Of a stretch of DNA of 64,000 bases, positions 1-64,000 are shown in pieces. The stretch's first letter is position 1. Each line of letters begins with the position of its first letter. The translations under genes and the position numbers were made by a program. The stretch lies in assembly GCA_027075325.1 (NCBI GenBank), contig JALTBN010000060.1, positions 156,010-220,009 on the forward strand, written 5' to 3'. This DNA comes from Thermococcus sp. Lineage in GTDB: Archaea; Methanobacteriota_B; Thermococci; Thermococcales; Thermococcaceae. The notes under the pieces are model-generated. The model was not told the DNA's origin, made no database searches, and worked only from the letters and a program-made list of their open reading frames with translations.

Positions 1-363
1 CCAAAGAGGGTCATCGGAGAGAACGGCCGGGTTAAGGCGATAGAACTCCTGAGGACCCGCCTCGGGGAGCCGGACGAGACCGGAAGGAGGAGGCCGATTC
101 CTATTCCCGGCTCAGAGTTCCAGGTTCCGGTTGATTACCTCGTCTTCGCGATAGGAATGGTCTCAACGCCACCGGTGAACGGTTCCTACCTGGCAGTGGA
201 CAGGAGGGGCAGGCTCGTGGTCGATAACAGGCACATGACGAGCGTCGAGGGCATCTTCGCCGCCGGGGACGTTGCCAACGGGCCGACGAAAGTCGGGAGG
301 GCGATAAAGGACGGCCTCTACACGGCGGTAGCCATCGACAAGTGGCTCAGGGGGGAGCTCTGA
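1..363 (+). CDS. FAD/NAD(P)-binding oxidoreductase, C-terminal part (glutamate synthase small-subunit-like); truncated by window start
   Basis: Frame 1 open from base 1; ...VEGIFAAGDVANGPTKVGRAIKDGLYTAVAIDKWL is the typical GltD-type FAD-binding C-terminus. Confidence 0.8.
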   Translation, partial: PKRVIGENGRVKAIELLRTRLGEPDETGRRRPIPIPGSEFQVPVDYLVFAIGMVSTPPVNGSYLAVDRRGRLVVDNRHMTSVEGIFAAGDVANGPTKVGRAIKDGLYTAVAIDKWLRGEL

Positions 364-887
364 TGGAGCGGAAGTACCTCTTCCTCGATTACCTCACCTG
401 CATCGGCTGCGAGACCTGCCAGACGGTCTGCGACTTCATCCACGACGGGAGTCCCCATATAAGGATTTACGTCACCGAGAACAAGCAGTACGTGCCGATA
501 AACTGCAAGCACTGCGACGACGCGCCGTGCATAAGGGTTTGCCCGACACAGGCGATATACCGCGACGAAGATGGAGCCGTTAGAATAGCCGAGGACAGGT
601 GTATAGGCTGCCTCGCTTGCCTGCAGGTCTGTCCCTACGGGGTGCCCTTCTACAGCCTCAAGGTGAAGGCGATAACCAAGTGCGACATGTGCGCCGAGAG
701 GCGCGAGGAAGGCATGGAGCCAGCCTGCGCGTTGATGTGTCCGGCGGAGGCAATCCAGTACGGGCCGCTCGAGATGGTGGTGGAGCTGGTAAACGAGAGG
801 CGTGCCAAGAACATCCCCGAGCACAGGCGCGAGCTTACCGAAGAAGAGCTTAAAGAGAGCGTAAGCTCCGGCTTCACGGTCTTCTGA
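363..887 (+). CDS. 4Fe-4S dicluster ferredoxin-like electron-transfer protein (CooF/HycB type)
   Basis: Several CxxCxxCxxxC motifs (CIGCETCQTVC, CKHCDDAPCIRVCP, CIGCLACLQVCP, CDMCAERR..CALMCP); ATG overlaps preceding stop. Confidence 0.85.
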   Translation: MERKYLFLDYLTCIGCETCQTVCDFIHDGSPHIRIYVTENKQYVPINCKHCDDAPCIRVCPTQAIYRDEDGAVRIAEDRCIGCLACLQVCPYGVPFYSLKVKAITKCDMCAERREEGMEPACALMCPAEAIQYGPLEMVVELVNERRAKNIPEHRRELTEEELKESVSSGFTVF

Positions 888-917
888 GACTTCCTTTTTC
901 ATTTGGAGGTTGGTCGG

Positions 918-1379
918 ATGGAGGTCCGCGAGATAATCGGAAACCTGCACAGGATAGTCGTATGCGGGGTGGGAAACGAGAAGATGGGAGACTACGGCTT
1001 CGGTGCTTACCTCGCGGAGGCTCTCCTGAGAGCCGTAGAGAACCCCAGCTTCTTCCCCGTGAACTGCCACGACGTCCCCGAGAGCCAGGCGGGGGTAATC
1101 GTAAGGTTCAGGCCCGAATTGCTCATTATAGCGGTTCCCCTGGAGTTCGGCGGTGAGCCTGGAAAGGTCGTCGCCGCAGACCCCTGGGAGGCTCTGGACG
1201 ATGTCCCCGAGGAACTAAGGTTCCAGCTCAAGGTAACGCTGGGACACATTAGGGAGCTTTTGCCGTGGACGCGCTTCGTCCTCCTTGGCTGTCAGCCTGG
1301 AAGCAGAAAGGAAGTGACGGAGGAAGTGAAGAACTGCGTGAGGGCGCTATCACTGGCGTTTAAAGACACCATAGATTAA
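918..1379 (+). CDS. Hydrogenase maturation protease-like paralog, probably lacking metal ligands
   Basis: Same fold/motif order as 3070..3555 ([16 protein letters not shown] ... LLGCQPGS) but ligand positions substituted. Confidence 0.7.
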
Positions 1380-1792
1380 ACCAACTCCCTTCCTGTCCCT
1401 GTCATGACGAGCTTGCCGTGCTTTACCCCCTTCAGACTCAGAAGCCTGTCTGCTATCTCCTTTATCCGGCTCGCCTTGCCCTTAACGATGACGACCTCAA
1501 GGCAGTTGTGGAGATCCATGTGGACGTGGATGCTGGAGATAATCTCCTCAAGGTAGTCGTGCTGCAGGTCGAGGAGTTCCTTCACGACGTCGGCCTCATC
1601 GTGGTTGTAGAGCATCGTTATCGTTCCGGCCACTTCAGCATCACCGGTTTCCCACTCGTGCCGCACTATGAAGTCGCGCATCATATCGCGTATGGCCTCG
1701 CTCCTGTTGACGTAGCCCTTCTCCTTGATGATCCTGTCAAATTTCTCAAGCAGCTCCTCCGGAACCGAAACGCCGAAGCGAACAACGCCCAT
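1376..1792 (-). CDS. nikR: NikR-family nickel-responsive transcriptional regulator
   Basis: RHH N-terminus ([33 protein letters not shown]) plus ACT-like domain with H-x10-H-x-H-x5-C ligand set ([22 protein letters not shown]). Confidence 0.9.
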
Positions 1793-1814
1793 ACCAACCA
1801 CCCATTCTCGGTCC

Positions 1815-1831
1815 AACGTATGGTTTTCAAC
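1815..1831 (-). promoter_or_regulatory. SurR-like extended site upstream of hypA/nikR
   Basis: Minus strand GTTGAAAACCATACGTT = GTTn3AACn5GTT. Confidence 0.65.
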
Positions 1832-1876
1832 TCAACCCTTTTTAAGGTGTTACGTTTATGTCACTCCGGTGATACC

Positions 1877-2296
1877 ATGCACGAGTGGGCTTTGGCGGAT
1901 GCCATAGTTAGAACCGTCCTCGACTACGCTAACAGGGAGGGAGCGAAGCGCGTCAAGGCCGTTAGAGTTGTTCTAGGCGAACTGCAGGACGTCGCGGAGG
2001 ACATCGTTAAGTTCGCAATGGAACAGATGTTCGCCGGAACGATTGCTGAAGGAGCCGAGATAATCTTCGAGGAGGAAGAGGCCGTCTTCAAGTGCCGCAA
2101 CTGCGGCCACACCTGGAAGCTCAGGGAGGTTAAGGATAAGTTCAACGAGCGCATTAGGGAGGACATCCACTTCATTCCAGAGGTTGTGCACGCGTTTTTG
2201 GCCTGTCCGAAGTGCGGGAGCCACGACTTTGAGGTCGTACAGGGCAGGGGCGTTTACGTGGCGGGAATAAAGATTGAGAAGGAGGGAGAGGAATGA
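1877..2296 (+). CDS. hypA: Hydrogenase nickel incorporation protein HypA
   Basis: MHEWALADAIV start; zinc site CRNCGH...CPKCGS with archaeal-type insertion. Confidence 0.95.
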   Translation: MHEWALADAIVRTVLDYANREGAKRVKAVRVVLGELQDVAEDIVKFAMEQMFAGTIAEGAEIIFEEEEAVFKCRNCGHTWKLREVKDKFNERIREDIHFIPEVVHAFLACPKCGSHDFEVVQGRGVYVAGIKIEKEGEE

Positions 2297-3042
2297 TTGC
2301 CGGGATAGACCCTCGCGAGATAGCGATAAACGCGAGGCTTGAGAACGTTAAGAGGATCATCCCGGTCGTCAGCGGGAAGGGCGGCGTTGGAAAGTCCCTC
2401 GTTTCCACGACCCTTGCGCTTGCTCTGGCCGAGAAGGGCTACAAAGTTGGCCTCCTCGACCTTGACTTCCACGGTGCGAGCGACCACGTGGTTCTCGGCT
2501 TCGAGCCGAAGGAGTTCCCTGAGGAGGACAGGGGTGTTGTCCCGCACACCGTCCACGGGATAAAGTTCATGACGATAGCCTACTACACGGAGGATAAGCC
2601 AACGCCGCTCCGCGGGAAGGAGATAAGCGATGCTTTAATTGAACTGCTCACGATAACCCGCTGGGACGAGCTTGACTACCTCATCATCGACATGCCACCC
2701 GGCCTCGGCGACCAGCTCTTAGATGTCCTCCGCTTTCTCAAGAGGGGAGAGTTTTTGGTTGTGGCAACGCCCTCAAAACTCGCCCTCAACGTGGTTAGAA
2801 AGCTCGTCCAGCTCCTTCTTGAGGAGAAGCACAAGGTTCTCGGAATCGTGGAGAACATGAAACTCCATTCGGAGCAACTCGACGATGAGAAGGACGTTGA
2901 GGCTTTAGCGGGGGAGTTCAGAATTCAGTACTTGGGAGGAATACCGTTTTACCCGGACCTTGATGCGAAGATAGGGAACGTTGAGGAGCTGATGAAGACC
3001 GAGTTCGCGGAGAGGATAAGGGAGATAGCGGGAAAGCTCTGA
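2293..3042 (+). CDS. hypB: MinD/Mrp-type ATPase, archaeal HypB (nickel insertion partner of HypA)
   Basis: Deviant Walker A SGKGGVGKS; overlaps hypA stop by 4 nt; Thermococcales use a MinD-type HypB. Confidence 0.85.
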   Translation: MIAGIDPREIAINARLENVKRIIPVVSGKGGVGKSLVSTTLALALAEKGYKVGLLDLDFHGASDHVVLGFEPKEFPEEDRGVVPHTVHGIKFMTIAYYTEDKPTPLRGKEISDALIELLTITRWDELDYLIIDMPPGLGDQLLDVLRFLKRGEFLVVATPSKLALNVVRKLVQLLLEEKHKVLGIVENMKLHSEQLDDEKDVEALAGEFRIQYLGGIPFYPDLDAKIGNVEELMKTEFAERIREIAGKL

Positions 3043-3069
3043 TTCCCTTTTCATTTTGAGGTGTCTACA

Positions 3070-3555
3070 ATGAACGCCCTCGAAGAAATCTTTGCGGGAA
3101 AGAAAAGGATAGTGATCTGCGGCATCGGGAACGACATTAGGGGAGACGACGCCTTCGGCGTCCTCGTTGCCGAAAGTCTCAAGGAACTCTTAGACAATCA
3201 GAAAGTCCTCGTCATAAACTGCGGCGAAGTTCCCGAGAACTACACCGGAAAAATAAAGGAGTTCAACCCCGATCTCGTTGTTTTCGTCGATGCCGTGGAC
3301 TTCAGAGGAGAAGTTGGTGAGTACATAATAGCCGACCCGGAGGGAACCCTCGGAGAGGCCGTCTCAACCCACGGCCTCCCGCTGAAGTTCGTAACCCAGT
3401 TCATGAAGACGCTCATCAAAGCGGACTTCGTCCTGATAGGCTGCCAGCCAGGTTCAACAGGTCTCTTCGAGGAGCCGAGCGATCTGATAAGAGAAAGAAC
3501 TGAGAGGCTTGCCGAACTTCTGGCCGGGATTCTGAACGGTGGAGGGAATGATTGA
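3070..3555 (+). CDS. [NiFe]-hydrogenase maturation protease (HycI/HybD family)
   Basis: VICGIGNDIRGDDAFG, VDAVDF, THGLPL, LIGCQPGS motifs with metal ligands intact. Confidence 0.9.
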   Translation: MNALEEIFAGKKRIVICGIGNDIRGDDAFGVLVAESLKELLDNQKVLVINCGEVPENYTGKIKEFNPDLVVFVDAVDFRGEVGEYIIADPEGTLGEAVSTHGLPLKFVTQFMKTLIKADFVLIGCQPGSTGLFEEPSDLIRERTERLAELLAGILNGGGND

Positions 3556-3766
3556 GTACGTCTGGTTGGCCATTGGAATTTCTGGACTCGTTTCTTTCCT
3601 TCTTGATTTAAAGGCGGAGGAAAGCCTAAAAGATCTTTTCTTGGGCATTGGCTTCCTGCTGTGGTATCTCAGGAGAGAGGTTCTCGGCTCCGTCTTCATC
3701 CTCGCGTCGGTGCTCATTTATCTGCCCGAGTTCAGGAAGAAATGGATCAGATGGAGATACGGGTGA
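3548..3766 (+). CDS. Small membrane protein, hypothetical
   Basis: Overlaps protease stop; hydrophobic segments (YVWLAIGISGLVSFLL). Confidence 0.55.
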   Translation: MIEYVWLAIGISGLVSFLLDLKAEESLKDLFLGIGFLLWYLRREVLGSVFILASVLIYLPEFRKKWIRWRYG

Positions 3767-3810
3767 GAAAAGCATATTAACATCAAGAATAAAACTTCGA
3801 GTGATCGATT

Positions 3811-4020
3811 ATGACGAGCGTAGCGATTAAAGTTCCTGAGGGTGTTGATATAGAATTCGCGAAGAGACTTGCGAAGCTGGTGGAGAAAAGGTTAGCCGAG
3901 CTGACGGAACTTAATAACCTCCTGATGAACTCGGAACTAACCGACGAAGACATCGAGAAAATAAGCGAGGAAATAGGAAGAAGGAGGAGGACCTTCTTTG
4001 AAAAATCCGATAGTGATTGA
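3811..4020 (+). CDS. Putative antitoxin partner of PIN-domain protein
   Basis: Small charged helical protein overlapping downstream PIN-domain ORF by 23 nt. Confidence 0.55.
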   Translation: MTSVAIKVPEGVDIEFAKRLAKLVEKRLAELTELNNLLMNSELTDEDIEKISEEIGRRRRTFFEKSDSD

Positions 4021-4423
4021 CACGAACGTCCTCTTCTCGTTTTTCAAAAAGGAGAGCACAACCAGAAAGCTTATCCTGTGCATCTCTCTCGACACTCCGC
4101 TCTATGCCCCCGAATACCTGCTGGAGGAACTGAAAAGGTATTCTAACCTCATAACGAGAAAAGCCCATCTAACTCGGGAGAGCTTCGAACGGGTCTTAAG
4201 CCTGATCAAAAAATACGTGACGTTCATTAACTACGAGAGCTACGCTGAGTTTGTCGACATTGCAATCAAGATAACCCCTGACTCAAAGGATGTGGACTTT
4301 GTGGCACTTGCACTCAAGATGAACGCAGTGTTATGGAGCAACGATAAAGCCCTAAAATCAGTTTCCTACCTCAAAGTTCTGAACACAAAGGAGATCATTG
4401 AACTCTTTCCCGAGTGCTTCTGA
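3998..4423 (+). CDS. PIN-domain protein (VapC-like toxin)
   Basis: [13 protein letters not shown]-terminus, [28 protein letters not shown] acidic PIN motifs. Confidence 0.8.
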
Positions 4424-4985
4424 TTTTCCCCAAATCCTCCCGCGTGTTCACGTTGAAGAAGCTCTCCCTCCACTCTTCAGGTAATTCCTCGATTTCGATG
4501 TAGCAGGCATTGCTCTCCCTTACCGCGCGGTTTATCGCGTACTGGCCGGCCTCAATTTTTTTCTTCAGAAACCCTCTGAACTCCCCGGAATAGGCCGCGT
4601 GGAGCGGTTCGAGGTAGCCGTTGCACCACCTTGGAACGCAGGCGGGCTTTTTAGCCAGCTTAAAACGCTCGATTATGAAGTCCACGAACTCGGGAACGAG
4701 GAGGGGCATGTCACCGGCAACGACGAATGCATCTCCGAGGGAAAGGGCCGTATAAATTCCGCCAATCGGCCCGACGAGTAGCTCGTCAACGACCACGCGG
4801 TAGCCGAGGGCCTTGAGCTTTTCAGCGTTCTCAGGAGAGGCCACTATAACTACCTCGTCTATTGAACCCGCCGATTTGAGCCTCTCAATCGTGTGGAGTA
4901 TAAGGGGCTTCCCGGAAATTTTAAAGAGGAGCTTGTCGCCCCCGAAGCGCCTTCCCCTTCCGCCGGCTAAAACGACGCCTATCAT
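4395..4985 (-). CDS. mobA: Molybdenum cofactor guanylyltransferase-like protein (MobA family)
   Basis: [37 protein letters not shown]; last gene of the Mo/W-oxidoreductase strand. Confidence 0.8.
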
Positions 4986-5437
4986 TCCCCGTCCTCCCTC
5001 CCAACGGGAATGTACTCAATGGTGCTGATGTACTGGACGTGCTTCATGACCGTCTCCGGGTTGAGCATTTCCTCTTTGAGCCACTCGAAGTAACCGTCCC
5101 TGTCGTATGCTACCTCACAGTTCACGAAGACGTCCAGATAACTGGAGTGAAAGTTTTCAGCCTCTTCCCTTGTGTACAGCTCAAAGGAGACGTGATAGCC
5201 GTATTTCTCCTCTATCGGGTCCCTTATGTTCTCAACGAAATCCGCCACGCGGTTCATCTTGACGGGATCGTAGGGCTTGTCGATTATAACTACCACGTCT
5301 ATCTCCGGAAAGCTCGGGTCCTTTAGGTGACTGCCGTAGAACACAACCGAGAGCAGATTGTCACCGTAGAACTCCTTAACACGCCTTATCAGCTCCTCTT
5401 TGGCTTCTCTTAGAGTCTGGGCGTTCATCTCCTCCAC
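4982..5437 (-). CDS. Minimal nucleotidyltransferase-fold protein
   Basis: [19 protein letters not shown] resembles GS-x(n)-D-x-D nucleotidyltransferase motif; overlaps mobA start. Confidence 0.6.
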
Positions 5438-5470
5438 CTCCAGAAAAGATTGTGGGGTGAAAAATAAAAA

Positions 5471-5797
5471 TCAATCGAAGCTTGGCTGATAGCGGTACTC
5501 GATGTGAAGCTTGCTCTCCGAGTCCAGCTTCTCCATGGCCGCCAGCAGGGTCTTTCTGTCCTCCCTGGGCAGCTCCTCCAGAGGGAGCTTCATGATGTTC
5601 TGGGGTTCTATATCGAACTTCCTCGCGTTTTCATCGATTCCAAGGGACTCCTTGAGGAGCCTCACCGCTTCCTCGCTCAGCTCGCCCTCCTCCTCGATTA
5701 TCAGCATGTCGCCGGCGAAGTGGCCGGTTATCCTGGCCGAGTACTCCGGATAGTCCTCGAACCTGAAGCGGTAGAGCTTCCAGGGCACTTCAGACAC
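5471..5797 (-). CDS. Hypothetical protein co-oriented with hydrogenase operon (108 aa)
   Basis: Overlaps the small-subunit gene by 8 nt; no recognised domain. Confidence 0.65.
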   Translation of the reverse strand: MSEVPWKLYRFRFEDYPEYSARITGHFAGDMLIIEEEGELSEEAVRLLKESLGIDENARKFDIEPQNIMKLPLEELPREDRKTLLAAMEKLDSESKLHIEYRYQPSFD

Positions 5798-6632
5798 CCG
5801 CCGTCACGGGATACTTCTCCTTGATTGCCTCCCCCCACTCGCGGTACTCCTTAACGAGGCGCCAGAACTCGTTCTCCAGGAAGCGCATGGCCACGTTTAT
5901 CCTTGAGTCCTTTTCCTTAAGCGCGTAGCCGGTGATGAGGTCGTGGAGCTTCTCCTGCGGGCTGTCCGGAGCTTCATCGTAAGCCCTTCCGACGAGGCTG
6001 ATAAAGCCCTCGAGGACAGCGTCGCGGTCGTAGTAGCCTACCACCCTTCTAAGTTCCTCCCTCAGCGTAAGCCAGTAGCGGAGGGGTATCGGCCTGTCCG
6101 GAATCCTGAACTTTATCTCGTTCTCTTTGCCCGACTCTTCCGCGGGCGGGAGGGCTATCCAGTACTCGCCCCTCATCTTCTTCTCCTTGATGCCGAGGAG
6201 CTGGGCGACTCCGTAGAGTATCTCCTCCGGGCTGGGTGGACAGCCGGGGATGTACATGTCAATGGGCACTATCATCTCGGGCCCACCGCTCCTCAGCCTG
6301 TCCCTTCCGCGCTGGGGCGAGGTGTTGTAGAGGGCATAGCTGTTGTAGAAGATACCACCGCTGCAGGCGCAGGTTCCTATCGCCACCACTATCCTGGGTT
6401 TGGGTGGCATGGCCTCGTAGGCCTTCTTGAGGGCTATCCTCGTCTGCCTGGTGAGTGGTCCGGTGATGAAGAGCACATCGGCGTGCCTCGGGTTGGGGAC
6501 GACTTTAACACCGAGCCTCTCGAGGTCGTAGTACGGGCTGAGGACGTCGAGGACTTCAATGTCACACCCGTTGCACGAGCCGGCGTCAACGTGATAGACC
6601 CAGACGGACTTGAGCTTCTGCTTTCCCATCAC
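5790..6632 (-). CDS. Membrane [NiFe]-hydrogenase small subunit (HycG/NuoB family) with C-terminal extension
   Basis: CNGCDIEVL, GTCACSGG, PGCPPSPEE 4Fe-4S motifs. Confidence 0.9.
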   Translation of the reverse strand: MMGKQKLKSVWVYHVDAGSCNGCDIEVLDVLSPYYDLERLGVKVVPNPRHADVLFITGPLTRQTRIALKKAYEAMPPKPRIVVAIGTCACSGGIFYNSYALYNTSPQRGRDRLRSGGPEMIVPIDMYIPGCPPSPEEILYGVAQLLGIKEKKMRGEYWIALPPAEESGKENEIKFRIPDRPIPLRYWLTLREELRRVVGYYDRDAVLEGFISLVGRAYDEAPDSPQEKLHDLITGYALKEKDSRINVAMRFLENEFWRLVKEYREWGEAIKEKYPVTAGV

Positions 6633-7258
6633 TCCTCACCCCCTCTCCTCTTGGGGGTCTTTTTGGATTTTTCAACGAGCATGAAAGCCGGGTATACGTT
6701 ACCCTCCGTTTCCCTGAGTTTGACGACGGTTCTGCGCATCTTCTCCTCCTGAGTCAGCTTTATCCTGTCCTCAAGGGCATAGGTGTCGAATATTTCCTTT
6801 GGCAGTATGTTCCTGACGTACTCTATCTGTCTCTCGGTGAAGTCGAGGTACTCTCCACATTCCTCGCAGTAGGCCAGTTTGTGCTCGACGACCTCGACCA
6901 GGTCTTCCTTGTTGTCAGTGGCCACCTCAAAGCGCGTCGTTGGTTCCATAGCACCGGTCGGGCAGACCTCTATACAGCGCGCACAGCGTATGCAGCGCGC
7001 CGCGTTGTAGGTGAGCCTTTTCACGCCATGCTCCTTGTCCCACTCCATTATAAGAGCGTCCGGCGGGCATGCGTTGACGCAGGCTCCACAGCCTATGCAC
7101 TTCTCGGGATTAATGTGCGGGATCCCCCTGAACTCGGGTGGCTTCTCAATGTCGATAAAGGGGTAAGGGGTGGTGACTGGGGCCTTCTTGCTGAACTTCT
7201 CGGCCTCGAAGCGGTCCCACTTCTTCAGCCTCTCACTGTAGGCCGGAGCCTCGGCCAT
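6629..7258 (-). CDS. HycF/NuoI-like 2x[4Fe-4S] protein
   Basis: CIGCGACVNACPPDAL and CIRCARCIEVCPTGAM; extra C-terminal CEECGEY. Confidence 0.9.
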   Translation of the reverse strand: MAEAPAYSERLKKWDRFEAEKFSKKAPVTTPYPFIDIEKPPEFRGIPHINPEKCIGCGACVNACPPDALIMEWDKEHGVKRLTYNAARCIRCARCIEVCPTGAMEPTTRFEVATDNKEDLVEVVEHKLAYCEECGEYLDFTERQIEYVRNILPKEIFDTYALEDRIKLTQEEKMRRTVVKLRETEGNVYPAFMLVEKSKKTPKRRGGEE

Positions 7259-9066
7259 CAGAACACCCCCCGGTACTTGATGGAAAGCTCGTTGAACTCG
7301 GCCTCGGTGAGGACCTTCACCTTTCCGGTGTTCACGTCGACGAACTGCACCCTCTCGGTACAGGAGTAGCACGGGTCGATGCTCGCTATGATGAGCGGCG
7401 CGTCTGCAACGTGGTATCCCTTGAGCATCTCCGGAACAGCGGGCAGGTTGTTGTAGGTCGGGGCGCGGACCTTCCAGCGGTAGACCTTGTTCTTCTCGCC
7501 CGTCATGACGTAGTGAACAACCTCACCGCGGTGGGCCTCGGTGAAGCCCAGTGCCTCCTCGTACTCAGGTAGCTTTCCAATCGGAACCATTATGTCCCCG
7601 TCGGGCATCTGGTCGATGAGCTGCTCGACGATCCAGATGCTCTCGAACAGCTCGTCCATCCTGACGAGGACTCTGGCCAAAACGTCGCCCTCCTTGTAGA
7701 CCGGAACCTTGAAGTCGACCTCGTTGTAGGCGGTGGCAGTCTTAACGGCCTGATCCTTTCTAGTGTCGATCCTCCTTCCACTAGCGCGAGCAGTCGGTCC
7801 TAGAGTAGAATAAGCTTTGGCAACCTTGTAAGGCAGTATACCAACCCCCTCGGCGCGCTTGATGAAGGTGTTGGTGTTCAGGGCTATGTCGAGGAACTTC
7901 TTGGTCTCCTCGCGTATCTGCTTGACCACCTTGAGGACTTCCTCCTTCCTGTAGTCGAGTAGGTCCCTCCTCACGCCGCCGACGATGTTCATTCCGTACT
8001 GCTTCCTGTTTCCAGTTAAGCGCTCCACGAGCCACATGACAGGCTCCCTAATGCGCCAGGAGTGCATGAAGCCAGTGTCGTAGCCGACAAGGTGGGCGGC
8101 GATGCCAACCCAGAGGAGGTGGTTGTGTATTCTCTCAAGCTCCAGGAGGAGGGTTCTGATATAGCGCGCCCTGTCGGGGATTTCAACGTCGGCCAATCTC
8201 TCAACGGCCATAGCGTAGCTGACCGAGTGCTGGTAGCCGCAGATACCGCAGATTCTCTCCGCAAGGAAGAGCACCTGGTTGTATGTTAACCTCCCCTCGC
8301 CGGTCTTCTCGATACCGCGGTGGGAGTAGAAGCCGCGGTAGTCGACGTCAACTATCTCCTCACCCTTGACGAAGAGCCTGAAGTGGGCCGGCTCCTCGAT
8401 ACCCATGTGAACCGGACCCATCGGAACCAGCGTCGTGTCTTCGGGCTTCTCCTTGAATTCAACCTTCGGCTCGGTTATCGGCGAGTGCCTGTAGTCCATG
8501 TCCTTCCTGAGGGGATAGACGCCATCCGGAAAGTCCTCCGGGAGGATGAGCCTCCTCGGGTCCGGGTGGTTGAGGGGCTTGAAGCCGAGCAGGTCCTTCA
8601 CTTCCCTCTCTATCCACAGTGCCGCCGGAAGTTTCTGAGCCACGCTCGGGAAGCTTGGATCATCTTCCGGCAGGTAGGCCCTCAGGAAGACCCAGTAATT
8701 CTCGTCCATGTTGGCGAACTCCACCTGGACGTTAAGGAAGGGCATGTAGACGAAGTGGCCGTTCAGCGGTCTCTCATCAGTTCCAACTGCCGTTGAGAGG
8801 TGGGTCTCCTTGAACTCCGGGTGGTTGTGCCACCAGAGGACCGCCTCGGGAAGCACCTCGCGGTCGATTGTGAACATGTACTGACCGTAGGTCATCCTCT
8901 TACAGCCTTTGATGTGCTCCTTGAAGGCCTCGTAGAAGTCCCTGAGGCCCTTTCTTTCGGAAAGTATTCTTTCAACGTCGGCCTTCGCACAGCGGCCGTC
9001 CTCACAGGCCTTGCATTCAAACTCGAAGTGAGCCTCCAAATCCTTAGTCCTCACCATATTCACCAC
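7258..9066 (-). CDS. Membrane [NiFe]-hydrogenase large subunit (HycE-type NuoCD fusion)
   Basis: L1 RICGICGYQHS and L2 DPCYSCTER nickel-ligand motifs; about 30-aa C-terminal extension after DPCYSCTER. Confidence 0.93.
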   Translation of the reverse strand: MVNMVRTKDLEAHFEFECKACEDGRCAKADVERILSERKGLRDFYEAFKEHIKGCKRMTYGQYMFTIDREVLPEAVLWWHNHPEFKETHLSTAVGTDERPLNGHFVYMPFLNVQVEFANMDENYWVFLRAYLPEDDPSFPSVAQKLPAALWIEREVKDLLGFKPLNHPDPRRLILPEDFPDGVYPLRKDMDYRHSPITEPKVEFKEKPEDTTLVPMGPVHMGIEEPAHFRLFVKGEEIVDVDYRGFYSHRGIEKTGEGRLTYNQVLFLAERICGICGYQHSVSYAMAVERLADVEIPDRARYIRTLLLELERIHNHLLWVGIAAHLVGYDTGFMHSWRIREPVMWLVERLTGNRKQYGMNIVGGVRRDLLDYRKEEVLKVVKQIREETKKFLDIALNTNTFIKRAEGVGILPYKVAKAYSTLGPTARASGRRIDTRKDQAVKTATAYNEVDFKVPVYKEGDVLARVLVRMDELFESIWIVEQLIDQMPDGDIMVPIGKLPEYEEALGFTEAHRGEVVHYVMTGEKNKVYRWKVRAPTYNNLPAVPEMLKGYHVADAPLIIASIDPCYSCTERVQFVDVNTGKVKVLTEAEFNELSIKYRGVF

Positions 9067-9986
9067 CCCATGAACGCCATTGCGAGTATTATCAGTCCCG
9101 CGAAGAACGCGCGGGTGTTCATCTTAACCACGTGGTCTATCCTGAGCCTTGCGTTCGTTGCCTCAAGTGCCGCTATAACCGGGTAGAATGCCACCGTCAG
9201 AACGAACTGGAGCGCCAGGACGAGTGCTGCCTTCTCCGGCGTGCCGACCGGCCCTATCCACGGGAGCGTCAGCAGGCTGACGAAGAACCACAGCAGGGCG
9301 AAGCGCTTGATGTGTATCGCGTAGTAGAAGACCCCCAATAGCCTGCCGCTGTACTCGCTCAGTGGCCCACCTATGACCTCCTGCTCGGCCTCGGCTATGT
9401 CGAAGGGCACGAAGCCGCTCTCGACGTAGAGGGCATAGGCGAGAAGGATGTAGGTCAGCACCAGCGAGGGAGTAAGGTGAAGCCCTGTCATTATTGTGTA
9501 GAGGTCAAGGGAGCCTGAGTTGTAAGCCAGGACACCGTAGAGTATCGCTATCAGAGGCTCGACGGTGAGGATTATCTGCATCTCCCTGGCGGAGCCGAGG
9601 TGGCTGAAGGCGTTCTGTACTGTCAGGCCCGCGAGCATGAGGAAGACGCTGACCATCAGCACCACGTAGAAGAAGACCACCAGGTTGAAGCCGAAGTCCA
9701 CTGGAACGACGTTGCCGTAGGGAAGGAGCAGGGCCGCTGAGAGTGCCGATGCAAGGGCGAGATACGGTGCCCACGTGAACAGCGCCCTCTTGGTGGGCTT
9801 AACGGAGGGCATGCCGAAGAGCTTTCTGAGGTCGTACCAGGTCTGGCTGAGCGGCGGCCCGCGCCTGTACTGGAGCCTGGCCTTTACCCTTCTCGCTATA
9901 CCGTCAAGGTAAGGCGGGAGGAAGAGCATTATGATGATGCCGGCGAGACTGAACCCGAGCTTTACGGCGGTTTCCATCTTCATCAC
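9060..9986 (-). CDS. HycD/NuoH-like membrane subunit
   Basis: GPPLSQTWYDLRKLF, ESGFVPFDIAEAEQEV motif; multiple TM segments. Confidence 0.92.
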   Translation of the reverse strand: MMKMETAVKLGFSLAGIIIMLFLPPYLDGIARRVKARLQYRRGPPLSQTWYDLRKLFGMPSVKPTKRALFTWAPYLALASALSAALLLPYGNVVPVDFGFNLVVFFYVVLMVSVFLMLAGLTVQNAFSHLGSAREMQIILTVEPLIAILYGVLAYNSGSLDLYTIMTGLHLTPSLVLTYILLAYALYVESGFVPFDIAEAEQEVIGGPLSEYSGRLLGVFYYAIHIKRFALLWFFVSLLTLPWIGPVGTPEKAALVLALQFVLTVAFYPVIAALEATNARLRIDHVVKMNTRAFFAGLIILAMAFMGW

Positions 9987-9987
9987 C

Positions 9988-11982
9988 TCACAGTGCCATC
10001 AGTATTCCGATCACCACTCCCACGACCACCAGGGCCAGGACAACGAAGGTTCCGAGCCTCATTCCCGGGAGTACGTCGCAGGCTATCCTGAGGAACCTGA
10101 CGAGCGGCTTCAGCGCCTCCTCGTCGGCGTTGAGTATCTCGCCCATTCTGAGGTCGTCGAGGGTCTCAATCTTGGTGTATGGGGTGTCGACTATCTTGAC
10201 GAAGTAGCTGGCCATCCAGAGGTAAGCTCTCGTTATGTAGTGGATTATTCCAGAGCCAACACTGTAGAACCAGTCGCCGAAGCGGTAGAAGCCGTCTATC
10301 TTGCGCTCGTACTTGATGTAGTAGCCTTCCGCGTTGATCCTGTACTCGTCCCAGTCTATCTCAGTTGAGCCGCAGTCCCAGGGCCTTGCCTCCTTGCCGT
10401 ACTCCGGCTTCAGGGTGAGGTAGAATCCCAGCGCCAGGATGCCTAGGAGAATCACGAAGAGCACGGGGCTGAAGAGCACTGAGCCAAAACCAACCCTGTA
10501 AACGCCGTCCTCTATCGGGGCGTTGAAGACGTTGAGTATTCCGGTTACAGTCCCCGGGAAGATGCCGATTAGGAGGGTTAAGCCAGCGAGAATCCACTGG
10601 CCGGCAACCATCGCTCCGGGAACTTCCCTGACTTCCGAGTACCTCTCGCTCTCGCCGCCGAACTGGGTCCCGTAGAACTTGATGAATGACGCCAGCGTTG
10701 CCGCGCTTATCAGGGCGGCCAATACTGCTCCAAAGGCCAGGAGGAAGTCCCCCGACTGGTAGCCGGCCACGTAGATGAGCCACTTGCTTATGAAGCCGTT
10801 GAAGGGCGGAACTCCGGCTATGGCCAGCGATGCGAAGAGCGCCGCTAAAGCGGTCCACTTCATCTGCTTTCCGAGACCACCAAGCTCGTTGAGTTCAACG
10901 GTTCCCGTCCTGTACTCAACTGCTCCCGCGGAGAGGAAGAGGGAGCTCTTGAATATCGCGTGGTTCAGAGCGTGGAAGAGACCAGCGAAGGCACCAAGGG
11001 CACCTATTGCGCCCAGCGCTCCGCCCTTGGGAATGAGGGCCATGCCTATACCTATCCCAAGCCAGATGTACCCCATCTGACCGACGCTGTGGTAAGCTAA
11101 GAGCCTCTTCGCGTTGGTCTCCCTGAGGGCGTAGAAGGTTCCAACGGTGAGGGTTATCGCTCCAAGGAGAGCTACGGCGATTCCCAGGGAGTAACTTGTT
11201 CCAACCAGGCCCCAGACCAGAGCAATCAGGCCGTAGAGGGCAACCTTCTCCATTGCTCCCGCCATCACGGCGGAGACGCTGCTTGGGGCTGCCCTGTAGG
11301 TTTCCGCGACCCAGAACTGGAAGGGAGTTATACCTGCCTTGGTCATGAAGGCTATGAGGAGCAGGCCTCCAAAGACTATCTTGGTGTGGGTCGGGGCGGT
11401 TGCTAAAGCGGTCGCTATGCTATCAAAGCCCAGCTTTTCAAAGCTCCCGACGAGTGAGTAGGCCGTACCGAGTGCTAAGAAGAGCGGTATCGTGTCGAGG
11501 AAGTGCATGGTGATGTAGTACTTCGTGCTTGCATCCACGTCCCTCTTCCTCTCGCTGAAGAAGACGAGTATGAACGAGCTGAGCGTCATAAGCTCCCAGC
11601 TCATCACGAAGTACTCCATGCTGTTTACCGTGACGACTAAGGCCATGCTCGCGAGGAAGGTGTTGTATGCTATTGCGTACACCCAGCCCTTGCCGGCCTT
11701 TTCAAAGATGTCCATGTAACTTATCGCGTAGAGCGAAGCTGCCGTTCCAACGATACCGATTATCAGAAGGAAGACGCTTGAGAGATTGGTCACGTGAAGT
11801 GGGATCCCGTAGAGGTTGATCCTCTGGGGGCCGTTGGTGTAGACGTTGTAAACCTCGCCAAGGAGGAGCAGCGAACCGAGGAAGGCCATAAAGTTCGATG
11901 CCTTGACCGAGGCTTTGTAATCTTTAATGAAGCCGAGCAGGCCACCGATTATGAAAGCCCCAAGGGCGTATTCGATGAACAT
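9988..11982 (-). CDS. HycC/HyfB/NuoL-like antiporter-type membrane subunit
   Basis: Polytopic; WELMTLSSFILV, PSSVSAVMAGAMEKVALYG, HALNHAIFKSSLFLSAG proton-channel motifs. Confidence 0.92.
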   Translation of the reverse strand: MFIEYALGAFIIGGLLGFIKDYKASVKASNFMAFLGSLLLLGEVYNVYTNGPQRINLYGIPLHVTNLSSVFLLIIGIVGTAASLYAISYMDIFEKAGKGWVYAIAYNTFLASMALVVTVNSMEYFVMSWELMTLSSFILVFFSERKRDVDASTKYYITMHFLDTIPLFLALGTAYSLVGSFEKLGFDSIATALATAPTHTKIVFGGLLLIAFMTKAGITPFQFWVAETYRAAPSSVSAVMAGAMEKVALYGLIALVWGLVGTSYSLGIAVALLGAITLTVGTFYALRETNAKRLLAYHSVGQMGYIWLGIGIGMALIPKGGALGAIGALGAFAGLFHALNHAIFKSSLFLSAGAVEYRTGTVELNELGGLGKQMKWTALAALFASLAIAGVPPFNGFISKWLIYVAGYQSGDFLLAFGAVLAALISAATLASFIKFYGTQFGGESERYSEVREVPGAMVAGQWILAGLTLLIGIFPGTVTGILNVFNAPIEDGVYRVGFGSVLFSPVLFVILLGILALGFYLTLKPEYGKEARPWDCGSTEIDWDEYRINAEGYYIKYERKIDGFYRFGDWFYSVGSGIIHYITRAYLWMASYFVKIVDTPYTKIETLDDLRMGEILNADEEALKPLVRFLRIACDVLPGMRLGTFVVLALVVVGVVIGILMAL

Positions 11983-11988
11983 CTCACA

Positions 11989-13425
11989 TCACCCCACGAA
12001 ACCTATCTTCATCACTATGTCTAGGGTGACCCAGGGCGCGACTATGCCTATGAGGATCAGCGTTACCATTACTGCACACATGAGCCTGGAGGAGTGGAGT
12101 TCAGTTGACGGTGCCGGTTCCCCGAAGAATATCTCCCTGAACCACAGCAGAACCACCACGAGGAATATTGCCGCGTCGAAGAGAACCGTTCCCGGGAAGA
12201 GCCATGAAGCAATACCCTGGGCGTGCCTGGTGCTCATGATGGTGAAGGCCTTGCTGAAGAACAAGCCGAGAGGCAGAACCCCGGCCAGTCCAAGGAAGCT
12301 GAGGAACCAGGCGGTGCTTGCCCATGGGAGGCTTTTTCTGATGCCCCTGATCATCTTGAAGTCCGTGGTTCCAAGGGAGTAGGCAAAGACGCCAACGCTC
12401 ATGAAGGCGAGGGCCTTGACGAAGGCGTGGTTCACCACCTGGTACACGGCTATCTGGAGTCCAGCGGTATGCCCGAGGAGCGCGTAGGCGAGGGTTATGT
12501 AAGCAACTCCGGCCTGAGCGATGGTGGAGTATGCTATGAGCCTCTTACCGTCCCTCTGAAGCGGGTAGTAAATCATCATCAGGAATATCAGCGCCACCGT
12601 GAGGAGGCCAAGGAGCCAGAAGTCATCCCTGCCTGGGTTCATGTACTGGATAACCCTGAAGAGCATGAAGCTGCCGAGAGGGACTATCGATGCCGAGTGA
12701 ACGTAAGCCGACGCTGGAACCGGACCTGCGGTTGCATCCGGGAGCCAGGAGTAGAAGAACAGCTGGGAACTCATTGCCAGAGCCGCGAATATGAGCAGTG
12801 TGAAGGCGGTGTCCTTGGTTGACTGGGCAAGTGAACCCATCCTGGCAAGCTCCTGGCCGTTTCCGAGGATCGCGGTGGCGATTACCATGAGGAAAACCGC
12901 CAGGTTGAGAACAAGGAAGCCCTTGAGGGCCTTGCCCCGTGCGTCCCCGTGGAAGTCAACGAGGTACAGCAGCGCTATCGCCATAAGCTCCAGGGCCACT
13001 ATGAACTGGACCAAGTTCGTGGAGTATATAAAGACCATCGCCGCCCCCGCCAGGAGACCAAAAAGGGCGTAGAACTTACCCTTTCCGCCTTCAAGGGGAT
13101 GGGCTCTGTTCTTTGGCCCCATGTAGTCGGCTGCGTAGAGAACCAGCAGGAACGCTATCAGCAGGGACGTGAACCCCATGAGGACGGAGGCAACGTCAAC
13201 GTTGAGTCCAAAGACCTCACCGAGGTTCCCACCACTGGCGTAGGCGTAGTGGTAGGCCTTCTCGGCCCCTCCCTGGAAGAAATCGTAGGTCCCGTAGGCG
13301 TTTATGAGGAAGGCGATGCCTATTATTGCCGAGGCAACTGCGTCAGCGGCTCTGCCCTCAAGTTTGTACATGAGGAGTAGCAGGAAAGGAAGCAGGGCCG
13401 ATGCGAGGAATACTTCTCCGTTCAC
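11989..13425 (-). CDS. HyfF/MrpD/NuoN-like antiporter-type membrane subunit
   Basis: Polytopic; WLPDATAGPVPASAYVHSASIVPLG, NHAFVKALAFMSVG motifs. Confidence 0.9.
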   Translation of the reverse strand: MNGEVFLASALLPFLLLLMYKLEGRAADAVASAIIGIAFLINAYGTYDFFQGGAEKAYHYAYASGGNLGEVFGLNVDVASVLMGFTSLLIAFLLVLYAADYMGPKNRAHPLEGGKGKFYALFGLLAGAAMVFIYSTNLVQFIVALELMAIALLYLVDFHGDARGKALKGFLVLNLAVFLMVIATAILGNGQELARMGSLAQSTKDTAFTLLIFAALAMSSQLFFYSWLPDATAGPVPASAYVHSASIVPLGSFMLFRVIQYMNPGRDDFWLLGLLTVALIFLMMIYYPLQRDGKRLIAYSTIAQAGVAYITLAYALLGHTAGLQIAVYQVVNHAFVKALAFMSVGVFAYSLGTTDFKMIRGIRKSLPWASTAWFLSFLGLAGVLPLGLFFSKAFTIMSTRHAQGIASWLFPGTVLFDAAIFLVVVLLWFREIFFGEPAPSTELHSSRLMCAVMVTLILIGIVAPWVTLDIVMKIGFVG

Positions 13426-13441
13426 CTTTCATCACCCGTTG

Positions 13442-13458
13442 GTTTTTAACCCTTGGTT
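13442..13458 (+). promoter_or_regulatory. SurR-like extended site inside the Mo-oxidoreductase/hydrogenase operon
   Basis: GTTTTTAACCCTTGGTT = GTTn3AACn5GTT in the 51-bp gap between the HycB-like and HyfF-like genes. Confidence 0.6.
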
Positions 13459-13476
13459 TCCTTCGCAAAAAATAAG

Positions 13477-13977
13477 TCAGAGGACGAGGTAAGCCTTCTC
13501 GCCCTCCCCCTTCTCGGCCGAACTCTTCAGGTTGGCGACGATCTTTCCTTCCCTGTTCCAGAGCACCTCGTTTATCTCACCGAACTTAAGAGCCTCAGTT
13601 GGACATGCTGAAACACATGCCGGAAGAAGGCCTTCCGCCCTTCTGTCGGCGCAGAGGTCGCACTTGTCCATGATCTTGTTCTCCTCGTCGAGCTTTGGAA
13701 TCCCGAAGGGACAGGCAACGGCACACATGAGACAGCCGATACACTTGAGCGGGTCGAAGGCAACCGCTCCGTCCTCGTCCCTGAAGAGCGCCCCGGTGGG
13801 GCAGACGTTGAGACACGGTGCCTTCTCACAGTGGCGGCAGTTGAATGGGACTGTAAAGAGATCTGGGAACTCGAAGACCTTGATCCTTGCCTCGCCGTGC
13901 GTCATTTCACAGGCCACTTCACAGGCCTTACAGCCAATGCAGCGGCTGTAGTCCAGGAAAATCTTCTTGTGGGCCAT
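13477..13977 (-). CDS. 4Fe-4S electron-transfer subunit (HycB/FdhB-like)
   Basis: CIGCKACEVAC, CRHCEKAPCLNVCP, CIGCLMCAVACP, CDLCADRR...CVSACP. Confidence 0.9.
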   Translation of the reverse strand: MAHKKIFLDYSRCIGCKACEVACEMTHGEARIKVFEFPDLFTVPFNCRHCEKAPCLNVCPTGALFRDEDGAVAFDPLKCIGCLMCAVACPFGIPKLDEENKIMDKCDLCADRRAEGLLPACVSACPTEALKFGEINEVLWNREGKIVANLKSSAEKGEGEKAYLVL

Positions 13978-13987
13978 CTCAACCACC

Positions 13988-16045
13988 TCACTCCTCCACC
14001 CTCTCGACCTTAGCGGCGACGGCCTTCAGCTCGGCCATCTTGGTTTTCTCGTGGGTCTCCTCAAGCGTCAGGAAGTTGACCTGCCAGTGCCAGGGCATCG
14101 CTATGACCCCTTCCCTGACGTGCTCGGTAACTTCAGCCCTGACGAGAACGCTTCCGCGCCTGGTTGAGACCTTGACGAGGTCGCCGCTCCTTATTCCGAG
14201 CGCCCTGGCATCCTTCGGATTTATCATGACGTACTCCTCGGGCCAGCGCTTCTGAAGGCTTGGACTCTCCTCGGTCATGGTGAGGGTGTGCCAGTGGCCG
14301 ACGAGCCTAAAGTTGGTGAGCCAGAACGGATACTCGCCATTGGGCATCTCCGGTGGCTCGCGCCAGCTGACGGGCTGGAGCTGGGCCTTTCCGTCGGCCG
14401 TCTTGAAGCCGTTCTTGAAGAGGACCCTGGTGCCTTCGCCGGGTTCACTGCACGGGAAGAAGCACCCCTCAAGGTGCTCCGCAAGGTACTCCGGTGTTGC
14501 ACCCTTGAAGACGGGGATAACGCTGTTTATCTCCCTGAGGATCTCGTCCGGGTGGCTGTACTTGAAGAACTCACCGAGGCCGAGCTCCCTGGCAAGCTCA
14601 ACGAGGATGAGCCAGTCGGGCTTTGCCTCACCTGGGGATTCAGCGGCCTTGTATGTCCTCTGAACGCGCCTCTCGGCGCTTATTGCCGTTCCGGTCTTCT
14701 CGAACCATGCCGCCGCCGGAAGGACTATGTCTGCATACATGGCCGTCTCAGTAAGGAATATGTCATGAACAACGAGGAAGTCGAGCTTCCTGAGCTGTTC
14801 GCGAACCCAGCCGCTGTTGGGGGCGGACTTGGCTATGTTGCCACCGACGATGTACATCATGCGTATCCTGTTGCCCATTTCCCTGATCATGCTGGTGAGA
14901 TCGAGGCCGACCCAGTCCGGGATCGGGAAGCCCCAGAGCCTCTCGAGTTCCGCCCTACCTGCTTCGTCGGTTACAGGCTTTCCAGTGGGGAGCTTGTCAG
15001 GAGCAATACCGGTCATAGCAGAGCAGAAACCGCACTGCGCTCCGGGGAAGACGCCGCTCCAGACACCTTCTTTGCCGATGTTGCCGGTTATCGCTATGAG
15101 GTTGGCTATGGCTATTGCAGTGTTCAGACCGTTCACATGCTGGTTCATACCCTCGTTGACGAGGAAAGCCGTCCTCTTGCTCGCTATCAGCCTTGCGACC
15201 TTCCTTATGTCTTCAGCCGGAACACCGCTTATCTTCTCGGCCCACTCCGGGGTGTAATCCTTAACCGACTCCTTGAGCCCTTCAAAGCCAGCGGTCCTCT
15301 CCTGGACGAACTCCTTATCATAAATCTCTTCATCGATGACAACGTTGAGCATGGCGAGGGCTATCGCCAGATCGGTGCCAGGGTAGGGCTTGAGGTGGAG
15401 TGAAGCATACTTGTGGCCCCTCGTTGAGCGCGGGTCAATAACTACCATCTCGGCGCCGTTGTCAAGGGCCTTCTCGATGTACTGGCCGAACATCACGGGG
15501 GCAGTCTCGGCCGGGTTGTGACCCCAGACCACTATAAGCTCGGCCTTCTCAATGTCCTCGAAGGGGTTGGTCGCGGCAGCACTTCCAAACACCACGGTTC
15601 TGGCGGGACTGTTTGAGTACTGGCAGTACCTTCCTGGGAAGTCGAGATGGTTGGTTCCAATCGCCTTGGAGAGCTTGTGGACGAGGTAGTTCTCTTCGAG
15701 GGTTATCTTCTCGCTTCCGAGGAAGGCTATTGCCTCCGGACCGTAGGTTTCCTTGATCTCCTTTATTTTCTCCGCGATTATTCTATATGCCTCTTCCCAG
15801 CTTATCTCCTCGAACTTTCCTTCGCCCTTCTCGCCGACGCGCCTGAGGGGCTTCTTAAGCCTCTGGGGGCTGTTGATGAACTGGTAGGAAGCCACTCCCT
15901 TGGGGCAGAGTTTTCCCCTGTTGGGGATCTTTGGATGGTCGTAGTCGAACTCTATCCTCCTGATGTAGCCGTTCACACTAACTGCATAGAATCGGCAGCC
16001 CACGGAACACCATGGGCAGACCACCGGAACCAGTTTCTCTGCCAT
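13988..16045 (-). CDS. Molybdopterin oxidoreductase, formate dehydrogenase alpha-like (substrate uncertain)
   Basis: CPWCSVGCRFY...KLCPKG N-terminal 4Fe-4S motif, active-site region FPGRYCQYSNSPA, molybdopterin dinucleotide-binding C-terminus; next to HycB-like gene. Confidence 0.85.
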   Translation of the reverse strand: MAEKLVPVVCPWCSVGCRFYAVSVNGYIRRIEFDYDHPKIPNRGKLCPKGVASYQFINSPQRLKKPLRRVGEKGEGKFEEISWEEAYRIIAEKIKEIKETYGPEAIAFLGSEKITLEENYLVHKLSKAIGTNHLDFPGRYCQYSNSPARTVVFGSAAATNPFEDIEKAELIVVWGHNPAETAPVMFGQYIEKALDNGAEMVVIDPRSTRGHKYASLHLKPYPGTDLAIALAMLNVVIDEEIYDKEFVQERTAGFEGLKESVKDYTPEWAEKISGVPAEDIRKVARLIASKRTAFLVNEGMNQHVNGLNTAIAIANLIAITGNIGKEGVWSGVFPGAQCGFCSAMTGIAPDKLPTGKPVTDEAGRAELERLWGFPIPDWVGLDLTSMIREMGNRIRMMYIVGGNIAKSAPNSGWVREQLRKLDFLVVHDIFLTETAMYADIVLPAAAWFEKTGTAISAERRVQRTYKAAESPGEAKPDWLILVELARELGLGEFFKYSHPDEILREINSVIPVFKGATPEYLAEHLEGCFFPCSEPGEGTRVLFKNGFKTADGKAQLQPVSWREPPEMPNGEYPFWLTNFRLVGHWHTLTMTEESPSLQKRWPEEYVMINPKDARALGIRSGDLVKVSTRRGSVLVRAEVTEHVREGVIAMPWHWQVNFLTLEETHEKTKMAELKAVAAKVERVEE

Positions 16046-16063
16046 TGCCTATCACCACCGCTT

Positions 16064-16081
16064 AATGACTGGTCAGTCATT
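16064..16081. promoter_or_regulatory. Palindromic operator 1 (AATGACTGGTCAGTCATT), predicted fdhA-like promoter
   Basis: 7-bp perfect arms AATGACT/AGTCATT; lies about 20-40 bp downstream of TATA-like CTATATAAA on the minus strand, before ATG at 16045. Confidence 0.75.
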
Positions 16082-16170
16082 GGAAATGTGTGAAAATAGT
16101 TTATATAGTTTTTTTGAACAAGGTAGAACATTACATAGACATAATTGGGGCAGCGAGACCGAAGCAGTTC

Positions 16171-16764
16171 TCACAAACTTGAGGCTATCTTAAGGTTGTT
16201 TATTATGACAGGAACCACCTTCTGGAGGTAGTGCTCATCGGAAAAACCCAGACACTCCCTGGAGTGAAGGTAGTGCATTAAAGAAGCGATGAACATCTGA
16301 AAAGCTATCAGCGCATCTTCAAAGCCAACTTTGACGTACGCCGTGATCCTCCTGGCCCCCTCGCGCAGCAGCTCCGAACAGGACTGGGAGTAAATCTCAT
16401 CTATACCCTTCATGCGCTTCCTTATTGAGAGCATATGAAAGAAAATCTCGGCACGGTAGTTTTCAGAGTAGAACTCCAAGAACTCCCTTCCAAGCTGAAT
16501 GAGGTAGTCACCCAGGTTGGGGTAGCTAACGGTTATGTACGGATCCCCCAGGGAGGGCATGGCCATTATAGGCATCACTTCAAAGGCTATCTCTTTGATG
16601 AGGTCGTCCTTGCTCCGGAAGTAGAGGTAGAAAGTCCCCTTGGCAACGCCAGCTTTTGCCACAATCTCATCTACCGTCGTTTTGTCAAAGCCATTTCTAG
16701 CAAAAAGCTCCATTGCCGCTGAGACGAGCTTTTCCCGCGTCTTCCCAGGAGACTTGGTGGACAT
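16171..16764 (-). CDS. TetR/AcrR-family transcriptional regulator
   Basis: KTREKLVSAAMELFARNGFDKTTVDEIVAKAGVAKGTFYLYFRSKDDLIKEI HTH; MSTKSPGKTREK start preferred over upstream start. Confidence 0.92.
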   Translation of the reverse strand: MSTKSPGKTREKLVSAAMELFARNGFDKTTVDEIVAKAGVAKGTFYLYFRSKDDLIKEIAFEVMPIMAMPSLGDPYITVSYPNLGDYLIQLGREFLEFYSENYRAEIFFHMLSIRKRMKGIDEIYSQSCSELLREGARRITAYVKVGFEDALIAFQMFIASLMHYLHSRECLGFSDEHYLQKVVPVIINNLKIASSL

Positions 16765-16775
16765 CCTGGCACACC

Positions 16776-16789
16776 TGACCGTACAGTCA
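16776..16789. promoter_or_regulatory. Palindromic operator 2 (TGACCGTACAGTCA) before TetR-family gene
   Basis: Same TGACYG/CAGTCA half-sites, 12 bp upstream of preferred regulator start 16764. Confidence 0.65.
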
Positions 16790-16848
16790 CTAACCACTGG
16801 ACAGTTGTGGGCATAGAAAGATTTAAGCTTTTCTGTGGACAGGAAAAG

Positions 16849-16865
16849 AACCAAAAGTTGAAAAT
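16849..16865 (-). promoter_or_regulatory. Near-match SurR-like site upstream of TetR-family gene
   Basis: Minus strand ATTTTCAACTTTTGGTT, one base off GTTn3AACn5GTT and 16/17 identical to the hypF site. Confidence 0.5.
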
Positions 16866-16885
16866 AAAGACAAGTAATAGTTTGA

Positions 16886-17278
16886 TCAAAGAACCGCTGA
16901 GATTATCTCCTCGTCCACCCTTGCGACCTCCGAGAGGAGCTCGCCAAGCTCCCCCGGAACTATCTTCGCGAAGAGCCCCATGTTCATGCCGAAGACGTAA
17001 ACCCCGTCGGGCATCTCTATGATAGAGAACTTGCAGGGCATCATCGCGGAAATCCAGCGGTTCTCCGGTTTGCTGATGGCCCTGGTGGCAAAGTCCCTGT
17101 TGCAGACCTCGATGATGGCAAACTGAATTCCAACCTTCTCCCTGAAGTCGTACTCCCCTATAACAGTCCAGCCCACTTCCTCGGTTTTCTTCTTCAGTCT
17201 TTCGATGGTCTCCTCAAAGCCGTACTTGCTCTTAGTGCCCTTCACCATCTGCCTCATCATTTCCTCCACGGCAATCAC
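16886..17278 (-). CDS. DUF302-family protein
   Basis: FEETIERLKKKTEEVGWTVIGEYDFREKVG ... PCKFSIIEMPDGVYVFGMNMGLFAKIV resembles DUF302 domain. Confidence 0.75.
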   Translation of the reverse strand: MIAVEEMMRQMVKGTKSKYGFEETIERLKKKTEEVGWTVIGEYDFREKVGIQFAIIEVCNRDFATRAISKPENRWISAMMPCKFSIIEMPDGVYVFGMNMGLFAKIVPGELGELLSEVARVDEEIISAVL

Positions 17279-17295
17279 CTGACTGACCAGTCAGG
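17278..17295. promoter_or_regulatory. Palindromic operator 3 (CCTGACTGACCAGTCAGG), DUF302/hypC-like divergent promoter
   Basis: 14-bp core TGACTGACCAGTCA is the exact reverse complement of operator 1 core. Confidence 0.75.
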
Positions 17296-17320
17296 GCAAG
17301 GAATATAAATCCTTTTCCTG

Positions 17321-17337
17321 AACCTTTGGTTGATAAC
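17321..17337 (-). promoter_or_regulatory. SurR-like extended site at hypC-like/DUF302 divergent promoter
   Basis: Minus strand GTTATCAACCAAAGGTT = GTTn3AACn5GTT. Confidence 0.65.
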
Positions 17338-17338
17338 C

Positions 17339-17596
17339 ATGGCCCTGATGTTCGCGGGTAGGGTTGTTGAGGTCAGGGATAATAAGGCCATAGTCGATGT
17401 TGAAGGCCAGCTGAGGGAAGCGAAGCTCGACTTCATCAGGGACGTGAAACCGGGCGACTACGTAACGATTTACTACGGAATAGTTCTTGAGAAGGTGAGC
17501 GAGGAAGAGGCGAGGGAAACGCTTGAGCACTGCTCATACCATCGTGGGGAGAAGGTAGAGATGACCTTCTCACTGGTTGAAAACCTGAGGTTTTAG
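17339..17596 (+). CDS. HypC-like paralog lacking Cys2 and conserved His
   Basis: MALMFAGRVVEVRDNKAIVDVEG..VKPGDYVTIYYGIVLEKV aligns over its length with the HypC at 17641. Confidence 0.8.
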   Translation: MALMFAGRVVEVRDNKAIVDVEGQLREAKLDFIRDVKPGDYVTIYYGIVLEKVSEEEARETLEHCSYHRGEKVEMTFSLVENLRF

Positions 17597-17640
17597 AAAG
17601 GCTAAATAACGGTGTCACGCACTCTCGGACGGTGAGAAAG

Positions 17641-17901
17641 ATGTGTCTCGCGACGATTGCGAAGGTTCTCGAAGTGAACCCAGAGAAGGGAACCGCATGG
17701 GTTGACTTCGGGGGCGTAAAGAGGGAAGCACGTATAGACCTCATGCCGGACATCAAGGTCGGTGACTACGTACTCATCCACACGGGCTTCATAATCGAGC
17801 GCGTTGATGAAAAAACCGCAAAGGAGATACTGAACGCATGGGAAGAGGTCTTCAAGGTCGAGGAGGACGCGATAGGCGGCTACTACTACCCGGGTGATTG
17901 A
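17641..17901 (+). CDS. hypC: Hydrogenase assembly chaperone HypC
   Basis: MCLATIAKVLEV with Cys2; GDYVLIHTGFIIERVDEKTAKEIL. Confidence 0.95.
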   Translation: MCLATIAKVLEVNPEKGTAWVDFGGVKREARIDLMPDIKVGDYVLIHTGFIIERVDEKTAKEILNAWEEVFKVEEDAIGGYYYPGD

Positions 17902-17902
17902 G

Positions 17903-19027
17903 ATGGCCATCGAGGAAGTCGTTCAGCCCTTCAGGGACAGGGAAGTGGCCCAGAAGCTTGTGGAGAAAATCAAAGAGGAGGCCAAAACGCTGGACGGCGA
18001 GATAAGGATAATGCACGTCTGTGGCACTCACGAGGACACGATAACCCGCTCTGGAATACGCTCTCTCCTCCCTGAGAACGTTAAGGTCGTGAGCGGGCCG
18101 GGCTGTCCCGTCTGCATTACCCCCGTTGAGGACATCGTGGCAATGCAGCTCGTTATGAAGAAAGCGAGGGAAGAGGGCGAGGAGATAATCCTGACCACTT
18201 TCGGGGACATGTACAAGATCCCGACGCCCATGGGGAGTTTTGCCGACCTCAAGAGCGAGGGCTTCGACGTCCGCGTTGTCTACTCAATCTTCGACACCTA
18301 CAAAATGGCCAAGGAGAACCCGGACAAAACCGTCGTCCACTTCAGTCCCGGCTTCGAGACCACAACCGCACCAACGGCGGGAATGATAAACGCAGTCGTA
18401 AACGAGGGGCTTGAGAACTTCAAGATCTACTCCGTCCACAGGCTAACGCCGCAGGGAATAGAGGTCCTCATAAAGCAGAAGAGCAGGATAGATGCACTCA
18501 TAGATGCGGGCCACGTCTCGACGATAATCGGTGTGAAAGGCTGGGAGTTCCTGAGCGAGAAGTATGGAATCCCGCAGGTCGTTGCCGGCTTCGAGCCGAA
18601 TGACGTTCTGATGGCAATCCTCCTGCTGATCCGGATGTACAAGGAAGGCAACGCGAGGGTCGTGAACGAGTACGAGAGGGCCGTTAGGTACGAGGGGAAC
18701 GTTACAGCGCAGAGGCTAATCGATAAGTACTTCGAGATTGTCGATGCCAAGTGGCGCGCCCTTGGCATCTTCCCAGGAACGGGGCTTGAGCTGAGGGACG
18801 AGTGGAAGGAACTCGACATCAAGAACCTCTATAAAGTCAAGGTGCCAAAGAACCTGCCAGACCTTGAGAAGGGTTGTCTCTGCGGTGCGGTCTTGAGAGG
18901 ACTTGCCCTCCCGACCGACTGCCCGCACTTCGGCAAGACCTGCACGCCGAGGCACCCAATAGGGCCATGCATGGTGTCCTATGAGGGGACATGCAACATC
19001 TTTTACAAGTACGGCGTTTTGTTCTGA
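17903..19027 (+). CDS. hypD: Hydrogenase formation protein HypD
   Basis: CGTHEDTI, GPGCPVCITP, FSPGFETTTAPTAG, KGCLCGAVL..C..C..C motifs. Confidence 0.97.
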   Translation: MAIEEVVQPFRDREVAQKLVEKIKEEAKTLDGEIRIMHVCGTHEDTITRSGIRSLLPENVKVVSGPGCPVCITPVEDIVAMQLVMKKAREEGEEIILTTFGDMYKIPTPMGSFADLKSEGFDVRVVYSIFDTYKMAKENPDKTVVHFSPGFETTTAPTAGMINAVVNEGLENFKIYSVHRLTPQGIEVLIKQKSRIDALIDAGHVSTIIGVKGWEFLSEKYGIPQVVAGFEPNDVLMAILLLIRMYKEGNARVVNEYERAVRYEGNVTAQRLIDKYFEIVDAKWRALGIFPGTGLELRDEWKELDIKNLYKVKVPKNLPDLEKGCLCGAVLRGLALPTDCPHFGKTCTPRHPIGPCMVSYEGTCNIFYKYGVLF

Positions 19028-19053
19028 CACCAAAGGTTCAAAACTCCCCTATC

Positions 19054-19070
19054 GTTTTCAACTTTTGGTT
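19054..19070 (+). promoter_or_regulatory. SurR-like extended site upstream of hypF
   Basis: GTTTTCAACTTTTGGTT = GTTn3AACn5GTT, about 9 bp before TATA-like CCTATAAAG. Confidence 0.7.
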
Positions 19071-19118
19071 TTGGAAACCTATAAAGCCTCTGATTGCAAA
19101 GAAGGGACAGGTGAGAGG

Positions 19119-21437
19119 ATGAAGGCGTATCACCTTCACGTTCAGGGAATCGTTCAGGCCGTTGGATTCAGGCCCTTTGTCTACAGAATAGCGCATGAGC
19201 ACAACCTCAAGGGCTATGTCAAGAACCTCGGAGATGCGGGCGTTGAGATAGTGGTTGAAGGCCGGGAGGAAGACATCGAGGCCTTTCTCAGGGATTTGCA
19301 CCGAAAGAAGCCGCCGCTCGCGAGGATTGATAAGGTAGAAAAGAAGGAAATTCCGCCCCAGGGTTTCCCGGAGTTCTACATCGAGAGAAGCTCGAAGGGC
19401 GGTAAGGGTGGCGACTCGATAATCCCGCCCGACATAGCCATCTGTGACGACTGCCTGAGGGAGCTTTTTGACCCGACGAACAAGCGCTACATGTATCCGT
19501 TCATAGTCTGCACAAACTGCGGCCCGAGGTTCACGATAATCGAGGATTTGCCATACGATCGCGAGAACACCACCATGCGTGAATTTCCCATGTGTGACTT
19601 CTGTCGGAGCGAATACGAGGATCCCCTAAACAGGCGCTATCATGCTGAACCTATAGCCTGTCCCGTCTGCGGGCCGAGCTACCGCTTGTACACGAGCGAT
19701 GGCAAGGAGATAACCGGCGATCCGCTGAGGAAGGCGGCCGAGCTGATAGACAAGGGCTACATAGTGGCGATAAAGGGAATTGGGGGGATACATTTAGCGT
19801 GCGACGCGGCCAACGAAGAGGCCGTTGTCGAGCTGAGGAAAAGAACCTTCAGGCCACAGAAGCCCTTCGCGATAATGGCCGACTCCCTTGAGACCGTCAA
19901 GAGCTTCGCCTACGTGAGTAAAGAGGAGGAAGATGAACTCACCAGCTACAGGAGACCGATAATAACGCTCCGCAAGAGAGAACCCTTCCCCCTGCCCGAG
20001 AACCTTGCCCCGGGTCTCCACACCATCGGAGTCATGCTCCCCTACGCGGGAACGCACTACATCCTCTTCCACTGGAGCAAAACCAAAGTCTACGTCATGA
20101 CTTCGGCCAATTATCCGGGAATACCTATGGTCAAGGACAACGAGAAAGCGTTTGAAGAGCTTAAGGACATGGCCGACTACCTCCTCCTGCACAACAGGAG
20201 GATACTAAACCGCGCTGATGACAGCGTTGTTCGCTTCGTTGACGGGAAGAGGGCCGTGATAAGGAGAAGCAGGGGTTTCGTGCCGCTGCCGGTAGAGATT
20301 CCCTTCGACTACCGCGGCTTGGCCGTTGGAGCGGAGCTTATGAACGCCTTCGGCGTTGCAAAGAACGGGAAGGTTTACCCGAGCCAGTACATAGGCAACA
20401 CGGGGAAGCTTGAGGTTCTTGAGTTCATGCGCGGGGCAATAGCGCACTTCAAGAGAATACTCCGGGTTAAGGACTTTGACTTAATTATCTCTGACCTCCA
20501 CCCGGGCTACAACACGACGAAGTTGGCAATGGAACTGGCTAACGAGCTTGACGTTGAGCTCCTCCAAGTTCAGCACCACTACGCCCACATAGCGAGCGTT
20601 TTGGCGGAGAAGAACCTCGAATCTGCCGTTGGGATAGCCCTCGACGGAGTCGGCTACGGGACAGATGGAAACGTCTGGGGCGGTGAGGTGCTCTACCTGA
20701 GCTACGAGGACGTTGAGAGATTAGCCCACATAGACTACTACCCGCTCCCGGGCGGTGACTTAGCGAGCTACTACCCGCTGAGGGCCTTGATGGGGATTCT
20801 GAGCAAAATCTACTCCATCGAGGAGCTTGATGGGATAATAGGGCGTTGCTGTCCCAAAGCCGTTGAGAGCCTCAAGTACGGAAGGGTCGAGTTCAACGTT
20901 ATCCTCAACCAGCTCGCCAAGGGGGTGAACACGGCCTACTCATCCTCGACGGGAAGGGTTCTCGATGCCTTAGCGGTCCTTTTGAACGTCGCCTACAGGA
21001 GGCACTACGAGGGCGAACCGGCGATGAAGCTTGAGAGCTTTGCGATGAAGGGCAAGAACGACCTGAAGTTTGAAGTTCCCGTCGAGGGCGAGCTGATAAA
21101 GGTTGAAGAGCTGTTCCTTCAGGCTCTTGATGCAATCGAGAAAGCGTCTCCGGCGGACATAGCATATTCAGCTCACCTGGCTCTCGCGAGGGCCTTCGCG
21201 GATGTTGCCGTAGAAAAAGCGAAGGAGTTCGGCGTTAAGGATGTCGCGATAAGCGGTGGAGTCGCCTATAACGAGCTCATCGTGAAGACGATAAGAAAGG
21301 CCGTTGAAGCCTCCGGACTGAGGTTCCACGCGACGACGGAGGTTCCGCGCGGGGACAACGGGATAAACGTCGGTCAGGCCTTCCTCGGCGGCCTCTACCT
21401 GGAAGGCTACATGAGCAGGGAGGATTTGATGCTTTGA
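19119..21437 (+). CDS. hypF: Carbamoyltransferase HypF
   Basis: Acylphosphatase start (HVQGIVQAVGFRPFVYRIA), zinc fingers CDDC..CTNC..CDFC..CPVC, Kae1-like C-terminal domain. Confidence 0.97.
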   Translation: MKAYHLHVQGIVQAVGFRPFVYRIAHEHNLKGYVKNLGDAGVEIVVEGREEDIEAFLRDLHRKKPPLARIDKVEKKEIPPQGFPEFYIERSSKGGKGGDSIIPPDIAICDDCLRELFDPTNKRYMYPFIVCTNCGPRFTIIEDLPYDRENTTMREFPMCDFCRSEYEDPLNRRYHAEPIACPVCGPSYRLYTSDGKEITGDPLRKAAELIDKGYIVAIKGIGGIHLACDAANEEAVVELRKRTFRPQKPFAIMADSLETVKSFAYVSKEEEDELTSYRRPIITLRKREPFPLPENLAPGLHTIGVMLPYAGTHYILFHWSKTKVYVMTSANYPGIPMVKDNEKAFEELKDMADYLLLHNRRILNRADDSVVRFVDGKRAVIRRSRGFVPLPVEIPFDYRGLAVGAELMNAFGVAKNGKVYPSQYIGNTGKLEVLEFMRGAIAHFKRILRVKDFDLIISDLHPGYNTTKLAMELANELDVELLQVQHHYAHIASVLAEKNLESAVGIALDGVGYGTDGNVWGGEVLYLSYEDVERLAHIDYYPLPGGDLASYYPLRALMGILSKIYSIEELDGIIGRCCPKAVESLKYGRVEFNVILNQLAKGVNTAYSSSTGRVLDALAVLLNVAYRRHYEGEPAMKLESFAMKGKNDLKFEVPVEGELIKVEELFLQALDAIEKASPADIAYSAHLALARAFADVAVEKAKEFGVKDVAISGGVAYNELIVKTIRKAVEASGLRFHATTEVPRGDNGINVGQAFLGGLYLEGYMSREDLML

Positions 21438-21484
21438 GCAAAGTGTTAAATTGAAGGTGTATAGCAGTAAAGGGGGAATTGAGG

Positions 21485-22501
21485 ATGGGAGAGAAGATAA
21501 AGCTTGAACACGGGGCCGGTGGAGAAATAATGGAGGAGCTTTTGAGGGACGTGATACTCAAAACGCTGACCCTCAAGAGCGCCGGTGGAATAGGGTTGGA
21601 TGCACTGGACGACGGGGCAACGATACCCTTCGGCGATAAGCACATCGTCTTCACAATAGACGGCCACACCGTTAAACCGCTCTTCTTCCCCGGCGGGGAC
21701 ATCGGTCGCTTAGCGGTCAGCGGGACGGTGAACGATTTGGCCGTCATGGGTGCTCAGCCAGTGGCTCTGGCAAACTCGATGATAATCGGTGAGGGTCTTG
21801 ATATGGAGATCCTTGAGAGGGTTCTCCGCTCGATGGACGAAACCGCCAGGGAAGTTCCCGTCCCGATAGTCACGGGCGACACGAAGGTCGTTGAAGACCC
21901 GATAGAGATGTTCGTGATTACAGCGGGAATCGGGGTTGCGGAGAAGCCGGTAAGCGATGCCGGAGCCAAGGTTGGCGATGTTGTTTTGGTCAGCGGGACC
22001 ATAGGCGACCACGGGATAGCGCTGATGAGCCACCGCGAGGGAATAGCCTTTGAGACCGAGCTGAAGAGCGACGTTGCGCCGATATGGGACGTCGTTAAAG
22101 CCGTCGCCGAGGAAATAGGCTGGGAGAAGGTCCACGCGATGAAAGACCCGACGAGGGCCGGTTTGAGCAACGCCCTTAACGAGATCGCTCGTAAGAGCAA
22201 CGTGGGAATCCTCGTGAGGGAAGCGAATATTCCAATAAGACCCGAGGTCAGGGCCGCGAGCGAGATGCTCGGCATAAGCCCATACGACGTTGCCAACGAG
22301 GGCAAAGTGGTGATGGTGATAGCGAGAGACTACGCGGAAGACGCTCTGAAGGCAATGAGAAGAACCGAGAAGGGAAAGAACGCCGCGATAATCGGTGAGG
22401 TAATAGAAGAGTACAGGGGAAAGGTTATCCTTGAGACGGGAATCGGTGGGAAACGCTTTATGGAGCCGCCCGAGGGCGACCCCGTGCCGAGGATATGCTG
22501 A
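21485..22501 (+). CDS. hypE: Hydrogenase expression/formation protein HypE
   Basis: AIR synthase fold; C-terminal ...DPVPRIC with modifiable terminal Cys. Confidence 0.97.
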   Translation: MGEKIKLEHGAGGEIMEELLRDVILKTLTLKSAGGIGLDALDDGATIPFGDKHIVFTIDGHTVKPLFFPGGDIGRLAVSGTVNDLAVMGAQPVALANSMIIGEGLDMEILERVLRSMDETAREVPVPIVTGDTKVVEDPIEMFVITAGIGVAEKPVSDAGAKVGDVVLVSGTIGDHGIALMSHREGIAFETELKSDVAPIWDVVKAVAEEIGWEKVHAMKDPTRAGLSNALNEIARKSNVGILVREANIPIRPEVRAASEMLGISPYDVANEGKVVMVIARDYAEDALKAMRRTEKGKNAAIIGEVIEEYRGKVILETGIGGKRFMEPPEGDPVPRIC

Positions 22502-22547
22502 CTTTTCCTTTTCTTTTGGCTAATCGGAAGAATAAAAGAAAAGCCAT

Positions 22548-24488
22548 TCAGCGCATCTCGAAGCCCTCTAAGGCCTTCTTCACCTCCTCAACGCTCGCCT
22601 CGTCCTCAAGCGTTGAGAGGTCGCCGAGGCTCCTTCCGCTTGCGAGGGCTTTGAGAACACGGCGCATTATCTTCCCGCTCCTTGTCTTCGGCAGTTTGTT
22701 GACGAAGAAGACCTCGGCTGGAGCGGCTATCGGCCCGAGGGTCTCCCTGACGTAGTCTATCAGCTCCTTCTTCAGCCTCTCGGTCGGGGCGCAATCGGCC
22801 TTGAGGATTACGAAGGCAACCGGCACTTCACCCTTTATCTCGTCGGGCCTGCCTATGACGGCTGCCTCGGCAACGGCCGGGTGGAGAACCAAGGCGTGCT
22901 CTATCTCTGCTGTTCCAATCCTGTGGCCGGAGACGTTGAGAACCTCGTCGGCCCTCCCGAATATCCAGAGGTAGTTCTCATCGTCCTTCATCGCGTAGTC
23001 GGCAGGGTAGTAAATCCAGACTCCTTCATCAGGTCTGCTGAAGCGTTGCCAGTAGGTCCTCATGTAGCGCTCGTCGTTGCCCCAGATTCCAAGGAGCATT
23101 CCGGGCCAGGGCTTCTTGATTACGAGGTAGCCGCGCTCGTTTGGCTTCGTTGGCTTGCCCTCCGAGTCGAAGACATCGGCATCAACTCCCAGTCCGGGGA
23201 AGGTTGCGGAGCCGGGCTTGAGCGGCGGCAGCTGTATCCCGGCTGAGGGGTAAATCATGTAGCCACCCGTCTCGGTCTGCCACCATGTGTCGATGATGGG
23301 GCAACGCTTTCCTCCCACAACCTCGTAGTACCACTTCCAAGCGCCGGGGTTGATCGGCTCGCCGACGGAACCGAGGAGGCGGAGACTTGATAGGTCGTGC
23401 TTCTTCACCCACTCATCCCCGTAGCGCATGAGCATCCTTATGGCTGTCGGCGCGGTGTAGAATATCGTAACGCCGTGCTTCTCGATTATCTCCCACGGCC
23501 TGTCGGGCTTTGGATAGTTGAGCGCGCCCTCGTACATCATCACCGTTAAGCCGAGGGTTAAAGGCCCGTAGACGAGGTAGCTGTGACCGGTTATCCAGCC
23601 CACATCGGCGGTATTCCAGAAGAGGTCGTCCTCCCTTATCCCCCAGGCCCACTGCATCGTCTTTGCAACGTAAACGAGGTAGCCGCCGGTGGAGTGGATT
23701 ATACCCTTCGGCGTTCCGGTCGTTCCGCTCGTGTAGAGGATGAAGAGCGGGTGGTTGCTCTCGACCGGGACGGGTTCAACGTACTTCTCAGCTCCATCTA
23801 GGAGGTTGTGCCAGTAGTAGTCCCTCCCCTCAACCATGCTAACGTCGTTTTCGTCCCTCTTGAGAACCACGATGCTCTCGACGCTGGGTGTCTCGACGAG
23901 GGCTTTGTCCACTATTTCCTTGAGGTTCAGAGCTTTGCCACGCCTGTAGAGGTAGTCGGCGGTGATTACCACCTTTGCCTTGGCGTCGTTTATCCTCGTG
24001 GCTAAAGCCTCCGCTGAAAAGCCCGAGAAGACGACGCTGTGGATTGCCCCGATCCTCGCACTGGCGAGCATCGCTATGACAACCTCTGGAACGAGGGGCA
24101 TGTAGATTACCACCCTGTCGCCCTTGCCAACCCCGAGGTTTTTCAGGACTGAAGCGAAGCGGTTGACCTCGCGGTAAAGCTCGTAGTAGGTTAGAGTCCT
24201 CGTTTCACCACTCTCGCTCTCCCAGATTATCGCGGCCCTGTTCCTCTTTCCGGCTTTTATGTGTCTGTCCAAAGCGTTGTAGCTCGCGTTCAGCTCGCCC
24301 CCAACGAACCAGCGGAAGAAAGGTGCCCTTGAGTCATCTAGGACTTTATCCCAGGTCTTGAACCAGTCGAGGATCTTCGCCTGCTCCGCCCAGAACTCCT
24401 CGAGGTTCTCGGTGGACTTCCTGTGCTCTTCCCGAAAGGCCTGCAGGGGAATGTAGCGCTCCTTCAAAAATCCTTCACCAACCTGCAT
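22548..24488 (-). CDS. acs: Acetyl-CoA synthetase, AMP-forming
   Basis: [55 protein letters not shown]. Confidence 0.95.
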
Positions 24489-24556
24489 GGCAATCACCCG
24501 ATTTTTCGGGAAAAGATGTTAGATTTCCTTAAAACTTTTTCGGCGAATGTCAAAGT

Positions 24557-24573
24557 GACAATCGTTGATTGTC
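24557..24573. promoter_or_regulatory. Inverted repeat upstream of acs
   Basis: GACAATC-GTT-GATTGTC perfect 7-bp arms, upstream of TATA-like element for the minus-strand acs gene. Confidence 0.45.
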
Positions 24574-24750
24574 TAATTCCACCCAGCCAGTACCTTTTGC
24601 GGTTGTAACGGTGAAAACGGGCAGAATTGAGGTTCTGGAGCGTTTACAGGTATGTTCTCTGGCAAAAACGACCTTGCGTCTGATTTTGTCTGTTAGGGTT
24701 TTACACCGAAACGGCAAAAATGAAGAAGGACATTAGCAGATGTACAAAAT

Positions 24751-25485
24751 TCAATGTGCCCCCCCGATAAGGCTCCAGAGGCGTCCTATTCCTGGGATCG
24801 GTTCAACCTCCTTTCCGTTCAGACTGTCCAGGATGAAGTTCTGGTTGAAGGGTATGACAATGTCGGGCTTTACCGGGAGCTTGTCTTCCACGCCGGGCAG
24901 GGCCTTGTTGAGAACGAGGACGTGCTTAAGGCCAAGGCTCTCGCTTAGCGATGCTATCTTCTTCGAGAGTTCAAGTGATTCGGCCGAAGGCTCGGCAACG
25001 TCAATGACAACGTCAACGTATTTGTCAACTCCCCTTCCAAAGTGCTCTATTCCTGCCTCTGTGTCAACTATGATAACCTCGTTTTCCCCAAGCTTAATGC
25101 CCTCAAGGAGCTTTCTTGCCAGGAAACCGTAGGGGCAGGCGCAGCCTTCCTCGGCCTCCTCAATCTTCCCGATCGTCAGGACAGCGAGGTTGTCCCTTCT
25201 GGCGAGTATCTCCTCTGGAACATCGTCGAGAGTCCAGTTGAACAGTTCCTCGTCGAGTTCGCCTTCTCCCTCAGCCGCCATGAGTATCTTGGCCCGCGTC
25301 TTGCCCCCAAGGTGTTCAGCGAGCGTTTTGACCCTTGGAAGGCCCAGCATCCGGTAGAGGCCCGGGTTTGATTCGTCTGCATCGATGATTAACACGCGGT
25401 AGCCCTTGTCGGCCAAGTATTTTCCGAGCATGGCGCTTATCGTGCTCTTCCCGCAGCCGCCCTTACCGCTTATGAGGACTTTCAT
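24751..25485 (-). CDS. CooC-like ATPase (CO dehydrogenase nickel-insertion accessory family)
   Basis: [36 protein letters not shown] motif typical of CooC/MinD subfamily. Confidence 0.85.
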
Positions 25486-25542
25486 CGGTATCACCAGTTA
25501 GTAAAAAAGTAGCACGCCTTATAAGGTCTTTGGTCCATTCTT

Positions 25543-25559
25543 GTTTCCAACCTCAGGTT
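25543..25559 (+). promoter_or_regulatory. SurR-like extended site upstream of TBP-like/cysteine desulfurase genes
   Basis: GTTTCCAACCTCAGGTT = GTTn3AACn5GTT, about 11 bp before TATA-like TATAAAT. Confidence 0.65.
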
Positions 25560-25608
25560 CAGGAAATGGGTATAAATGTCCTCAGGGAGATAAGAACGGT
25601 GATAAGAG

Positions 25609-25902
25609 GTGATTATCTCAAAGCCCTGCATCACGATGAGGGGGGTCGTCATAAGCGGCTACTCCTGGGAGAAGCCGGTGAAGGTGGACCTGAGGAAAAC
25701 CGCGGAGTGCCTTAACGAGAGGGGATACCCGGTAAAGAAGCTCATTCCTGGCATGATGCTCATCGTTGAGATGGATGGTTATGAAACAAGCGTCTATCCG
25801 AGTGGGAAGATAATAGTCAAACTTTTGGAAGATGCAAAGAAGGGAGAAGAAATCGCGAGGGTCGTTTACGACTGCGCCGGTGTTCTGGAGGTGGTATCGT
25901 GA
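25609..25902 (+). CDS. Small protein resembling a single TBP-like repeat
   Basis: VKVDLRKTAECLNERGYPVKKLIPGMMLIVEM..YETSVYPSGKIIVKLLEDAKKGEEIARVVYD; overlaps downstream gene by 4 nt. Confidence 0.65.
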   Translation: MIISKPCITMRGVVISGYSWEKPVKVDLRKTAECLNERGYPVKKLIPGMMLIVEMDGYETSVYPSGKIIVKLLEDAKKGEEIARVVYDCAGVLEVVS

Positions 25903-27095
25903 GGATTCCGGAAGACGTTAGGAAGGACATCCCGCTAACGAGCGAGGTCATCTACTTCGACAACACCGCCACATCGCTAACGCCGAAACCGGTCATAGAG
26001 GCGATGGACGAGTACTACCTGAAATACCGCGCCAACGTCCACCGCGGGGTCCACAGGCTCTCTCAGATGGCGACGCACAGGTACGAAGAGAGCAGGAAGG
26101 TCGTTGCGGACTTCATAAACGCGAAGTTTGAGGAGGTAGTCTTCACGAAAAACACGAGCGAAAGCCTCAATCTGGTGGCCCTCGGGATGGAGAACATCTT
26201 CAAGCCTGGAGACAGGATAGTCACAACTCCCTACGAGCACCACTCGGATTTGCTCCCCTGGCAGAGGCTGGCGAAGAGGAAGGGCCTGAGGCTGGAGTTC
26301 ATTGAAGGAGACGACGAGGGAAACCTGGATTTGAGCGATGCGGAGAAGAAGATAAAGGGAGCCAAGCTCGTTGCAGTCCAGCACGTCTCAAACGCACTCG
26401 GAGTTATCCACGAGGTTGAAGAGCTTGGGAAGCTCGCGAAGGAGGAGGGGGCGATTTTTGTAGTGGACGCGGCCCAAAGTGCCGGCCACATGGAGGTTGA
26501 CGTTAAGAAGCTCCACGCGGACTTTTTAGCGTTTTCCGGCCACAAAGGGCCGATGGGGCCGACCGGGATAGGAGTGCTTTACATAAACGAGGAGTTCTTT
26601 GACGTCTTCGAACCACCGCTCATCGGAGGAGGGACTATTAAGGACGTTGATTTAGACGGATACAGGCTGACGGAGCCACCGGAGCGCTTCGAGGCGGGAA
26701 CGCCGAACATCGGCGGGGCGATAGGCCTTGCCGCAGGTATCAGGTACATCAAGAGGATAGGCCTGGAAAAAATTGAAAGGCAGGAGCGGAAGCTCGTGAG
26801 GAGAACAGTTGAGGGCCTCGATGAGCTTGGGATTCCCTGGTATGGGCCGAGGAACCCCAAGAAGCACGCCGGTGTGGTTAGCTTCAACGTTCCGCCCCTT
26901 CATCCGCACGACGTCGCGGCTATACTCGACGAGAGGAGCATAATGGTGAGGAGCGGCCACCACTGTGCTTTACCAGTGATGAAGAAGCTCGGAATAAACG
27001 GCACCGTCAGGGCTTCCTTCCACGTCTACAATAGCCTTGAGGAGGTTGAGACATTCTTGGGAGTGATGGAAGAGCTCCTGAGAAACCTCAAATGA
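25899..27095 (+). CDS. Cysteine desulfurase, SufS/CsdA-like
   Basis: PLP Lys region FSGHKGPMGPTGIGVLY; catalytic RSGHHCALPVM; aminotransferase class V fold. Confidence 0.93.
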   Translation: MRIPEDVRKDIPLTSEVIYFDNTATSLTPKPVIEAMDEYYLKYRANVHRGVHRLSQMATHRYEESRKVVADFINAKFEEVVFTKNTSESLNLVALGMENIFKPGDRIVTTPYEHHSDLLPWQRLAKRKGLRLEFIEGDDEGNLDLSDAEKKIKGAKLVAVQHVSNALGVIHEVEELGKLAKEEGAIFVVDAAQSAGHMEVDVKKLHADFLAFSGHKGPMGPTGIGVLYINEEFFDVFEPPLIGGGTIKDVDLDGYRLTEPPERFEAGTPNIGGAIGLAAGIRYIKRIGLEKIERQERKLVRRTVEGLDELGIPWYGPRNPKKHAGVVSFNVPPLHPHDVAAILDERSIMVRSGHHCALPVMKKLGINGTVRASFHVYNSLEEVETFLGVMEELLRNLK

Positions 27096-27113
27096 AAACG
27101 GGAGAAAAGGGGG

Positions 27114-28118
27114 TCACTCCTCCGGCTTCGGGAGGGTGACGTCGACACCGAGGGTCTTCCACATGGCCTTGATCTGCTCGCGCATGACGTCGATGGCTTC
27201 CGGCCTCTTGAAGAGGTGCTTGAACCTGCCCTGGAGCTTGAGGTACTCCTCGATGGGCTTCTTGAACTCTATGGCGACTATGCGGCCTCCCTCGCGCTTG
27301 ACCTTGGCGCCTCCTCCAGGAGGCTGTATTTTGATGTTGAAGAAGTCGCCGTTCTCGATCTCGAAGAGCGGCCAGATACCTGTCTCTATGGCGAGCCTGG
27401 CTATCTCGACGCCCTTCTCAAGCGGGCTCTTCCATCCGGTCGGGCATGTGCAGTGCATCTGAACGAAGGCCGGTCCATCGACCTTTGCAGCTTTCTTGAC
27501 CTTCTTCACGAGGTCAAATGGGTTTCCTATGCTGGCGGTGGCGACGTAGGGCACCTGGTGGGCTGCAGCGATGAGAGCGACCCACTTCTTGGGTTTGTCC
27601 TCACCGATGGAGTACTTTCCGGGCGGTGAAGTGGTGGTCCAGGCACCGTAGGGAGTCGAGCTTGACCTCTGAATTCCGGTGTTCATGTAAGCCTCGTTGT
27701 CATACATGACGTAAACGACGTTGTGTCTCCTCTCGAGCATACCGCTGAGGGCCTGCATACCTATGTCGGCGGTACCTCCATCTCCACCGAAGGCAAGGAT
27801 CTTGCCCTTCCTTCCAAGCTTCTTCCATGCCGCTTCAACACCGCTCGCGGCAGCGGCGGCGTTCTCAAAGGCGACGTGAATCCACGGGGCCCTCCACGCG
27901 GTATATGGAAAGACGGCGCTGACGACCTCCATACAGCCCGTTGCGTGGGCTATGGCGAAGGCGTTGGGGTCGCCGAACTTCTCCTCCATGGCCTCGCTGA
28001 AGGCCTTGGTGACCAGCTTCATGCCGGTGGCGCATCCACAGCCGGCACAGGCGGCGTGACCCGGTGCCCAGTACTCGCGAGTGGTAATCGGGGGCTTCCT
28101 AACGGCCATCTTCCTCAC
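27114..28118 (-). CDS. porB: Pyruvate ferredoxin oxidoreductase beta subunit
   Basis: [59 protein letters not shown]. Confidence 0.93.
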
Positions 28119-28119
28119 C

Positions 28120-29304
28120 TCACAGTATCTCCTTCCTCAGTCCAATCCAGTTGACTTCCTCAAACTCCTCTCCGGCGAGGGCCTTCTTGCTTATCTCAAG
28201 GACTTCGTCGAGGTTCCCGAAGGTAACGTCCCTGCCACCGAGGCCGAGGATGAAGTCAACGAGTATCGGCTTGTCCTTCTCGTTAACGAGCGCCCTGCTG
28301 AAGTCCTGGAAGAGGGCTCCGCCGACGCTGAAGGTGATGTTCTTCTCAAGGAGGGCTATAACCTTGGCCTTCTTGGCGAGCTCCCTGACCTCCTCAACCG
28401 GGAACGGGCGGTAGACGGTGAGCTTTGCGGCACCGACCTTGAGACCCTTCTCGCGGAGGCTGTCCACGTAGTCCTTGACGGTTCCTGCAAGTGAACCTAT
28501 GGTAACGAAGATTATCTCGGCGTCGTCGGTCTTATACTCCTCTATCTTGCTGTACTTCCTTCCGAACTTCTTCTCGAACTCGGCGAAGACCTCATCGATG
28601 ACCTTCTTGGCGTTCTCGTTGGCCTCCCAGACGGTGTACCTGGCCTCCATGTAGTGTGCCGGGAAGGCGAGGGTGCCCTGGGTTATCGGCCTCTCCGGGT
28701 CGAGGTATGCATACTTAGGCTCGTACTCACCGAGGAACTCGTCCACAACCTCCTGGTCGGGTATCTCGACCGGCTCAACCGTGTGGGTGAGGATGAAGGC
28801 GTCGAAGCCGACCATGGCCGGGAGGAGAACCCTCTCGTCTTCGGCCACCTTGAATGCCGCGAGGATAAGGTCAAGGGCCTCCTGGTTGTTCTCGGCGTAG
28901 AACTGGAGCCATCCGGTGTCGCGCTCGCTTATGCTGTCCTGCCAGTCGTTCCAGATGTTGATCGGCGCCGATAGAGAGCGGTTTCCAACGGCGACAACTA
29001 TCGGGAGCCTCATGCCCGCGGCTATGAAGAGAACCTCGTGCATGAGGGCGAGACCCTGAGAAGCGGTCGCGGTGAAGGTTCTGACGCCTGCGGCGCTGGC
29101 GCCGACACAGGCCGAGATAGCTGAGTGCTCGCTCTCGACCTTGATGAACTCGGCGTCGAGCTCTCCATTGGCGACGAACTCACTTATCTTCTCCGGAACG
29201 AGGGTCGATGGCGTAATCGGGAAGGCCGCTATAACCTTGGGCTTGGCGAGCTTTGCGGCCCAGGCAGCAGCCTCGTTTGCTTTCATAACGGTTCTTATCG
29301 GCAT
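28120..29304 (-). CDS. porA: Pyruvate ferredoxin oxidoreductase alpha subunit
   Basis: [48 protein letters not shown]. Confidence 0.93.
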
Positions 29305-29315
29305 CTTTCACCACC

Positions 29316-29633
29316 TCACTTGGTCTCCCTAACCATAACTATGGCATCAACCGGGCACTCGTTTGCGCAGATGCCACAGCCCTTACAGTAGTCGTAGTCA
29401 AAGACCGGGTAATTCTCCTCGTCGAGGTAGATTGCCGGTTCGGGACAGTAAATGTAGCAGAGGAAGCACCTCGTGCACTTGTCCCTGTTGAACTCCGGCA
29501 TGAAAACCCTCCAGGAGCCGGTCTTGTTGATTACGCTGCTCCCCGGAATGGTTGCTATCGCACCGGGCGTCATCTTTTCGCTGTATTCCTTAGCAACCCT
29601 CTCCATGTTCTCCTTAAACGGGCTCTCAGCCAT
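29316..29633 (-). CDS. porD: Pyruvate ferredoxin oxidoreductase delta subunit
   Basis: 2x[4Fe-4S]: CTRCFLCYIYCPEPAI, CKGCGICANECPVDAI. Confidence 0.92.
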   Translation of the reverse strand: MAESPFKENMERVAKEYSEKMTPGAIATIPGSSVINKTGSWRVFMPEFNRDKCTRCFLCYIYCPEPAIYLDEENYPVFDYDYCKGCGICANECPVDAIVMVRETK

Positions 29634-29707
29634 ATATATCACCTCTAGTGAGTTATGGAACGGGAACTTAAACTTTACGCGGACGCGAAAGTGTAACAAT
29701 GAAAGGC

Positions 29708-30643
29708 TCAGCCGAAGACCTCGGCGAGCTTTTTAAGCTTCTCCCACTCGTAGTTTACCCACGACTGGAGGATTTCGATGTCCTCCTTGGTCATGTACTT
29801 GAACCTGCCCTGAAGTTTTAGGAACTCCTCTATTGGCTTGGGCTCCTTCTTGGTTGACGGCATGTTAATCTTGTACCTGCCCTCCCTGTATTCATAGAGC
29901 GGGAAGTACGCCGTCTGAACGGCAAGCCTCGCTATCTCGATGCTCTTGTCGGTTGGGCTTCTCCAGCCGGTCGGACACGGGCTGAAGAGCTGGATGAAGC
30001 TGGGGCCGGGGGTCTTCTGGGCGGTCTTGAGCTTTCTTATGAAATCCTCCGGGAAGGCGACACTGGCCGTCGCCGCGTAGGGCGGGTTGTGGGCTATGAC
30101 TATATCGATGACCTTCTTCTTCTGCCTCTTCTCGAGGAAGTGCTTCTTCCCGCCGGGAGTGTTGGTGGTCCAGGCTCCGTAGGGGGTTGAGCTCGACCTC
30201 TGAATCCCGGTGTTCATGTAAGCCTCGTTGTCGTACATGATGTAGACCGCGTCGTGGCCCCTCTCAAGGAACCCTGAAAGGGCCTGAAGTCCGATATCGG
30301 CGGTACCACCGTCGCCGGCCCATCCGACGACCATAACTCCGTCCTCGCCCTTGACCTTGTAGCCCATGGCCTTGAGAGCAGCCTCGATACCACCCATAAC
30401 CGCACCGGTGGTCTCGAAGGCTGTGTGGAAGAGGTTGGCATCGAGGGTTGAGTATGGCCAGGCGCCGGCTATAATTGTCGAACAGCAGGCTGGGATGGTG
30501 ACTATCGTCTTTCTCCCGTACGCCTTGAGGACGTATCTGAGTCCGAGCGAGGCGCCGCATCCCTGGCAGGCCGTGTGACCTGAATAAAAGTGCTCCTCCG
30601 CGGGAAGGGTCAGTTTCTTCTTTATGCTCTCGGGAATCTCCAT
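29708..30643 (-). CDS. vorB: 2-oxoisovalerate ferredoxin oxidoreductase beta subunit
   Basis: SGHTACQGCGASLGLRYVLKAYG; paralog of porB in conserved vorDAB order. Confidence 0.88.
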   Translation of the reverse strand: MEIPESIKKKLTLPAEEHFYSGHTACQGCGASLGLRYVLKAYGRKTIVTIPACCSTIIAGAWPYSTLDANLFHTAFETTGAVMGGIEAALKAMGYKVKGEDGVMVVGWAGDGGTADIGLQALSGFLERGHDAVYIMYDNEAYMNTGIQRSSSTPYGAWTTNTPGGKKHFLEKRQKKKVIDIVIAHNPPYAATASVAFPEDFIRKLKTAQKTPGPSFIQLFSPCPTGWRSPTDKSIEIARLAVQTAYFPLYEYREGRYKINMPSTKKEPKPIEEFLKLQGRFKYMTKEDIEILQSWVNYEWEKLKKLAEVFG

Positions 30644-30648
30644 TTTTC

Positions 30649-31845
30649 TCACCTCTTAAGGTGGTACCAGTCCACCTCTCTATCAACCTCTCCCTTCTCG
30701 ATGATGGCCTTCATGTTCTCGGCTATCTTCCTGACGTCGCTCACCGTGAAATCCCTGCCACCGAGTCCGACGATGTAGTTCTTCATCAGCGGTTTGGCGT
30801 CGGTGCTGTAGAGCGCTCCCTTGGCCTCGTTGAAGAGTATGCCCTCCTGGCCGAAGGAGAAGTTCCTGTCGAGGACTGCTATGCCTTTGACACCTCTGGC
30901 GAGCTCGTAGAGCTCCTCCTTCGGGAAGGGTCTGAACCAGCGCACCTTCGCCGCTCCGACCTTGTAGCCCTCTTCTCTGAGGAGGTCAACGGCCTGCTTG
31001 ACGGTTCCCATGAGCGATCCTAGACCCATAAAGACGAAGTCAGCATCCTCCGTCTGGTAAAGCTCTATCATCCCGCTGTAGTCCCTTCCAAAGCGCTCGC
31101 CGAACTCCTTTCCGACTTCCTTGATAACCTTCTTTGCTTCCTCATGGGCCTTCGCTAGCTTGTAGCGGAACTCGTAGTAATCGGCTGGGGTTGCAAGGGC
31201 ACCAACGGAGATGGGGTTATCGAAGTCAGTGAGGGTGTAGAGGGGCTTCCTCGGCGGGAGGAACTCGTCGACAAGCTCCTGCGGAATCATCTCAACGACG
31301 TCGTAGGTGTGGCTTAGAATGAAGGCGCTCTCAACTACCATTGCAGGAACGTTAACGGTCTCCGCTATCTTGAATGCCATGAGAACGCCGTCGTAAACTT
31401 CCTGGTTGTTCTCGGCGTAGAACTGCATCCAGCCGGTGTCGCGCTGGGCGAGTGAATCCGTCTGGTCGTCCCAAACGCTCCACGGGGGAGCCATGGCCCT
31501 GTTGACGTCGACCATGACTATAGGCAGTCTCGAACCGGCCGCCCAGTGGAGCATCTCGTGCATCAAAGCTAGACCCTGGGCAGAGGTGGCCGTGAAGGCC
31601 CTCGCTCCGGTTGCTGAGGCACCGATAGTGGCGGCCATGGCCGAGTGCTCGCTCTCGACCGGGACGTACTGCAGGTTCTCGACCTCACCGTTGGCAAGGA
31701 ACTCGGCTATCTTCTCGATGATGCTTGTCTGGGGGGTGATCGGATAAGCTGCTACAACCTGAACTCTGGCGTCTTTTACTGCGTAGGCTGCCGCGTAGTT
31801 TCCGCTCACGACCTTTCTGATCGGCTTGTACTCCATTTTCACCAC
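30649..31845 (-). CDS. vorA: 2-oxoisovalerate ferredoxin oxidoreductase alpha subunit
   Basis: AAYPITPQTSIIEKIAEF, paralog of porA. Confidence 0.88.
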   Translation of the reverse strand: MVKMEYKPIRKVVSGNYAAAYAVKDARVQVVAAYPITPQTSIIEKIAEFLANGEVENLQYVPVESEHSAMAATIGASATGARAFTATSAQGLALMHEMLHWAAGSRLPIVMVDVNRAMAPPWSVWDDQTDSLAQRDTGWMQFYAENNQEVYDGVLMAFKIAETVNVPAMVVESAFILSHTYDVVEMIPQELVDEFLPPRKPLYTLTDFDNPISVGALATPADYYEFRYKLAKAHEEAKKVIKEVGKEFGERFGRDYSGMIELYQTEDADFVFMGLGSLMGTVKQAVDLLREEGYKVGAAKVRWFRPFPKEELYELARGVKGIAVLDRNFSFGQEGILFNEAKGALYSTDAKPLMKNYIVGLGGRDFTVSDVRKIAENMKAIIEKGEVDREVDWYHLKR

Positions 31846-31846
31846 C

Positions 31847-32164
31847 TCACTTCTCCTCCTTCTCCATTGTTATGGCGTTGGTCGGGCACTCGTTTGCGCA
31901 GATGCCGCAGCCCTTACAGTAGTCGTAGTCCACCGCGACATACCCGTCCTCTTTGATGTAAATGGCCGGTTCCGGACAGAACTTCCAGCAGATGTAGCAC
32001 TTGACGCACTTGTCCTCGTTTATGACCGGGATGAACGTCCTCCAGTCGCCGGTGAAGTTGCTGAGGGTTGTACCCATCGATACGGGGGCTTCTGGATACT
32101 GGTCTATTGAAGTGAAGACCAGCTTCCTTGCCCCTTCCTTCTTTTCACCAAACAGCGTGTTCAA
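31847..32164 (-). CDS. vorD: 2-oxoisovalerate ferredoxin oxidoreductase delta subunit (TTG start)
   Basis: CVKCYICWKFCPEPAI, CKGCGICANECPTNAI; TTG preceded by a strong GGAGGGGAGGAG ribosome-binding site. Confidence 0.87.
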   Translation of the reverse strand: MNTLFGEKKEGARKLVFTSIDQYPEAPVSMGTTLSNFTGDWRTFIPVINEDKCVKCYICWKFCPEPAIYIKEDGYVAVDYDYCKGCGICANECPTNAITMEKEEK

Positions 32165-32210
32165 TCTCCTCCCCTCCTTAAGGTAAGATGAAACAAGAAT
32201 CAAAGCAAAA

Positions 32211-32768
32211 TTAGAGCTCGTAGATAACGGTCTTGTTGAAGGACTCCTCGGCGGCCTTGGCGTTCTTCTCTCCGAGGGCTCCTGAGAACGTGCCTTTGAT
32301 AGCTTCCTGAACGTTTTCGAGCTTGACGAGGCCGGTGGCCTTTGCAACCGCACCGAGGATGGCGGTGTTGGTGATCGGGAGTCCGAGGACTTCGAGGGCT
32401 ATGCCAGTAGCGTCCACGACGGCGAGCTTGCCCGGCTTCTTCTTGAGCTTCTCAAGGACTTCTTCCTTGCTCTTCTCGGTGTTTATTATGACGATTCCAC
32501 CGTCCTTGAGACCGGCGGTGACGTCAACTGTATCAAGAAGACTTGGGTCAAGGACAACGACGACATCCGGCTCGTATATCTGGGTCTTTATCCTTATGGG
32601 CTTGTCGTCGATCCTGGTGAAAGCCGTAACCGGCGCTCCACGCCTCTCGACGCCGAAGAACGGGAACGCCTGGACGTATTTGCCCTCCTTGAAGGCTGCT
32701 GAAGCTAGAATATTGGCTGCAGTAACGGCACCCTGTCCACCTCTACCGTGAAAACGAATCTCAATCAT
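32211..32768 (-). CDS. porG: Pyruvate/2-oxoisovalerate ferredoxin oxidoreductase shared gamma subunit
   Basis: [26 protein letters not shown]. Confidence 0.93.
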
Positions 32769-32960
32769 CCTTCATGCCTCCTTGAGGTTTTTCAATTTTC
32801 ATTCATCCAAAGCATTTATTTAAGTTTCGGTATTTCCTAAATCCCCCTTCGACGGGTGTTGGTGGGTAAAGGTGAACAGCTCCGGGCGTTGATGATTTTT
32901 TGGAGGCAGGTTTCCCGAAGAATTTTCCATGTCAGGCAAAGTTTTTAAATAGACTACCCA

Positions 32961-32983
32961 CCACAATATAGTCTATATAGTGG
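32961..32983. promoter_or_regulatory. Inverted repeat at phosphate permease promoter
   Basis: CCACAATATAG-T-CTATATAGTGG, 11-bp arms with one mismatch, between TATA-like TTTTTAAAT and GTG start. Confidence 0.6.
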
Positions 32984-32993
32984 GGGGAGGAAA

Positions 32994-33956
32994 GTGGAGG
33001 CAGTGGCAGTTGCAATGGTAGCAGTGGCTTTCTACATCGCCTGGAACATAGGTTCAAACGATTCAGCCAATGCAATGGGCACGGCTGTGGGCGCTGGAAT
33101 ACTCAGCTTCCGTCAGGCAACCTTAACTATAGCTATTTTTACCCTCCTTGGGGCCTACCTCCGTGGATACAAGGTTATGAAGACCGTGGGAAAGGGCATA
33201 GTGCCGTCCGGCTACCTTACGATTGAACTCGCGGTTATAGCCCTCCTCTCCGCCGGGGTCTGGGTCACCCTGGCCACCATACGTGGGCTCCCCGTCTCCA
33301 CGACCCAGGCCATAGTTGGAGGAGTGGTTGGTGTTGGGCTCAGCATAGGTGCCCCCGTCAACTGGTTCACAATGCTCAAGATAGCCGCGGCGTGGGTGAT
33401 CTCACCAATCCTCGCCGGAATCCTTGCTGCGGTTCTCTACAAGTTCTACGGAAAAATAGTGTCATCTATGAAGAGCGTTTCTACAATTGAGGCACTCTAC
33501 AAGGCCCTGGCCATTCTTGGGGGTTCGTACATGGCATTTAACTTTGGGACGAACGAAGTTGCAAACGCTTCCGGTCCAATAGTGGGAGCAGGCTTCCTTG
33601 AACCGAGGGCCGCTGGTGTTCTCGTGGCACTCAGCCTGGCTATGGGTTCCCTTACCTTCAGCTATGCAGTTATGCACACCGTCGGGAAGAAAATAACCGC
33701 ACTGGGCCCCATTTCTGCTTTCTCCGCTCAGTTCGGCTCCGCCATTTCCGTCAGCCTGGCCAACATCCTCGGTCTTCCCGTTAGTTCAAGCCAGGCCATA
33801 GTCGGAGGAGTAGTTGGCGTTGGAATTATCACCGGTGAGGGCGTTGATAGAAAAGTCATCAAGGACATCCTGTTCGGCTGGGTGGCGACACCGACGATAG
33901 CAATCCTGATATCACTCGTCGTGTTCAAGTTCTTCAGCCTTGCCGGCCTCGTTTAA
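32994..33956 (+). CDS. PiT-family inorganic phosphate permease (GTG start)
   Basis: Two repeats GSNDSANAMGTAVGAGIL / GTNEVANASGPIVGAGFL and two PVSTTQAIVGGVVGVG / PVSSSQAIVGGVVGVG. Confidence 0.92.
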   Translation: MEAVAVAMVAVAFYIAWNIGSNDSANAMGTAVGAGILSFRQATLTIAIFTLLGAYLRGYKVMKTVGKGIVPSGYLTIELAVIALLSAGVWVTLATIRGLPVSTTQAIVGGVVGVGLSIGAPVNWFTMLKIAAAWVISPILAGILAAVLYKFYGKIVSSMKSVSTIEALYKALAILGGSYMAFNFGTNEVANASGPIVGAGFLEPRAAGVLVALSLAMGSLTFSYAVMHTVGKKITALGPISAFSAQFGSAISVSLANILGLPVSSSQAIVGGVVGVGIITGEGVDRKVIKDILFGWVATPTIAILISLVVFKFFSLAGLV

Positions 33957-35219
33957 GTGTTCTATCCTTACCCCCAGCCCTGTCAGCTCTTTTATCATTC
34001 CCACCTGGATAAGTGCCTCCACGACAGTCTCCTCATCGTACGAAACCCTCAGGAGCTCTCCTATCCCGGATAGTGTTGAGAGAACCCGTGAGACATTCCC
34101 TCTTGGTGGTATCCGTATCCTGAAAGGTCTGTACTTTGATAGTTTAGGTATTAACTCGCTAAGGGCCGTGTAGAGCTCGTCCAGGATTTTTTCCCTGGCA
34201 GAGATGCGCACCACCCTCGCACCGGGAACCATCTCCCGCAGCAGCTCCTCAGTTAGGCGCTTCACCTCCAGGGAGTGCTCGCTGCTCACCGCGTCCATCT
34301 TGTTGAGCGCAACTATCATGGGCTTGTCAAGGGCTTTAAGCTCTCTAAGAACCCTGAGGGAGGCAAGGAACTTCCTCCTTATCTCCTCCCAGGGTTCGCT
34401 GACGTCGAGAACGAGCAGAACAACGTCCGCCTTGACTATCTCCTCAAGGGTTGAATGGAAGGCCTCGACGATGAACGGGGGAAGGTTGTCGATGAAGCCT
34501 ACTGTATCCGTCACAAGAACCCGCTTTCTTCCCAGCTTGAACCTTCTGGTGGTCGTGTCAAGGGTGGTGAACATCTGCTGCCTCGCTTCAACTTCTTCTC
34601 CGGCAAGGGCGTTTAGAAGCGTTGACTTTCCCGCGTTGGTGTAGCCGGCGAGCGCTATCAGGATAAAGCCTAACTCCTCCCGTCTCTTTCTCTTAACCTC
34701 CCTGTCTGCCTTGACCCTCTCCAGCTCCTTTCGTATCTTGCCCATCCTGTAACGGATGTGCTTGAGGTACTGCTGCGTTTGATACTCACCCATTCCCTTG
34801 AAGCCCGCCCTGTCGCCGAGCTTTACCCTCCGGATGGCCTCTTTAACGAGGGGCACCTCATACTGGAGCGACGCCAGCTCCACCTGGAGTTTGGCCTCCT
34901 TTGAGTGGGCCCTCTTTTCAAAGATCTCAAGGACGAGCTGCCAGCGGTCGATGACGTCAACCCTGAGCTCCTTCCACAGGTTGTAGGCCTGGCTGGGGGT
35001 GAGCCTGTTCGCGAAGACTACTTTATCCGGTCTCAGCTCTTCAACGAGCCTTTTCAGCTCCTCAAGCTTTCCCTTTCCGATGTTGTACCGCGGGTGCTCC
35101 TCACGGTTCTGCTCAACGACGGCGAGCACTTCATAGCCCGCGCTCTCCAGGAGCTCCTCGAACTCCTCCCTGCTGAGCCTCTCACGCCGTGAATTCCTTA
35201 TGACTCCGATGACACGCAT
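33912..35219 (-). CDS. hflX: GTPase HflX
   Basis: IGKGKLEEL, GYTNAGKSTLLNAL, DTVGFIDNLPPFIVEAFHSTLEEI, NKMD. Confidence 0.94.
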   Translation of the reverse strand: MRVIGVIRNSRRERLSREEFEELLESAGYEVLAVVEQNREEHPRYNIGKGKLEELKRLVEELRPDKVVFANRLTPSQAYNLWKELRVDVIDRWQLVLEIFEKRAHSKEAKLQVELASLQYEVPLVKEAIRRVKLGDRAGFKGMGEYQTQQYLKHIRYRMGKIRKELERVKADREVKRKRREELGFILIALAGYTNAGKSTLLNALAGEEVEARQQMFTTLDTTTRRFKLGRKRVLVTDTVGFIDNLPPFIVEAFHSTLEEIVKADVVLLVLDVSEPWEEIRRKFLASLRVLRELKALDKPMIVALNKMDAVSSEHSLEVKRLTEELLREMVPGARVVRISAREKILDELYTALSELIPKLSKYRPFRIRIPPRGNVSRVLSTLSGIGELLRVSYDEETVVEALIQVGMIKELTGLGVRIEHLNEAGKAEELEHDE

Positions 35220-35313
35220 GTTACTTCCACCGCCCCAGAGTTTAAAAAGCCTGCAGTTCAGGGGAATACTACAAAAAGTTTATAATCCGTGCACGGGTGA
35301 AGAGTACTCGGTG

Positions 35314-37271
<1,958 letters not shown>

Positions 37272-37306
37272 AATTTTCGTTTTGACGTTTGACGAAAGGT
37301 TTAAGT

Positions 37307-37324
37307 AACACGTGATGACGTGTT
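37307..37324. promoter_or_regulatory. Palindrome in DUF835-gene promoter
   Basis: AACACGT-GATG-ACGTGTT, perfect 7-bp arms just downstream of TATA-like GTTTAAGT. Confidence 0.55.
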
Positions 37325-37362
37325 GACTGAGAGTTGAAATTGAGGAGAAACGGTGTTGGACT

Positions 37363-38145
37363 ATGGAACTGCTGGTTCCAGCCTATCAACTGGTGTATGA
37401 TATTGTCCTTCTTATTGCTCTGGTCTACGTATGGTACTTCTTCGCCAAGCGGTGGAACCGATACACCGCCGAGCTCAAGCCTTTCATAAGAAATGCTGTT
37501 GTCTTTCTGGCTTTTGGCGTTGCTGGTAGAACCGTCGATCTCATCGCAGATTTTGTCAGGGTCCCCCACGATAACTACCTCTACGCCTTTTTCTATGGTA
37601 TCTCAATCGTCGGCGTTATTTATACTATGATAGTGTACGTGATTCAGCTTGAGAAGTCCTACCTTCCACTGATGTCCACACCGTCTTCTCAAGCTTCTTC
37701 CGGGGACAAACCGGAGGGCCTAACTGGAGCCTACCTGATAATGGGCTCCCGCGGCAAGATGCTGGAGGTTCTCAACGTTATAAAATCCTTCCAGCGTCCG
37801 ACCCTTGTTTTTACCCGGAACCCGAACTTCTACTCCGAACTCGGGGATTTCGTGGTGCCTGTCTGGGTGACCCAGGCCACTGACAGAGGGGTCCCTCCAA
37901 CCGCGCTTCACGTGATTCAGGACAACGCCATACGGTTCGTCAGGGAGAGGCCCGGTTCCCTCGTCGTTATTGACTGCCTTGAGTACCTCCTTCTTTACAG
38001 CGATTTTACGTCGGTCTTTAAGTTCCTCGTCAACCTGAAGGATTACGTGACATCGGCCGGTGCCGCCCTCGTGGTGTTCGCGGACGGGGATGCACTGGAG
38101 GAGCGTGAAAGGGCACTTCTGCTGAGGGAATTCGAGCCCCTGTGA
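37363..38145 (+). CDS. Membrane protein with C-terminal DUF835 domain
   Basis: N-terminal TM segments then GAYLIMGSRGKMLEVLN..TLVFTR..VVIDCLEYLLLYSDF.SVFKFLVNLKDYV. Confidence 0.75.
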   Translation: MELLVPAYQLVYDIVLLIALVYVWYFFAKRWNRYTAELKPFIRNAVVFLAFGVAGRTVDLIADFVRVPHDNYLYAFFYGISIVGVIYTMIVYVIQLEKSYLPLMSTPSSQASSGDKPEGLTGAYLIMGSRGKMLEVLNVIKSFQRPTLVFTRNPNFYSELGDFVVPVWVTQATDRGVPPTALHVIQDNAIRFVRERPGSLVVIDCLEYLLLYSDFTSVFKFLVNLKDYVTSAGAALVVFADGDALEERERALLLREFEPL

Positions 38146-38154
38146 GGGTCAACG

Positions 38155-38631
38155 ATGGTGAGAAAGCCCTACAGAAAGGTTGTCGTTGGAGGAACCTTTG
38201 ACAGGCTCCATCTCGGTCACAAGGCCCTCCTCAGGAAGGCGTTTGAAGTCGGGGAGTACGTTTACGTGGGCTTAACGTCCGACGAGATGATCGTGAACAA
38301 GCCCTACGCCGGGAGGATTCTCCCCTACGAGCTTCGCCTCAGGGATCTGCTCAAGTTCTTTGAAGTAAACGGATTCAGGGACTATAGGGTTATAAAAATC
38401 CACACGGCAATAGGCTTTGCGGGCAGAATGAAAAGCCTTGAAGCCATCGTTGTCAGCGAGGAGACCTACAAGGGCGCCGTTATAGTGAACCGCGCAAGGG
38501 AGGAGAGGGGACTCCCTCCCCTGGACGTGGTCACGATAAAACTCGTGAAGAGCAAGATCGGGCCCAAGATCAGCTCTTCTCTGATTAGAGCTGGCCTCAT
38601 AGATCCCTTCGGGAACCCTCTGAAAAAGTGA
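38155..38631 (+). CDS. coaD: Phosphopantetheine adenylyltransferase (archaeal CoaD)
   Basis: VVVGGTFDRLHLGHKALLRKAFE..VYVGLTSDEM; KISSSLIRAGLID. Confidence 0.93.
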   Translation: MVRKPYRKVVVGGTFDRLHLGHKALLRKAFEVGEYVYVGLTSDEMIVNKPYAGRILPYELRLRDLLKFFEVNGFRDYRVIKIHTAIGFAGRMKSLEAIVVSEETYKGAVIVNRAREERGLPPLDVVTIKLVKSKIGPKISSSLIRAGLIDPFGNPLKK

Positions 38632-38635
38632 AAGC

Positions 38636-39388
38636 TTAAAGGCCAGTAGGCTCGTCTATGAAGAAGACGTCAATGCCAAAGCGCTCCTTCAGCAGTCTCA
38701 TAAGGGCCTTCACTCCAAGTGTTTCGGTCTTGTAATGTCCAGCCACCAGAACGCTCTGCGGAAGGTCTACAGCGGTTAGATAATCTGCATGTCCGAACTC
38801 ACCCGTTATAAGGAGGTCTATGCCCTTCCTCCACGCCTCCTCAAGGGCGAATGCACCGGCACCGCTGACCGCTCCAACGGTTTTAACCTCGCGCTTCCCG
38901 AACTCGTAGGTCTTGACCGTTGCATCAAGCTTCTCAGCTATTATATGCGCGACCTTTTCAATTGGCTCAGGCCTTTCAAACTCACCCCAGTAGCCTATCG
39001 ACAGTCCCCTGTACTCTCCAAACGGCCCCTTCGGCTCCAAACCAAGCAGTCTCAGCAGTTCGACGTTGTTCCCGACCTCCGGATGGACATCGAGCGGTAA
39101 ATGCGCCGCGTAGAGGTTTATTCCGCTCTCCATGAGGGTCTTAAGGCGTTTGTAATGTATCCCCGTGATGTAGCTGAGGCCGCCCCATATCATTCCATGG
39201 TGGACTATTAGCATATCTGCGCCGGCTTTTGCGGCCCTCTCGATGGTTTTCAGGGTGGTGTCAACGGCAAAAGCAACGCGCTCGACTTCGGGTTTTCCCT
39301 CCACCTGCAGGCCGTTGCTCGACTTGTCCGGATAGGCCGAAATCTGAAGGTAATCATCGAGGAAGGCAACGAGTTCGTCGCGGTTCAT
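38636..39388 (-). CDS. NIF3/DUF34 family protein
   Basis: SSNGLQVEGKPEVERVAFAVDTT..ADMLIVHHGMIWGG..LYAAHLPLDVH. Confidence 0.9.
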   Translation of the reverse strand: MNRDELVAFLDDYLQISAYPDKSSNGLQVEGKPEVERVAFAVDTTLKTIERAAKAGADMLIVHHGMIWGGLSYITGIHYKRLKTLMESGINLYAAHLPLDVHPEVGNNVELLRLLGLEPKGPFGEYRGLSIGYWGEFERPEPIEKVAHIIAEKLDATVKTYEFGKREVKTVGAVSGAGAFALEEAWRKGIDLLITGEFGHADYLTAVDLPQSVLVAGHYKTETLGVKALMRLLKERFGIDVFFIDEPTGL

Positions 39389-39435
39389 CACATCACCTGT
39401 AGGTTGTGGAGAGCATTCCTTTTCATCCTTTTGGT

Positions 39436-39996
39436 TTAGAGCCTCGTTAGTGTAAAGTACCCGTGCAGTTGCAGATTGTTTTCTCGATGGGCATCACGTA
39501 GAGTCTGGAAAATCTTTGCCACGTTGTCCACAATGTCTTTTTTCATGGAATACTCAAGCCGAACCCCTTTGGGAGATGGACTACCGTACATATGCCCCTT
39601 AAGATTAGAGTAGTCAATCCTCAAACTTGCCCCCCTAATGCCCTTAGAGGCTCTGATGTTCGAGATATACCTGTGGGGCAACGCCATTGAAAGTAGGTAA
39701 TATTTGGCACGCGTAACTGGGACACCAATCCCGAAATCAACCAGTAAAACCGGTCCTATCTTTGTCTGGTTCTTCCAACCGGTTATTAGATATGTCCGGC
39801 GAGCAGTTACTATCTTTAGAACAGATATCTTGTCCCTAAGGACTTTTTTCATGTACGATCCATCTTCCTCATACCATATCAAAGCAGGGATCTCAAGATC
39901 CTTGAAGAGCACCTCGTCGTTCTCGGCCTCTATAATCTCGTTTACCTTCTTCACCTCCGCAGCCAAACGGCTCTCAAACTCCTCCTTCTTCCCCAT
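39436..39996 (-). CDS. Hypothetical protein
   Basis: ORF with plausible start after AT-rich divergent intergenic region; no recognised domain. Confidence 0.6.
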   Translation of the reverse strand: MGKKEEFESRLAAEVKKVNEIIEAENDEVLFKDLEIPALIWYEEDGSYMKKVLRDKISVLKIVTARRTYLITGWKNQTKIGPVLLVDFGIGVPVTRAKYYLLSMALPHRYISNIRASKGIRGASLRIDYSNLKGHMYGSPSPKGVRLEYSMKKDIVDNVAKIFQTLRDAHRENNLQLHGYFTLTRL

Positions 39997-40139
39997 ATGA
40001 ATCCTCCCCAGTGCAGTTTACAATACGTAAGTTGCGATAAAATTCTATTTAAAAGTTTCTATTTACAAAGTTTTTTCTCAGATATCTCCAGTTAATTAAG
40101 CAAAACTCATATAAATATCAAATCCCATCACAATATCTG

Positions 40140-40700
40140 GTGGTCCACGTGGGAATGCTCTCCTTATCTCATGACCAGCAGGCTCTTCTGTATCTTCTCT
40201 ACATCTACACAGAAACTGATGAGAGCAAGTATCTATGGATTAAAGAACTTCACCTAAACGCCCTCATTTACTACCTTATAGAGAGAGGAGTTTTCAGAGA
40301 TTACGACTATGCCCCTAGCTTGGTCACATTCCATGGGGTAAAGATGTACGGAAAGGTGAGCCAAGAAGCTCTCTGGGATATTGAACAGTTCAGAAGAGTG
40401 GGAATAATACAGAAGCTCAAATTTTCAAACAAATTCTACGATGACGTCGGTGCATACCGGCTTCATAATGGTATTTCAAAGATCGAGTCTCTGGTTTCAA
40501 GAGGAGTAATGAGGGAAGTGGAGAAAAGCTTGTCATGCAAAAAAGGTCACAAAATAGTCAGGATAACGGAACACAGGAGGGAAGGACGAACCGTTCTTGA
40601 GACCAAATTTCTCTGCAACGAAAGGGTTGAACTTGTAGATTTCTTTGATGTTAAACGGGTTGAGTATTCCTCAAAAACCTATGTTCCGGAGGGATTCTGA
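40140..40700 (+). CDS. Hypothetical protein (possible winged-helix N-terminus plus Cys-containing C-terminus)
   Basis: ORF abutting next gene (stop at 40700, next start 40701); CKKGH...C residues. Confidence 0.6.
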   Translation: MVHVGMLSLSHDQQALLYLLYIYTETDESKYLWIKELHLNALIYYLIERGVFRDYDYAPSLVTFHGVKMYGKVSQEALWDIEQFRRVGIIQKLKFSNKFYDDVGAYRLHNGISKIESLVSRGVMREVEKSLSCKKGHKIVRITEHRREGRTVLETKFLCNERVELVDFFDVKRVEYSSKTYVPEGF

Positions 40701-42131
40701 GTGGGGGGTAAGAGCTACCTGTACCTAACAGGAAAAACAAGGGTAGTGATCTCGGAGTGGTTGCCCTTCGGGGAGAACAACATCATAGCCCTATCAAAAA
40801 AGCTCGAAACGGACACGAGCAGGGATGCACCCAGCATACTCACAGAGGTAATTGATCCCGAACCGCAGGAGATGCTCTTTGAAACCGATTCAATACCGAC
40901 GATAATCCACGTCATAAACAGCAGGGAGGGGGAGATGGTAGAGTTCAAGGCCACGGTGTCATACGAGGAAACTAACGCGGACATTCAGGAAGAACGCTTT
41001 GGTGTCCACGTTGATAGCCTCGGTAGAATCTTCTATGGGATGGGCATAATGGAAGCAGAAGGGAAAAGGGGCCGCTACAGCATCGATGCAGTATCAGCGA
41101 TACTAGCGGACGTGGTCCACGACAGCTCCCGGATGCTCAACACAATAGTTTCAAAATACCACAAGAGACTTCTTGAACTCATTTACTTTAACGAACCCCT
41201 TCAAAGGGATAAGTTCTTCTTGGTTTTTTCAGAAGCTTTTGACCCCGAACTAAACGAGGATGAACTAAGAAGGTTCACGCCTGGAATTCTGGAGTTAAAA
41301 CAGGTTCTAGGTTCAATAAAGTCAATAACAACCCTAAAAGACGGAACTATTCTAATCATCGGGATTCAGGGGGCTGTAGCCGTCGGGGAGCATTCGTTTG
41401 AACATGAAGAAACTCTGCTAATGTACGCGTTTCTCAAAAGCATAGAAAACGCCCTTAACAACTCCCTGGCCCGAATGTGGCGGGCTTGGGACATGTCAGA
41501 AGAACTCAAGGGGTTGGTGTTCTCGTCTCGGGGAAGAGGGGTTACATCCCTACGCGAGGTCAACCAAGCTATCAGCGAACTCCAGAGCGACGTCTCAATA
41601 ATCAAGTCAATCTTTCAGTACCTCCAAAGCACCATTGGAAGTCTCAGCGATGCCATGGTGACAAGGAACACAGAAAACCCCCTGTGGGACATCCTTAACA
41701 TGAAGGAAAACCTTGAGATACTCGACAGACGGGTGAGGGATGCAATGCCCGTCGCGGAAGCCCTCTCAAGGGAAGTCGACAGCTTGGCCAACGCTGGGAA
41801 CACCCTTTTAGATGCATCAATATCTAACGTGATGGATGCTGTCAAGGAGAATACTCGTCGCTATGTGGCCATAGGAGAGGCGCTGGAGTTGCTTGAAATC
41901 GGCATCTTTGGGGTTTATGCAATAGAACTGCTGCACATTCTATTCCAGTACAGCGGACTGGAGGAGGATTTGCTCAAAATAATCTTCCTCGGATTGCCTG
42001 CAACATTCTGGCTCATTATAATCGTAGGGATAGGCGGTATATTCCTCGCGTGGTACCTGATGAAGTGGACAAAAAGGCGTATTCTCAACGGGAAAACTGC
42101 CAAGATAGTCTCTTCAAACATGGAGAGATGA
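40701..42131 (+). CDS. Uncharacterised membrane protein, soluble/helical N-terminus and two C-terminal hydrophobic segments (CorA-like topology)
   Basis: C-terminus ELLEIGIFGVYAIELLHIL...ATFWLIIIVGIGGIFLAWYLMKWTKRR; GTG start. Confidence 0.6.
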   Translation: MGGKSYLYLTGKTRVVISEWLPFGENNIIALSKKLETDTSRDAPSILTEVIDPEPQEMLFETDSIPTIIHVINSREGEMVEFKATVSYEETNADIQEERFGVHVDSLGRIFYGMGIMEAEGKRGRYSIDAVSAILADVVHDSSRMLNTIVSKYHKRLLELIYFNEPLQRDKFFLVFSEAFDPELNEDELRRFTPGILELKQVLGSIKSITTLKDGTILIIGIQGAVAVGEHSFEHEETLLMYAFLKSIENALNNSLARMWRAWDMSEELKGLVFSSRGRGVTSLREVNQAISELQSDVSIIKSIFQYLQSTIGSLSDAMVTRNTENPLWDILNMKENLEILDRRVRDAMPVAEALSREVDSLANAGNTLLDASISNVMDAVKENTRRYVAIGEALELLEIGIFGVYAIELLHILFQYSGLEEDLLKIIFLGLPATFWLIIIVGIGGIFLAWYLMKWTKRRILNGKTAKIVSSNMER

Positions 42132-42240
42132 AAGCAACTCCTACTCCCACGAGCCTAAAACCCAAAAGCTCACCGTTCAGTTAGGGCATCCAGCAAACCC
42201 TTTTAAAACCGCCCCACAAGTTGGGTCGAGAGGGAGGAAT

Positions 42241-44016
42241 ATGGACGGCGAGGACTTCAGGAGAGCAGTTGAGGAGCTAGCCAAGACCGTGCTTTCCGGC
42301 GAGATAAAGACGCGTGAGGAGCTTAACCGCTACAAGATAGTCGTGTCGCGTAAGTATCACCTCTCAAAGATTCCGGGAAACTCGGATATCCTGAAGGCGA
42401 TTCCAGAGGGGGAGCGCGAGCGCTTTAGGGATTTGCTCAAGAGAAAGCCGACGAGGACTATAAGCGGTGTTGCGGTAGTCGCGATGATGACCAAGCCGTT
42501 TCCCTGCCCCCACGGGCGCTGCATCTACTGCCCCGGCGGACCGGCCGTTGGCTCCCCACAGAGCTACACCGGAAAGGAGCCTTCCGCGCTGAGGGCAGTC
42601 CAGAGCGCCTATCATCCGTACATCATCATGATGCGCCGCCTCAAACAGCTCACCGACATAGGCCACGACGTCGACAAGGTAGAGGTCATAATCCAGGGTG
42701 GAACCTTCCCAGCGGTCGACCTCGATTACCAGGAGTGGTACATCAAAGAGGCGTTCAAGGCAATGAACGACTTCCCGCACTTCAGGGAAATTGAGAACCT
42801 TGAGGAGAAGCTCGTACGGCTGATAGTGAAGAAAGACGAGTCGGTTTTCGAGGAAGACCCCAAGTTCCGCGAGGCCTGGCTTAAAACCCACAGGAAGCCC
42901 TACTACTACCTTGAGGACGAGCAGAGAAAGAACGAGAGGGGGAAGGTGAGAATGGTTGGCCTGACGATAGAGACGCGCCCGGACTGGGCCTTCGAGAGGC
43001 ACATCGACAGGATGCTCAAACTCGGAACCACCCGCGTCGAGCTCGGCGTCCAGACTGTGTTCAACTTCATCCATGAGAGGACCCGGCGCGGCCACGGCGT
43101 CGAGGAGATAGTTAAGGCGACCCAGCTTCTCCGCGATGCCGGCCTTAAAATCAACTACCACATAATGCCCGGTCTTCCTGGAAGCAACTTCGAGCGCGAC
43201 CTCTACACGTTCAGGGCCATCTTCGAGGACTCCCGCTTCAGGCCCGACATGCTCAAGATATACCCGACGCTTGTGACGGCCGACGCTCCCCTCTACGCGT
43301 GGTACAAGGCCGGCAAATACAGACCTTACACGACGGAAGAGGCCGTTGAGCTGCTCGTTGAGGCCTACAAGCACTTCCCCAAGTGGGTCCGCGTCATGAG
43401 GATCCAGCGCGACATTCCGGCCAAGCTCATAGTTGCTGGAGTGAAGCACTCCAACCTGGGCCAGCTCGTCTTCAACGAGCTCGTGAAGCGCGGGATAAGG
43501 CCGAGGGAGATTAGGTTTAGAGAAGTCGGTCACATGATGGAGAAGTTCGGGATAGAGCCGGAGATCGAGCACATTGAGCTCCTCCGCGAGGACTACGACG
43601 CCGCCGGCGGAAGGGAGATATTCCTCAGCTTCGAGGACACGAAGAACGACATCCTCATAGGCTTCATCCGCCTGAGGGTTCCGAGCGAGAAGGCTCACAG
43701 GAAGGAGATAAACTGCTGTCCTTCGGCGATAGTCAGGGAGCTCCACGTCTACGGCCCGCTCGTGCCGATAGGTGGCAAACCCAAGTACGAGTGGCAACAC
43801 CGCGGCTACGGCAGGGAACTGCTCGCCGAGGCGGAGAGGATAGCGAGGGAGGAGTTCGACGTCAGGAAGATGCTCGTCATAAGCGGCGTCGGCGTGAGGG
43901 ACTACTACCGGAAGTTCGGCTACCGGAAGAACGGCCCCTACGTTGCCAAGCGGCTCGACAGGGGCTACGCGGACTACGGGCCCGACGGGAAGTTCGACGC
44001 CCATTTGAACACGTGA
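42241..44016 (+). CDS. elp3: Elp3 tRNA uridine(34) acetyltransferase (radical SAM + GNAT)
   Basis: CPHGRCIYCPGG radical SAM motif; C-terminal GNAT YEWQHRGYGRELLAEAERIAREEF. Confidence 0.95.
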   Translation: MDGEDFRRAVEELAKTVLSGEIKTREELNRYKIVVSRKYHLSKIPGNSDILKAIPEGERERFRDLLKRKPTRTISGVAVVAMMTKPFPCPHGRCIYCPGGPAVGSPQSYTGKEPSALRAVQSAYHPYIIMMRRLKQLTDIGHDVDKVEVIIQGGTFPAVDLDYQEWYIKEAFKAMNDFPHFREIENLEEKLVRLIVKKDESVFEEDPKFREAWLKTHRKPYYYLEDEQRKNERGKVRMVGLTIETRPDWAFERHIDRMLKLGTTRVELGVQTVFNFIHERTRRGHGVEEIVKATQLLRDAGLKINYHIMPGLPGSNFERDLYTFRAIFEDSRFRPDMLKIYPTLVTADAPLYAWYKAGKYRPYTTEEAVELLVEAYKHFPKWVRVMRIQRDIPAKLIVAGVKHSNLGQLVFNELVKRGIRPREIRFREVGHMMEKFGIEPEIEHIELLREDYDAAGGREIFLSFEDTKNDILIGFIRLRVPSEKAHRKEINCCPSAIVRELHVYGPLVPIGGKPKYEWQHRGYGRELLAEAERIAREEFDVRKMLVISGVGVRDYYRKFGYRKNGPYVAKRLDRGYADYGPDGKFDAHLNT

Positions 44017-44025
44017 GGTGGCTCC

Positions 44026-44553
44026 ATGAGGTTCAAACCCAAACCCTTCACCGAGCCCGTGTCGTTCAAATGCCTCTACTGCCTCGACTGCTGCAGGGGG
44101 AGGCATATCTACCTGACCCTCAGGGACATCGAGAGGATCGCGAGGGCGGGCCACGATCCCCAGGACTTCGTTACGTTCTCCGTTGAGGGCAATAAAATCC
44201 ACTTCGTCCTCGCGGTGAGGGAGTGGGACCTCGGCTGCGTCTTCCACGACCCCGAGACCGGGAAGTGCACCATCCACGAGGTCAACCCCATAATCTGCCG
44301 CATCTACCCCTTCATGGTCTCGAGGAAGCCTCTCGGCGTTGAGGGGGAGCGGCCCTTCGAGTACAAGGGCGAAAAACTCTGGCTTTACTACGACGAGAGC
44401 TGCCCTGGGATAAACGCGGAGGAACCCGAAACCACGATAAGCCCGGAGGAGATAGCGGAGCTGGGCCTCCAGTTCGAGAGGGAGTTTGAGGGGACGAATA
44501 TGAGCAGCTTTGCGGAGCTGATAGAGCGGCTTGAAGGGGATGGTGATGGCTGA
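44026..44553 (+). CDS. YkgJ-type zinc/iron-chelating cysteine-rich protein
   Basis: [27 protein letters not shown]...[26 protein letters not shown]. Confidence 0.8.
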
Positions 44554-45052
44554 GTCCCTCAGGTACAGGCGCGCTTCATCGTGGGAATACGACTTAATCC
44601 TCCGCGAGGCCGAGAAGTACGGCGAGCTCAGGCACCACACCTTCGCGGTGGTTGAGGGCAGGTTCCGCGACGTCTACGCCGTGAACGAGAGGGTCTGGGC
44701 CGAGATAGAGGGGCTCAGGATGAAGTCCTATGCCTACGGCACCTTCGTCGGCACGATAAAGGTGGATAAGAACCTCGTGGAGAAGTTCTACCCCAACGTC
44801 GAGTTCTTCTATTTCGTGAAGGTCGAGAGGAACTATGCCCTATTGACCCCGAAGGCGGGCTTCCTCTTCACGACAGGGAAGGACGTCCCGAGGAGCGGTG
44901 TGCGCTCTTACAACTGGCAGGGGACGAAGAAGCTGGTAATCTACGACGAAAATGGGATAATCCTCGGCATAGGCAGGATAAACCCAGAGAGCAAAAGGAA
45001 GTTCATTCTGAACGTCATCGACATCGGGGAGTTTCTGAGGAGAAACCGCTGA
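44546..45052 (+). CDS. PUA-like domain protein (NIP7/TGT-related RNA-binding)
   Basis: [47 protein letters not shown]-terminal [14 protein letters not shown]. Confidence 0.65.
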
Positions 45053-45127
45053 CTTTTCTTACCCAACGTAACCTTTTTAAGGGGTTTGGGGATAGAACCT
45101 AATGGTAACAAAAGGTAACTAAAGGGG

Positions 45128-45883
45128 GTGATGCCCATGATCAAGCGCGTCCGGACGGGCATCCCAGGGATGGACGAGATACTCCAAGGGGGAATTCCAG
45201 AGCGGAACGTGGTTCTTCTCAGCGGCGGCCCGGGAACGGGGAAGAGCATCTTCAGCCAGCAGTTCATCTGGAACGGTCTCCAGATGGGCGAGCCCGGAAT
45301 CTACGTCGCCCTCGAGGAGCACCCGGTTCAGGTCAGGCAGAACATGGCCGGGTTCGGCTGGGACGTCAGGAAGTACGAGGAGGAAGGACTGTTCGCAATG
45401 GTCGATGCATTCACAGCTGGAATAGGCAAGAGCAAGGAGTACGAGAAGTACATAGTCCACGATTTAACGGACGTCAGGGAGTTCATAGACGTCCTCAGGA
45501 CGGCCATTAAGGATCTCAACGCAAAGCGCGTTGTCATCGACTCCGTTACGACGCTCTACATCAACAAGCCGGCCCTGGCGAGGGGCATCGTCATGCAGCT
45601 CAAGAGAGTCTTAGCCGGTCTCGGCGTCACGAGCATCTTCGTCAGCCAGATAAGCGTCGGTGAGCGCGGCTTCGGTGGGCCGGGAGTCGAACACGGCGTC
45701 GACGGCATAATCCGTCTCGATTTGGACGAGATAGACGGAGAGCTGAAGCGCTCTCTGATAGTCTGGAAGATGCGCGGGACGAGCCACAGCATGAGGAGGC
45801 ACCCCTTCGAGATAACCGACAGGGGTATAGTCGTTCACCACGACAAAGTTCTGAAGAGGAAGGGAGTTGTGGAAACTGAGTGA
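45128..45883 (+). CDS. KaiC/RadA-like P-loop ATPase (KaiC domain protein)
   Basis: [38 protein letters not shown]; start may be ATG 45137. Confidence 0.9.
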
Positions 45884-45905
45884 AAAACTGAAAGGGGGTG
45901 AGAGG

Positions 45906-46409
45906 ATGGAGGTTCCGCTGAACCCGATTGGAAGGGAGGAGATACACAGGCTCGAGAGTGTGCTCCTCTTCGCGACGCTCTTCAGGCCTGAAGTGATAGA
46001 GCTGATAAAGGACCCGGCAGAGAGGCTCACCTGGGTCGACAGCTTGGCGGTTGCTGCTGGAGCGATAGCCAGGGAGAAGGCCGGCATGACCGTTTCAGAG
46101 ATAGCGGAAGAGCTTGGCAGGACCGAGGCAACCATCAGGAAGCACCTCAAGGGCGAGACCAAGGCAGGCCAGCTCGTCAGGGAGACCTACGAGCAGATAA
46201 AGGCGGGCAAGCTCGATGAACTCGTCAGGAACATCGAGATATTAGCTGGCGGCGGGAAACTCGTTCCAGAAGAGGAGTGCAGGAAGCTCGAGGAGAAAGT
46301 CAGAGAGCTTGAGGAGGAGAACCGCGAGCTGAAGGCCAAGGTCGAGAACGTCAGGAAAATCCTGGACGACGCCCTTGAGAGGGTAAAAGAAATAGAAAAG
46401 CTGCTGTGA
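45906..46409 (+). CDS. HTH/coiled-coil transcriptional regulator-like protein
   Basis: MTVSEIAEELGRTEATIRKHLKGETKAGQLV HTH, C-terminal coiled coil. Confidence 0.8.
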   Translation: MEVPLNPIGREEIHRLESVLLFATLFRPEVIELIKDPAERLTWVDSLAVAAGAIAREKAGMTVSEIAEELGRTEATIRKHLKGETKAGQLVRETYEQIKAGKLDELVRNIEILAGGGKLVPEEECRKLEEKVRELEEENRELKAKVENVRKILDDALERVKEIEKLL

Positions 46410-46414
46410 GCCTC

Positions 46415-46843
46415 TTAACCCTTTCCGTTTGTTCTGTTGAGGGCTTCTTCCCACGTCATGATCATGTGGGTGTAGGTGTTGTCGTCCTCGTATATGCCGC
46501 GCTTTATCTCGGAGACGTGGGCGTACTTGGCGCCGATTTTGTCAAGGATGTAGTCGGTGGCAGCCTCAGGGTCTGCCTTTGTGCCGCATGTGTAGACGTC
46601 TATTGCGGCGTACCCGTTCTCCGGCCAGGTGTGTATCGAGAGGTGGCTCTCTGCGACGACGACCATCCCGCTGACGCCGGTTGGGGAGAACTTGAAGAAG
46701 TGGGTCATCTTAACTTCCATCTTACCTATCTTTGCGGCCTCAAGGAATATCTCCCTGAGCTTGTTAGCGTCACTGAGTATCTCGGGATCGCAACCTGCAG
46801 CCTCAACCACGTAGTGAAAACCTATCGTCTCTATCTCGCTCAT
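46415..46843 (-). CDS. speD: S-adenosylmethionine decarboxylase proenzyme
   Basis: ESHLSIHTWPENGYAAIDVYTCG self-processing site. Confidence 0.95.
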   Translation of the reverse strand: MSEIETIGFHYVVEAAGCDPEILSDANKLREIFLEAAKIGKMEVKMTHFFKFSPTGVSGMVVVAESHLSIHTWPENGYAAIDVYTCGTKADPEAATDYILDKIGAKYAHVSEIKRGIYEDDNTYTHMIMTWEEALNRTNGKG

Positions 46844-47179
46844 GGTCCTCACCTGTCTCCTTACTGTGGGCTTCCCTTTTTAAACTTAAGCCCCAATTGG
46901 GGAGAGAGTAACCGCCCTTTCCAGGTTTTATCGACTTTGAACAGTCTGGGAATTCAATGAGATATAATGTGGTCGTCGTTTTGCTTCTATACGGCTGGTT
47001 GAAGGGAAAAATTGATTTTCCGATTTTTTGCCCTCCTGCTTTTTTTGTTGTCGGTCTCTTGCTGGGAATCAGTGGACCACTAATTTTAAAACTGCGGCCC
47101 TTCATTATGGGTAGAGGGAATTCAATCGGAGTGTTCCCAGTGCTGTTTAAAGAATCCAAAAATTTCGAGGGGTGTTACT

Positions 47180-48121
47180 ATGGCCTCAAAGAAGAAGGTT
47201 CGTGAAAAAGACGGCCTCTCAAGTGGGGAGAGGTTTCTCAACGAGAAACGGAGGAGGCTCTCCTTCCTTGTTAAAATGGAACCCAGGAAGATGGTGCTCT
47301 ACCCACTGATAATCTTTTTGATAGCGGCCCTCATTCTGGCGGTTCACCCGCCGGAGAAGGGAATCGACCTCAAGGGAGGAGTGGTCATTACCATTTACAA
47401 TGTCAATGCGAATCCGGACGACGTGGCTTCGTACGTCCACCAGAAAACTGGAATCTCTGTTCACGCAGAGAGCTTCAAATACCTCAGTGGCACTACAGGG
47501 ATAAGGCTTTACGCCCCGGCAGGTGCAAATTCCGATGTTATTGTGTCCGCTCTGAAGGAGAAATATCCCAACGCGGAGATAACCCCAATGACGGTCGACC
47601 CGACGTTCGGTAGGATAGCTCAGAAGCAGGGAATAAAAGCAATCATCTACGCGTTCCTTGGGATGGCGGTCGTCGTGTTCCTGTTCTTCAGGGATCTCGT
47701 CCCCTCGGGAACCATAATATTCTCTGCCTTCTCGGACATGGTGATAGCGCTCGCCACGATGGGGCTCCTCGGGATCAACCTAACCACCGCAACCATAGCC
47801 GCCCTTCTCATGCTCATAGGTTACACCGTCGACAGCAACATCCTCCTGACCACTAGGCTCCTCAAGAGGAAGGAGGACACCCCCGAGGAAGCTTACCTGT
47901 CCGCGGTCTCGACGGGTTTCACGATGAGCACTACCACTCTTGGGGCCCTCTTCGTCCTGTGGCTTGTCTCGACCTCGGAAGTTATAGACAACATCACCAT
48001 CGTTCTCATATTCGGTCTCCTCGCGGACTTCATGAACACCTGGATACTGAACGCGGGTGTCCTGAGGTGGTACATCTCAAGCCCGCTTCACTTCAGCATA
48101 AAGCTTGGGAGGGGTAAGTGA
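47180..48121 (+). CDS. secF: Protein-export membrane protein SecF
   Basis: GIDLKGGVVITI, six-TM SSD region, LLMLIGYTVDSNILLTTRLLKRKEDT. Confidence 0.93.
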   Translation: MASKKKVREKDGLSSGERFLNEKRRRLSFLVKMEPRKMVLYPLIIFLIAALILAVHPPEKGIDLKGGVVITIYNVNANPDDVASYVHQKTGISVHAESFKYLSGTTGIRLYAPAGANSDVIVSALKEKYPNAEITPMTVDPTFGRIAQKQGIKAIIYAFLGMAVVVFLFFRDLVPSGTIIFSAFSDMVIALATMGLLGINLTTATIAALLMLIGYTVDSNILLTTRLLKRKEDTPEEAYLSAVSTGFTMSTTTLGALFVLWLVSTSEVIDNITIVLIFGLLADFMNTWILNAGVLRWYISSPLHFSIKLGRGK

Positions 48122-49695
48122 TGGCGAGACGCAGAAAGAGCCTCAAGAAGCTCCTCCTTAACTGGAGGGTTCTCCTGCTCATCCTGTTCCTCGTCGGCTC
48201 ACTGGCTTCAATAGCGGCCTACGGCCTGACGTACGGTATAGACATAGGCGGCGGTGTTGCACTGGTTGCGAAGCCCGATCACCCCGTTAGCGGCGACACG
48301 GTCAACGGGATAATCACATCCCTGCAGAACAGGGTAAACACCTTCGGTATCAAGGACATCTCGATAGAGGCCCAGCATGAGTCAGAAACCGGTGAGACCC
48401 TCTTCGTCATAAAGGTCGCCAACGTCACCCTTGAGGAAGCGAAGCAGATAAAGAACATAATAGAGAGCCAGGGTGTCCTCTACCTTGAGTTCGATGGGAA
48501 GGTCTTCGCCACCGGTTCAGACGTTACCGTCCCCTCCGGTCAGTACGGTCTGGATCTTCAGAAGGGACCGACCAACTGGCGCGTTGGCTTCCAGCTCTCC
48601 GACAAGGCTCAGAACAACTTCAAGAAGATTGCCTCCCACAAGGTCGGCTGGCCCGTTGACATCTTCCTTGACCCGCCCGTTAACTCCCTCATGGTCGTTT
48701 CACCCCAGGTCTACCAGGAGCTTCAGGACGTCAACGCCTTCAACGGTGAGGCGGGTGTCCAGGCCCCGACCCTCCTTGAGAGGATTCAGGAAGCCCTCAA
48801 CATAACCGTCATCCAGTACTCCAACCAGACCCCGGAGGAGATAGTTAACAACGCCACCGCACTTAACAAGACAGCCATAATCTTGGCCGATGTCCCCAAG
48901 GGCATCTACAGCAACGTGAGCAGTATTGTAAAGAACGACAACCTCAAGATAGCAGTCTCGTATTACACCCCCCAGAACGGCGAGGATTATCCCTCTTTTG
49001 TCAGGAGGGTACTCCACCTCTACGGTCCGTATTCCCTTGCCTTTGACCCCGCAGAGGGCAACCAGGCCCAGCTTGAGATAACAGGTGGAGCCGCCACCAA
49101 AGAGGCCGCACTTGATGAGGCCAAGATGATGTACGCCGTCCTCAGGAGCGGTTCTCTGGCCGTTAAGCTCCACGTCATAAGCGAGCAGTACATCTCCCCG
49201 ACCCTCGGTCAGGACTTCAAGAAGCAGGCTGGGATAGCAGGACTGGGAGCCCTCATAGCCGTCCTCCTCATAGTCTACTTCCACTACAGGCGCTGGAAAA
49301 TAGCCATACCCGTTGCGAGCACGAGTCTGTTCGAGGTTACCATAATCCTTGGAATAGCCGCCCTTATCCACTGGAACCTCGACCTCCCGAGTATCGCGGG
49401 TATCATAGCCGCCATAGGTACGGGAGTCGACCAGCAGGTTGTTATAACCGACGAACTCCTTGGAGGCACCGGCTCCGTCCTCAGGAGAAGCACGCTCAGT
49501 AGGATGGCCAGGGCTTTCTTCGTTATCCTTGCCTCAGCGACGACCACGATAGTTGCAATGAGCTTCCTCCTCATCTACTTCGTTGGTACCCTCAAGGGAT
49601 TCGCTGTGACCACCATACTCGGTGTCCTCGTTGGAATACTCGTTACCAGGCCAGCGTACGCCGAGATAGCCAAATACCTCCTCACGGAGGGCTGA
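48118..49695 (+). CDS. secD: Preprotein translocase subunit SecD
   Basis: GIDIGGGVALV, VLRSGSLAVKLHVISEQYISPTLGQDF, GTGVDQQVVITDELLG. Confidence 0.93.
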   Translation: MMARRRKSLKKLLLNWRVLLLILFLVGSLASIAAYGLTYGIDIGGGVALVAKPDHPVSGDTVNGIITSLQNRVNTFGIKDISIEAQHESETGETLFVIKVANVTLEEAKQIKNIIESQGVLYLEFDGKVFATGSDVTVPSGQYGLDLQKGPTNWRVGFQLSDKAQNNFKKIASHKVGWPVDIFLDPPVNSLMVVSPQVYQELQDVNAFNGEAGVQAPTLLERIQEALNITVIQYSNQTPEEIVNNATALNKTAIILADVPKGIYSNVSSIVKNDNLKIAVSYYTPQNGEDYPSFVRRVLHLYGPYSLAFDPAEGNQAQLEITGGAATKEAALDEAKMMYAVLRSGSLAVKLHVISEQYISPTLGQDFKKQAGIAGLGALIAVLLIVYFHYRRWKIAIPVASTSLFEVTIILGIAALIHWNLDLPSIAGIIAAIGTGVDQQVVITDELLGGTGSVLRRSTLSRMARAFFVILASATTTIVAMSFLLIYFVGTLKGFAVTTILGVLVGILVTRPAYAEIAKYLLTEG

Positions 49696-49728
49696 TTTTC
49701 TTTTCTTTACTTCCTGACAATTGCAGCG

Positions 49729-50415
49729 GTGATGGGTATGTTCGTGATAATAATGGGTGCCGGCCGCGTTGGTTACCTCGTGGCCAAACTGCTTGAAGAG
49801 GATGGCCACGACGTTACCGTCATCGAGCAGGATGGGGAAAGGGCCAAGGAACTGTCCCTTCTCATAAACGGCCTCGTCATTGAAGGAGATGCCACAGACC
49901 CCAAGACCCTTGAGGAGGCCAACATAAAGCAGGCTGATGCCTTCGCAGCTTTAACCGGCAAGGACGATGCAAACATACTCGCCTGTATCCTGGCCAAGAA
50001 CCTCAATCCCGACACATACACCGCCCTCAGGATAAGCAACCCCAAGAACAAGAGGATTTTCGAAGCGGTTGAAGACCTGCGGAAGTACTTTAACTTCATA
50101 ATCTCACCGGAGGAAATAGCCGCCGAGTACATATCCAGGAACCTCTCCAATCCGGGCTTTGACAGGGTTCTCTTCCCGCGTGAGGGGGCGGAGATAGTCC
50201 GCTTTGAGATAACCCCTGACAGCTGGGTGGCTGGGAAGACCGTTCGCGAGCTTATACTCCCCAAGGACTCCCTCATCGTAGCCGTTTATGATAAGAAGGG
50301 GAACCTGATAATCCCCTCCGGAGACACGAAGCTCCCCGAGGAGGGCTCCCTCATAGTCTTCGGCAAGACCGGCGTCCTTGACGAGGTTAAGGAAATATTC
50401 GAAAGAAGGAAGTGA
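49729..50415 (+). CDS. TrkA-type NAD-binding K+ channel regulator
   Basis: FVIIMGAGRVGYLVAKLLEEDGHDVTVIEQD; RCK_C at C-terminus. Confidence 0.92.
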   Translation: MMGMFVIIMGAGRVGYLVAKLLEEDGHDVTVIEQDGERAKELSLLINGLVIEGDATDPKTLEEANIKQADAFAALTGKDDANILACILAKNLNPDTYTALRISNPKNKRIFEAVEDLRKYFNFIISPEEIAAEYISRNLSNPGFDRVLFPREGAEIVRFEITPDSWVAGKTVRELILPKDSLIVAVYDKKGNLIIPSGDTKLPEEGSLIVFGKTGVLDEVKEIFERRK

Positions 50416-51750
50416 TCACCTCATAGACAGCCACCTTAAGGCCCTTGCGGCCCTTTCCGGGGTCGTGAAGTTCTTTATCCCCTTTTCCTCCAGGAGTTCA
50501 ACGCCTCTCCCGACCAGCTCCCCGGCCATGAAGTTCACAACTACGGGCTTGCTGCACTCTGCCTCAATTACGGCCTTCGCTATCTCTCCGCTCGGTATGA
50601 ATATCGGCGGGACGCAGATTACAAGAATGGAGTCGACGTTCTCATCCTTACAGACAGTCTCAATGGTTCTCTTATAACGGTCGTAGTCGGCGTCCGCTAT
50701 GAGGTCTACCGGGTTCCTCACGGAGCACTGTGGCGGAAGGAATGATTTAAGTGCCTCGACGGTTTTATCGTCAAGCCTAGCTATCTCCAGGCCAAGCCTC
50801 TCGATCTTGTCCGTTGCCAGGACACCCGGCCCGCCGGAGTTGGTTATGACCGCAACGCGTTTTCCTGCCCTTTCGTACATCTCGAAGGCTTTGGCCGCAT
50901 CGAAGACCTCCTCCATTTCCTCAACCTCTATCGCCCCGGCCTGCCTGAATGCTGCTCTGTAGATTTCATAGCTTCCCGCGAGAGAACCGGTATGGGAGGC
51001 TACAGCTTTGGCACCGCTCGCGCTCTTTCCTGCCTTGAGTATTATGACCGGCTTTTTGGAGGAAGCATAGCGGAGGGCCTTCAGGAAGCGCCTCCCGTCC
51101 TTAACGCCCTCTATGTAGAGGGCAATCACTTTGGTATTCTCATCGTCGGCGAAGTACTCCAAAAAGTCGCTCTCGTTCAGATCTGCCGCGTTTCCGTAGG
51201 AGACGAACGCGGAGAAGCCAACCTTTTCCTCGTTTCCCATCGCGAGGGCAGCACCCCCAAAGGCACCGCTCTGGCTTATCAATGCCAACCCGCCGGGTTT
51301 GACGCGAACCTCGAAGGAGCCGAAGAACTTCCCGTGCACTCCAAAGACCCCGGCGCAGTTGGGGCCGATTAGCCTTACCCCGTGTTTTCTGGCCCTCTCT
51401 ACCAGTTCCCTCTCAAGCTCCCAGTTTCCGACCTCTGAAAAGCCAGCGCTTATGACAATGGCGCCTTCGATTAGAGGCCCTATCTCATCAACCAAAGACG
51501 GAACGATTTTGGCAGGAACCGCGATTATGGCCGTGTCAACGGGTTCCTCAAGTGCCGTTTTGATTTCAAACCTCCTTCCGGCTGCTTCAACGCTTCCGCC
51601 CCTTGGGTTCACGGGAATTAGCTTTCCTTCAAATCCCCCTTCAACAACGTTTCTCAGGATTTCGTACGCTATCGCCCCCGGTTTGAAAGACCCGAAGATG
51701 GCAACACTCTCGGGATAGAAAAACTGGTCAAGGTTCACCTTTCCTTCCAT
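50416..51750 (-). CDS. ADP-forming acyl/acetyl-CoA synthetase alpha subunit
   Basis: FYPESVAIFGSFKPGAIAYEILRN, LIGPNCAGVF, SQSGAFGGA, SHTGSLAGSYEIYRAAFRQAG. Confidence 0.9.
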   Translation of the reverse strand: MEGKVNLDQFFYPESVAIFGSFKPGAIAYEILRNVVEGGFEGKLIPVNPRGGSVEAAGRRFEIKTALEEPVDTAIIAVPAKIVPSLVDEIGPLIEGAIVISAGFSEVGNWELERELVERARKHGVRLIGPNCAGVFGVHGKFFGSFEVRVKPGGLALISQSGAFGGAALAMGNEEKVGFSAFVSYGNAADLNESDFLEYFADDENTKVIALYIEGVKDGRRFLKALRYASSKKPVIILKAGKSASGAKAVASHTGSLAGSYEIYRAAFRQAGAIEVEEMEEVFDAAKAFEMYERAGKRVAVITNSGGPGVLATDKIERLGLEIARLDDKTVEALKSFLPPQCSVRNPVDLIADADYDRYKRTIETVCKDENVDSILVICVPPIFIPSGEIAKAVIEAECSKPVVVNFMAGELVGRGVELLEEKGIKNFTTPERAARALRWLSMR

Positions 51751-52738
51751 GCTTCCACCTCCTCACTCCTGAGACGAGTATCCCGATTAAAGCGGATGAA
51801 ACTCCTGCCCACAAGGGAAGCCACAGCGGCCCCCTCTTGGTGGCTATTATCTCGACGGATTCCCCGTTGACTTTGGACGCCCCGTTAACTTTTTTGAACT
51901 CAAACGGGAGCTCTAAATATGCCCTCCATTCCCTCTTAAGTAACCCCTCTGTGTAGCTGATTTTTGGGACCAGGTAACCGCTGATGACGCTCAGGTTTCC
52001 CGCTCTCCTGTATGAGACCCCCCTTGCTCCTGGGAACTTCGGGAGGGTTCCATTGCACAAAAAGCTCGCGTTGAAGAAAACTTTACCCTCCGCGGGGGAG
52101 TAACTCAGGTTGAGCTCTAGCGGAATGCACTGGCCCTCGCTGCCCTGCTCTTCTTTAAACGCAAACATCGGCAGGAACGTGGCATTGTCCCAGATAAAGA
52201 CGTTGTCGGCGCTCTGGTTCGGTTCTGGAAAGGTATACACAACCGTGGCGTTTCTTGGCAGAATCAGGATAACCCTTCTGAAAAGGAACGAATAGACCCT
52301 TCCCCCGGCCACGAAGTCCAGCGGTCCGCTGTAAGGACACTCCATACCGTGCTCTCCCCGGATCATGAAGGGGGCAACGCTGAATCTGACCTCCGCCCTC
52401 CACCCTCCGAGAAGTTTTACCGGCCCTTCGGGGGGAACGTAGACGGTAAAGTTGCTTCGCCTGTTTTCCATATCGTCCACAAGGTTTGTGTACACCAGCT
52501 GTTCCACGAGCTTTTCCAGCTCTTTGCTTGAGTTGCTGGCGGAGAGTACGATGCTCCTGTATGAAGGGTTTTTTAGTTCCGCCACAACATCTACGGTTCC
52601 AGTTCCGTCACTGTAAACTGTTATGGTCATCACGGCGTCGAAAACGTTCTGGGGCCCTTTCCCGGCCATCGCAGGGTTCCAGAAGGTTCCCTCCAGGAGG
52701 AGTGCGGCTATGAGCACTGTGAGGGCGGTTCTCTTCAT
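51728..52738 (-). CDS. Secreted/membrane-anchored hypothetical protein
   Basis: Signal-like N-terminus (MKRTALTVLIAALLLEGTF), C-terminal TM (PLWLPLWAGVSSALIGILVSGV); overlaps ACD start. Confidence 0.65.
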   Translation of the reverse strand: MKRTALTVLIAALLLEGTFWNPAMAGKGPQNVFDAVMTITVYSDGTGTVDVVAELKNPSYRSIVLSASNSSKELEKLVEQLVYTNLVDDMENRRSNFTVYVPPEGPVKLLGGWRAEVRFSVAPFMIRGEHGMECPYSGPLDFVAGGRVYSFLFRRVILILPRNATVVYTFPEPNQSADNVFIWDNATFLPMFAFKEEQGSEGQCIPLELNLSYSPAEGKVFFNASFLCNGTLPKFPGARGVSYRRAGNLSVISGYLVPKISYTEGLLKREWRAYLELPFEFKKVNGASKVNGESVEIIATKRGPLWLPLWAGVSSALIGILVSGVRRWKHGRKGEP

Positions 52739-52836
52739 CAGACCACCGTTGAACTTTCTCATTCTTAATCAAAAACCTTTCTCCCGCATCGAAATCCTTA
52801 AAGGTAACATGCGTAGTTTCTATTTTAGGTGAGGCA

Positions 52837-53673
52837 ATGAAGTTCGGCATAGTGGCTAGGAGGGACAGGGCGGGGGCTCTTAAACTGGCGTATAGAGTTT
52901 ACGATTTCCTTAAAGTGAGCGGCTACGACGTTGTTGTTGACGTGGAAACCCAGTCGCACCTTGGTGAGTTTGATGAGGGTGATGTAGTACCCCTTGAGAA
53001 CTTTGACGTTGATTTCATCATCGTTATCGGTGGAGACGGCACGATACTCAGGGTTGAGCACCGCACGAGGAAGGATTTTCCGATTCTGGGTGTCAACATG
53101 GGCACTCTGGGTTTTCTGACGGAGGTTGAGCCCCACGAGACCTTTTTTGCGCTGAGCAGGCTCCTTGAGGGGGAATACCATATCGACGAGAGGATGAAGC
53201 TGAGAACTTACCTCAACGGCGAGAACAGAGTTCCGGATTCTTTGAACGAGACCGCGATACTCACCGGAATCCCCGGAAAAATAGTCCATATGAAATACTA
53301 TGTTGATGGCGGTCTGGCAGATGAAATACGCTCCGATGGACTCATCGTGGCGACACCTACTGGTTCCACGGGCTATGCCCTCTCTGCAGGGGGCCCGTTC
53401 GTTGACCCCCGCCTGGATCTCTTCGTAATTGCCCCCCTGAATCCGATAGCCCTCAGTTCGAGACCCATGGTTGTTCCGGCCTCAAGTGAAATTGAGGTGG
53501 TAACCCAGCCACCCCAGAGGGAGCTGATTCTGACGGTTGACGGCCAGTTCTACACGAGGGTGGCTCCGGAAACTGAGATAAAAATAAAGCGCTCACCCAG
53601 AAAGGCCCGCTTCGTCAGATTCTCCGACGAGATATATCCAAAGTATCCTTTCAGGCTTAAGAAGAGGTTTTAG
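52837..53673 (+). CDS. nadK: NAD kinase
   Basis: [47 protein letters not shown]. Confidence 0.95.
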
Positions 53674-54721
53674 TTTCCCCGGTCTTTTTTTCTGCGGCTT
53701 TTTCGTCCTTAACCCCCCTCGGTTTCAACCCGGAGTGGCTGAGGAAGACGCTTCCGAGAAGGAGGGGCAGCCAGAAGGAGATAGTCCTGTCAAGTATGCT
53801 GGCGGTGACCGCCATCTTCCTCGTTACCCCAAGGAGCACGAAGGAGCCGGCGGAGGTCGCCTCTATGAGACCCGCACCCCCAGGGATTATGCTTATGAGG
53901 CCCACTGCCGTTGCTATCATCTGGACTATCATAACGCTCGTGAAGCTCACCGGCTGACCCAGGCTTATGAAAACGAAGTAGTTCCTCAGGATAACGAAGA
54001 ACCACGTGAGAAAGGAGTATCCCAGAGAAATAACGAACACTTTTCTGTCCCTCGCCACGAGCTTCAGCCCGTCTGTGAAGTGGGGTATGTTGACGTCCAC
54101 CAGCTGGTTGAACTTCTCCTCGTGTTTTTTGACCTTGGAAGGCACCAGCCTTGCGAGAAAGTTGAATATTCCAAGGGTAATTCTCCTCATGCGCCTCTCG
54201 CTGGTTATTATAACGGTTGCTATGCCAGTGAGGGCCATCAGAAGGATGTCCAAAATCAGCAGGAGGGTGAAGAGCGAATAAACCCCCATGGCGTAGGCGT
54301 AGAAAGTTGAGAGAAGAATCATGACCATTACAGGAACTAGGTCGAGTATTCTGTCGGCGGTTATCGTGGCCAGCATCTTCCCATATGTGGAGTCGGAACG
54401 CTTGGTGAGGTAGTACATCCTGAATGCCTCACCCCCACCCCTGGCTCCAGGGGTTATGTTGTTAAACAGTATTCCCACGAAGAGGGCCGCGAAGGTGTCC
54501 CTGAATCTGACGTTCAGGTTTAGACCCTCTATTAAAACGTGCCAGCGGAGGGCCCACGTGAGTATGCCCCCGAAGTAGGCTAAAACCGCCATCCCAAGCC
54601 AGAATAGGCTGGTTCTCCTGAGGATCTGGAGGACTCCCTCCGTTCCCGCCCACCAGATAAGGGCTCCGATGACTAGGATTCCAGCCCCAAACGGCAGTAC
54701 CTTCCTCCAGTCCATCCTCAC
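53657..54721 (-). CDS. UPF0104 / lysylphosphatidylglycerol synthase TM region-like membrane protein
   Basis: [48 protein letters not shown]. Confidence 0.85.
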
Positions 54722-55911
54722 ACCTTCCTCAGCCTGGCTATGAAGAAGCCCTGCGTGAGGTGCCTGTTTGGATAAAACCTCTGCACACCGTCGATGTCTA
54801 TCCCGTGTGACCCTATGAATACGCTCTGCTCCTCGAGCTTTAACCCTTTCCCGAGCATGTACCTCACGTTGGCCTCGTTCTCCTCATAGCTCAGCGTGCA
54901 GGTGGAGTAAACGAGAACGCCGTCCTTCCTGAGGGACTTTACTGCGGCGTTTATGAAGTGTTTCTGGTAGCGGGCGGTCGCTTCGATGTCCTTCGGCGTC
55001 CTGCTCTCCCAGAGCTTCGGCCTTATTCCCAGGGCCGTGCACGGCGCGTCCAGGAGTATCCTGTCCGCCTCGATTCCGAGCTCGGGCAGCTTCCTTGAGT
55101 CCATGTGGAGCAGCTTAACGTTCTTAACGCCGAGCCTGTTCAGCTCTTCCTCGGTCTTCTTCAGCCTATTCCTTGATTTGTCGATTGCTATTATCTCGCC
55201 CCGGTTCTGCATGAGCTGGGCTATATGGCTCGTCTTTCCGCCCGGTGCTGCTGCCATGTCGATTATCAGCTCCTCCTCACCGGGCTCAAGGACGTGGGCA
55301 ACCACCATCGAGGGCAAACTTTGAGCGTAGAAGAGGCCCTCTCTAAAGGACTCCAGCTCGTTTAGGCTGGGCAGCTTGAACTTGGGTAGTGTAACCTCGA
55401 CGGCCAGGCCCCTCGTCGAGACCACCATCTCCTTGGCGCTCATACTGGCTATTCCAACCCCAACAAGGAGGCCCCTGGGGTCGCGGATTTCCACCTCATC
55501 CCCGGGCTTTATCTTCTTGTCGGCCTGAAGAACCCCCGGCGCGTAGAGCATGGCCCCCTGGTAAACGCTTTCACTCGCGAACTTGTTGGCCCTCACCACG
55601 GGAAGGCCGGGCTCGTAGTCGTCCGGAAAGTTTGGGCCCTCCCTGTCGAAGTAGATGCCCTCCTTGAGGTAGGGGCTCCTCTTCGGTTTCAGGCCCTCCT
55701 TTTTCAGGAGGCTCATCAGCTTCGAGCGGCTGGTCTTCAGCGTGTTGACCCTGATATAGTACTTCTCCACCGGCGTCCTGAGGGAGGCCATTATCTCCCC
55801 GGCCTCGCTCCCGAAGAGTTTTCGGTAGTACTCCCTCAGCTCCGGCGGAAAAGCGTCCTCGTAGCTCACGCGGGACACCTCAGAGGTCGAAGATTTCAAA
55901 GCGCTTTCCAA
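54718..55911 (-). CDS. NOL1/NOP2/Sun family RNA m5C methyltransferase with PUA domain
   Basis: DMAAAPGGKTSHIAQLM, LDAPCTALGIRPKLWESRTPKDIEATARYQKHFINAAVKSLRKDGVLVYSTCT. Confidence 0.93.
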   Translation of the reverse strand: MESALKSSTSEVSRVSYEDAFPPELREYYRKLFGSEAGEIMASLRTPVEKYYIRVNTLKTSRSKLMSLLKKEGLKPKRSPYLKEGIYFDREGPNFPDDYEPGLPVVRANKFASESVYQGAMLYAPGVLQADKKIKPGDEVEIRDPRGLLVGVGIASMSAKEMVVSTRGLAVEVTLPKFKLPSLNELESFREGLFYAQSLPSMVVAHVLEPGEEELIIDMAAAPGGKTSHIAQLMQNRGEIIAIDKSRNRLKKTEEELNRLGVKNVKLLHMDSRKLPELGIEADRILLDAPCTALGIRPKLWESRTPKDIEATARYQKHFINAAVKSLRKDGVLVYSTCTLSYEENEANVRYMLGKGLKLEEQSVFIGSHGIDIDGVQRFYPNRHLTQGFFIARLRKV

Positions 55912-56419
55912 TGTCTATGAGCCTCTTTACCCCCTGCTTCAGGGCCTTCGCGGAGCCGAAGTTGGCCTCGAACTGGAAGACCTTCTCATCGCTCTTGGAG
56001 ATCTTCTCGAGTATCTCGCTCGGCGAGACCCTCCCGTCGCGCCTCCAGTTGTAGACGTCGTTCAGAAAGTCTTCGCTGCCGTAGATGAAGCTCCGGGGGA
56101 AGATTTCGATGAACAGGCCGACGAAGTTCTCGCTCACCTTTCCCTTCGGGACGGCAACGACGAAGTAGTAGCTCTCGGGTGTCGCCCCAACCTCGATTTG
56201 GGGCTTTATCTCGAATGCCGGGTGGGGGTACTTCATGAGCCTCCACTCGCCGTCCAGGAAGACGTAGGCGCCGAAGACCTCCTCAACGTCCTCGACCTTG
56301 AATCCCTCAACCGGGAGCTCGGCCTTGAGTTCCTCGTTGAGCGTGAAGATATCCTCCCAGATTCTGTTCATGAAGTCGTGAACCTCTCTCACTCCGGGTT
56401 TTCCTCCCATTGCTCTCAC
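55880..56419 (-). CDS. Thermococcales conserved hypothetical protein (DUF3201-like)
   Basis: ORF overlapping next gene by 32 nt; family assignment from general resemblance only. Confidence 0.6.
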   Translation of the reverse strand: MRAMGGKPGVREVHDFMNRIWEDIFTLNEELKAELPVEGFKVEDVEEVFGAYVFLDGEWRLMKYPHPAFEIKPQIEVGATPESYYFVVAVPKGKVSENFVGLFIEIFPRSFIYGSEDFLNDVYNWRRDGRVSPSEILEKISKSDEKVFQFEANFGSAKALKQGVKRLIDIGKRFEIFDL

Positions 56420-56444
56420 CGAAAAAGAGAAGGGAGGTGGCCTT

Positions 56445-57380
56445 TTAAGTGTTGAGCCCTGAGAGTTGGGAGTTTATCTCGTCCATTATGTTCGTCCTCA
56501 CGGTCTCGTTTATTGTTTTCAGCTCCACGTCCCTGGTCTTCGTTCCAAGTAGCGGAACGTTGAGCTGTACCCTGATGTATAGTGTCGCCCTCACTGTGCT
56601 CTTCTCCCCGTTCTTCACGTGCATCTCCCAGACCTTTGGGATCATGGACAGGTTGACGTAAGTCTTGAGCGGTAGCTCTATTGTCTTCCCCGCGGGTATC
56701 ACAACACTCCTCTCGCTCTCTCCGTAGCCGACGGCGAGGCCATTGACCCACACCCTGTACGCGGTCCTGAGAACCGGAACGGGGTATGGATTCGGGTTGT
56801 AGAGGACGAGCGTTGTTGTGAAGACCGCTTTGTCCCCTTCCTTTCCCTTGTAGCTCACCACCGTGTCCTTAAGCTCCGGCGTTTTCACCCCTGGGAGCCC
56901 TGCGATGTTTTGACTCCGGGCGGAGAGGTGTATGCTTTCAAGGATTTTCTCCCGCACGGGAACGGAGAAGTGGAGTTTGGCCGAGAGAACGCCGAAGAGT
57001 GAAGGAACAAGCGTTATGTTCAGCTCTCCCTCCTCCCCTCTGGATAGGTACTCCAGGAACGCGTCTACGGCCCTTTTGTTGAACAGCACGATCTCCGCTG
57101 TGAAACTTGGGGAAGTCATCGAGTAGTTGAGTTTACCCAGCTTCGCGACGCTCTCATTCATGAAATCCACCTCTGCCTCGTTGAGGGAGATTGGGAGGTA
57201 TAGTGGCCTCTGGAAGGAGCCGTCCATCACTATTGACGTCTCATTTTCGCTGACGGCCCCCCACCTCGCTTCAAGTTTTGAAATTCCCTGTGAGATTGAG
57301 TACCCGGCGTAGCCGAGCCATATTATCAGAACAAGAAAGCCAATCCCAACTACCTTGGCCACTGCCCCCATGATGCTCAC
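56445..57380 (-). CDS. Membrane-anchored protein with LEA14/WHy-like domain
   Basis: N-terminal TM; TTLVLYNPNPYPVPVLRTAYRVWVNGLAVGYGESERSVVIPAGKTIELPL. Confidence 0.7.
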   Translation of the reverse strand: MSIMGAVAKVVGIGFLVLIIWLGYAGYSISQGISKLEARWGAVSENETSIVMDGSFQRPLYLPISLNEAEVDFMNESVAKLGKLNYSMTSPSFTAEIVLFNKRAVDAFLEYLSRGEEGELNITLVPSLFGVLSAKLHFSVPVREKILESIHLSARSQNIAGLPGVKTPELKDTVVSYKGKEGDKAVFTTTLVLYNPNPYPVPVLRTAYRVWVNGLAVGYGESERSVVIPAGKTIELPLKTYVNLSMIPKVWEMHVKNGEKSTVRATLYIRVQLNVPLLGTKTRDVELKTINETVRTNIMDEINSQLSGLNT

Positions 57381-57412
57381 CGGAGAAATATAAGGGGTAA
57401 CTGCAGATAAAC

Positions 57413-58885
57413 TTAGTGATGCTTTCCGAGCTTTTCGATCCTCTCTTTCCAGTTCCCCGGCTTCCTGAACTCCTTCTCCGTGTACAGGCCCTCCTTTTTG
57501 AGTATCCCCCTCGCCGCCAGGAGGCCCGTCGCGGCGGCGTTGACTATGTCCCTGCTCAGCCCAGCCCCGTCCCCTGCGGCGAAGATGTTCTCGATGCTCG
57601 TCTCAAGGTTCCCGTCGACCTCGGCGCGCATGGCGTAGTACTTGATCTCCGGGGCGTAGAGCAGTGTGTGGTCGCTCGCAACTCCGGGGAGAACTCTGTC
57701 GAGCTTCTCAAGGCCCTCTATGATGTTGGTCACGACGCGGTGCGGGAGGGCCATCGCCACGTCGCCCGGTGTGACATGCTTCAGCGTGGGCTCGACGTCG
57801 CTCCTCCTTATCCTCGTCCACGTGCTCCTTCTTCCGCGCCTTAAATCGCCGAGCCTCTGGAGTATCGGCCTCCCCCCGCCGATGGTCGTGGCGAGCCGTG
57901 CTATGCTCCTGCCGTAGGCGGTGGTGTCCTCCACCGGTTCGGTCAGCTCTATCCTGCTCAGGAAGGCGAAGTTCGTGTTGTTGCTCTTCTTCTCGTGCAT
58001 GGAGTGGCCGTTAACGCCGACGTAGCCTTCGTAGCGCTCCTCGACGACGAAGCCGTTCGGGTTGGTGCAGAAGGTCCTCACAAAATCGTCGTAGGTGTCG
58101 GTGTATATGTGGAACTTGGGGTCGTGGTTTATGCTAGTTATCGGCTCCATCACTATGGCCGGAACCTCGACGCGGACGCCTACGTCTATGGGCCCGTGTC
58201 TGGCCTTCAGCCCTATCCTCCGGGCAACATCGTGGAACCAGTCGGCCCCTCCCCTGCCCGGCGCAACGATTATGTAGTGGGCCTTTATCTCGAAAACGTC
58301 CTTCCCACGCTTGACTTTAACCCATCCCTGACCGAACTCAAGGGCCTTCGTCCAGAGCAGGAACTTCACTCCCTTGCTCTCAAGGTGCCTCTTGATATCA
58401 CCTATGACCTCCGGCGTCCTGTCCGAGCCTATGTGCCTCTGGATTATCGGGATGAACTTGACGCCCGCCTGTGCCGCCCTCTGCTCCCAGTAGCGGACCT
58501 GCTCCGGGTCACCCTTGAAGAGGTTCCTCGGCGATTTGTGCTTCAAAAAGATCCGATCGACCTCCCATACGAGCTGCCAGGCGTAGTTCTCGTCGTTCGT
58601 CAGCTCGCTTAAATTGCCCCCAATGTCCGGTCTGAGGTTGATGGTTCCATCGCTCAGCCCGCCAGCCCCTCCAACGCCGCTCATGATGTGGCAGGGCTGG
58701 CAGCCTATGCAGTAGCCGAGTTCGTACATCGGGCAGGCGCGCTGGTCGATGTCACCGCCCTCGTCCACCACGAGAACCCTGAAATCACTCCTTTCAGAGA
58801 GTTCGTAGGCTGCAAAAAGCCCGGCGGGGCCGGCGCCTATAATCACGACATCGTAGACTTTTCCGCTTTCGTTTTCAGAAACCAT
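57413..58885 (-). CDS. FAD-dependent dehydrogenase
   Basis: YDVVIIGAGPAGLFAAYELSE; CIGCQPCHIM; ENIFAAGDGAGLSRDIVNAAATGLLAARGI. Confidence 0.85.
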   Translation of the reverse strand: MVSENESGKVYDVVIIGAGPAGLFAAYELSERSDFRVLVVDEGGDIDQRACPMYELGYCIGCQPCHIMSGVGGAGGLSDGTINLRPDIGGNLSELTNDENYAWQLVWEVDRIFLKHKSPRNLFKGDPEQVRYWEQRAAQAGVKFIPIIQRHIGSDRTPEVIGDIKRHLESKGVKFLLWTKALEFGQGWVKVKRGKDVFEIKAHYIIVAPGRGGADWFHDVARRIGLKARHGPIDVGVRVEVPAIVMEPITSINHDPKFHIYTDTYDDFVRTFCTNPNGFVVEERYEGYVGVNGHSMHEKKSNNTNFAFLSRIELTEPVEDTTAYGRSIARLATTIGGGRPILQRLGDLRRGRRSTWTRIRRSDVEPTLKHVTPGDVAMALPHRVVTNIIEGLEKLDRVLPGVASDHTLLYAPEIKYYAMRAEVDGNLETSIENIFAAGDGAGLSRDIVNAAATGLLAARGILKKEGLYTEKEFRKPGNWKERIEKLGKHH

Positions 58886-59043
58886 ATTTCCCTTGCCAAC
58901 TTTTCTGAATGCCCCCTTAAAAAGTTTTTGGCTTATGTATGTCTAAAAATTAGGAATTCTAAGAAGTTTTAAGCATTTTTATGCATAACCCTGCCCGAAA
59001 TACTTTAAACATCTTTGTCCATAAATATACGTCAGTGAGTGTG

Positions 59044-59601
59044 ATGGAGGACGTTTTCGATATCTCAAAGGCAAAAGCTGACAGGGCTAAAAAAGTCCAT
59101 CTAATCCACAGCAAGAGACGCCTTTTGGCACTCCGGAGAAGGGAGAGGCTTAGTCATAACATCCGCTACATCTCCAAGGTGCCCGTAAAGCTGGTGATGG
59201 ACACTGAGTTCCTGACTCTCCACCTCAGTGACCCGCTTTCCAAGCTCGTTCAGGAGCTTAGGGGAGAGGAAAGCTCCGCAGTTGTCGTTGATGAGAAGGG
59301 GCGGCTGTTGGGTTTCGTGACCATGAAAGACATACTCCACTTCTTTGAGCCGCCGAAGAGATACTCCGTTGTCGGAGTCAACCTTCTAAAAAAATACACC
59401 CTCAATAGGGCCTCCCGCGTTGGAGACTTAATGATGAGGAACCCGATTACCATAAGCGTTGACTCCGACCTCGGGCAGGCTATAAGGATAATGCTGGAAA
59501 CCGGCAAGCACCACCTTCCGGTTATCGACGACGAGAGGAAGGTTCACGGGATCCTGGAGGTCAAGGACATAATCCGGCTGATACGCATAGTCTCAGGTTA
59601 G
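59044..59601 (+). CDS. CBS-domain protein
   Basis: Two CBS repeats (SSAVVVDEKGRLLGFVTMKDIL; HHLPVIDDERKVHGILEVKDIIRLI). Confidence 0.85.
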   Translation: MEDVFDISKAKADRAKKVHLIHSKRRLLALRRRERLSHNIRYISKVPVKLVMDTEFLTLHLSDPLSKLVQELRGEESSAVVVDEKGRLLGFVTMKDILHFFEPPKRYSVVGVNLLKKYTLNRASRVGDLMMRNPITISVDSDLGQAIRIMLETGKHHLPVIDDERKVHGILEVKDIIRLIRIVSG

Positions 59602-59647
59602 TTTAGTGTACCGCAGCGGGTTGAATGGCTGGCAGGGGATGAGAATC

Positions 59648-60790
59648 ATGGATGTGTTCCTTGAGCTCGCACTGATACTGATAGTGGCCAAGCTGTTTGG
59701 ATACCTCACCGTTCGCATTGGCTTTCCGGCGGCCCTGGGACAGCTCATCGGCGGCATTCTCATAGGACCGTCTATCCTGGATCTGGTCGGATACGATGAG
59801 GGTGTGAGGCTCCTCGCCGAGCTTGGGGTTGTTATGCTGCTATTCTTAGCCGGCCTTGAGACGGACATCGAGGAGTTCAAGCACGTTGGGGTTCCGGCGT
59901 TTATAGTTGCTTCCCTGGGTGTTCTCACTCCGTTTATCCTTGGTTACCTTGGTGCAATGGCCTGGGGCTACTCGAGCGTCCAGGCGCTCTTTCTGGGGGG
60001 CGTTTTAACCGCGACCAGCGTTGGTCTTACCACCAGCATACTCATGGAGATGAAGAAGCTCCGCACGAGGGTGGGGACGACGATTCTGGCTGCTGCCGTC
60101 GTCGACGACGTTCTGGGCATAATAGTGCTCACGATACTGGTTGGAATAAACACCCGCGGCAGTGTCTACGCAAAGGATCTGATGATAATACTCGGCGAGG
60201 TGGCGGTTTACTTTGCCCTGGGCCTTTTGATCGGCCATCCGGCCGTCAAGGAGGCTCTGAAAGCGTCCGAGAAGATAACCCTCCCTGAGACCGTTACGGC
60301 AATGTCGATAGCTATAATGCTGATATTCGCCTATCTCGCGGAGCAGTTCCAGATAGCAGGAATAACAGGGGCGTATCTTGCTGGAATTCTGGTTGCGGGG
60401 ACGGAAGAGGCGAGGGAGATAACCAACAAGACAATGACCATAGGCTATTCCCTCTTCATCCCCATATTCCTCGTCAGCATCGGGATAGAGAGCGACGTGC
60501 GGGTTTTGACTCATGCGGGAGTGTTTGCACTCGTCTATGCGACCCTGGCCATACTGGGTAAGATATTCGGCTGTGGCCTGGGTGCCTTCGTCTCCCGCTT
60601 CGAACCCAGGGAAGCCCTTCAGGTTGGCATAGGAATGATACCCAGAATGGAGGTCGCCCTCATCATGGCCAACGTTGCCCTAGACGAGGGCGTCTTCGAC
60701 AGCGGAACCTTCTCCATACCAGTTACGATGGTTCTGATAACTACTATCGTTACGCCCTTCCTGCTGAAGTGGGCGTTTTCAAGGGAATAG
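59648..60790 (+). CDS. CPA2-family Na+(K+)/H+ antiporter (copy 1)
   Basis: [47 protein letters not shown]. Confidence 0.9.
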   Translation: MDVFLELALILIVAKLFGYLTVRIGFPAALGQLIGGILIGPSILDLVGYDEGVRLLAELGVVMLLFLAGLETDIEEFKHVGVPAFIVASLGVLTPFILGYLGAMAWGYSSVQALFLGGVLTATSVGLTTSILMEMKKLRTRVGTTILAAAVVDDVLGIIVLTILVGINTRGSVYAKDLMIILGEVAVYFALGLLIGHPAVKEALKASEKITLPETVTAMSIAIMLIFAYLAEQFQIAGITGAYLAGILVAGTEEAREITNKTMTIGYSLFIPIFLVSIGIESDVRVLTHAGVFALVYATLAILGKIFGCGLGAFVSRFEPREALQVGIGMIPRMEVALIMANVALDEGVFDSGTFSIPVTMVLITTIVTPFLLKWAFSRE

Positions 60791-60800
60791 GGGCGGTAGC

Positions 60801-61925
60801 GTGGAGATACTCCTCCTCATAGCCCTGATGCTTGCAACGGCCAAAATAATGGGCTACATCTTTGAGAAGATCGGTCAGCCGGTAGTTCTGGGACAGCTGA
60901 TCGGGGGATTTCTCATAGGGATATTCTTTAAAACGGAACCTGTCATTCAGGAGTTCTCAAATCTTGGCGTCCTTATGCTGCTCTTTCTGGCGGGCCTTGA
61001 GAGCGAACTTGAGGAGTTCAAGCGCGTCGGAAAGCCGAGCGTTATAGTGGCTGGGGTTGGTGTCGCTGCGGCCTTCCTCTTCGGCTTTCTGGCGGCGTAT
61101 CCTTTTGTAGAGCTCCACGAAGCAGTACTATATGGAGCTATCATGACACCAACGAGCGTCAGCATAACCGTCAAGGTCCTGATGGAGCTGAGGAAGCTCA
61201 ACACGCGCGAGGGGACGACGATCCTGGCCGCGGCGGTGGTGGATGACGTGCTGGGCATACTGGTGCTCACGGTGGCGATATCCCTTCTAGCGGAGGGTAG
61301 AGTTGAGTACGACGTCCTGGCGGAGATACTCATTGAGGTGGCGGCCTTTCTCTTTGTCTTCCTTTACTTCGGTCCCAAATTCGCAGACAGGGCTTTCAGA
61401 GCCATTTCAAGGATAGACCTCCCTGAAACCAGCACTTCCTTTGCAATAATCTTCATGATACTCTTCGCCGTCCTGGCAGAACACCTCAACCTCGCCTCGA
61501 TCCTCGGTGCCTACCTGACGGGCCTGGCCCTCGGCCAGAGTTCCAGGAAGAGGGAGATAGTTGAGCACGTAAATACCCTCGGCTATTCCCTCTTCATCCC
61601 CCTCTTCTTCGTGGAAGTGGGTATGAGAGTGGAGTTGAGCTACATTCTCCACGCCGGTCTCTTCGCAGTGGTCTACACCCTGGCGGCGGTCGCGAGCAAG
61701 GTGCTGGGCTGCGGAATTGGTGCGAAGGTAGCGGGCTTTGACTGGTTCCCCTCCCTGAGAATTGGGGTGGGCATGATACCCAGGATGGGTGTTGAACTGG
61801 CAATGCTCTCTGTTGCAATGGCGAGCGGCATCGTGAGTGGTGATGCACTTACAGTGGCCATACTGATGGTCTTCACGACGACCATTATAACGCCGCCGAT
61901 CCTGAAGTGGCTCTACTCAAGGTAG
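60801..61925 (+). CDS. CPA2-family Na+(K+)/H+ antiporter (copy 2)
   Basis: [42 protein letters not shown]; paralog of preceding gene. Confidence 0.9.
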
Positions 61926-62025
61926 CTTGGACAATCGGGTGCTCGCTGCCGATCAGCCACTGTCTGTTTCATCATTGCAACGGGACTGGCATAGCTTTTT
62001 AAATTCCTTCTCCCAGAGGGGGGAC

Positions 62026-62640
62026 ATGAGCGAGATAGGGACGATACTCAGCTCCGCACTTCTCATGCTCATCATGATAGACCCCAGTGATAAAATACTC
62101 CTCGTCAGCTTCCTGCGCGAGGACTTCCACATAGAAGATATAAAGGCCCTCATAATAAGGGCCAACCTCATAGGCTTCCTCCTCCTTGCCAGCTTTGCTG
62201 TTGCCGGCCAGATAATCCTCCAGGATATCTTTCACATCGACATAAACGCCCTCCGTGTTGCGGGTGGCTTCGTCCTTTTTAAGATAGGCTTTGATGCCCT
62301 TGAGAGCGGGGGTATGTTCACCCTCAAGAGGGAGAAGGATATCCTCGCTCTGGCGGCAGTTCCGGTGGCCATGCCCCTGATAGCCGGCCCCGCTTCAATA
62401 ACCGCTGTGATAACCATGACAGCTGAGTATGGCTACTTTGTCTCCCTCACTGCGACTGCAATAGCGATAGTAATCGTCGCGCTCTCAATGTTCGTTGCCC
62501 TCTATATGATGAGCTCCGTTAACAAGAGTGCCCTCAGTATAACTATTAGGATAATAGGTCTCTTCATCATGGCCATTGGGGCGCAGATGATGGTCGAGGG
62601 GGTCATAGGGATATACCTGCTCATGACCTCCACGGGGTAA
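62026..62640 (+). CDS. MarC-family membrane protein
   Basis: [55 protein letters not shown]. Confidence 0.88.
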
Positions 62641-62713
62641 CTCGTCGCATCGTCAAACCCCGCTGGGCTAACCTTTTAACCCCTTCCACTTTTCCCGGAG
62701 AGGAGGGTTGAGA

Positions 62714-64000
62714 ATGAAGAGGCTTGAGAAGGTTAAGGGAACGCGAGACCTGCTCCCCGAGGAGATGATGAAGAGGAGATGGGTCTTCGAGAGAATAAGG
62801 GAAGTCTTCGAGCGCTATAACTTTCACGAGGTTCTCACGCCCACCTTTGAGTACACCGAGCTTTTCAAGCTCAGGAGCGGCGAAGAGGTCGTCAAGCAAC
62901 TCTACGCCTTTGACGACAAAGGTGGCCGGAACATATCTCTCCGCCCCGATATGACGTCAAGCGTCGCCCGCCTGTATGTTAACTCCTTCCAGAACGCTCC
63001 GAAGCCGATAAAGTGGTACTACATCGCCAACATGTTCCGGTATGAGGAGCCACAGAGCGGCCGCTTTAGGGAGTTCTGGCAGGCGGGGGTTGAGCTCCTC
63101 GGTAGCGACAGGGTTGAGGCAGATGCGGAGGTTATAGCGCTCTTCGTCGAGAGCTACCTAGCGACCGGTTTAGAGGACTTCACCGTAAACATCGGCGACC
63201 GCGTTCTCCTCGACGAATTTGCAAAGATGCTCGGCGTTGAAGACGACATTGGCCTGATGAGGCTCATAGACAAGAAGGACAAGATGAGCAGGGAGGAATT
63301 CGTTGGAGCGCTCAGGGAGTTCGGTTTGAGCGATGATGCCATTGAGAAGGTTCTCGCGCTGGTTGAAATTAAGGGCCTCCCCGATGAGGTCCTTCCAAAG
63401 GCCGAGGAGCTTTTCACAAGCGATGAAGCAAAAGCGGAGATAGGCAGACTATACGAACTCGTTGACCTCCTCGATGCCTACGGCGTCTCAAGGTGGATAA
63501 GGATAGACCTTGGAATCGCGAGGGGCTTTGACTACTACACCAGCGTCGTCTTTGAGGCGATAGCCCCAAATGACCTTGGAATCGGCTCGATAGGAGGCGG
63601 AGGAAGGTACGACAACCTCATAGAGGTCTTCGGCGGGAAGCCGACTCCTGCTACAGGCTTCGCCATAGGTATTGAAAGGCTCATTCCGATTCTCGAGTGG
63701 AAGGGACTGATTCCAGAACCGAAGCTCAGGCCGGACGTCTACGTCATACCCATTGGTGGGGATAGGAAAGTCAGGAAGACTTCCATAGGGATAGTCAGGG
63801 GTCTCAGGGAGGCGATGGTAAGGGTAGACATCGAGCTGACCGGGAGGAAGCTGAGGAAGGCCCTCGACTACGCCGGAAGGCTCGGTGTTCCCTATGTTGT
63901 TCTCGTTGGCAGGAAAGATTTAGAAGCCGGGAAGGTTACCCTTAGGGATATGAAAAGCGGAGAACAGAAGAGTCTAAGGAAGGAGGAAGTAGCTGGGGAG
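62714..64000 (+). CDS. hisS: Histidyl-tRNA synthetase (runs off window end)
   Basis: KVKGTRDLLPEEMMKRRWVFERI, FDDKGGRNISLRPDMTSSVAR, GGGGRYDNLIEVFG. Confidence 0.95.
   Translation, partial: MKRLEKVKGTRDLLPEEMMKRRWVFERIREVFERYNFHEVLTPTFEYTELFKLRSGEEVVKQLYAFDDKGGRNISLRPDMTSSVARLYVNSFQNAPKPIKWYYIANMFRYEEPQSGRFREFWQAGVELLGSDRVEADAEVIALFVESYLATGLEDFTVNIGDRVLLDEFAKMLGVEDDIGLMRLIDKKDKMSREEFVGALREFGLSDDAIEKVLALVEIKGLPDEVLPKAEELFTSDEAKAEIGRLYELVDLLDAYGVSRWIRIDLGIARGFDYYTSVVFEAIAPNDLGIGSIGGGGRYDNLIEVFGGKPTPATGFAIGIERLIPILEWKGLIPEPKLRPDVYVIPIGGDRKVRKTSIGIVRGLREAMVRVDIELTGRKLRKALDYAGRLGVPYVVLVGRKDLEAGKVTLRDMKSGEQKSLRKEEVAGE

Follow-up and report, generated by a model that had tools for sequence, protein, structure and literature searches.

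Conserved palindromes point to a probable autoregulated TetR-family regulon joining formate hydrogenlyase and hyp genes in Thermococcus

We analysed a 64,000-nucleotide stretch of Thermococcus sp. DNA, called the window below, which carries an eight-gene formate hydrogenlyase operon (fdhAB and six hydrogenase genes) to the left of a tetR gene. All genes of this operon lie on the minus strand, starting with fdhA (13988-16045), which encodes the formate dehydrogenase catalytic subunit and matches TIGR01591 at 5e-198 (659 bits, just below the 666-bit cut-off). It is followed by genes for an fdhB-like [4Fe-4S] electron-transfer subunit (13477-13986), two antiporter-type membrane subunits resembling mhyC (11989-13425, Proton_antipo_M) and mhyD (9988-11982), an mhyE-like membrane subunit of the NuoH type (9060-9986), an mhyF-like [NiFe]-hydrogenase large subunit (7258-9066) that retains both nickel-binding Cys motifs (RICGIC and DPCYSC), an mhyG-like ferredoxin-type subunit (6629-7258) and an mhyH-like small hydrogenase subunit (5790-6632). 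A small ORF at the end of the operon (5471-5797, minus strand) is a candidate mhyI by its position and length, the name following PMC2718504. Start codons and TATA boxes, here and below, were read by eye from conserved alignments.

We placed the window FdhA from synteny in the Group 4 formate hydrogenlyases (fhl) of a 2023 review (PMC10025317). As in that group, fdhA shares its operon with genes for a group 4 [NiFe]-hydrogenase and for membrane subunits, no formate transporter gene was recognised among the ORFs of the operon, and fdhA is preceded, at a distance of 125 nt and on the same (minus) strand, by a tetR gene. Across the close clade defined below this gap measures about 125 nt, versus about 350 nt in the review. 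The eight-gene architecture is that of fdhAB-mhyCDEFGH in T. litoralis (PMC2432063), and the T. gammatolerans genome report describes an Mhy1 locus with the same gene content and neighbourhood (PMC2718504). As a separate observation, positions 342-3555 and 4395-4985 of the window encode a CooF-like protein, two HycI-like proteases (one recognised by eye), NikR, HypA/Mrp-like proteins and a MobA-like protein, forming one nickel/molybdopterin-enzyme neighbourhood between a CO-dehydrogenase (CODH) cluster and the hydrogenlyase operon.

The tetR gene (16171-16764, minus strand) encodes a TetR-family regulator of about 197 amino acids, counted from its ATG, whose N-terminal helix-turn-helix passed the cut-off of PF00440 (TetR_N, 1.2e-19). 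Helices were predicted along the protein; a structure model built from the single sequence was poor (pLDDT 39.6), the PDB matches covered mainly the helix-turn-helix part, and a profile search of the genome contigs with the TetR alignment gave, among the matches listed, mostly bacterial helix-turn-helix proteins, with Thermococcus records as the nearest named ones in that listing. To the right of tetR lies a divergent DUF302 gene (16886-17278, minus strand, start possibly at 17263; PF03625, 2e-6), followed on the plus strand by hypCa (17339-17596), hypCb (17641-17901), hypD (17894-19027, ATG probably at 17903, assigned by sequence similarity in relatives) and two genes which we take to be hypF (19119-21437, starting at an internal ATG of the 18981-21437 ORF) and hypE (21479-22501, with a C-terminal PRIC motif).

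A reading of the sequence alone (the sequence-only reading) had proposed that three matching palindromes define a TetR-family regulon at this locus, and all three were confirmed at 16066-16079, 16776-16789 and 17280-17293. The first, candidate operator 1 (TGACTGGTCAGTCA, 16066-16079), spans the positions 21-34 bp before the fdhA ATG; the TATA box of the fdhA operon (TATATAAA, 16100-16107, minus strand) precedes it by 20 nt. Operator 1 is the exact reverse complement, as had been claimed, of candidate operator 3 (TGACTGACCAGTCA, 17280-17293), which is located between the divergent DUF302 and hypC genes. Candidate operator 2 (TGACCGTACAGTCA, 16776-16789) lies between the outer two and directly upstream of tetR, in its 5' leader (-25 to -12 from the ATG), with the probable tetR TATA box at 16820-16827 (CTTAAATC, minus strand). 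An AT-rich patch at 17302-17309 reads as the TATA box of hypC on the plus strand (AATATAAA) and probably as that of DUF302 on the minus strand (TTTATATT), which places operator 3 at 8 nt from either TATA, on the downstream side for DUF302 and on the upstream side for hypC. These promoter elements, read from the sequence, are conserved in relatives. The expectation that every site would sit near a transcription start thus held for fdhA and DUF302; the tetR site falls in the 5' leader, and the hypC site is upstream of the TATA box. The geometry of a repressor over a start is a better fit for DUF302 than for hypC.

The pattern TGAC-N6-GTCA matches the window three times, at these palindromes only, versus 0.71 matches expected per 64 kb, and three matches were reached in 1 of 100 shuffles. 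The placement is a much stronger coincidence than the count, since the three copies fall inside 1.25 kb and every one of them is in an intergenic promoter region. A refined motif, TGACYRNNYRGTCA, matched the 2.3-Mb genome four times, versus once for the backwards control; the four matches are the three window copies and one copy in a CODH intergenic region 3.9 kb to the left of the window. Further motif matches within ORFs were treated as chance. A palindromic operator at the regulator's own promoter is a trait of the TetR family, and the palindrome at 16776-16789 is a putative autoregulatory site of this kind. A TGAC...GTCA core is also found in the E. coli RutR box (TTGACCANNTGGTCAA), the operator of a TetR-family protein with a pyrimidine regulon, to which we claim no orthology.

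We searched for the regulator in 94 genomes of the family, which are unevenly related, and found it in 39, including 26 genomes with at least 66% identity (the close clade). The sequence-only reading would have been undermined had the palindrome been lost upstream of orthologous operons; it was kept, with an exact palindrome 30-36 bp before the fdhA ATG in all 39 regulator-bearing genomes, from three genera, and downstream of a recognisable TATA box in nearly all of them. Within the close clade, 25 of 26 genomes have an exact tetR site, with invariant arms and a variable centre; at hypC/DUF302 the site is exact in 23 of 26 and has at most one mismatch in all 26. In one genome (G004), tetR is located about 15 kb away from fdhA, and sites are found at both. 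Distinct sites share invariant arms (2.0 bits) around a variable centre of 2-6 bp, and most flanking positions hold less than 0.8 bits; the flanks of the hypC site are partly conserved, because the promoter and the DUF302 start overlap there. The fdhA and hypC sites have an extra half, giving the form TGACYRGTCAGTCA in which an inner and an outer palindrome overlap, and the tetR and codh sites usually consist of the outer palindrome alone. The double form may allow tighter or double occupancy at the structural genes.

The more distant clade, in which the regulator has 35% identity, keeps the fdhA and tetR sites, and no site was found at hypC. At four of the loci examined (L035, L038, L041 and L044) a second palindrome precedes the fdhA operator by 103-104 bp, or about ten helical turns, a spacing that in these distant-clade genomes would suit looping. 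Second copies of fdhA (L036/L042) were seen in G039, with TGACTAGTTAGTCA at -33, and in G089, where the copy has no palindrome. Separately, TGACCAACTGGTCA occurs close before a gene for a Cys-rich secreted protein (halocin-like by eye) in four genomes (L062:2624, L063:2878, L177 and L179), and the same 14-mer is present in G048, which has no regulator.

The first gene of the hyp operon is unusual. HypCa has a HypC domain (PF01455, 1e-16; TIGR00074, 57.5 bits, cut-off 48) and an invariant C-terminal CSY, yet begins with MALMFAGRV and has no Cys at position 2, a residue described as essential in HypC chaperones (PMC12134894) and absent in all 26 HypCa orthologues, most of which begin with MALMLAGRV. 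It goes with an ordinary HypC, HypCb (MCLAT), and with the formate hydrogenlyase of this locus only. Among the 94 genomes searched, hypCa was found in exactly the 26 that have the close regulator, a match that does not amount to 26 independent events because the genes are neighbours. The tie between hydrogenlyase and hyp genes suggested by the sequence-only reading is in this respect real and exclusive, and it is confined to the close clade, since the 35%-identity clade has no site at hypC. Four loci (L004, L005, L023 and L024) have no DUF302 gene and still have the hypC/DUF302 site; therefore hypC itself is probably a target. The missing Cys2 in a presumably co-regulated first HypC is a new observation.

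The fourth palindrome, TGACTAAATAGTCA (G000:C60:152144-152157, or L031:3145-3158), is located between a gene for a CooC-like ATPase and the cooF-cooS CO-dehydrogenase cluster (cooS matches TIGR01702 at 1e-210). Its position is constant among genomes, at -132 to -136 of cooF and about 85 bp upstream of the proximal cooF TATA, with centres that differ and arms that are fixed. An exact site is present in 8 of the 10 regulator-bearing genomes that have the cluster versus 1 of 7 regulator-less ones, and one further regulator-less genome, an incomplete draft, has the site with one mismatch; the two ways of counting the draft give Fisher p values of 0.015 and 0.058, among genomes that are related. 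We also noted a conserved GTGTATAACCTTAGGTT just upstream of this palindrome (L031 around 3107-3125 and the aligned positions), which resembles a SurR site and is followed by ATAATT, a possible distal promoter.

From this distribution we infer, with somewhat better than even confidence, that the CODH cluster is a fourth target of the TetR regulator. The regulon may instead comprise only the fhl, tetR, hyp and DUF302 genes, the CODH intergenic site serving a different regulator, which we consider the less probable reading and still a serious one. It draws on the borderline p values among related genomes and on the exceptions, since sites occur in G064 and in G031, both of which lack the regulator (G031 being a complete genome with no orthologous TetR, and so a true exception), and the site is missing from G047 and G056, which have the regulator; against it, the site holds a single aligned position with invariant arms around five or more different centres, and it is absent in 5 of 7 regulator-less genomes. 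The regulon probably includes CO dehydrogenase as well, and the circuit would then not be strictly local.

Taking the sites together, we consider it likely that the TetR protein is an autoregulated repressor of the formate hydrogenlyase operon, of a dedicated hyp operon and of the DUF302 gene, and probably of CODH; site conservation, and a number of sites that tracks the regulator gene, support the proposed regulon. A TetR dimer would bind the 14-bp TGAC-N6-GTCA sequence, of which the structural genes carry the stronger-looking form TGACYRGTCAGTCA. Bound at fdhA and DUF302, it would cover the start of transcription, immediately past the TATA box; at tetR it would occupy the leader, a usual place for autorepression; and at hypC it would abut the upstream edge of the promoter, where it could act by repression or by activation. 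The bound protein would keep the Group 4 fhl operon, the hypCaCbDFE maturation operon and the DUF302 gene low, as well as the nearby cooC/cooF-cooS cluster in most genomes that have it. An effector binding the C-terminal domain would release TetR from the DNA, and the enzyme and the factors that assemble its metal centres would then rise together. Such coordinated derepression of enzyme and maturation genes is the simplest reading of the arrangement.

The position of the hypC site admits a second mode of action, in which the protein represses fdhA, DUF302 and itself, and in which sites that precede the TATA box let it activate the hyp operon and perhaps codh. We regard this as unlikely. It would explain why the hypC site lies 8 nt upstream of the TATA at a nearly constant distance and persists in the four loci that have no DUF302, and it would suit the distance of the cooF site from its proximal TATA. 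However, a repressor abutting the BRE could also block TFB, the codh site would again have the geometry of a repressor relative to a TATA-like ATAATT that precedes it by 14 nt, and opposite moves of the hyp and hydrogenlyase genes would be hard to understand if the protein did not activate all of its targets.

That another regulator binds the palindromes, with tetR merely one of its targets, seems highly improbable. The perfect CODH-region site of G031, which has no orthologous TetR, would fit such a protein, as would the occurrence of TGACCAACTGGTCA before the halocin-like genes and in one regulator-less genome; but matches to TGACYRNNYRGTCA averaged 3.5 per genome with the close regulator versus 0.42, a background level, in the 55 genomes with no regulator (Mann-Whitney p about 3e-14, a descriptive value that ignores shared ancestry). 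G004, moreover, keeps the site at a tetR gene unlinked to fdhA, and recognition helix and operator are conserved together: the residues of this helix are invariant or nearly so in 19 regulators, whose identity to that of the window runs from 85% down to 33%, and remain conserved from Pyrococcus to Thermococcus while the remaining regulator sequence diverges. EnfR (TON_1525), a repressor known at the codh promoter of T. onnurineus (PMC10570040), is alike in its target, but it has a Tfx-family fold and binds an unrelated 36-bp site, and we rejected it as the binder of the CODH site because its motif is different. The palindromes are perfect or near-perfect dyads, but we practically dismiss the idea that they are RNA or terminator hairpins or a repeat element instead of operators, since their position is fixed relative to promoters in dozens of genomes, their arms are conserved around the variable centre with no T run, and they are not dispersed, with four copies in their own genome.

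For the TetR repressor that we prefer, Tyr101 and Cys131 (numbered as in the comparison of the 19 regulators), both in the ligand domain and invariant among the regulators, are hypothetical sensor residues. We guess that the effector is a signal of reductant overflow or of sulfur or redox state that acts near Cys131, because the published survey has no SurR site (GTTn3AAC) at Group 4 fhl promoters (PMC10025317), so that a sulfur control of these genes, should it exist, would depend on another sensor. Formate does not suggest itself as the inducer, because the Group 4 operon of T. paralvinellae falls on formate (PMC10025317). We dropped cadmium induction in T. gammatolerans as evidence of thiol sensing, as it concerns Mhy2, the other hydrogenlyase. 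In the widest form of the proposal, one TetR would govern a C1/hydrogen regulon (fhl, CODH, and hyp with a Cys2-less HypC serving only this hydrogenase) and would sense sulfur or redox state through Cys131, making a SurR-independent switch between sulfur and proton reduction; this is speculative, and we think it quite improbable as a whole.

An autoregulated TetR repressor of neighbouring operons is of a classical kind, and several known systems are comparable in part. The SurR regulon of Thermococcales resembles the present one in the sulfur-dependent control of hydrogenase operons, but the SurR protein and its motif are unrelated to TetR and TGAC-N6-GTCA. FadR of Sulfolobus acidocaldarius is also an archaeal TetR-family regulator of a gene cluster, but it acts in fatty-acid metabolism and its targets differ (PMC6449355). 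The T. litoralis operon goes up on peptides and down with sulfur (PMC2432063); it is isolated beside the hyh-1 hydrogenase operon, for which reason we did not transfer these expression data to the window operon, and no TetR or palindromic operator was described for it. For Mhy1 of T. gammatolerans, the accessible part of the genome report (PMC2718504, 2009) places hyp genes nearby with two HypC-like proteins, describes no regulatory site and makes no mention of a missing Cys2; it also states that most formate hydrogenlyase subunits went undetected in proteomes from standard growth. The 2023 review, which describes a tetR gene next to almost every fhl operon of Group 4 and calls the mechanism unknown, gives no operator, autoregulation, or hyp, DUF302 or CODH link, all of which are proposed here (PMC10025317), and our literature search, which covered mainly open-access papers, returned nothing on an operator, on autoregulation or on a tie to hyp or CODH genes.

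For a regulation that the review calls unknown, the present analysis names a candidate regulator and an operator sequence and lists targets as well as regulator-less genomes that can serve as controls; the question of fhl control thereby becomes one for gel shifts and a knockout in organisms that serve hydrogen production. The analysis also points to HypCa as an atypical HypC, apparently dedicated to a single hydrogenase. If the proposal is true, an enzyme and the genes that assemble its metal centres would stand under one switch in archaea.
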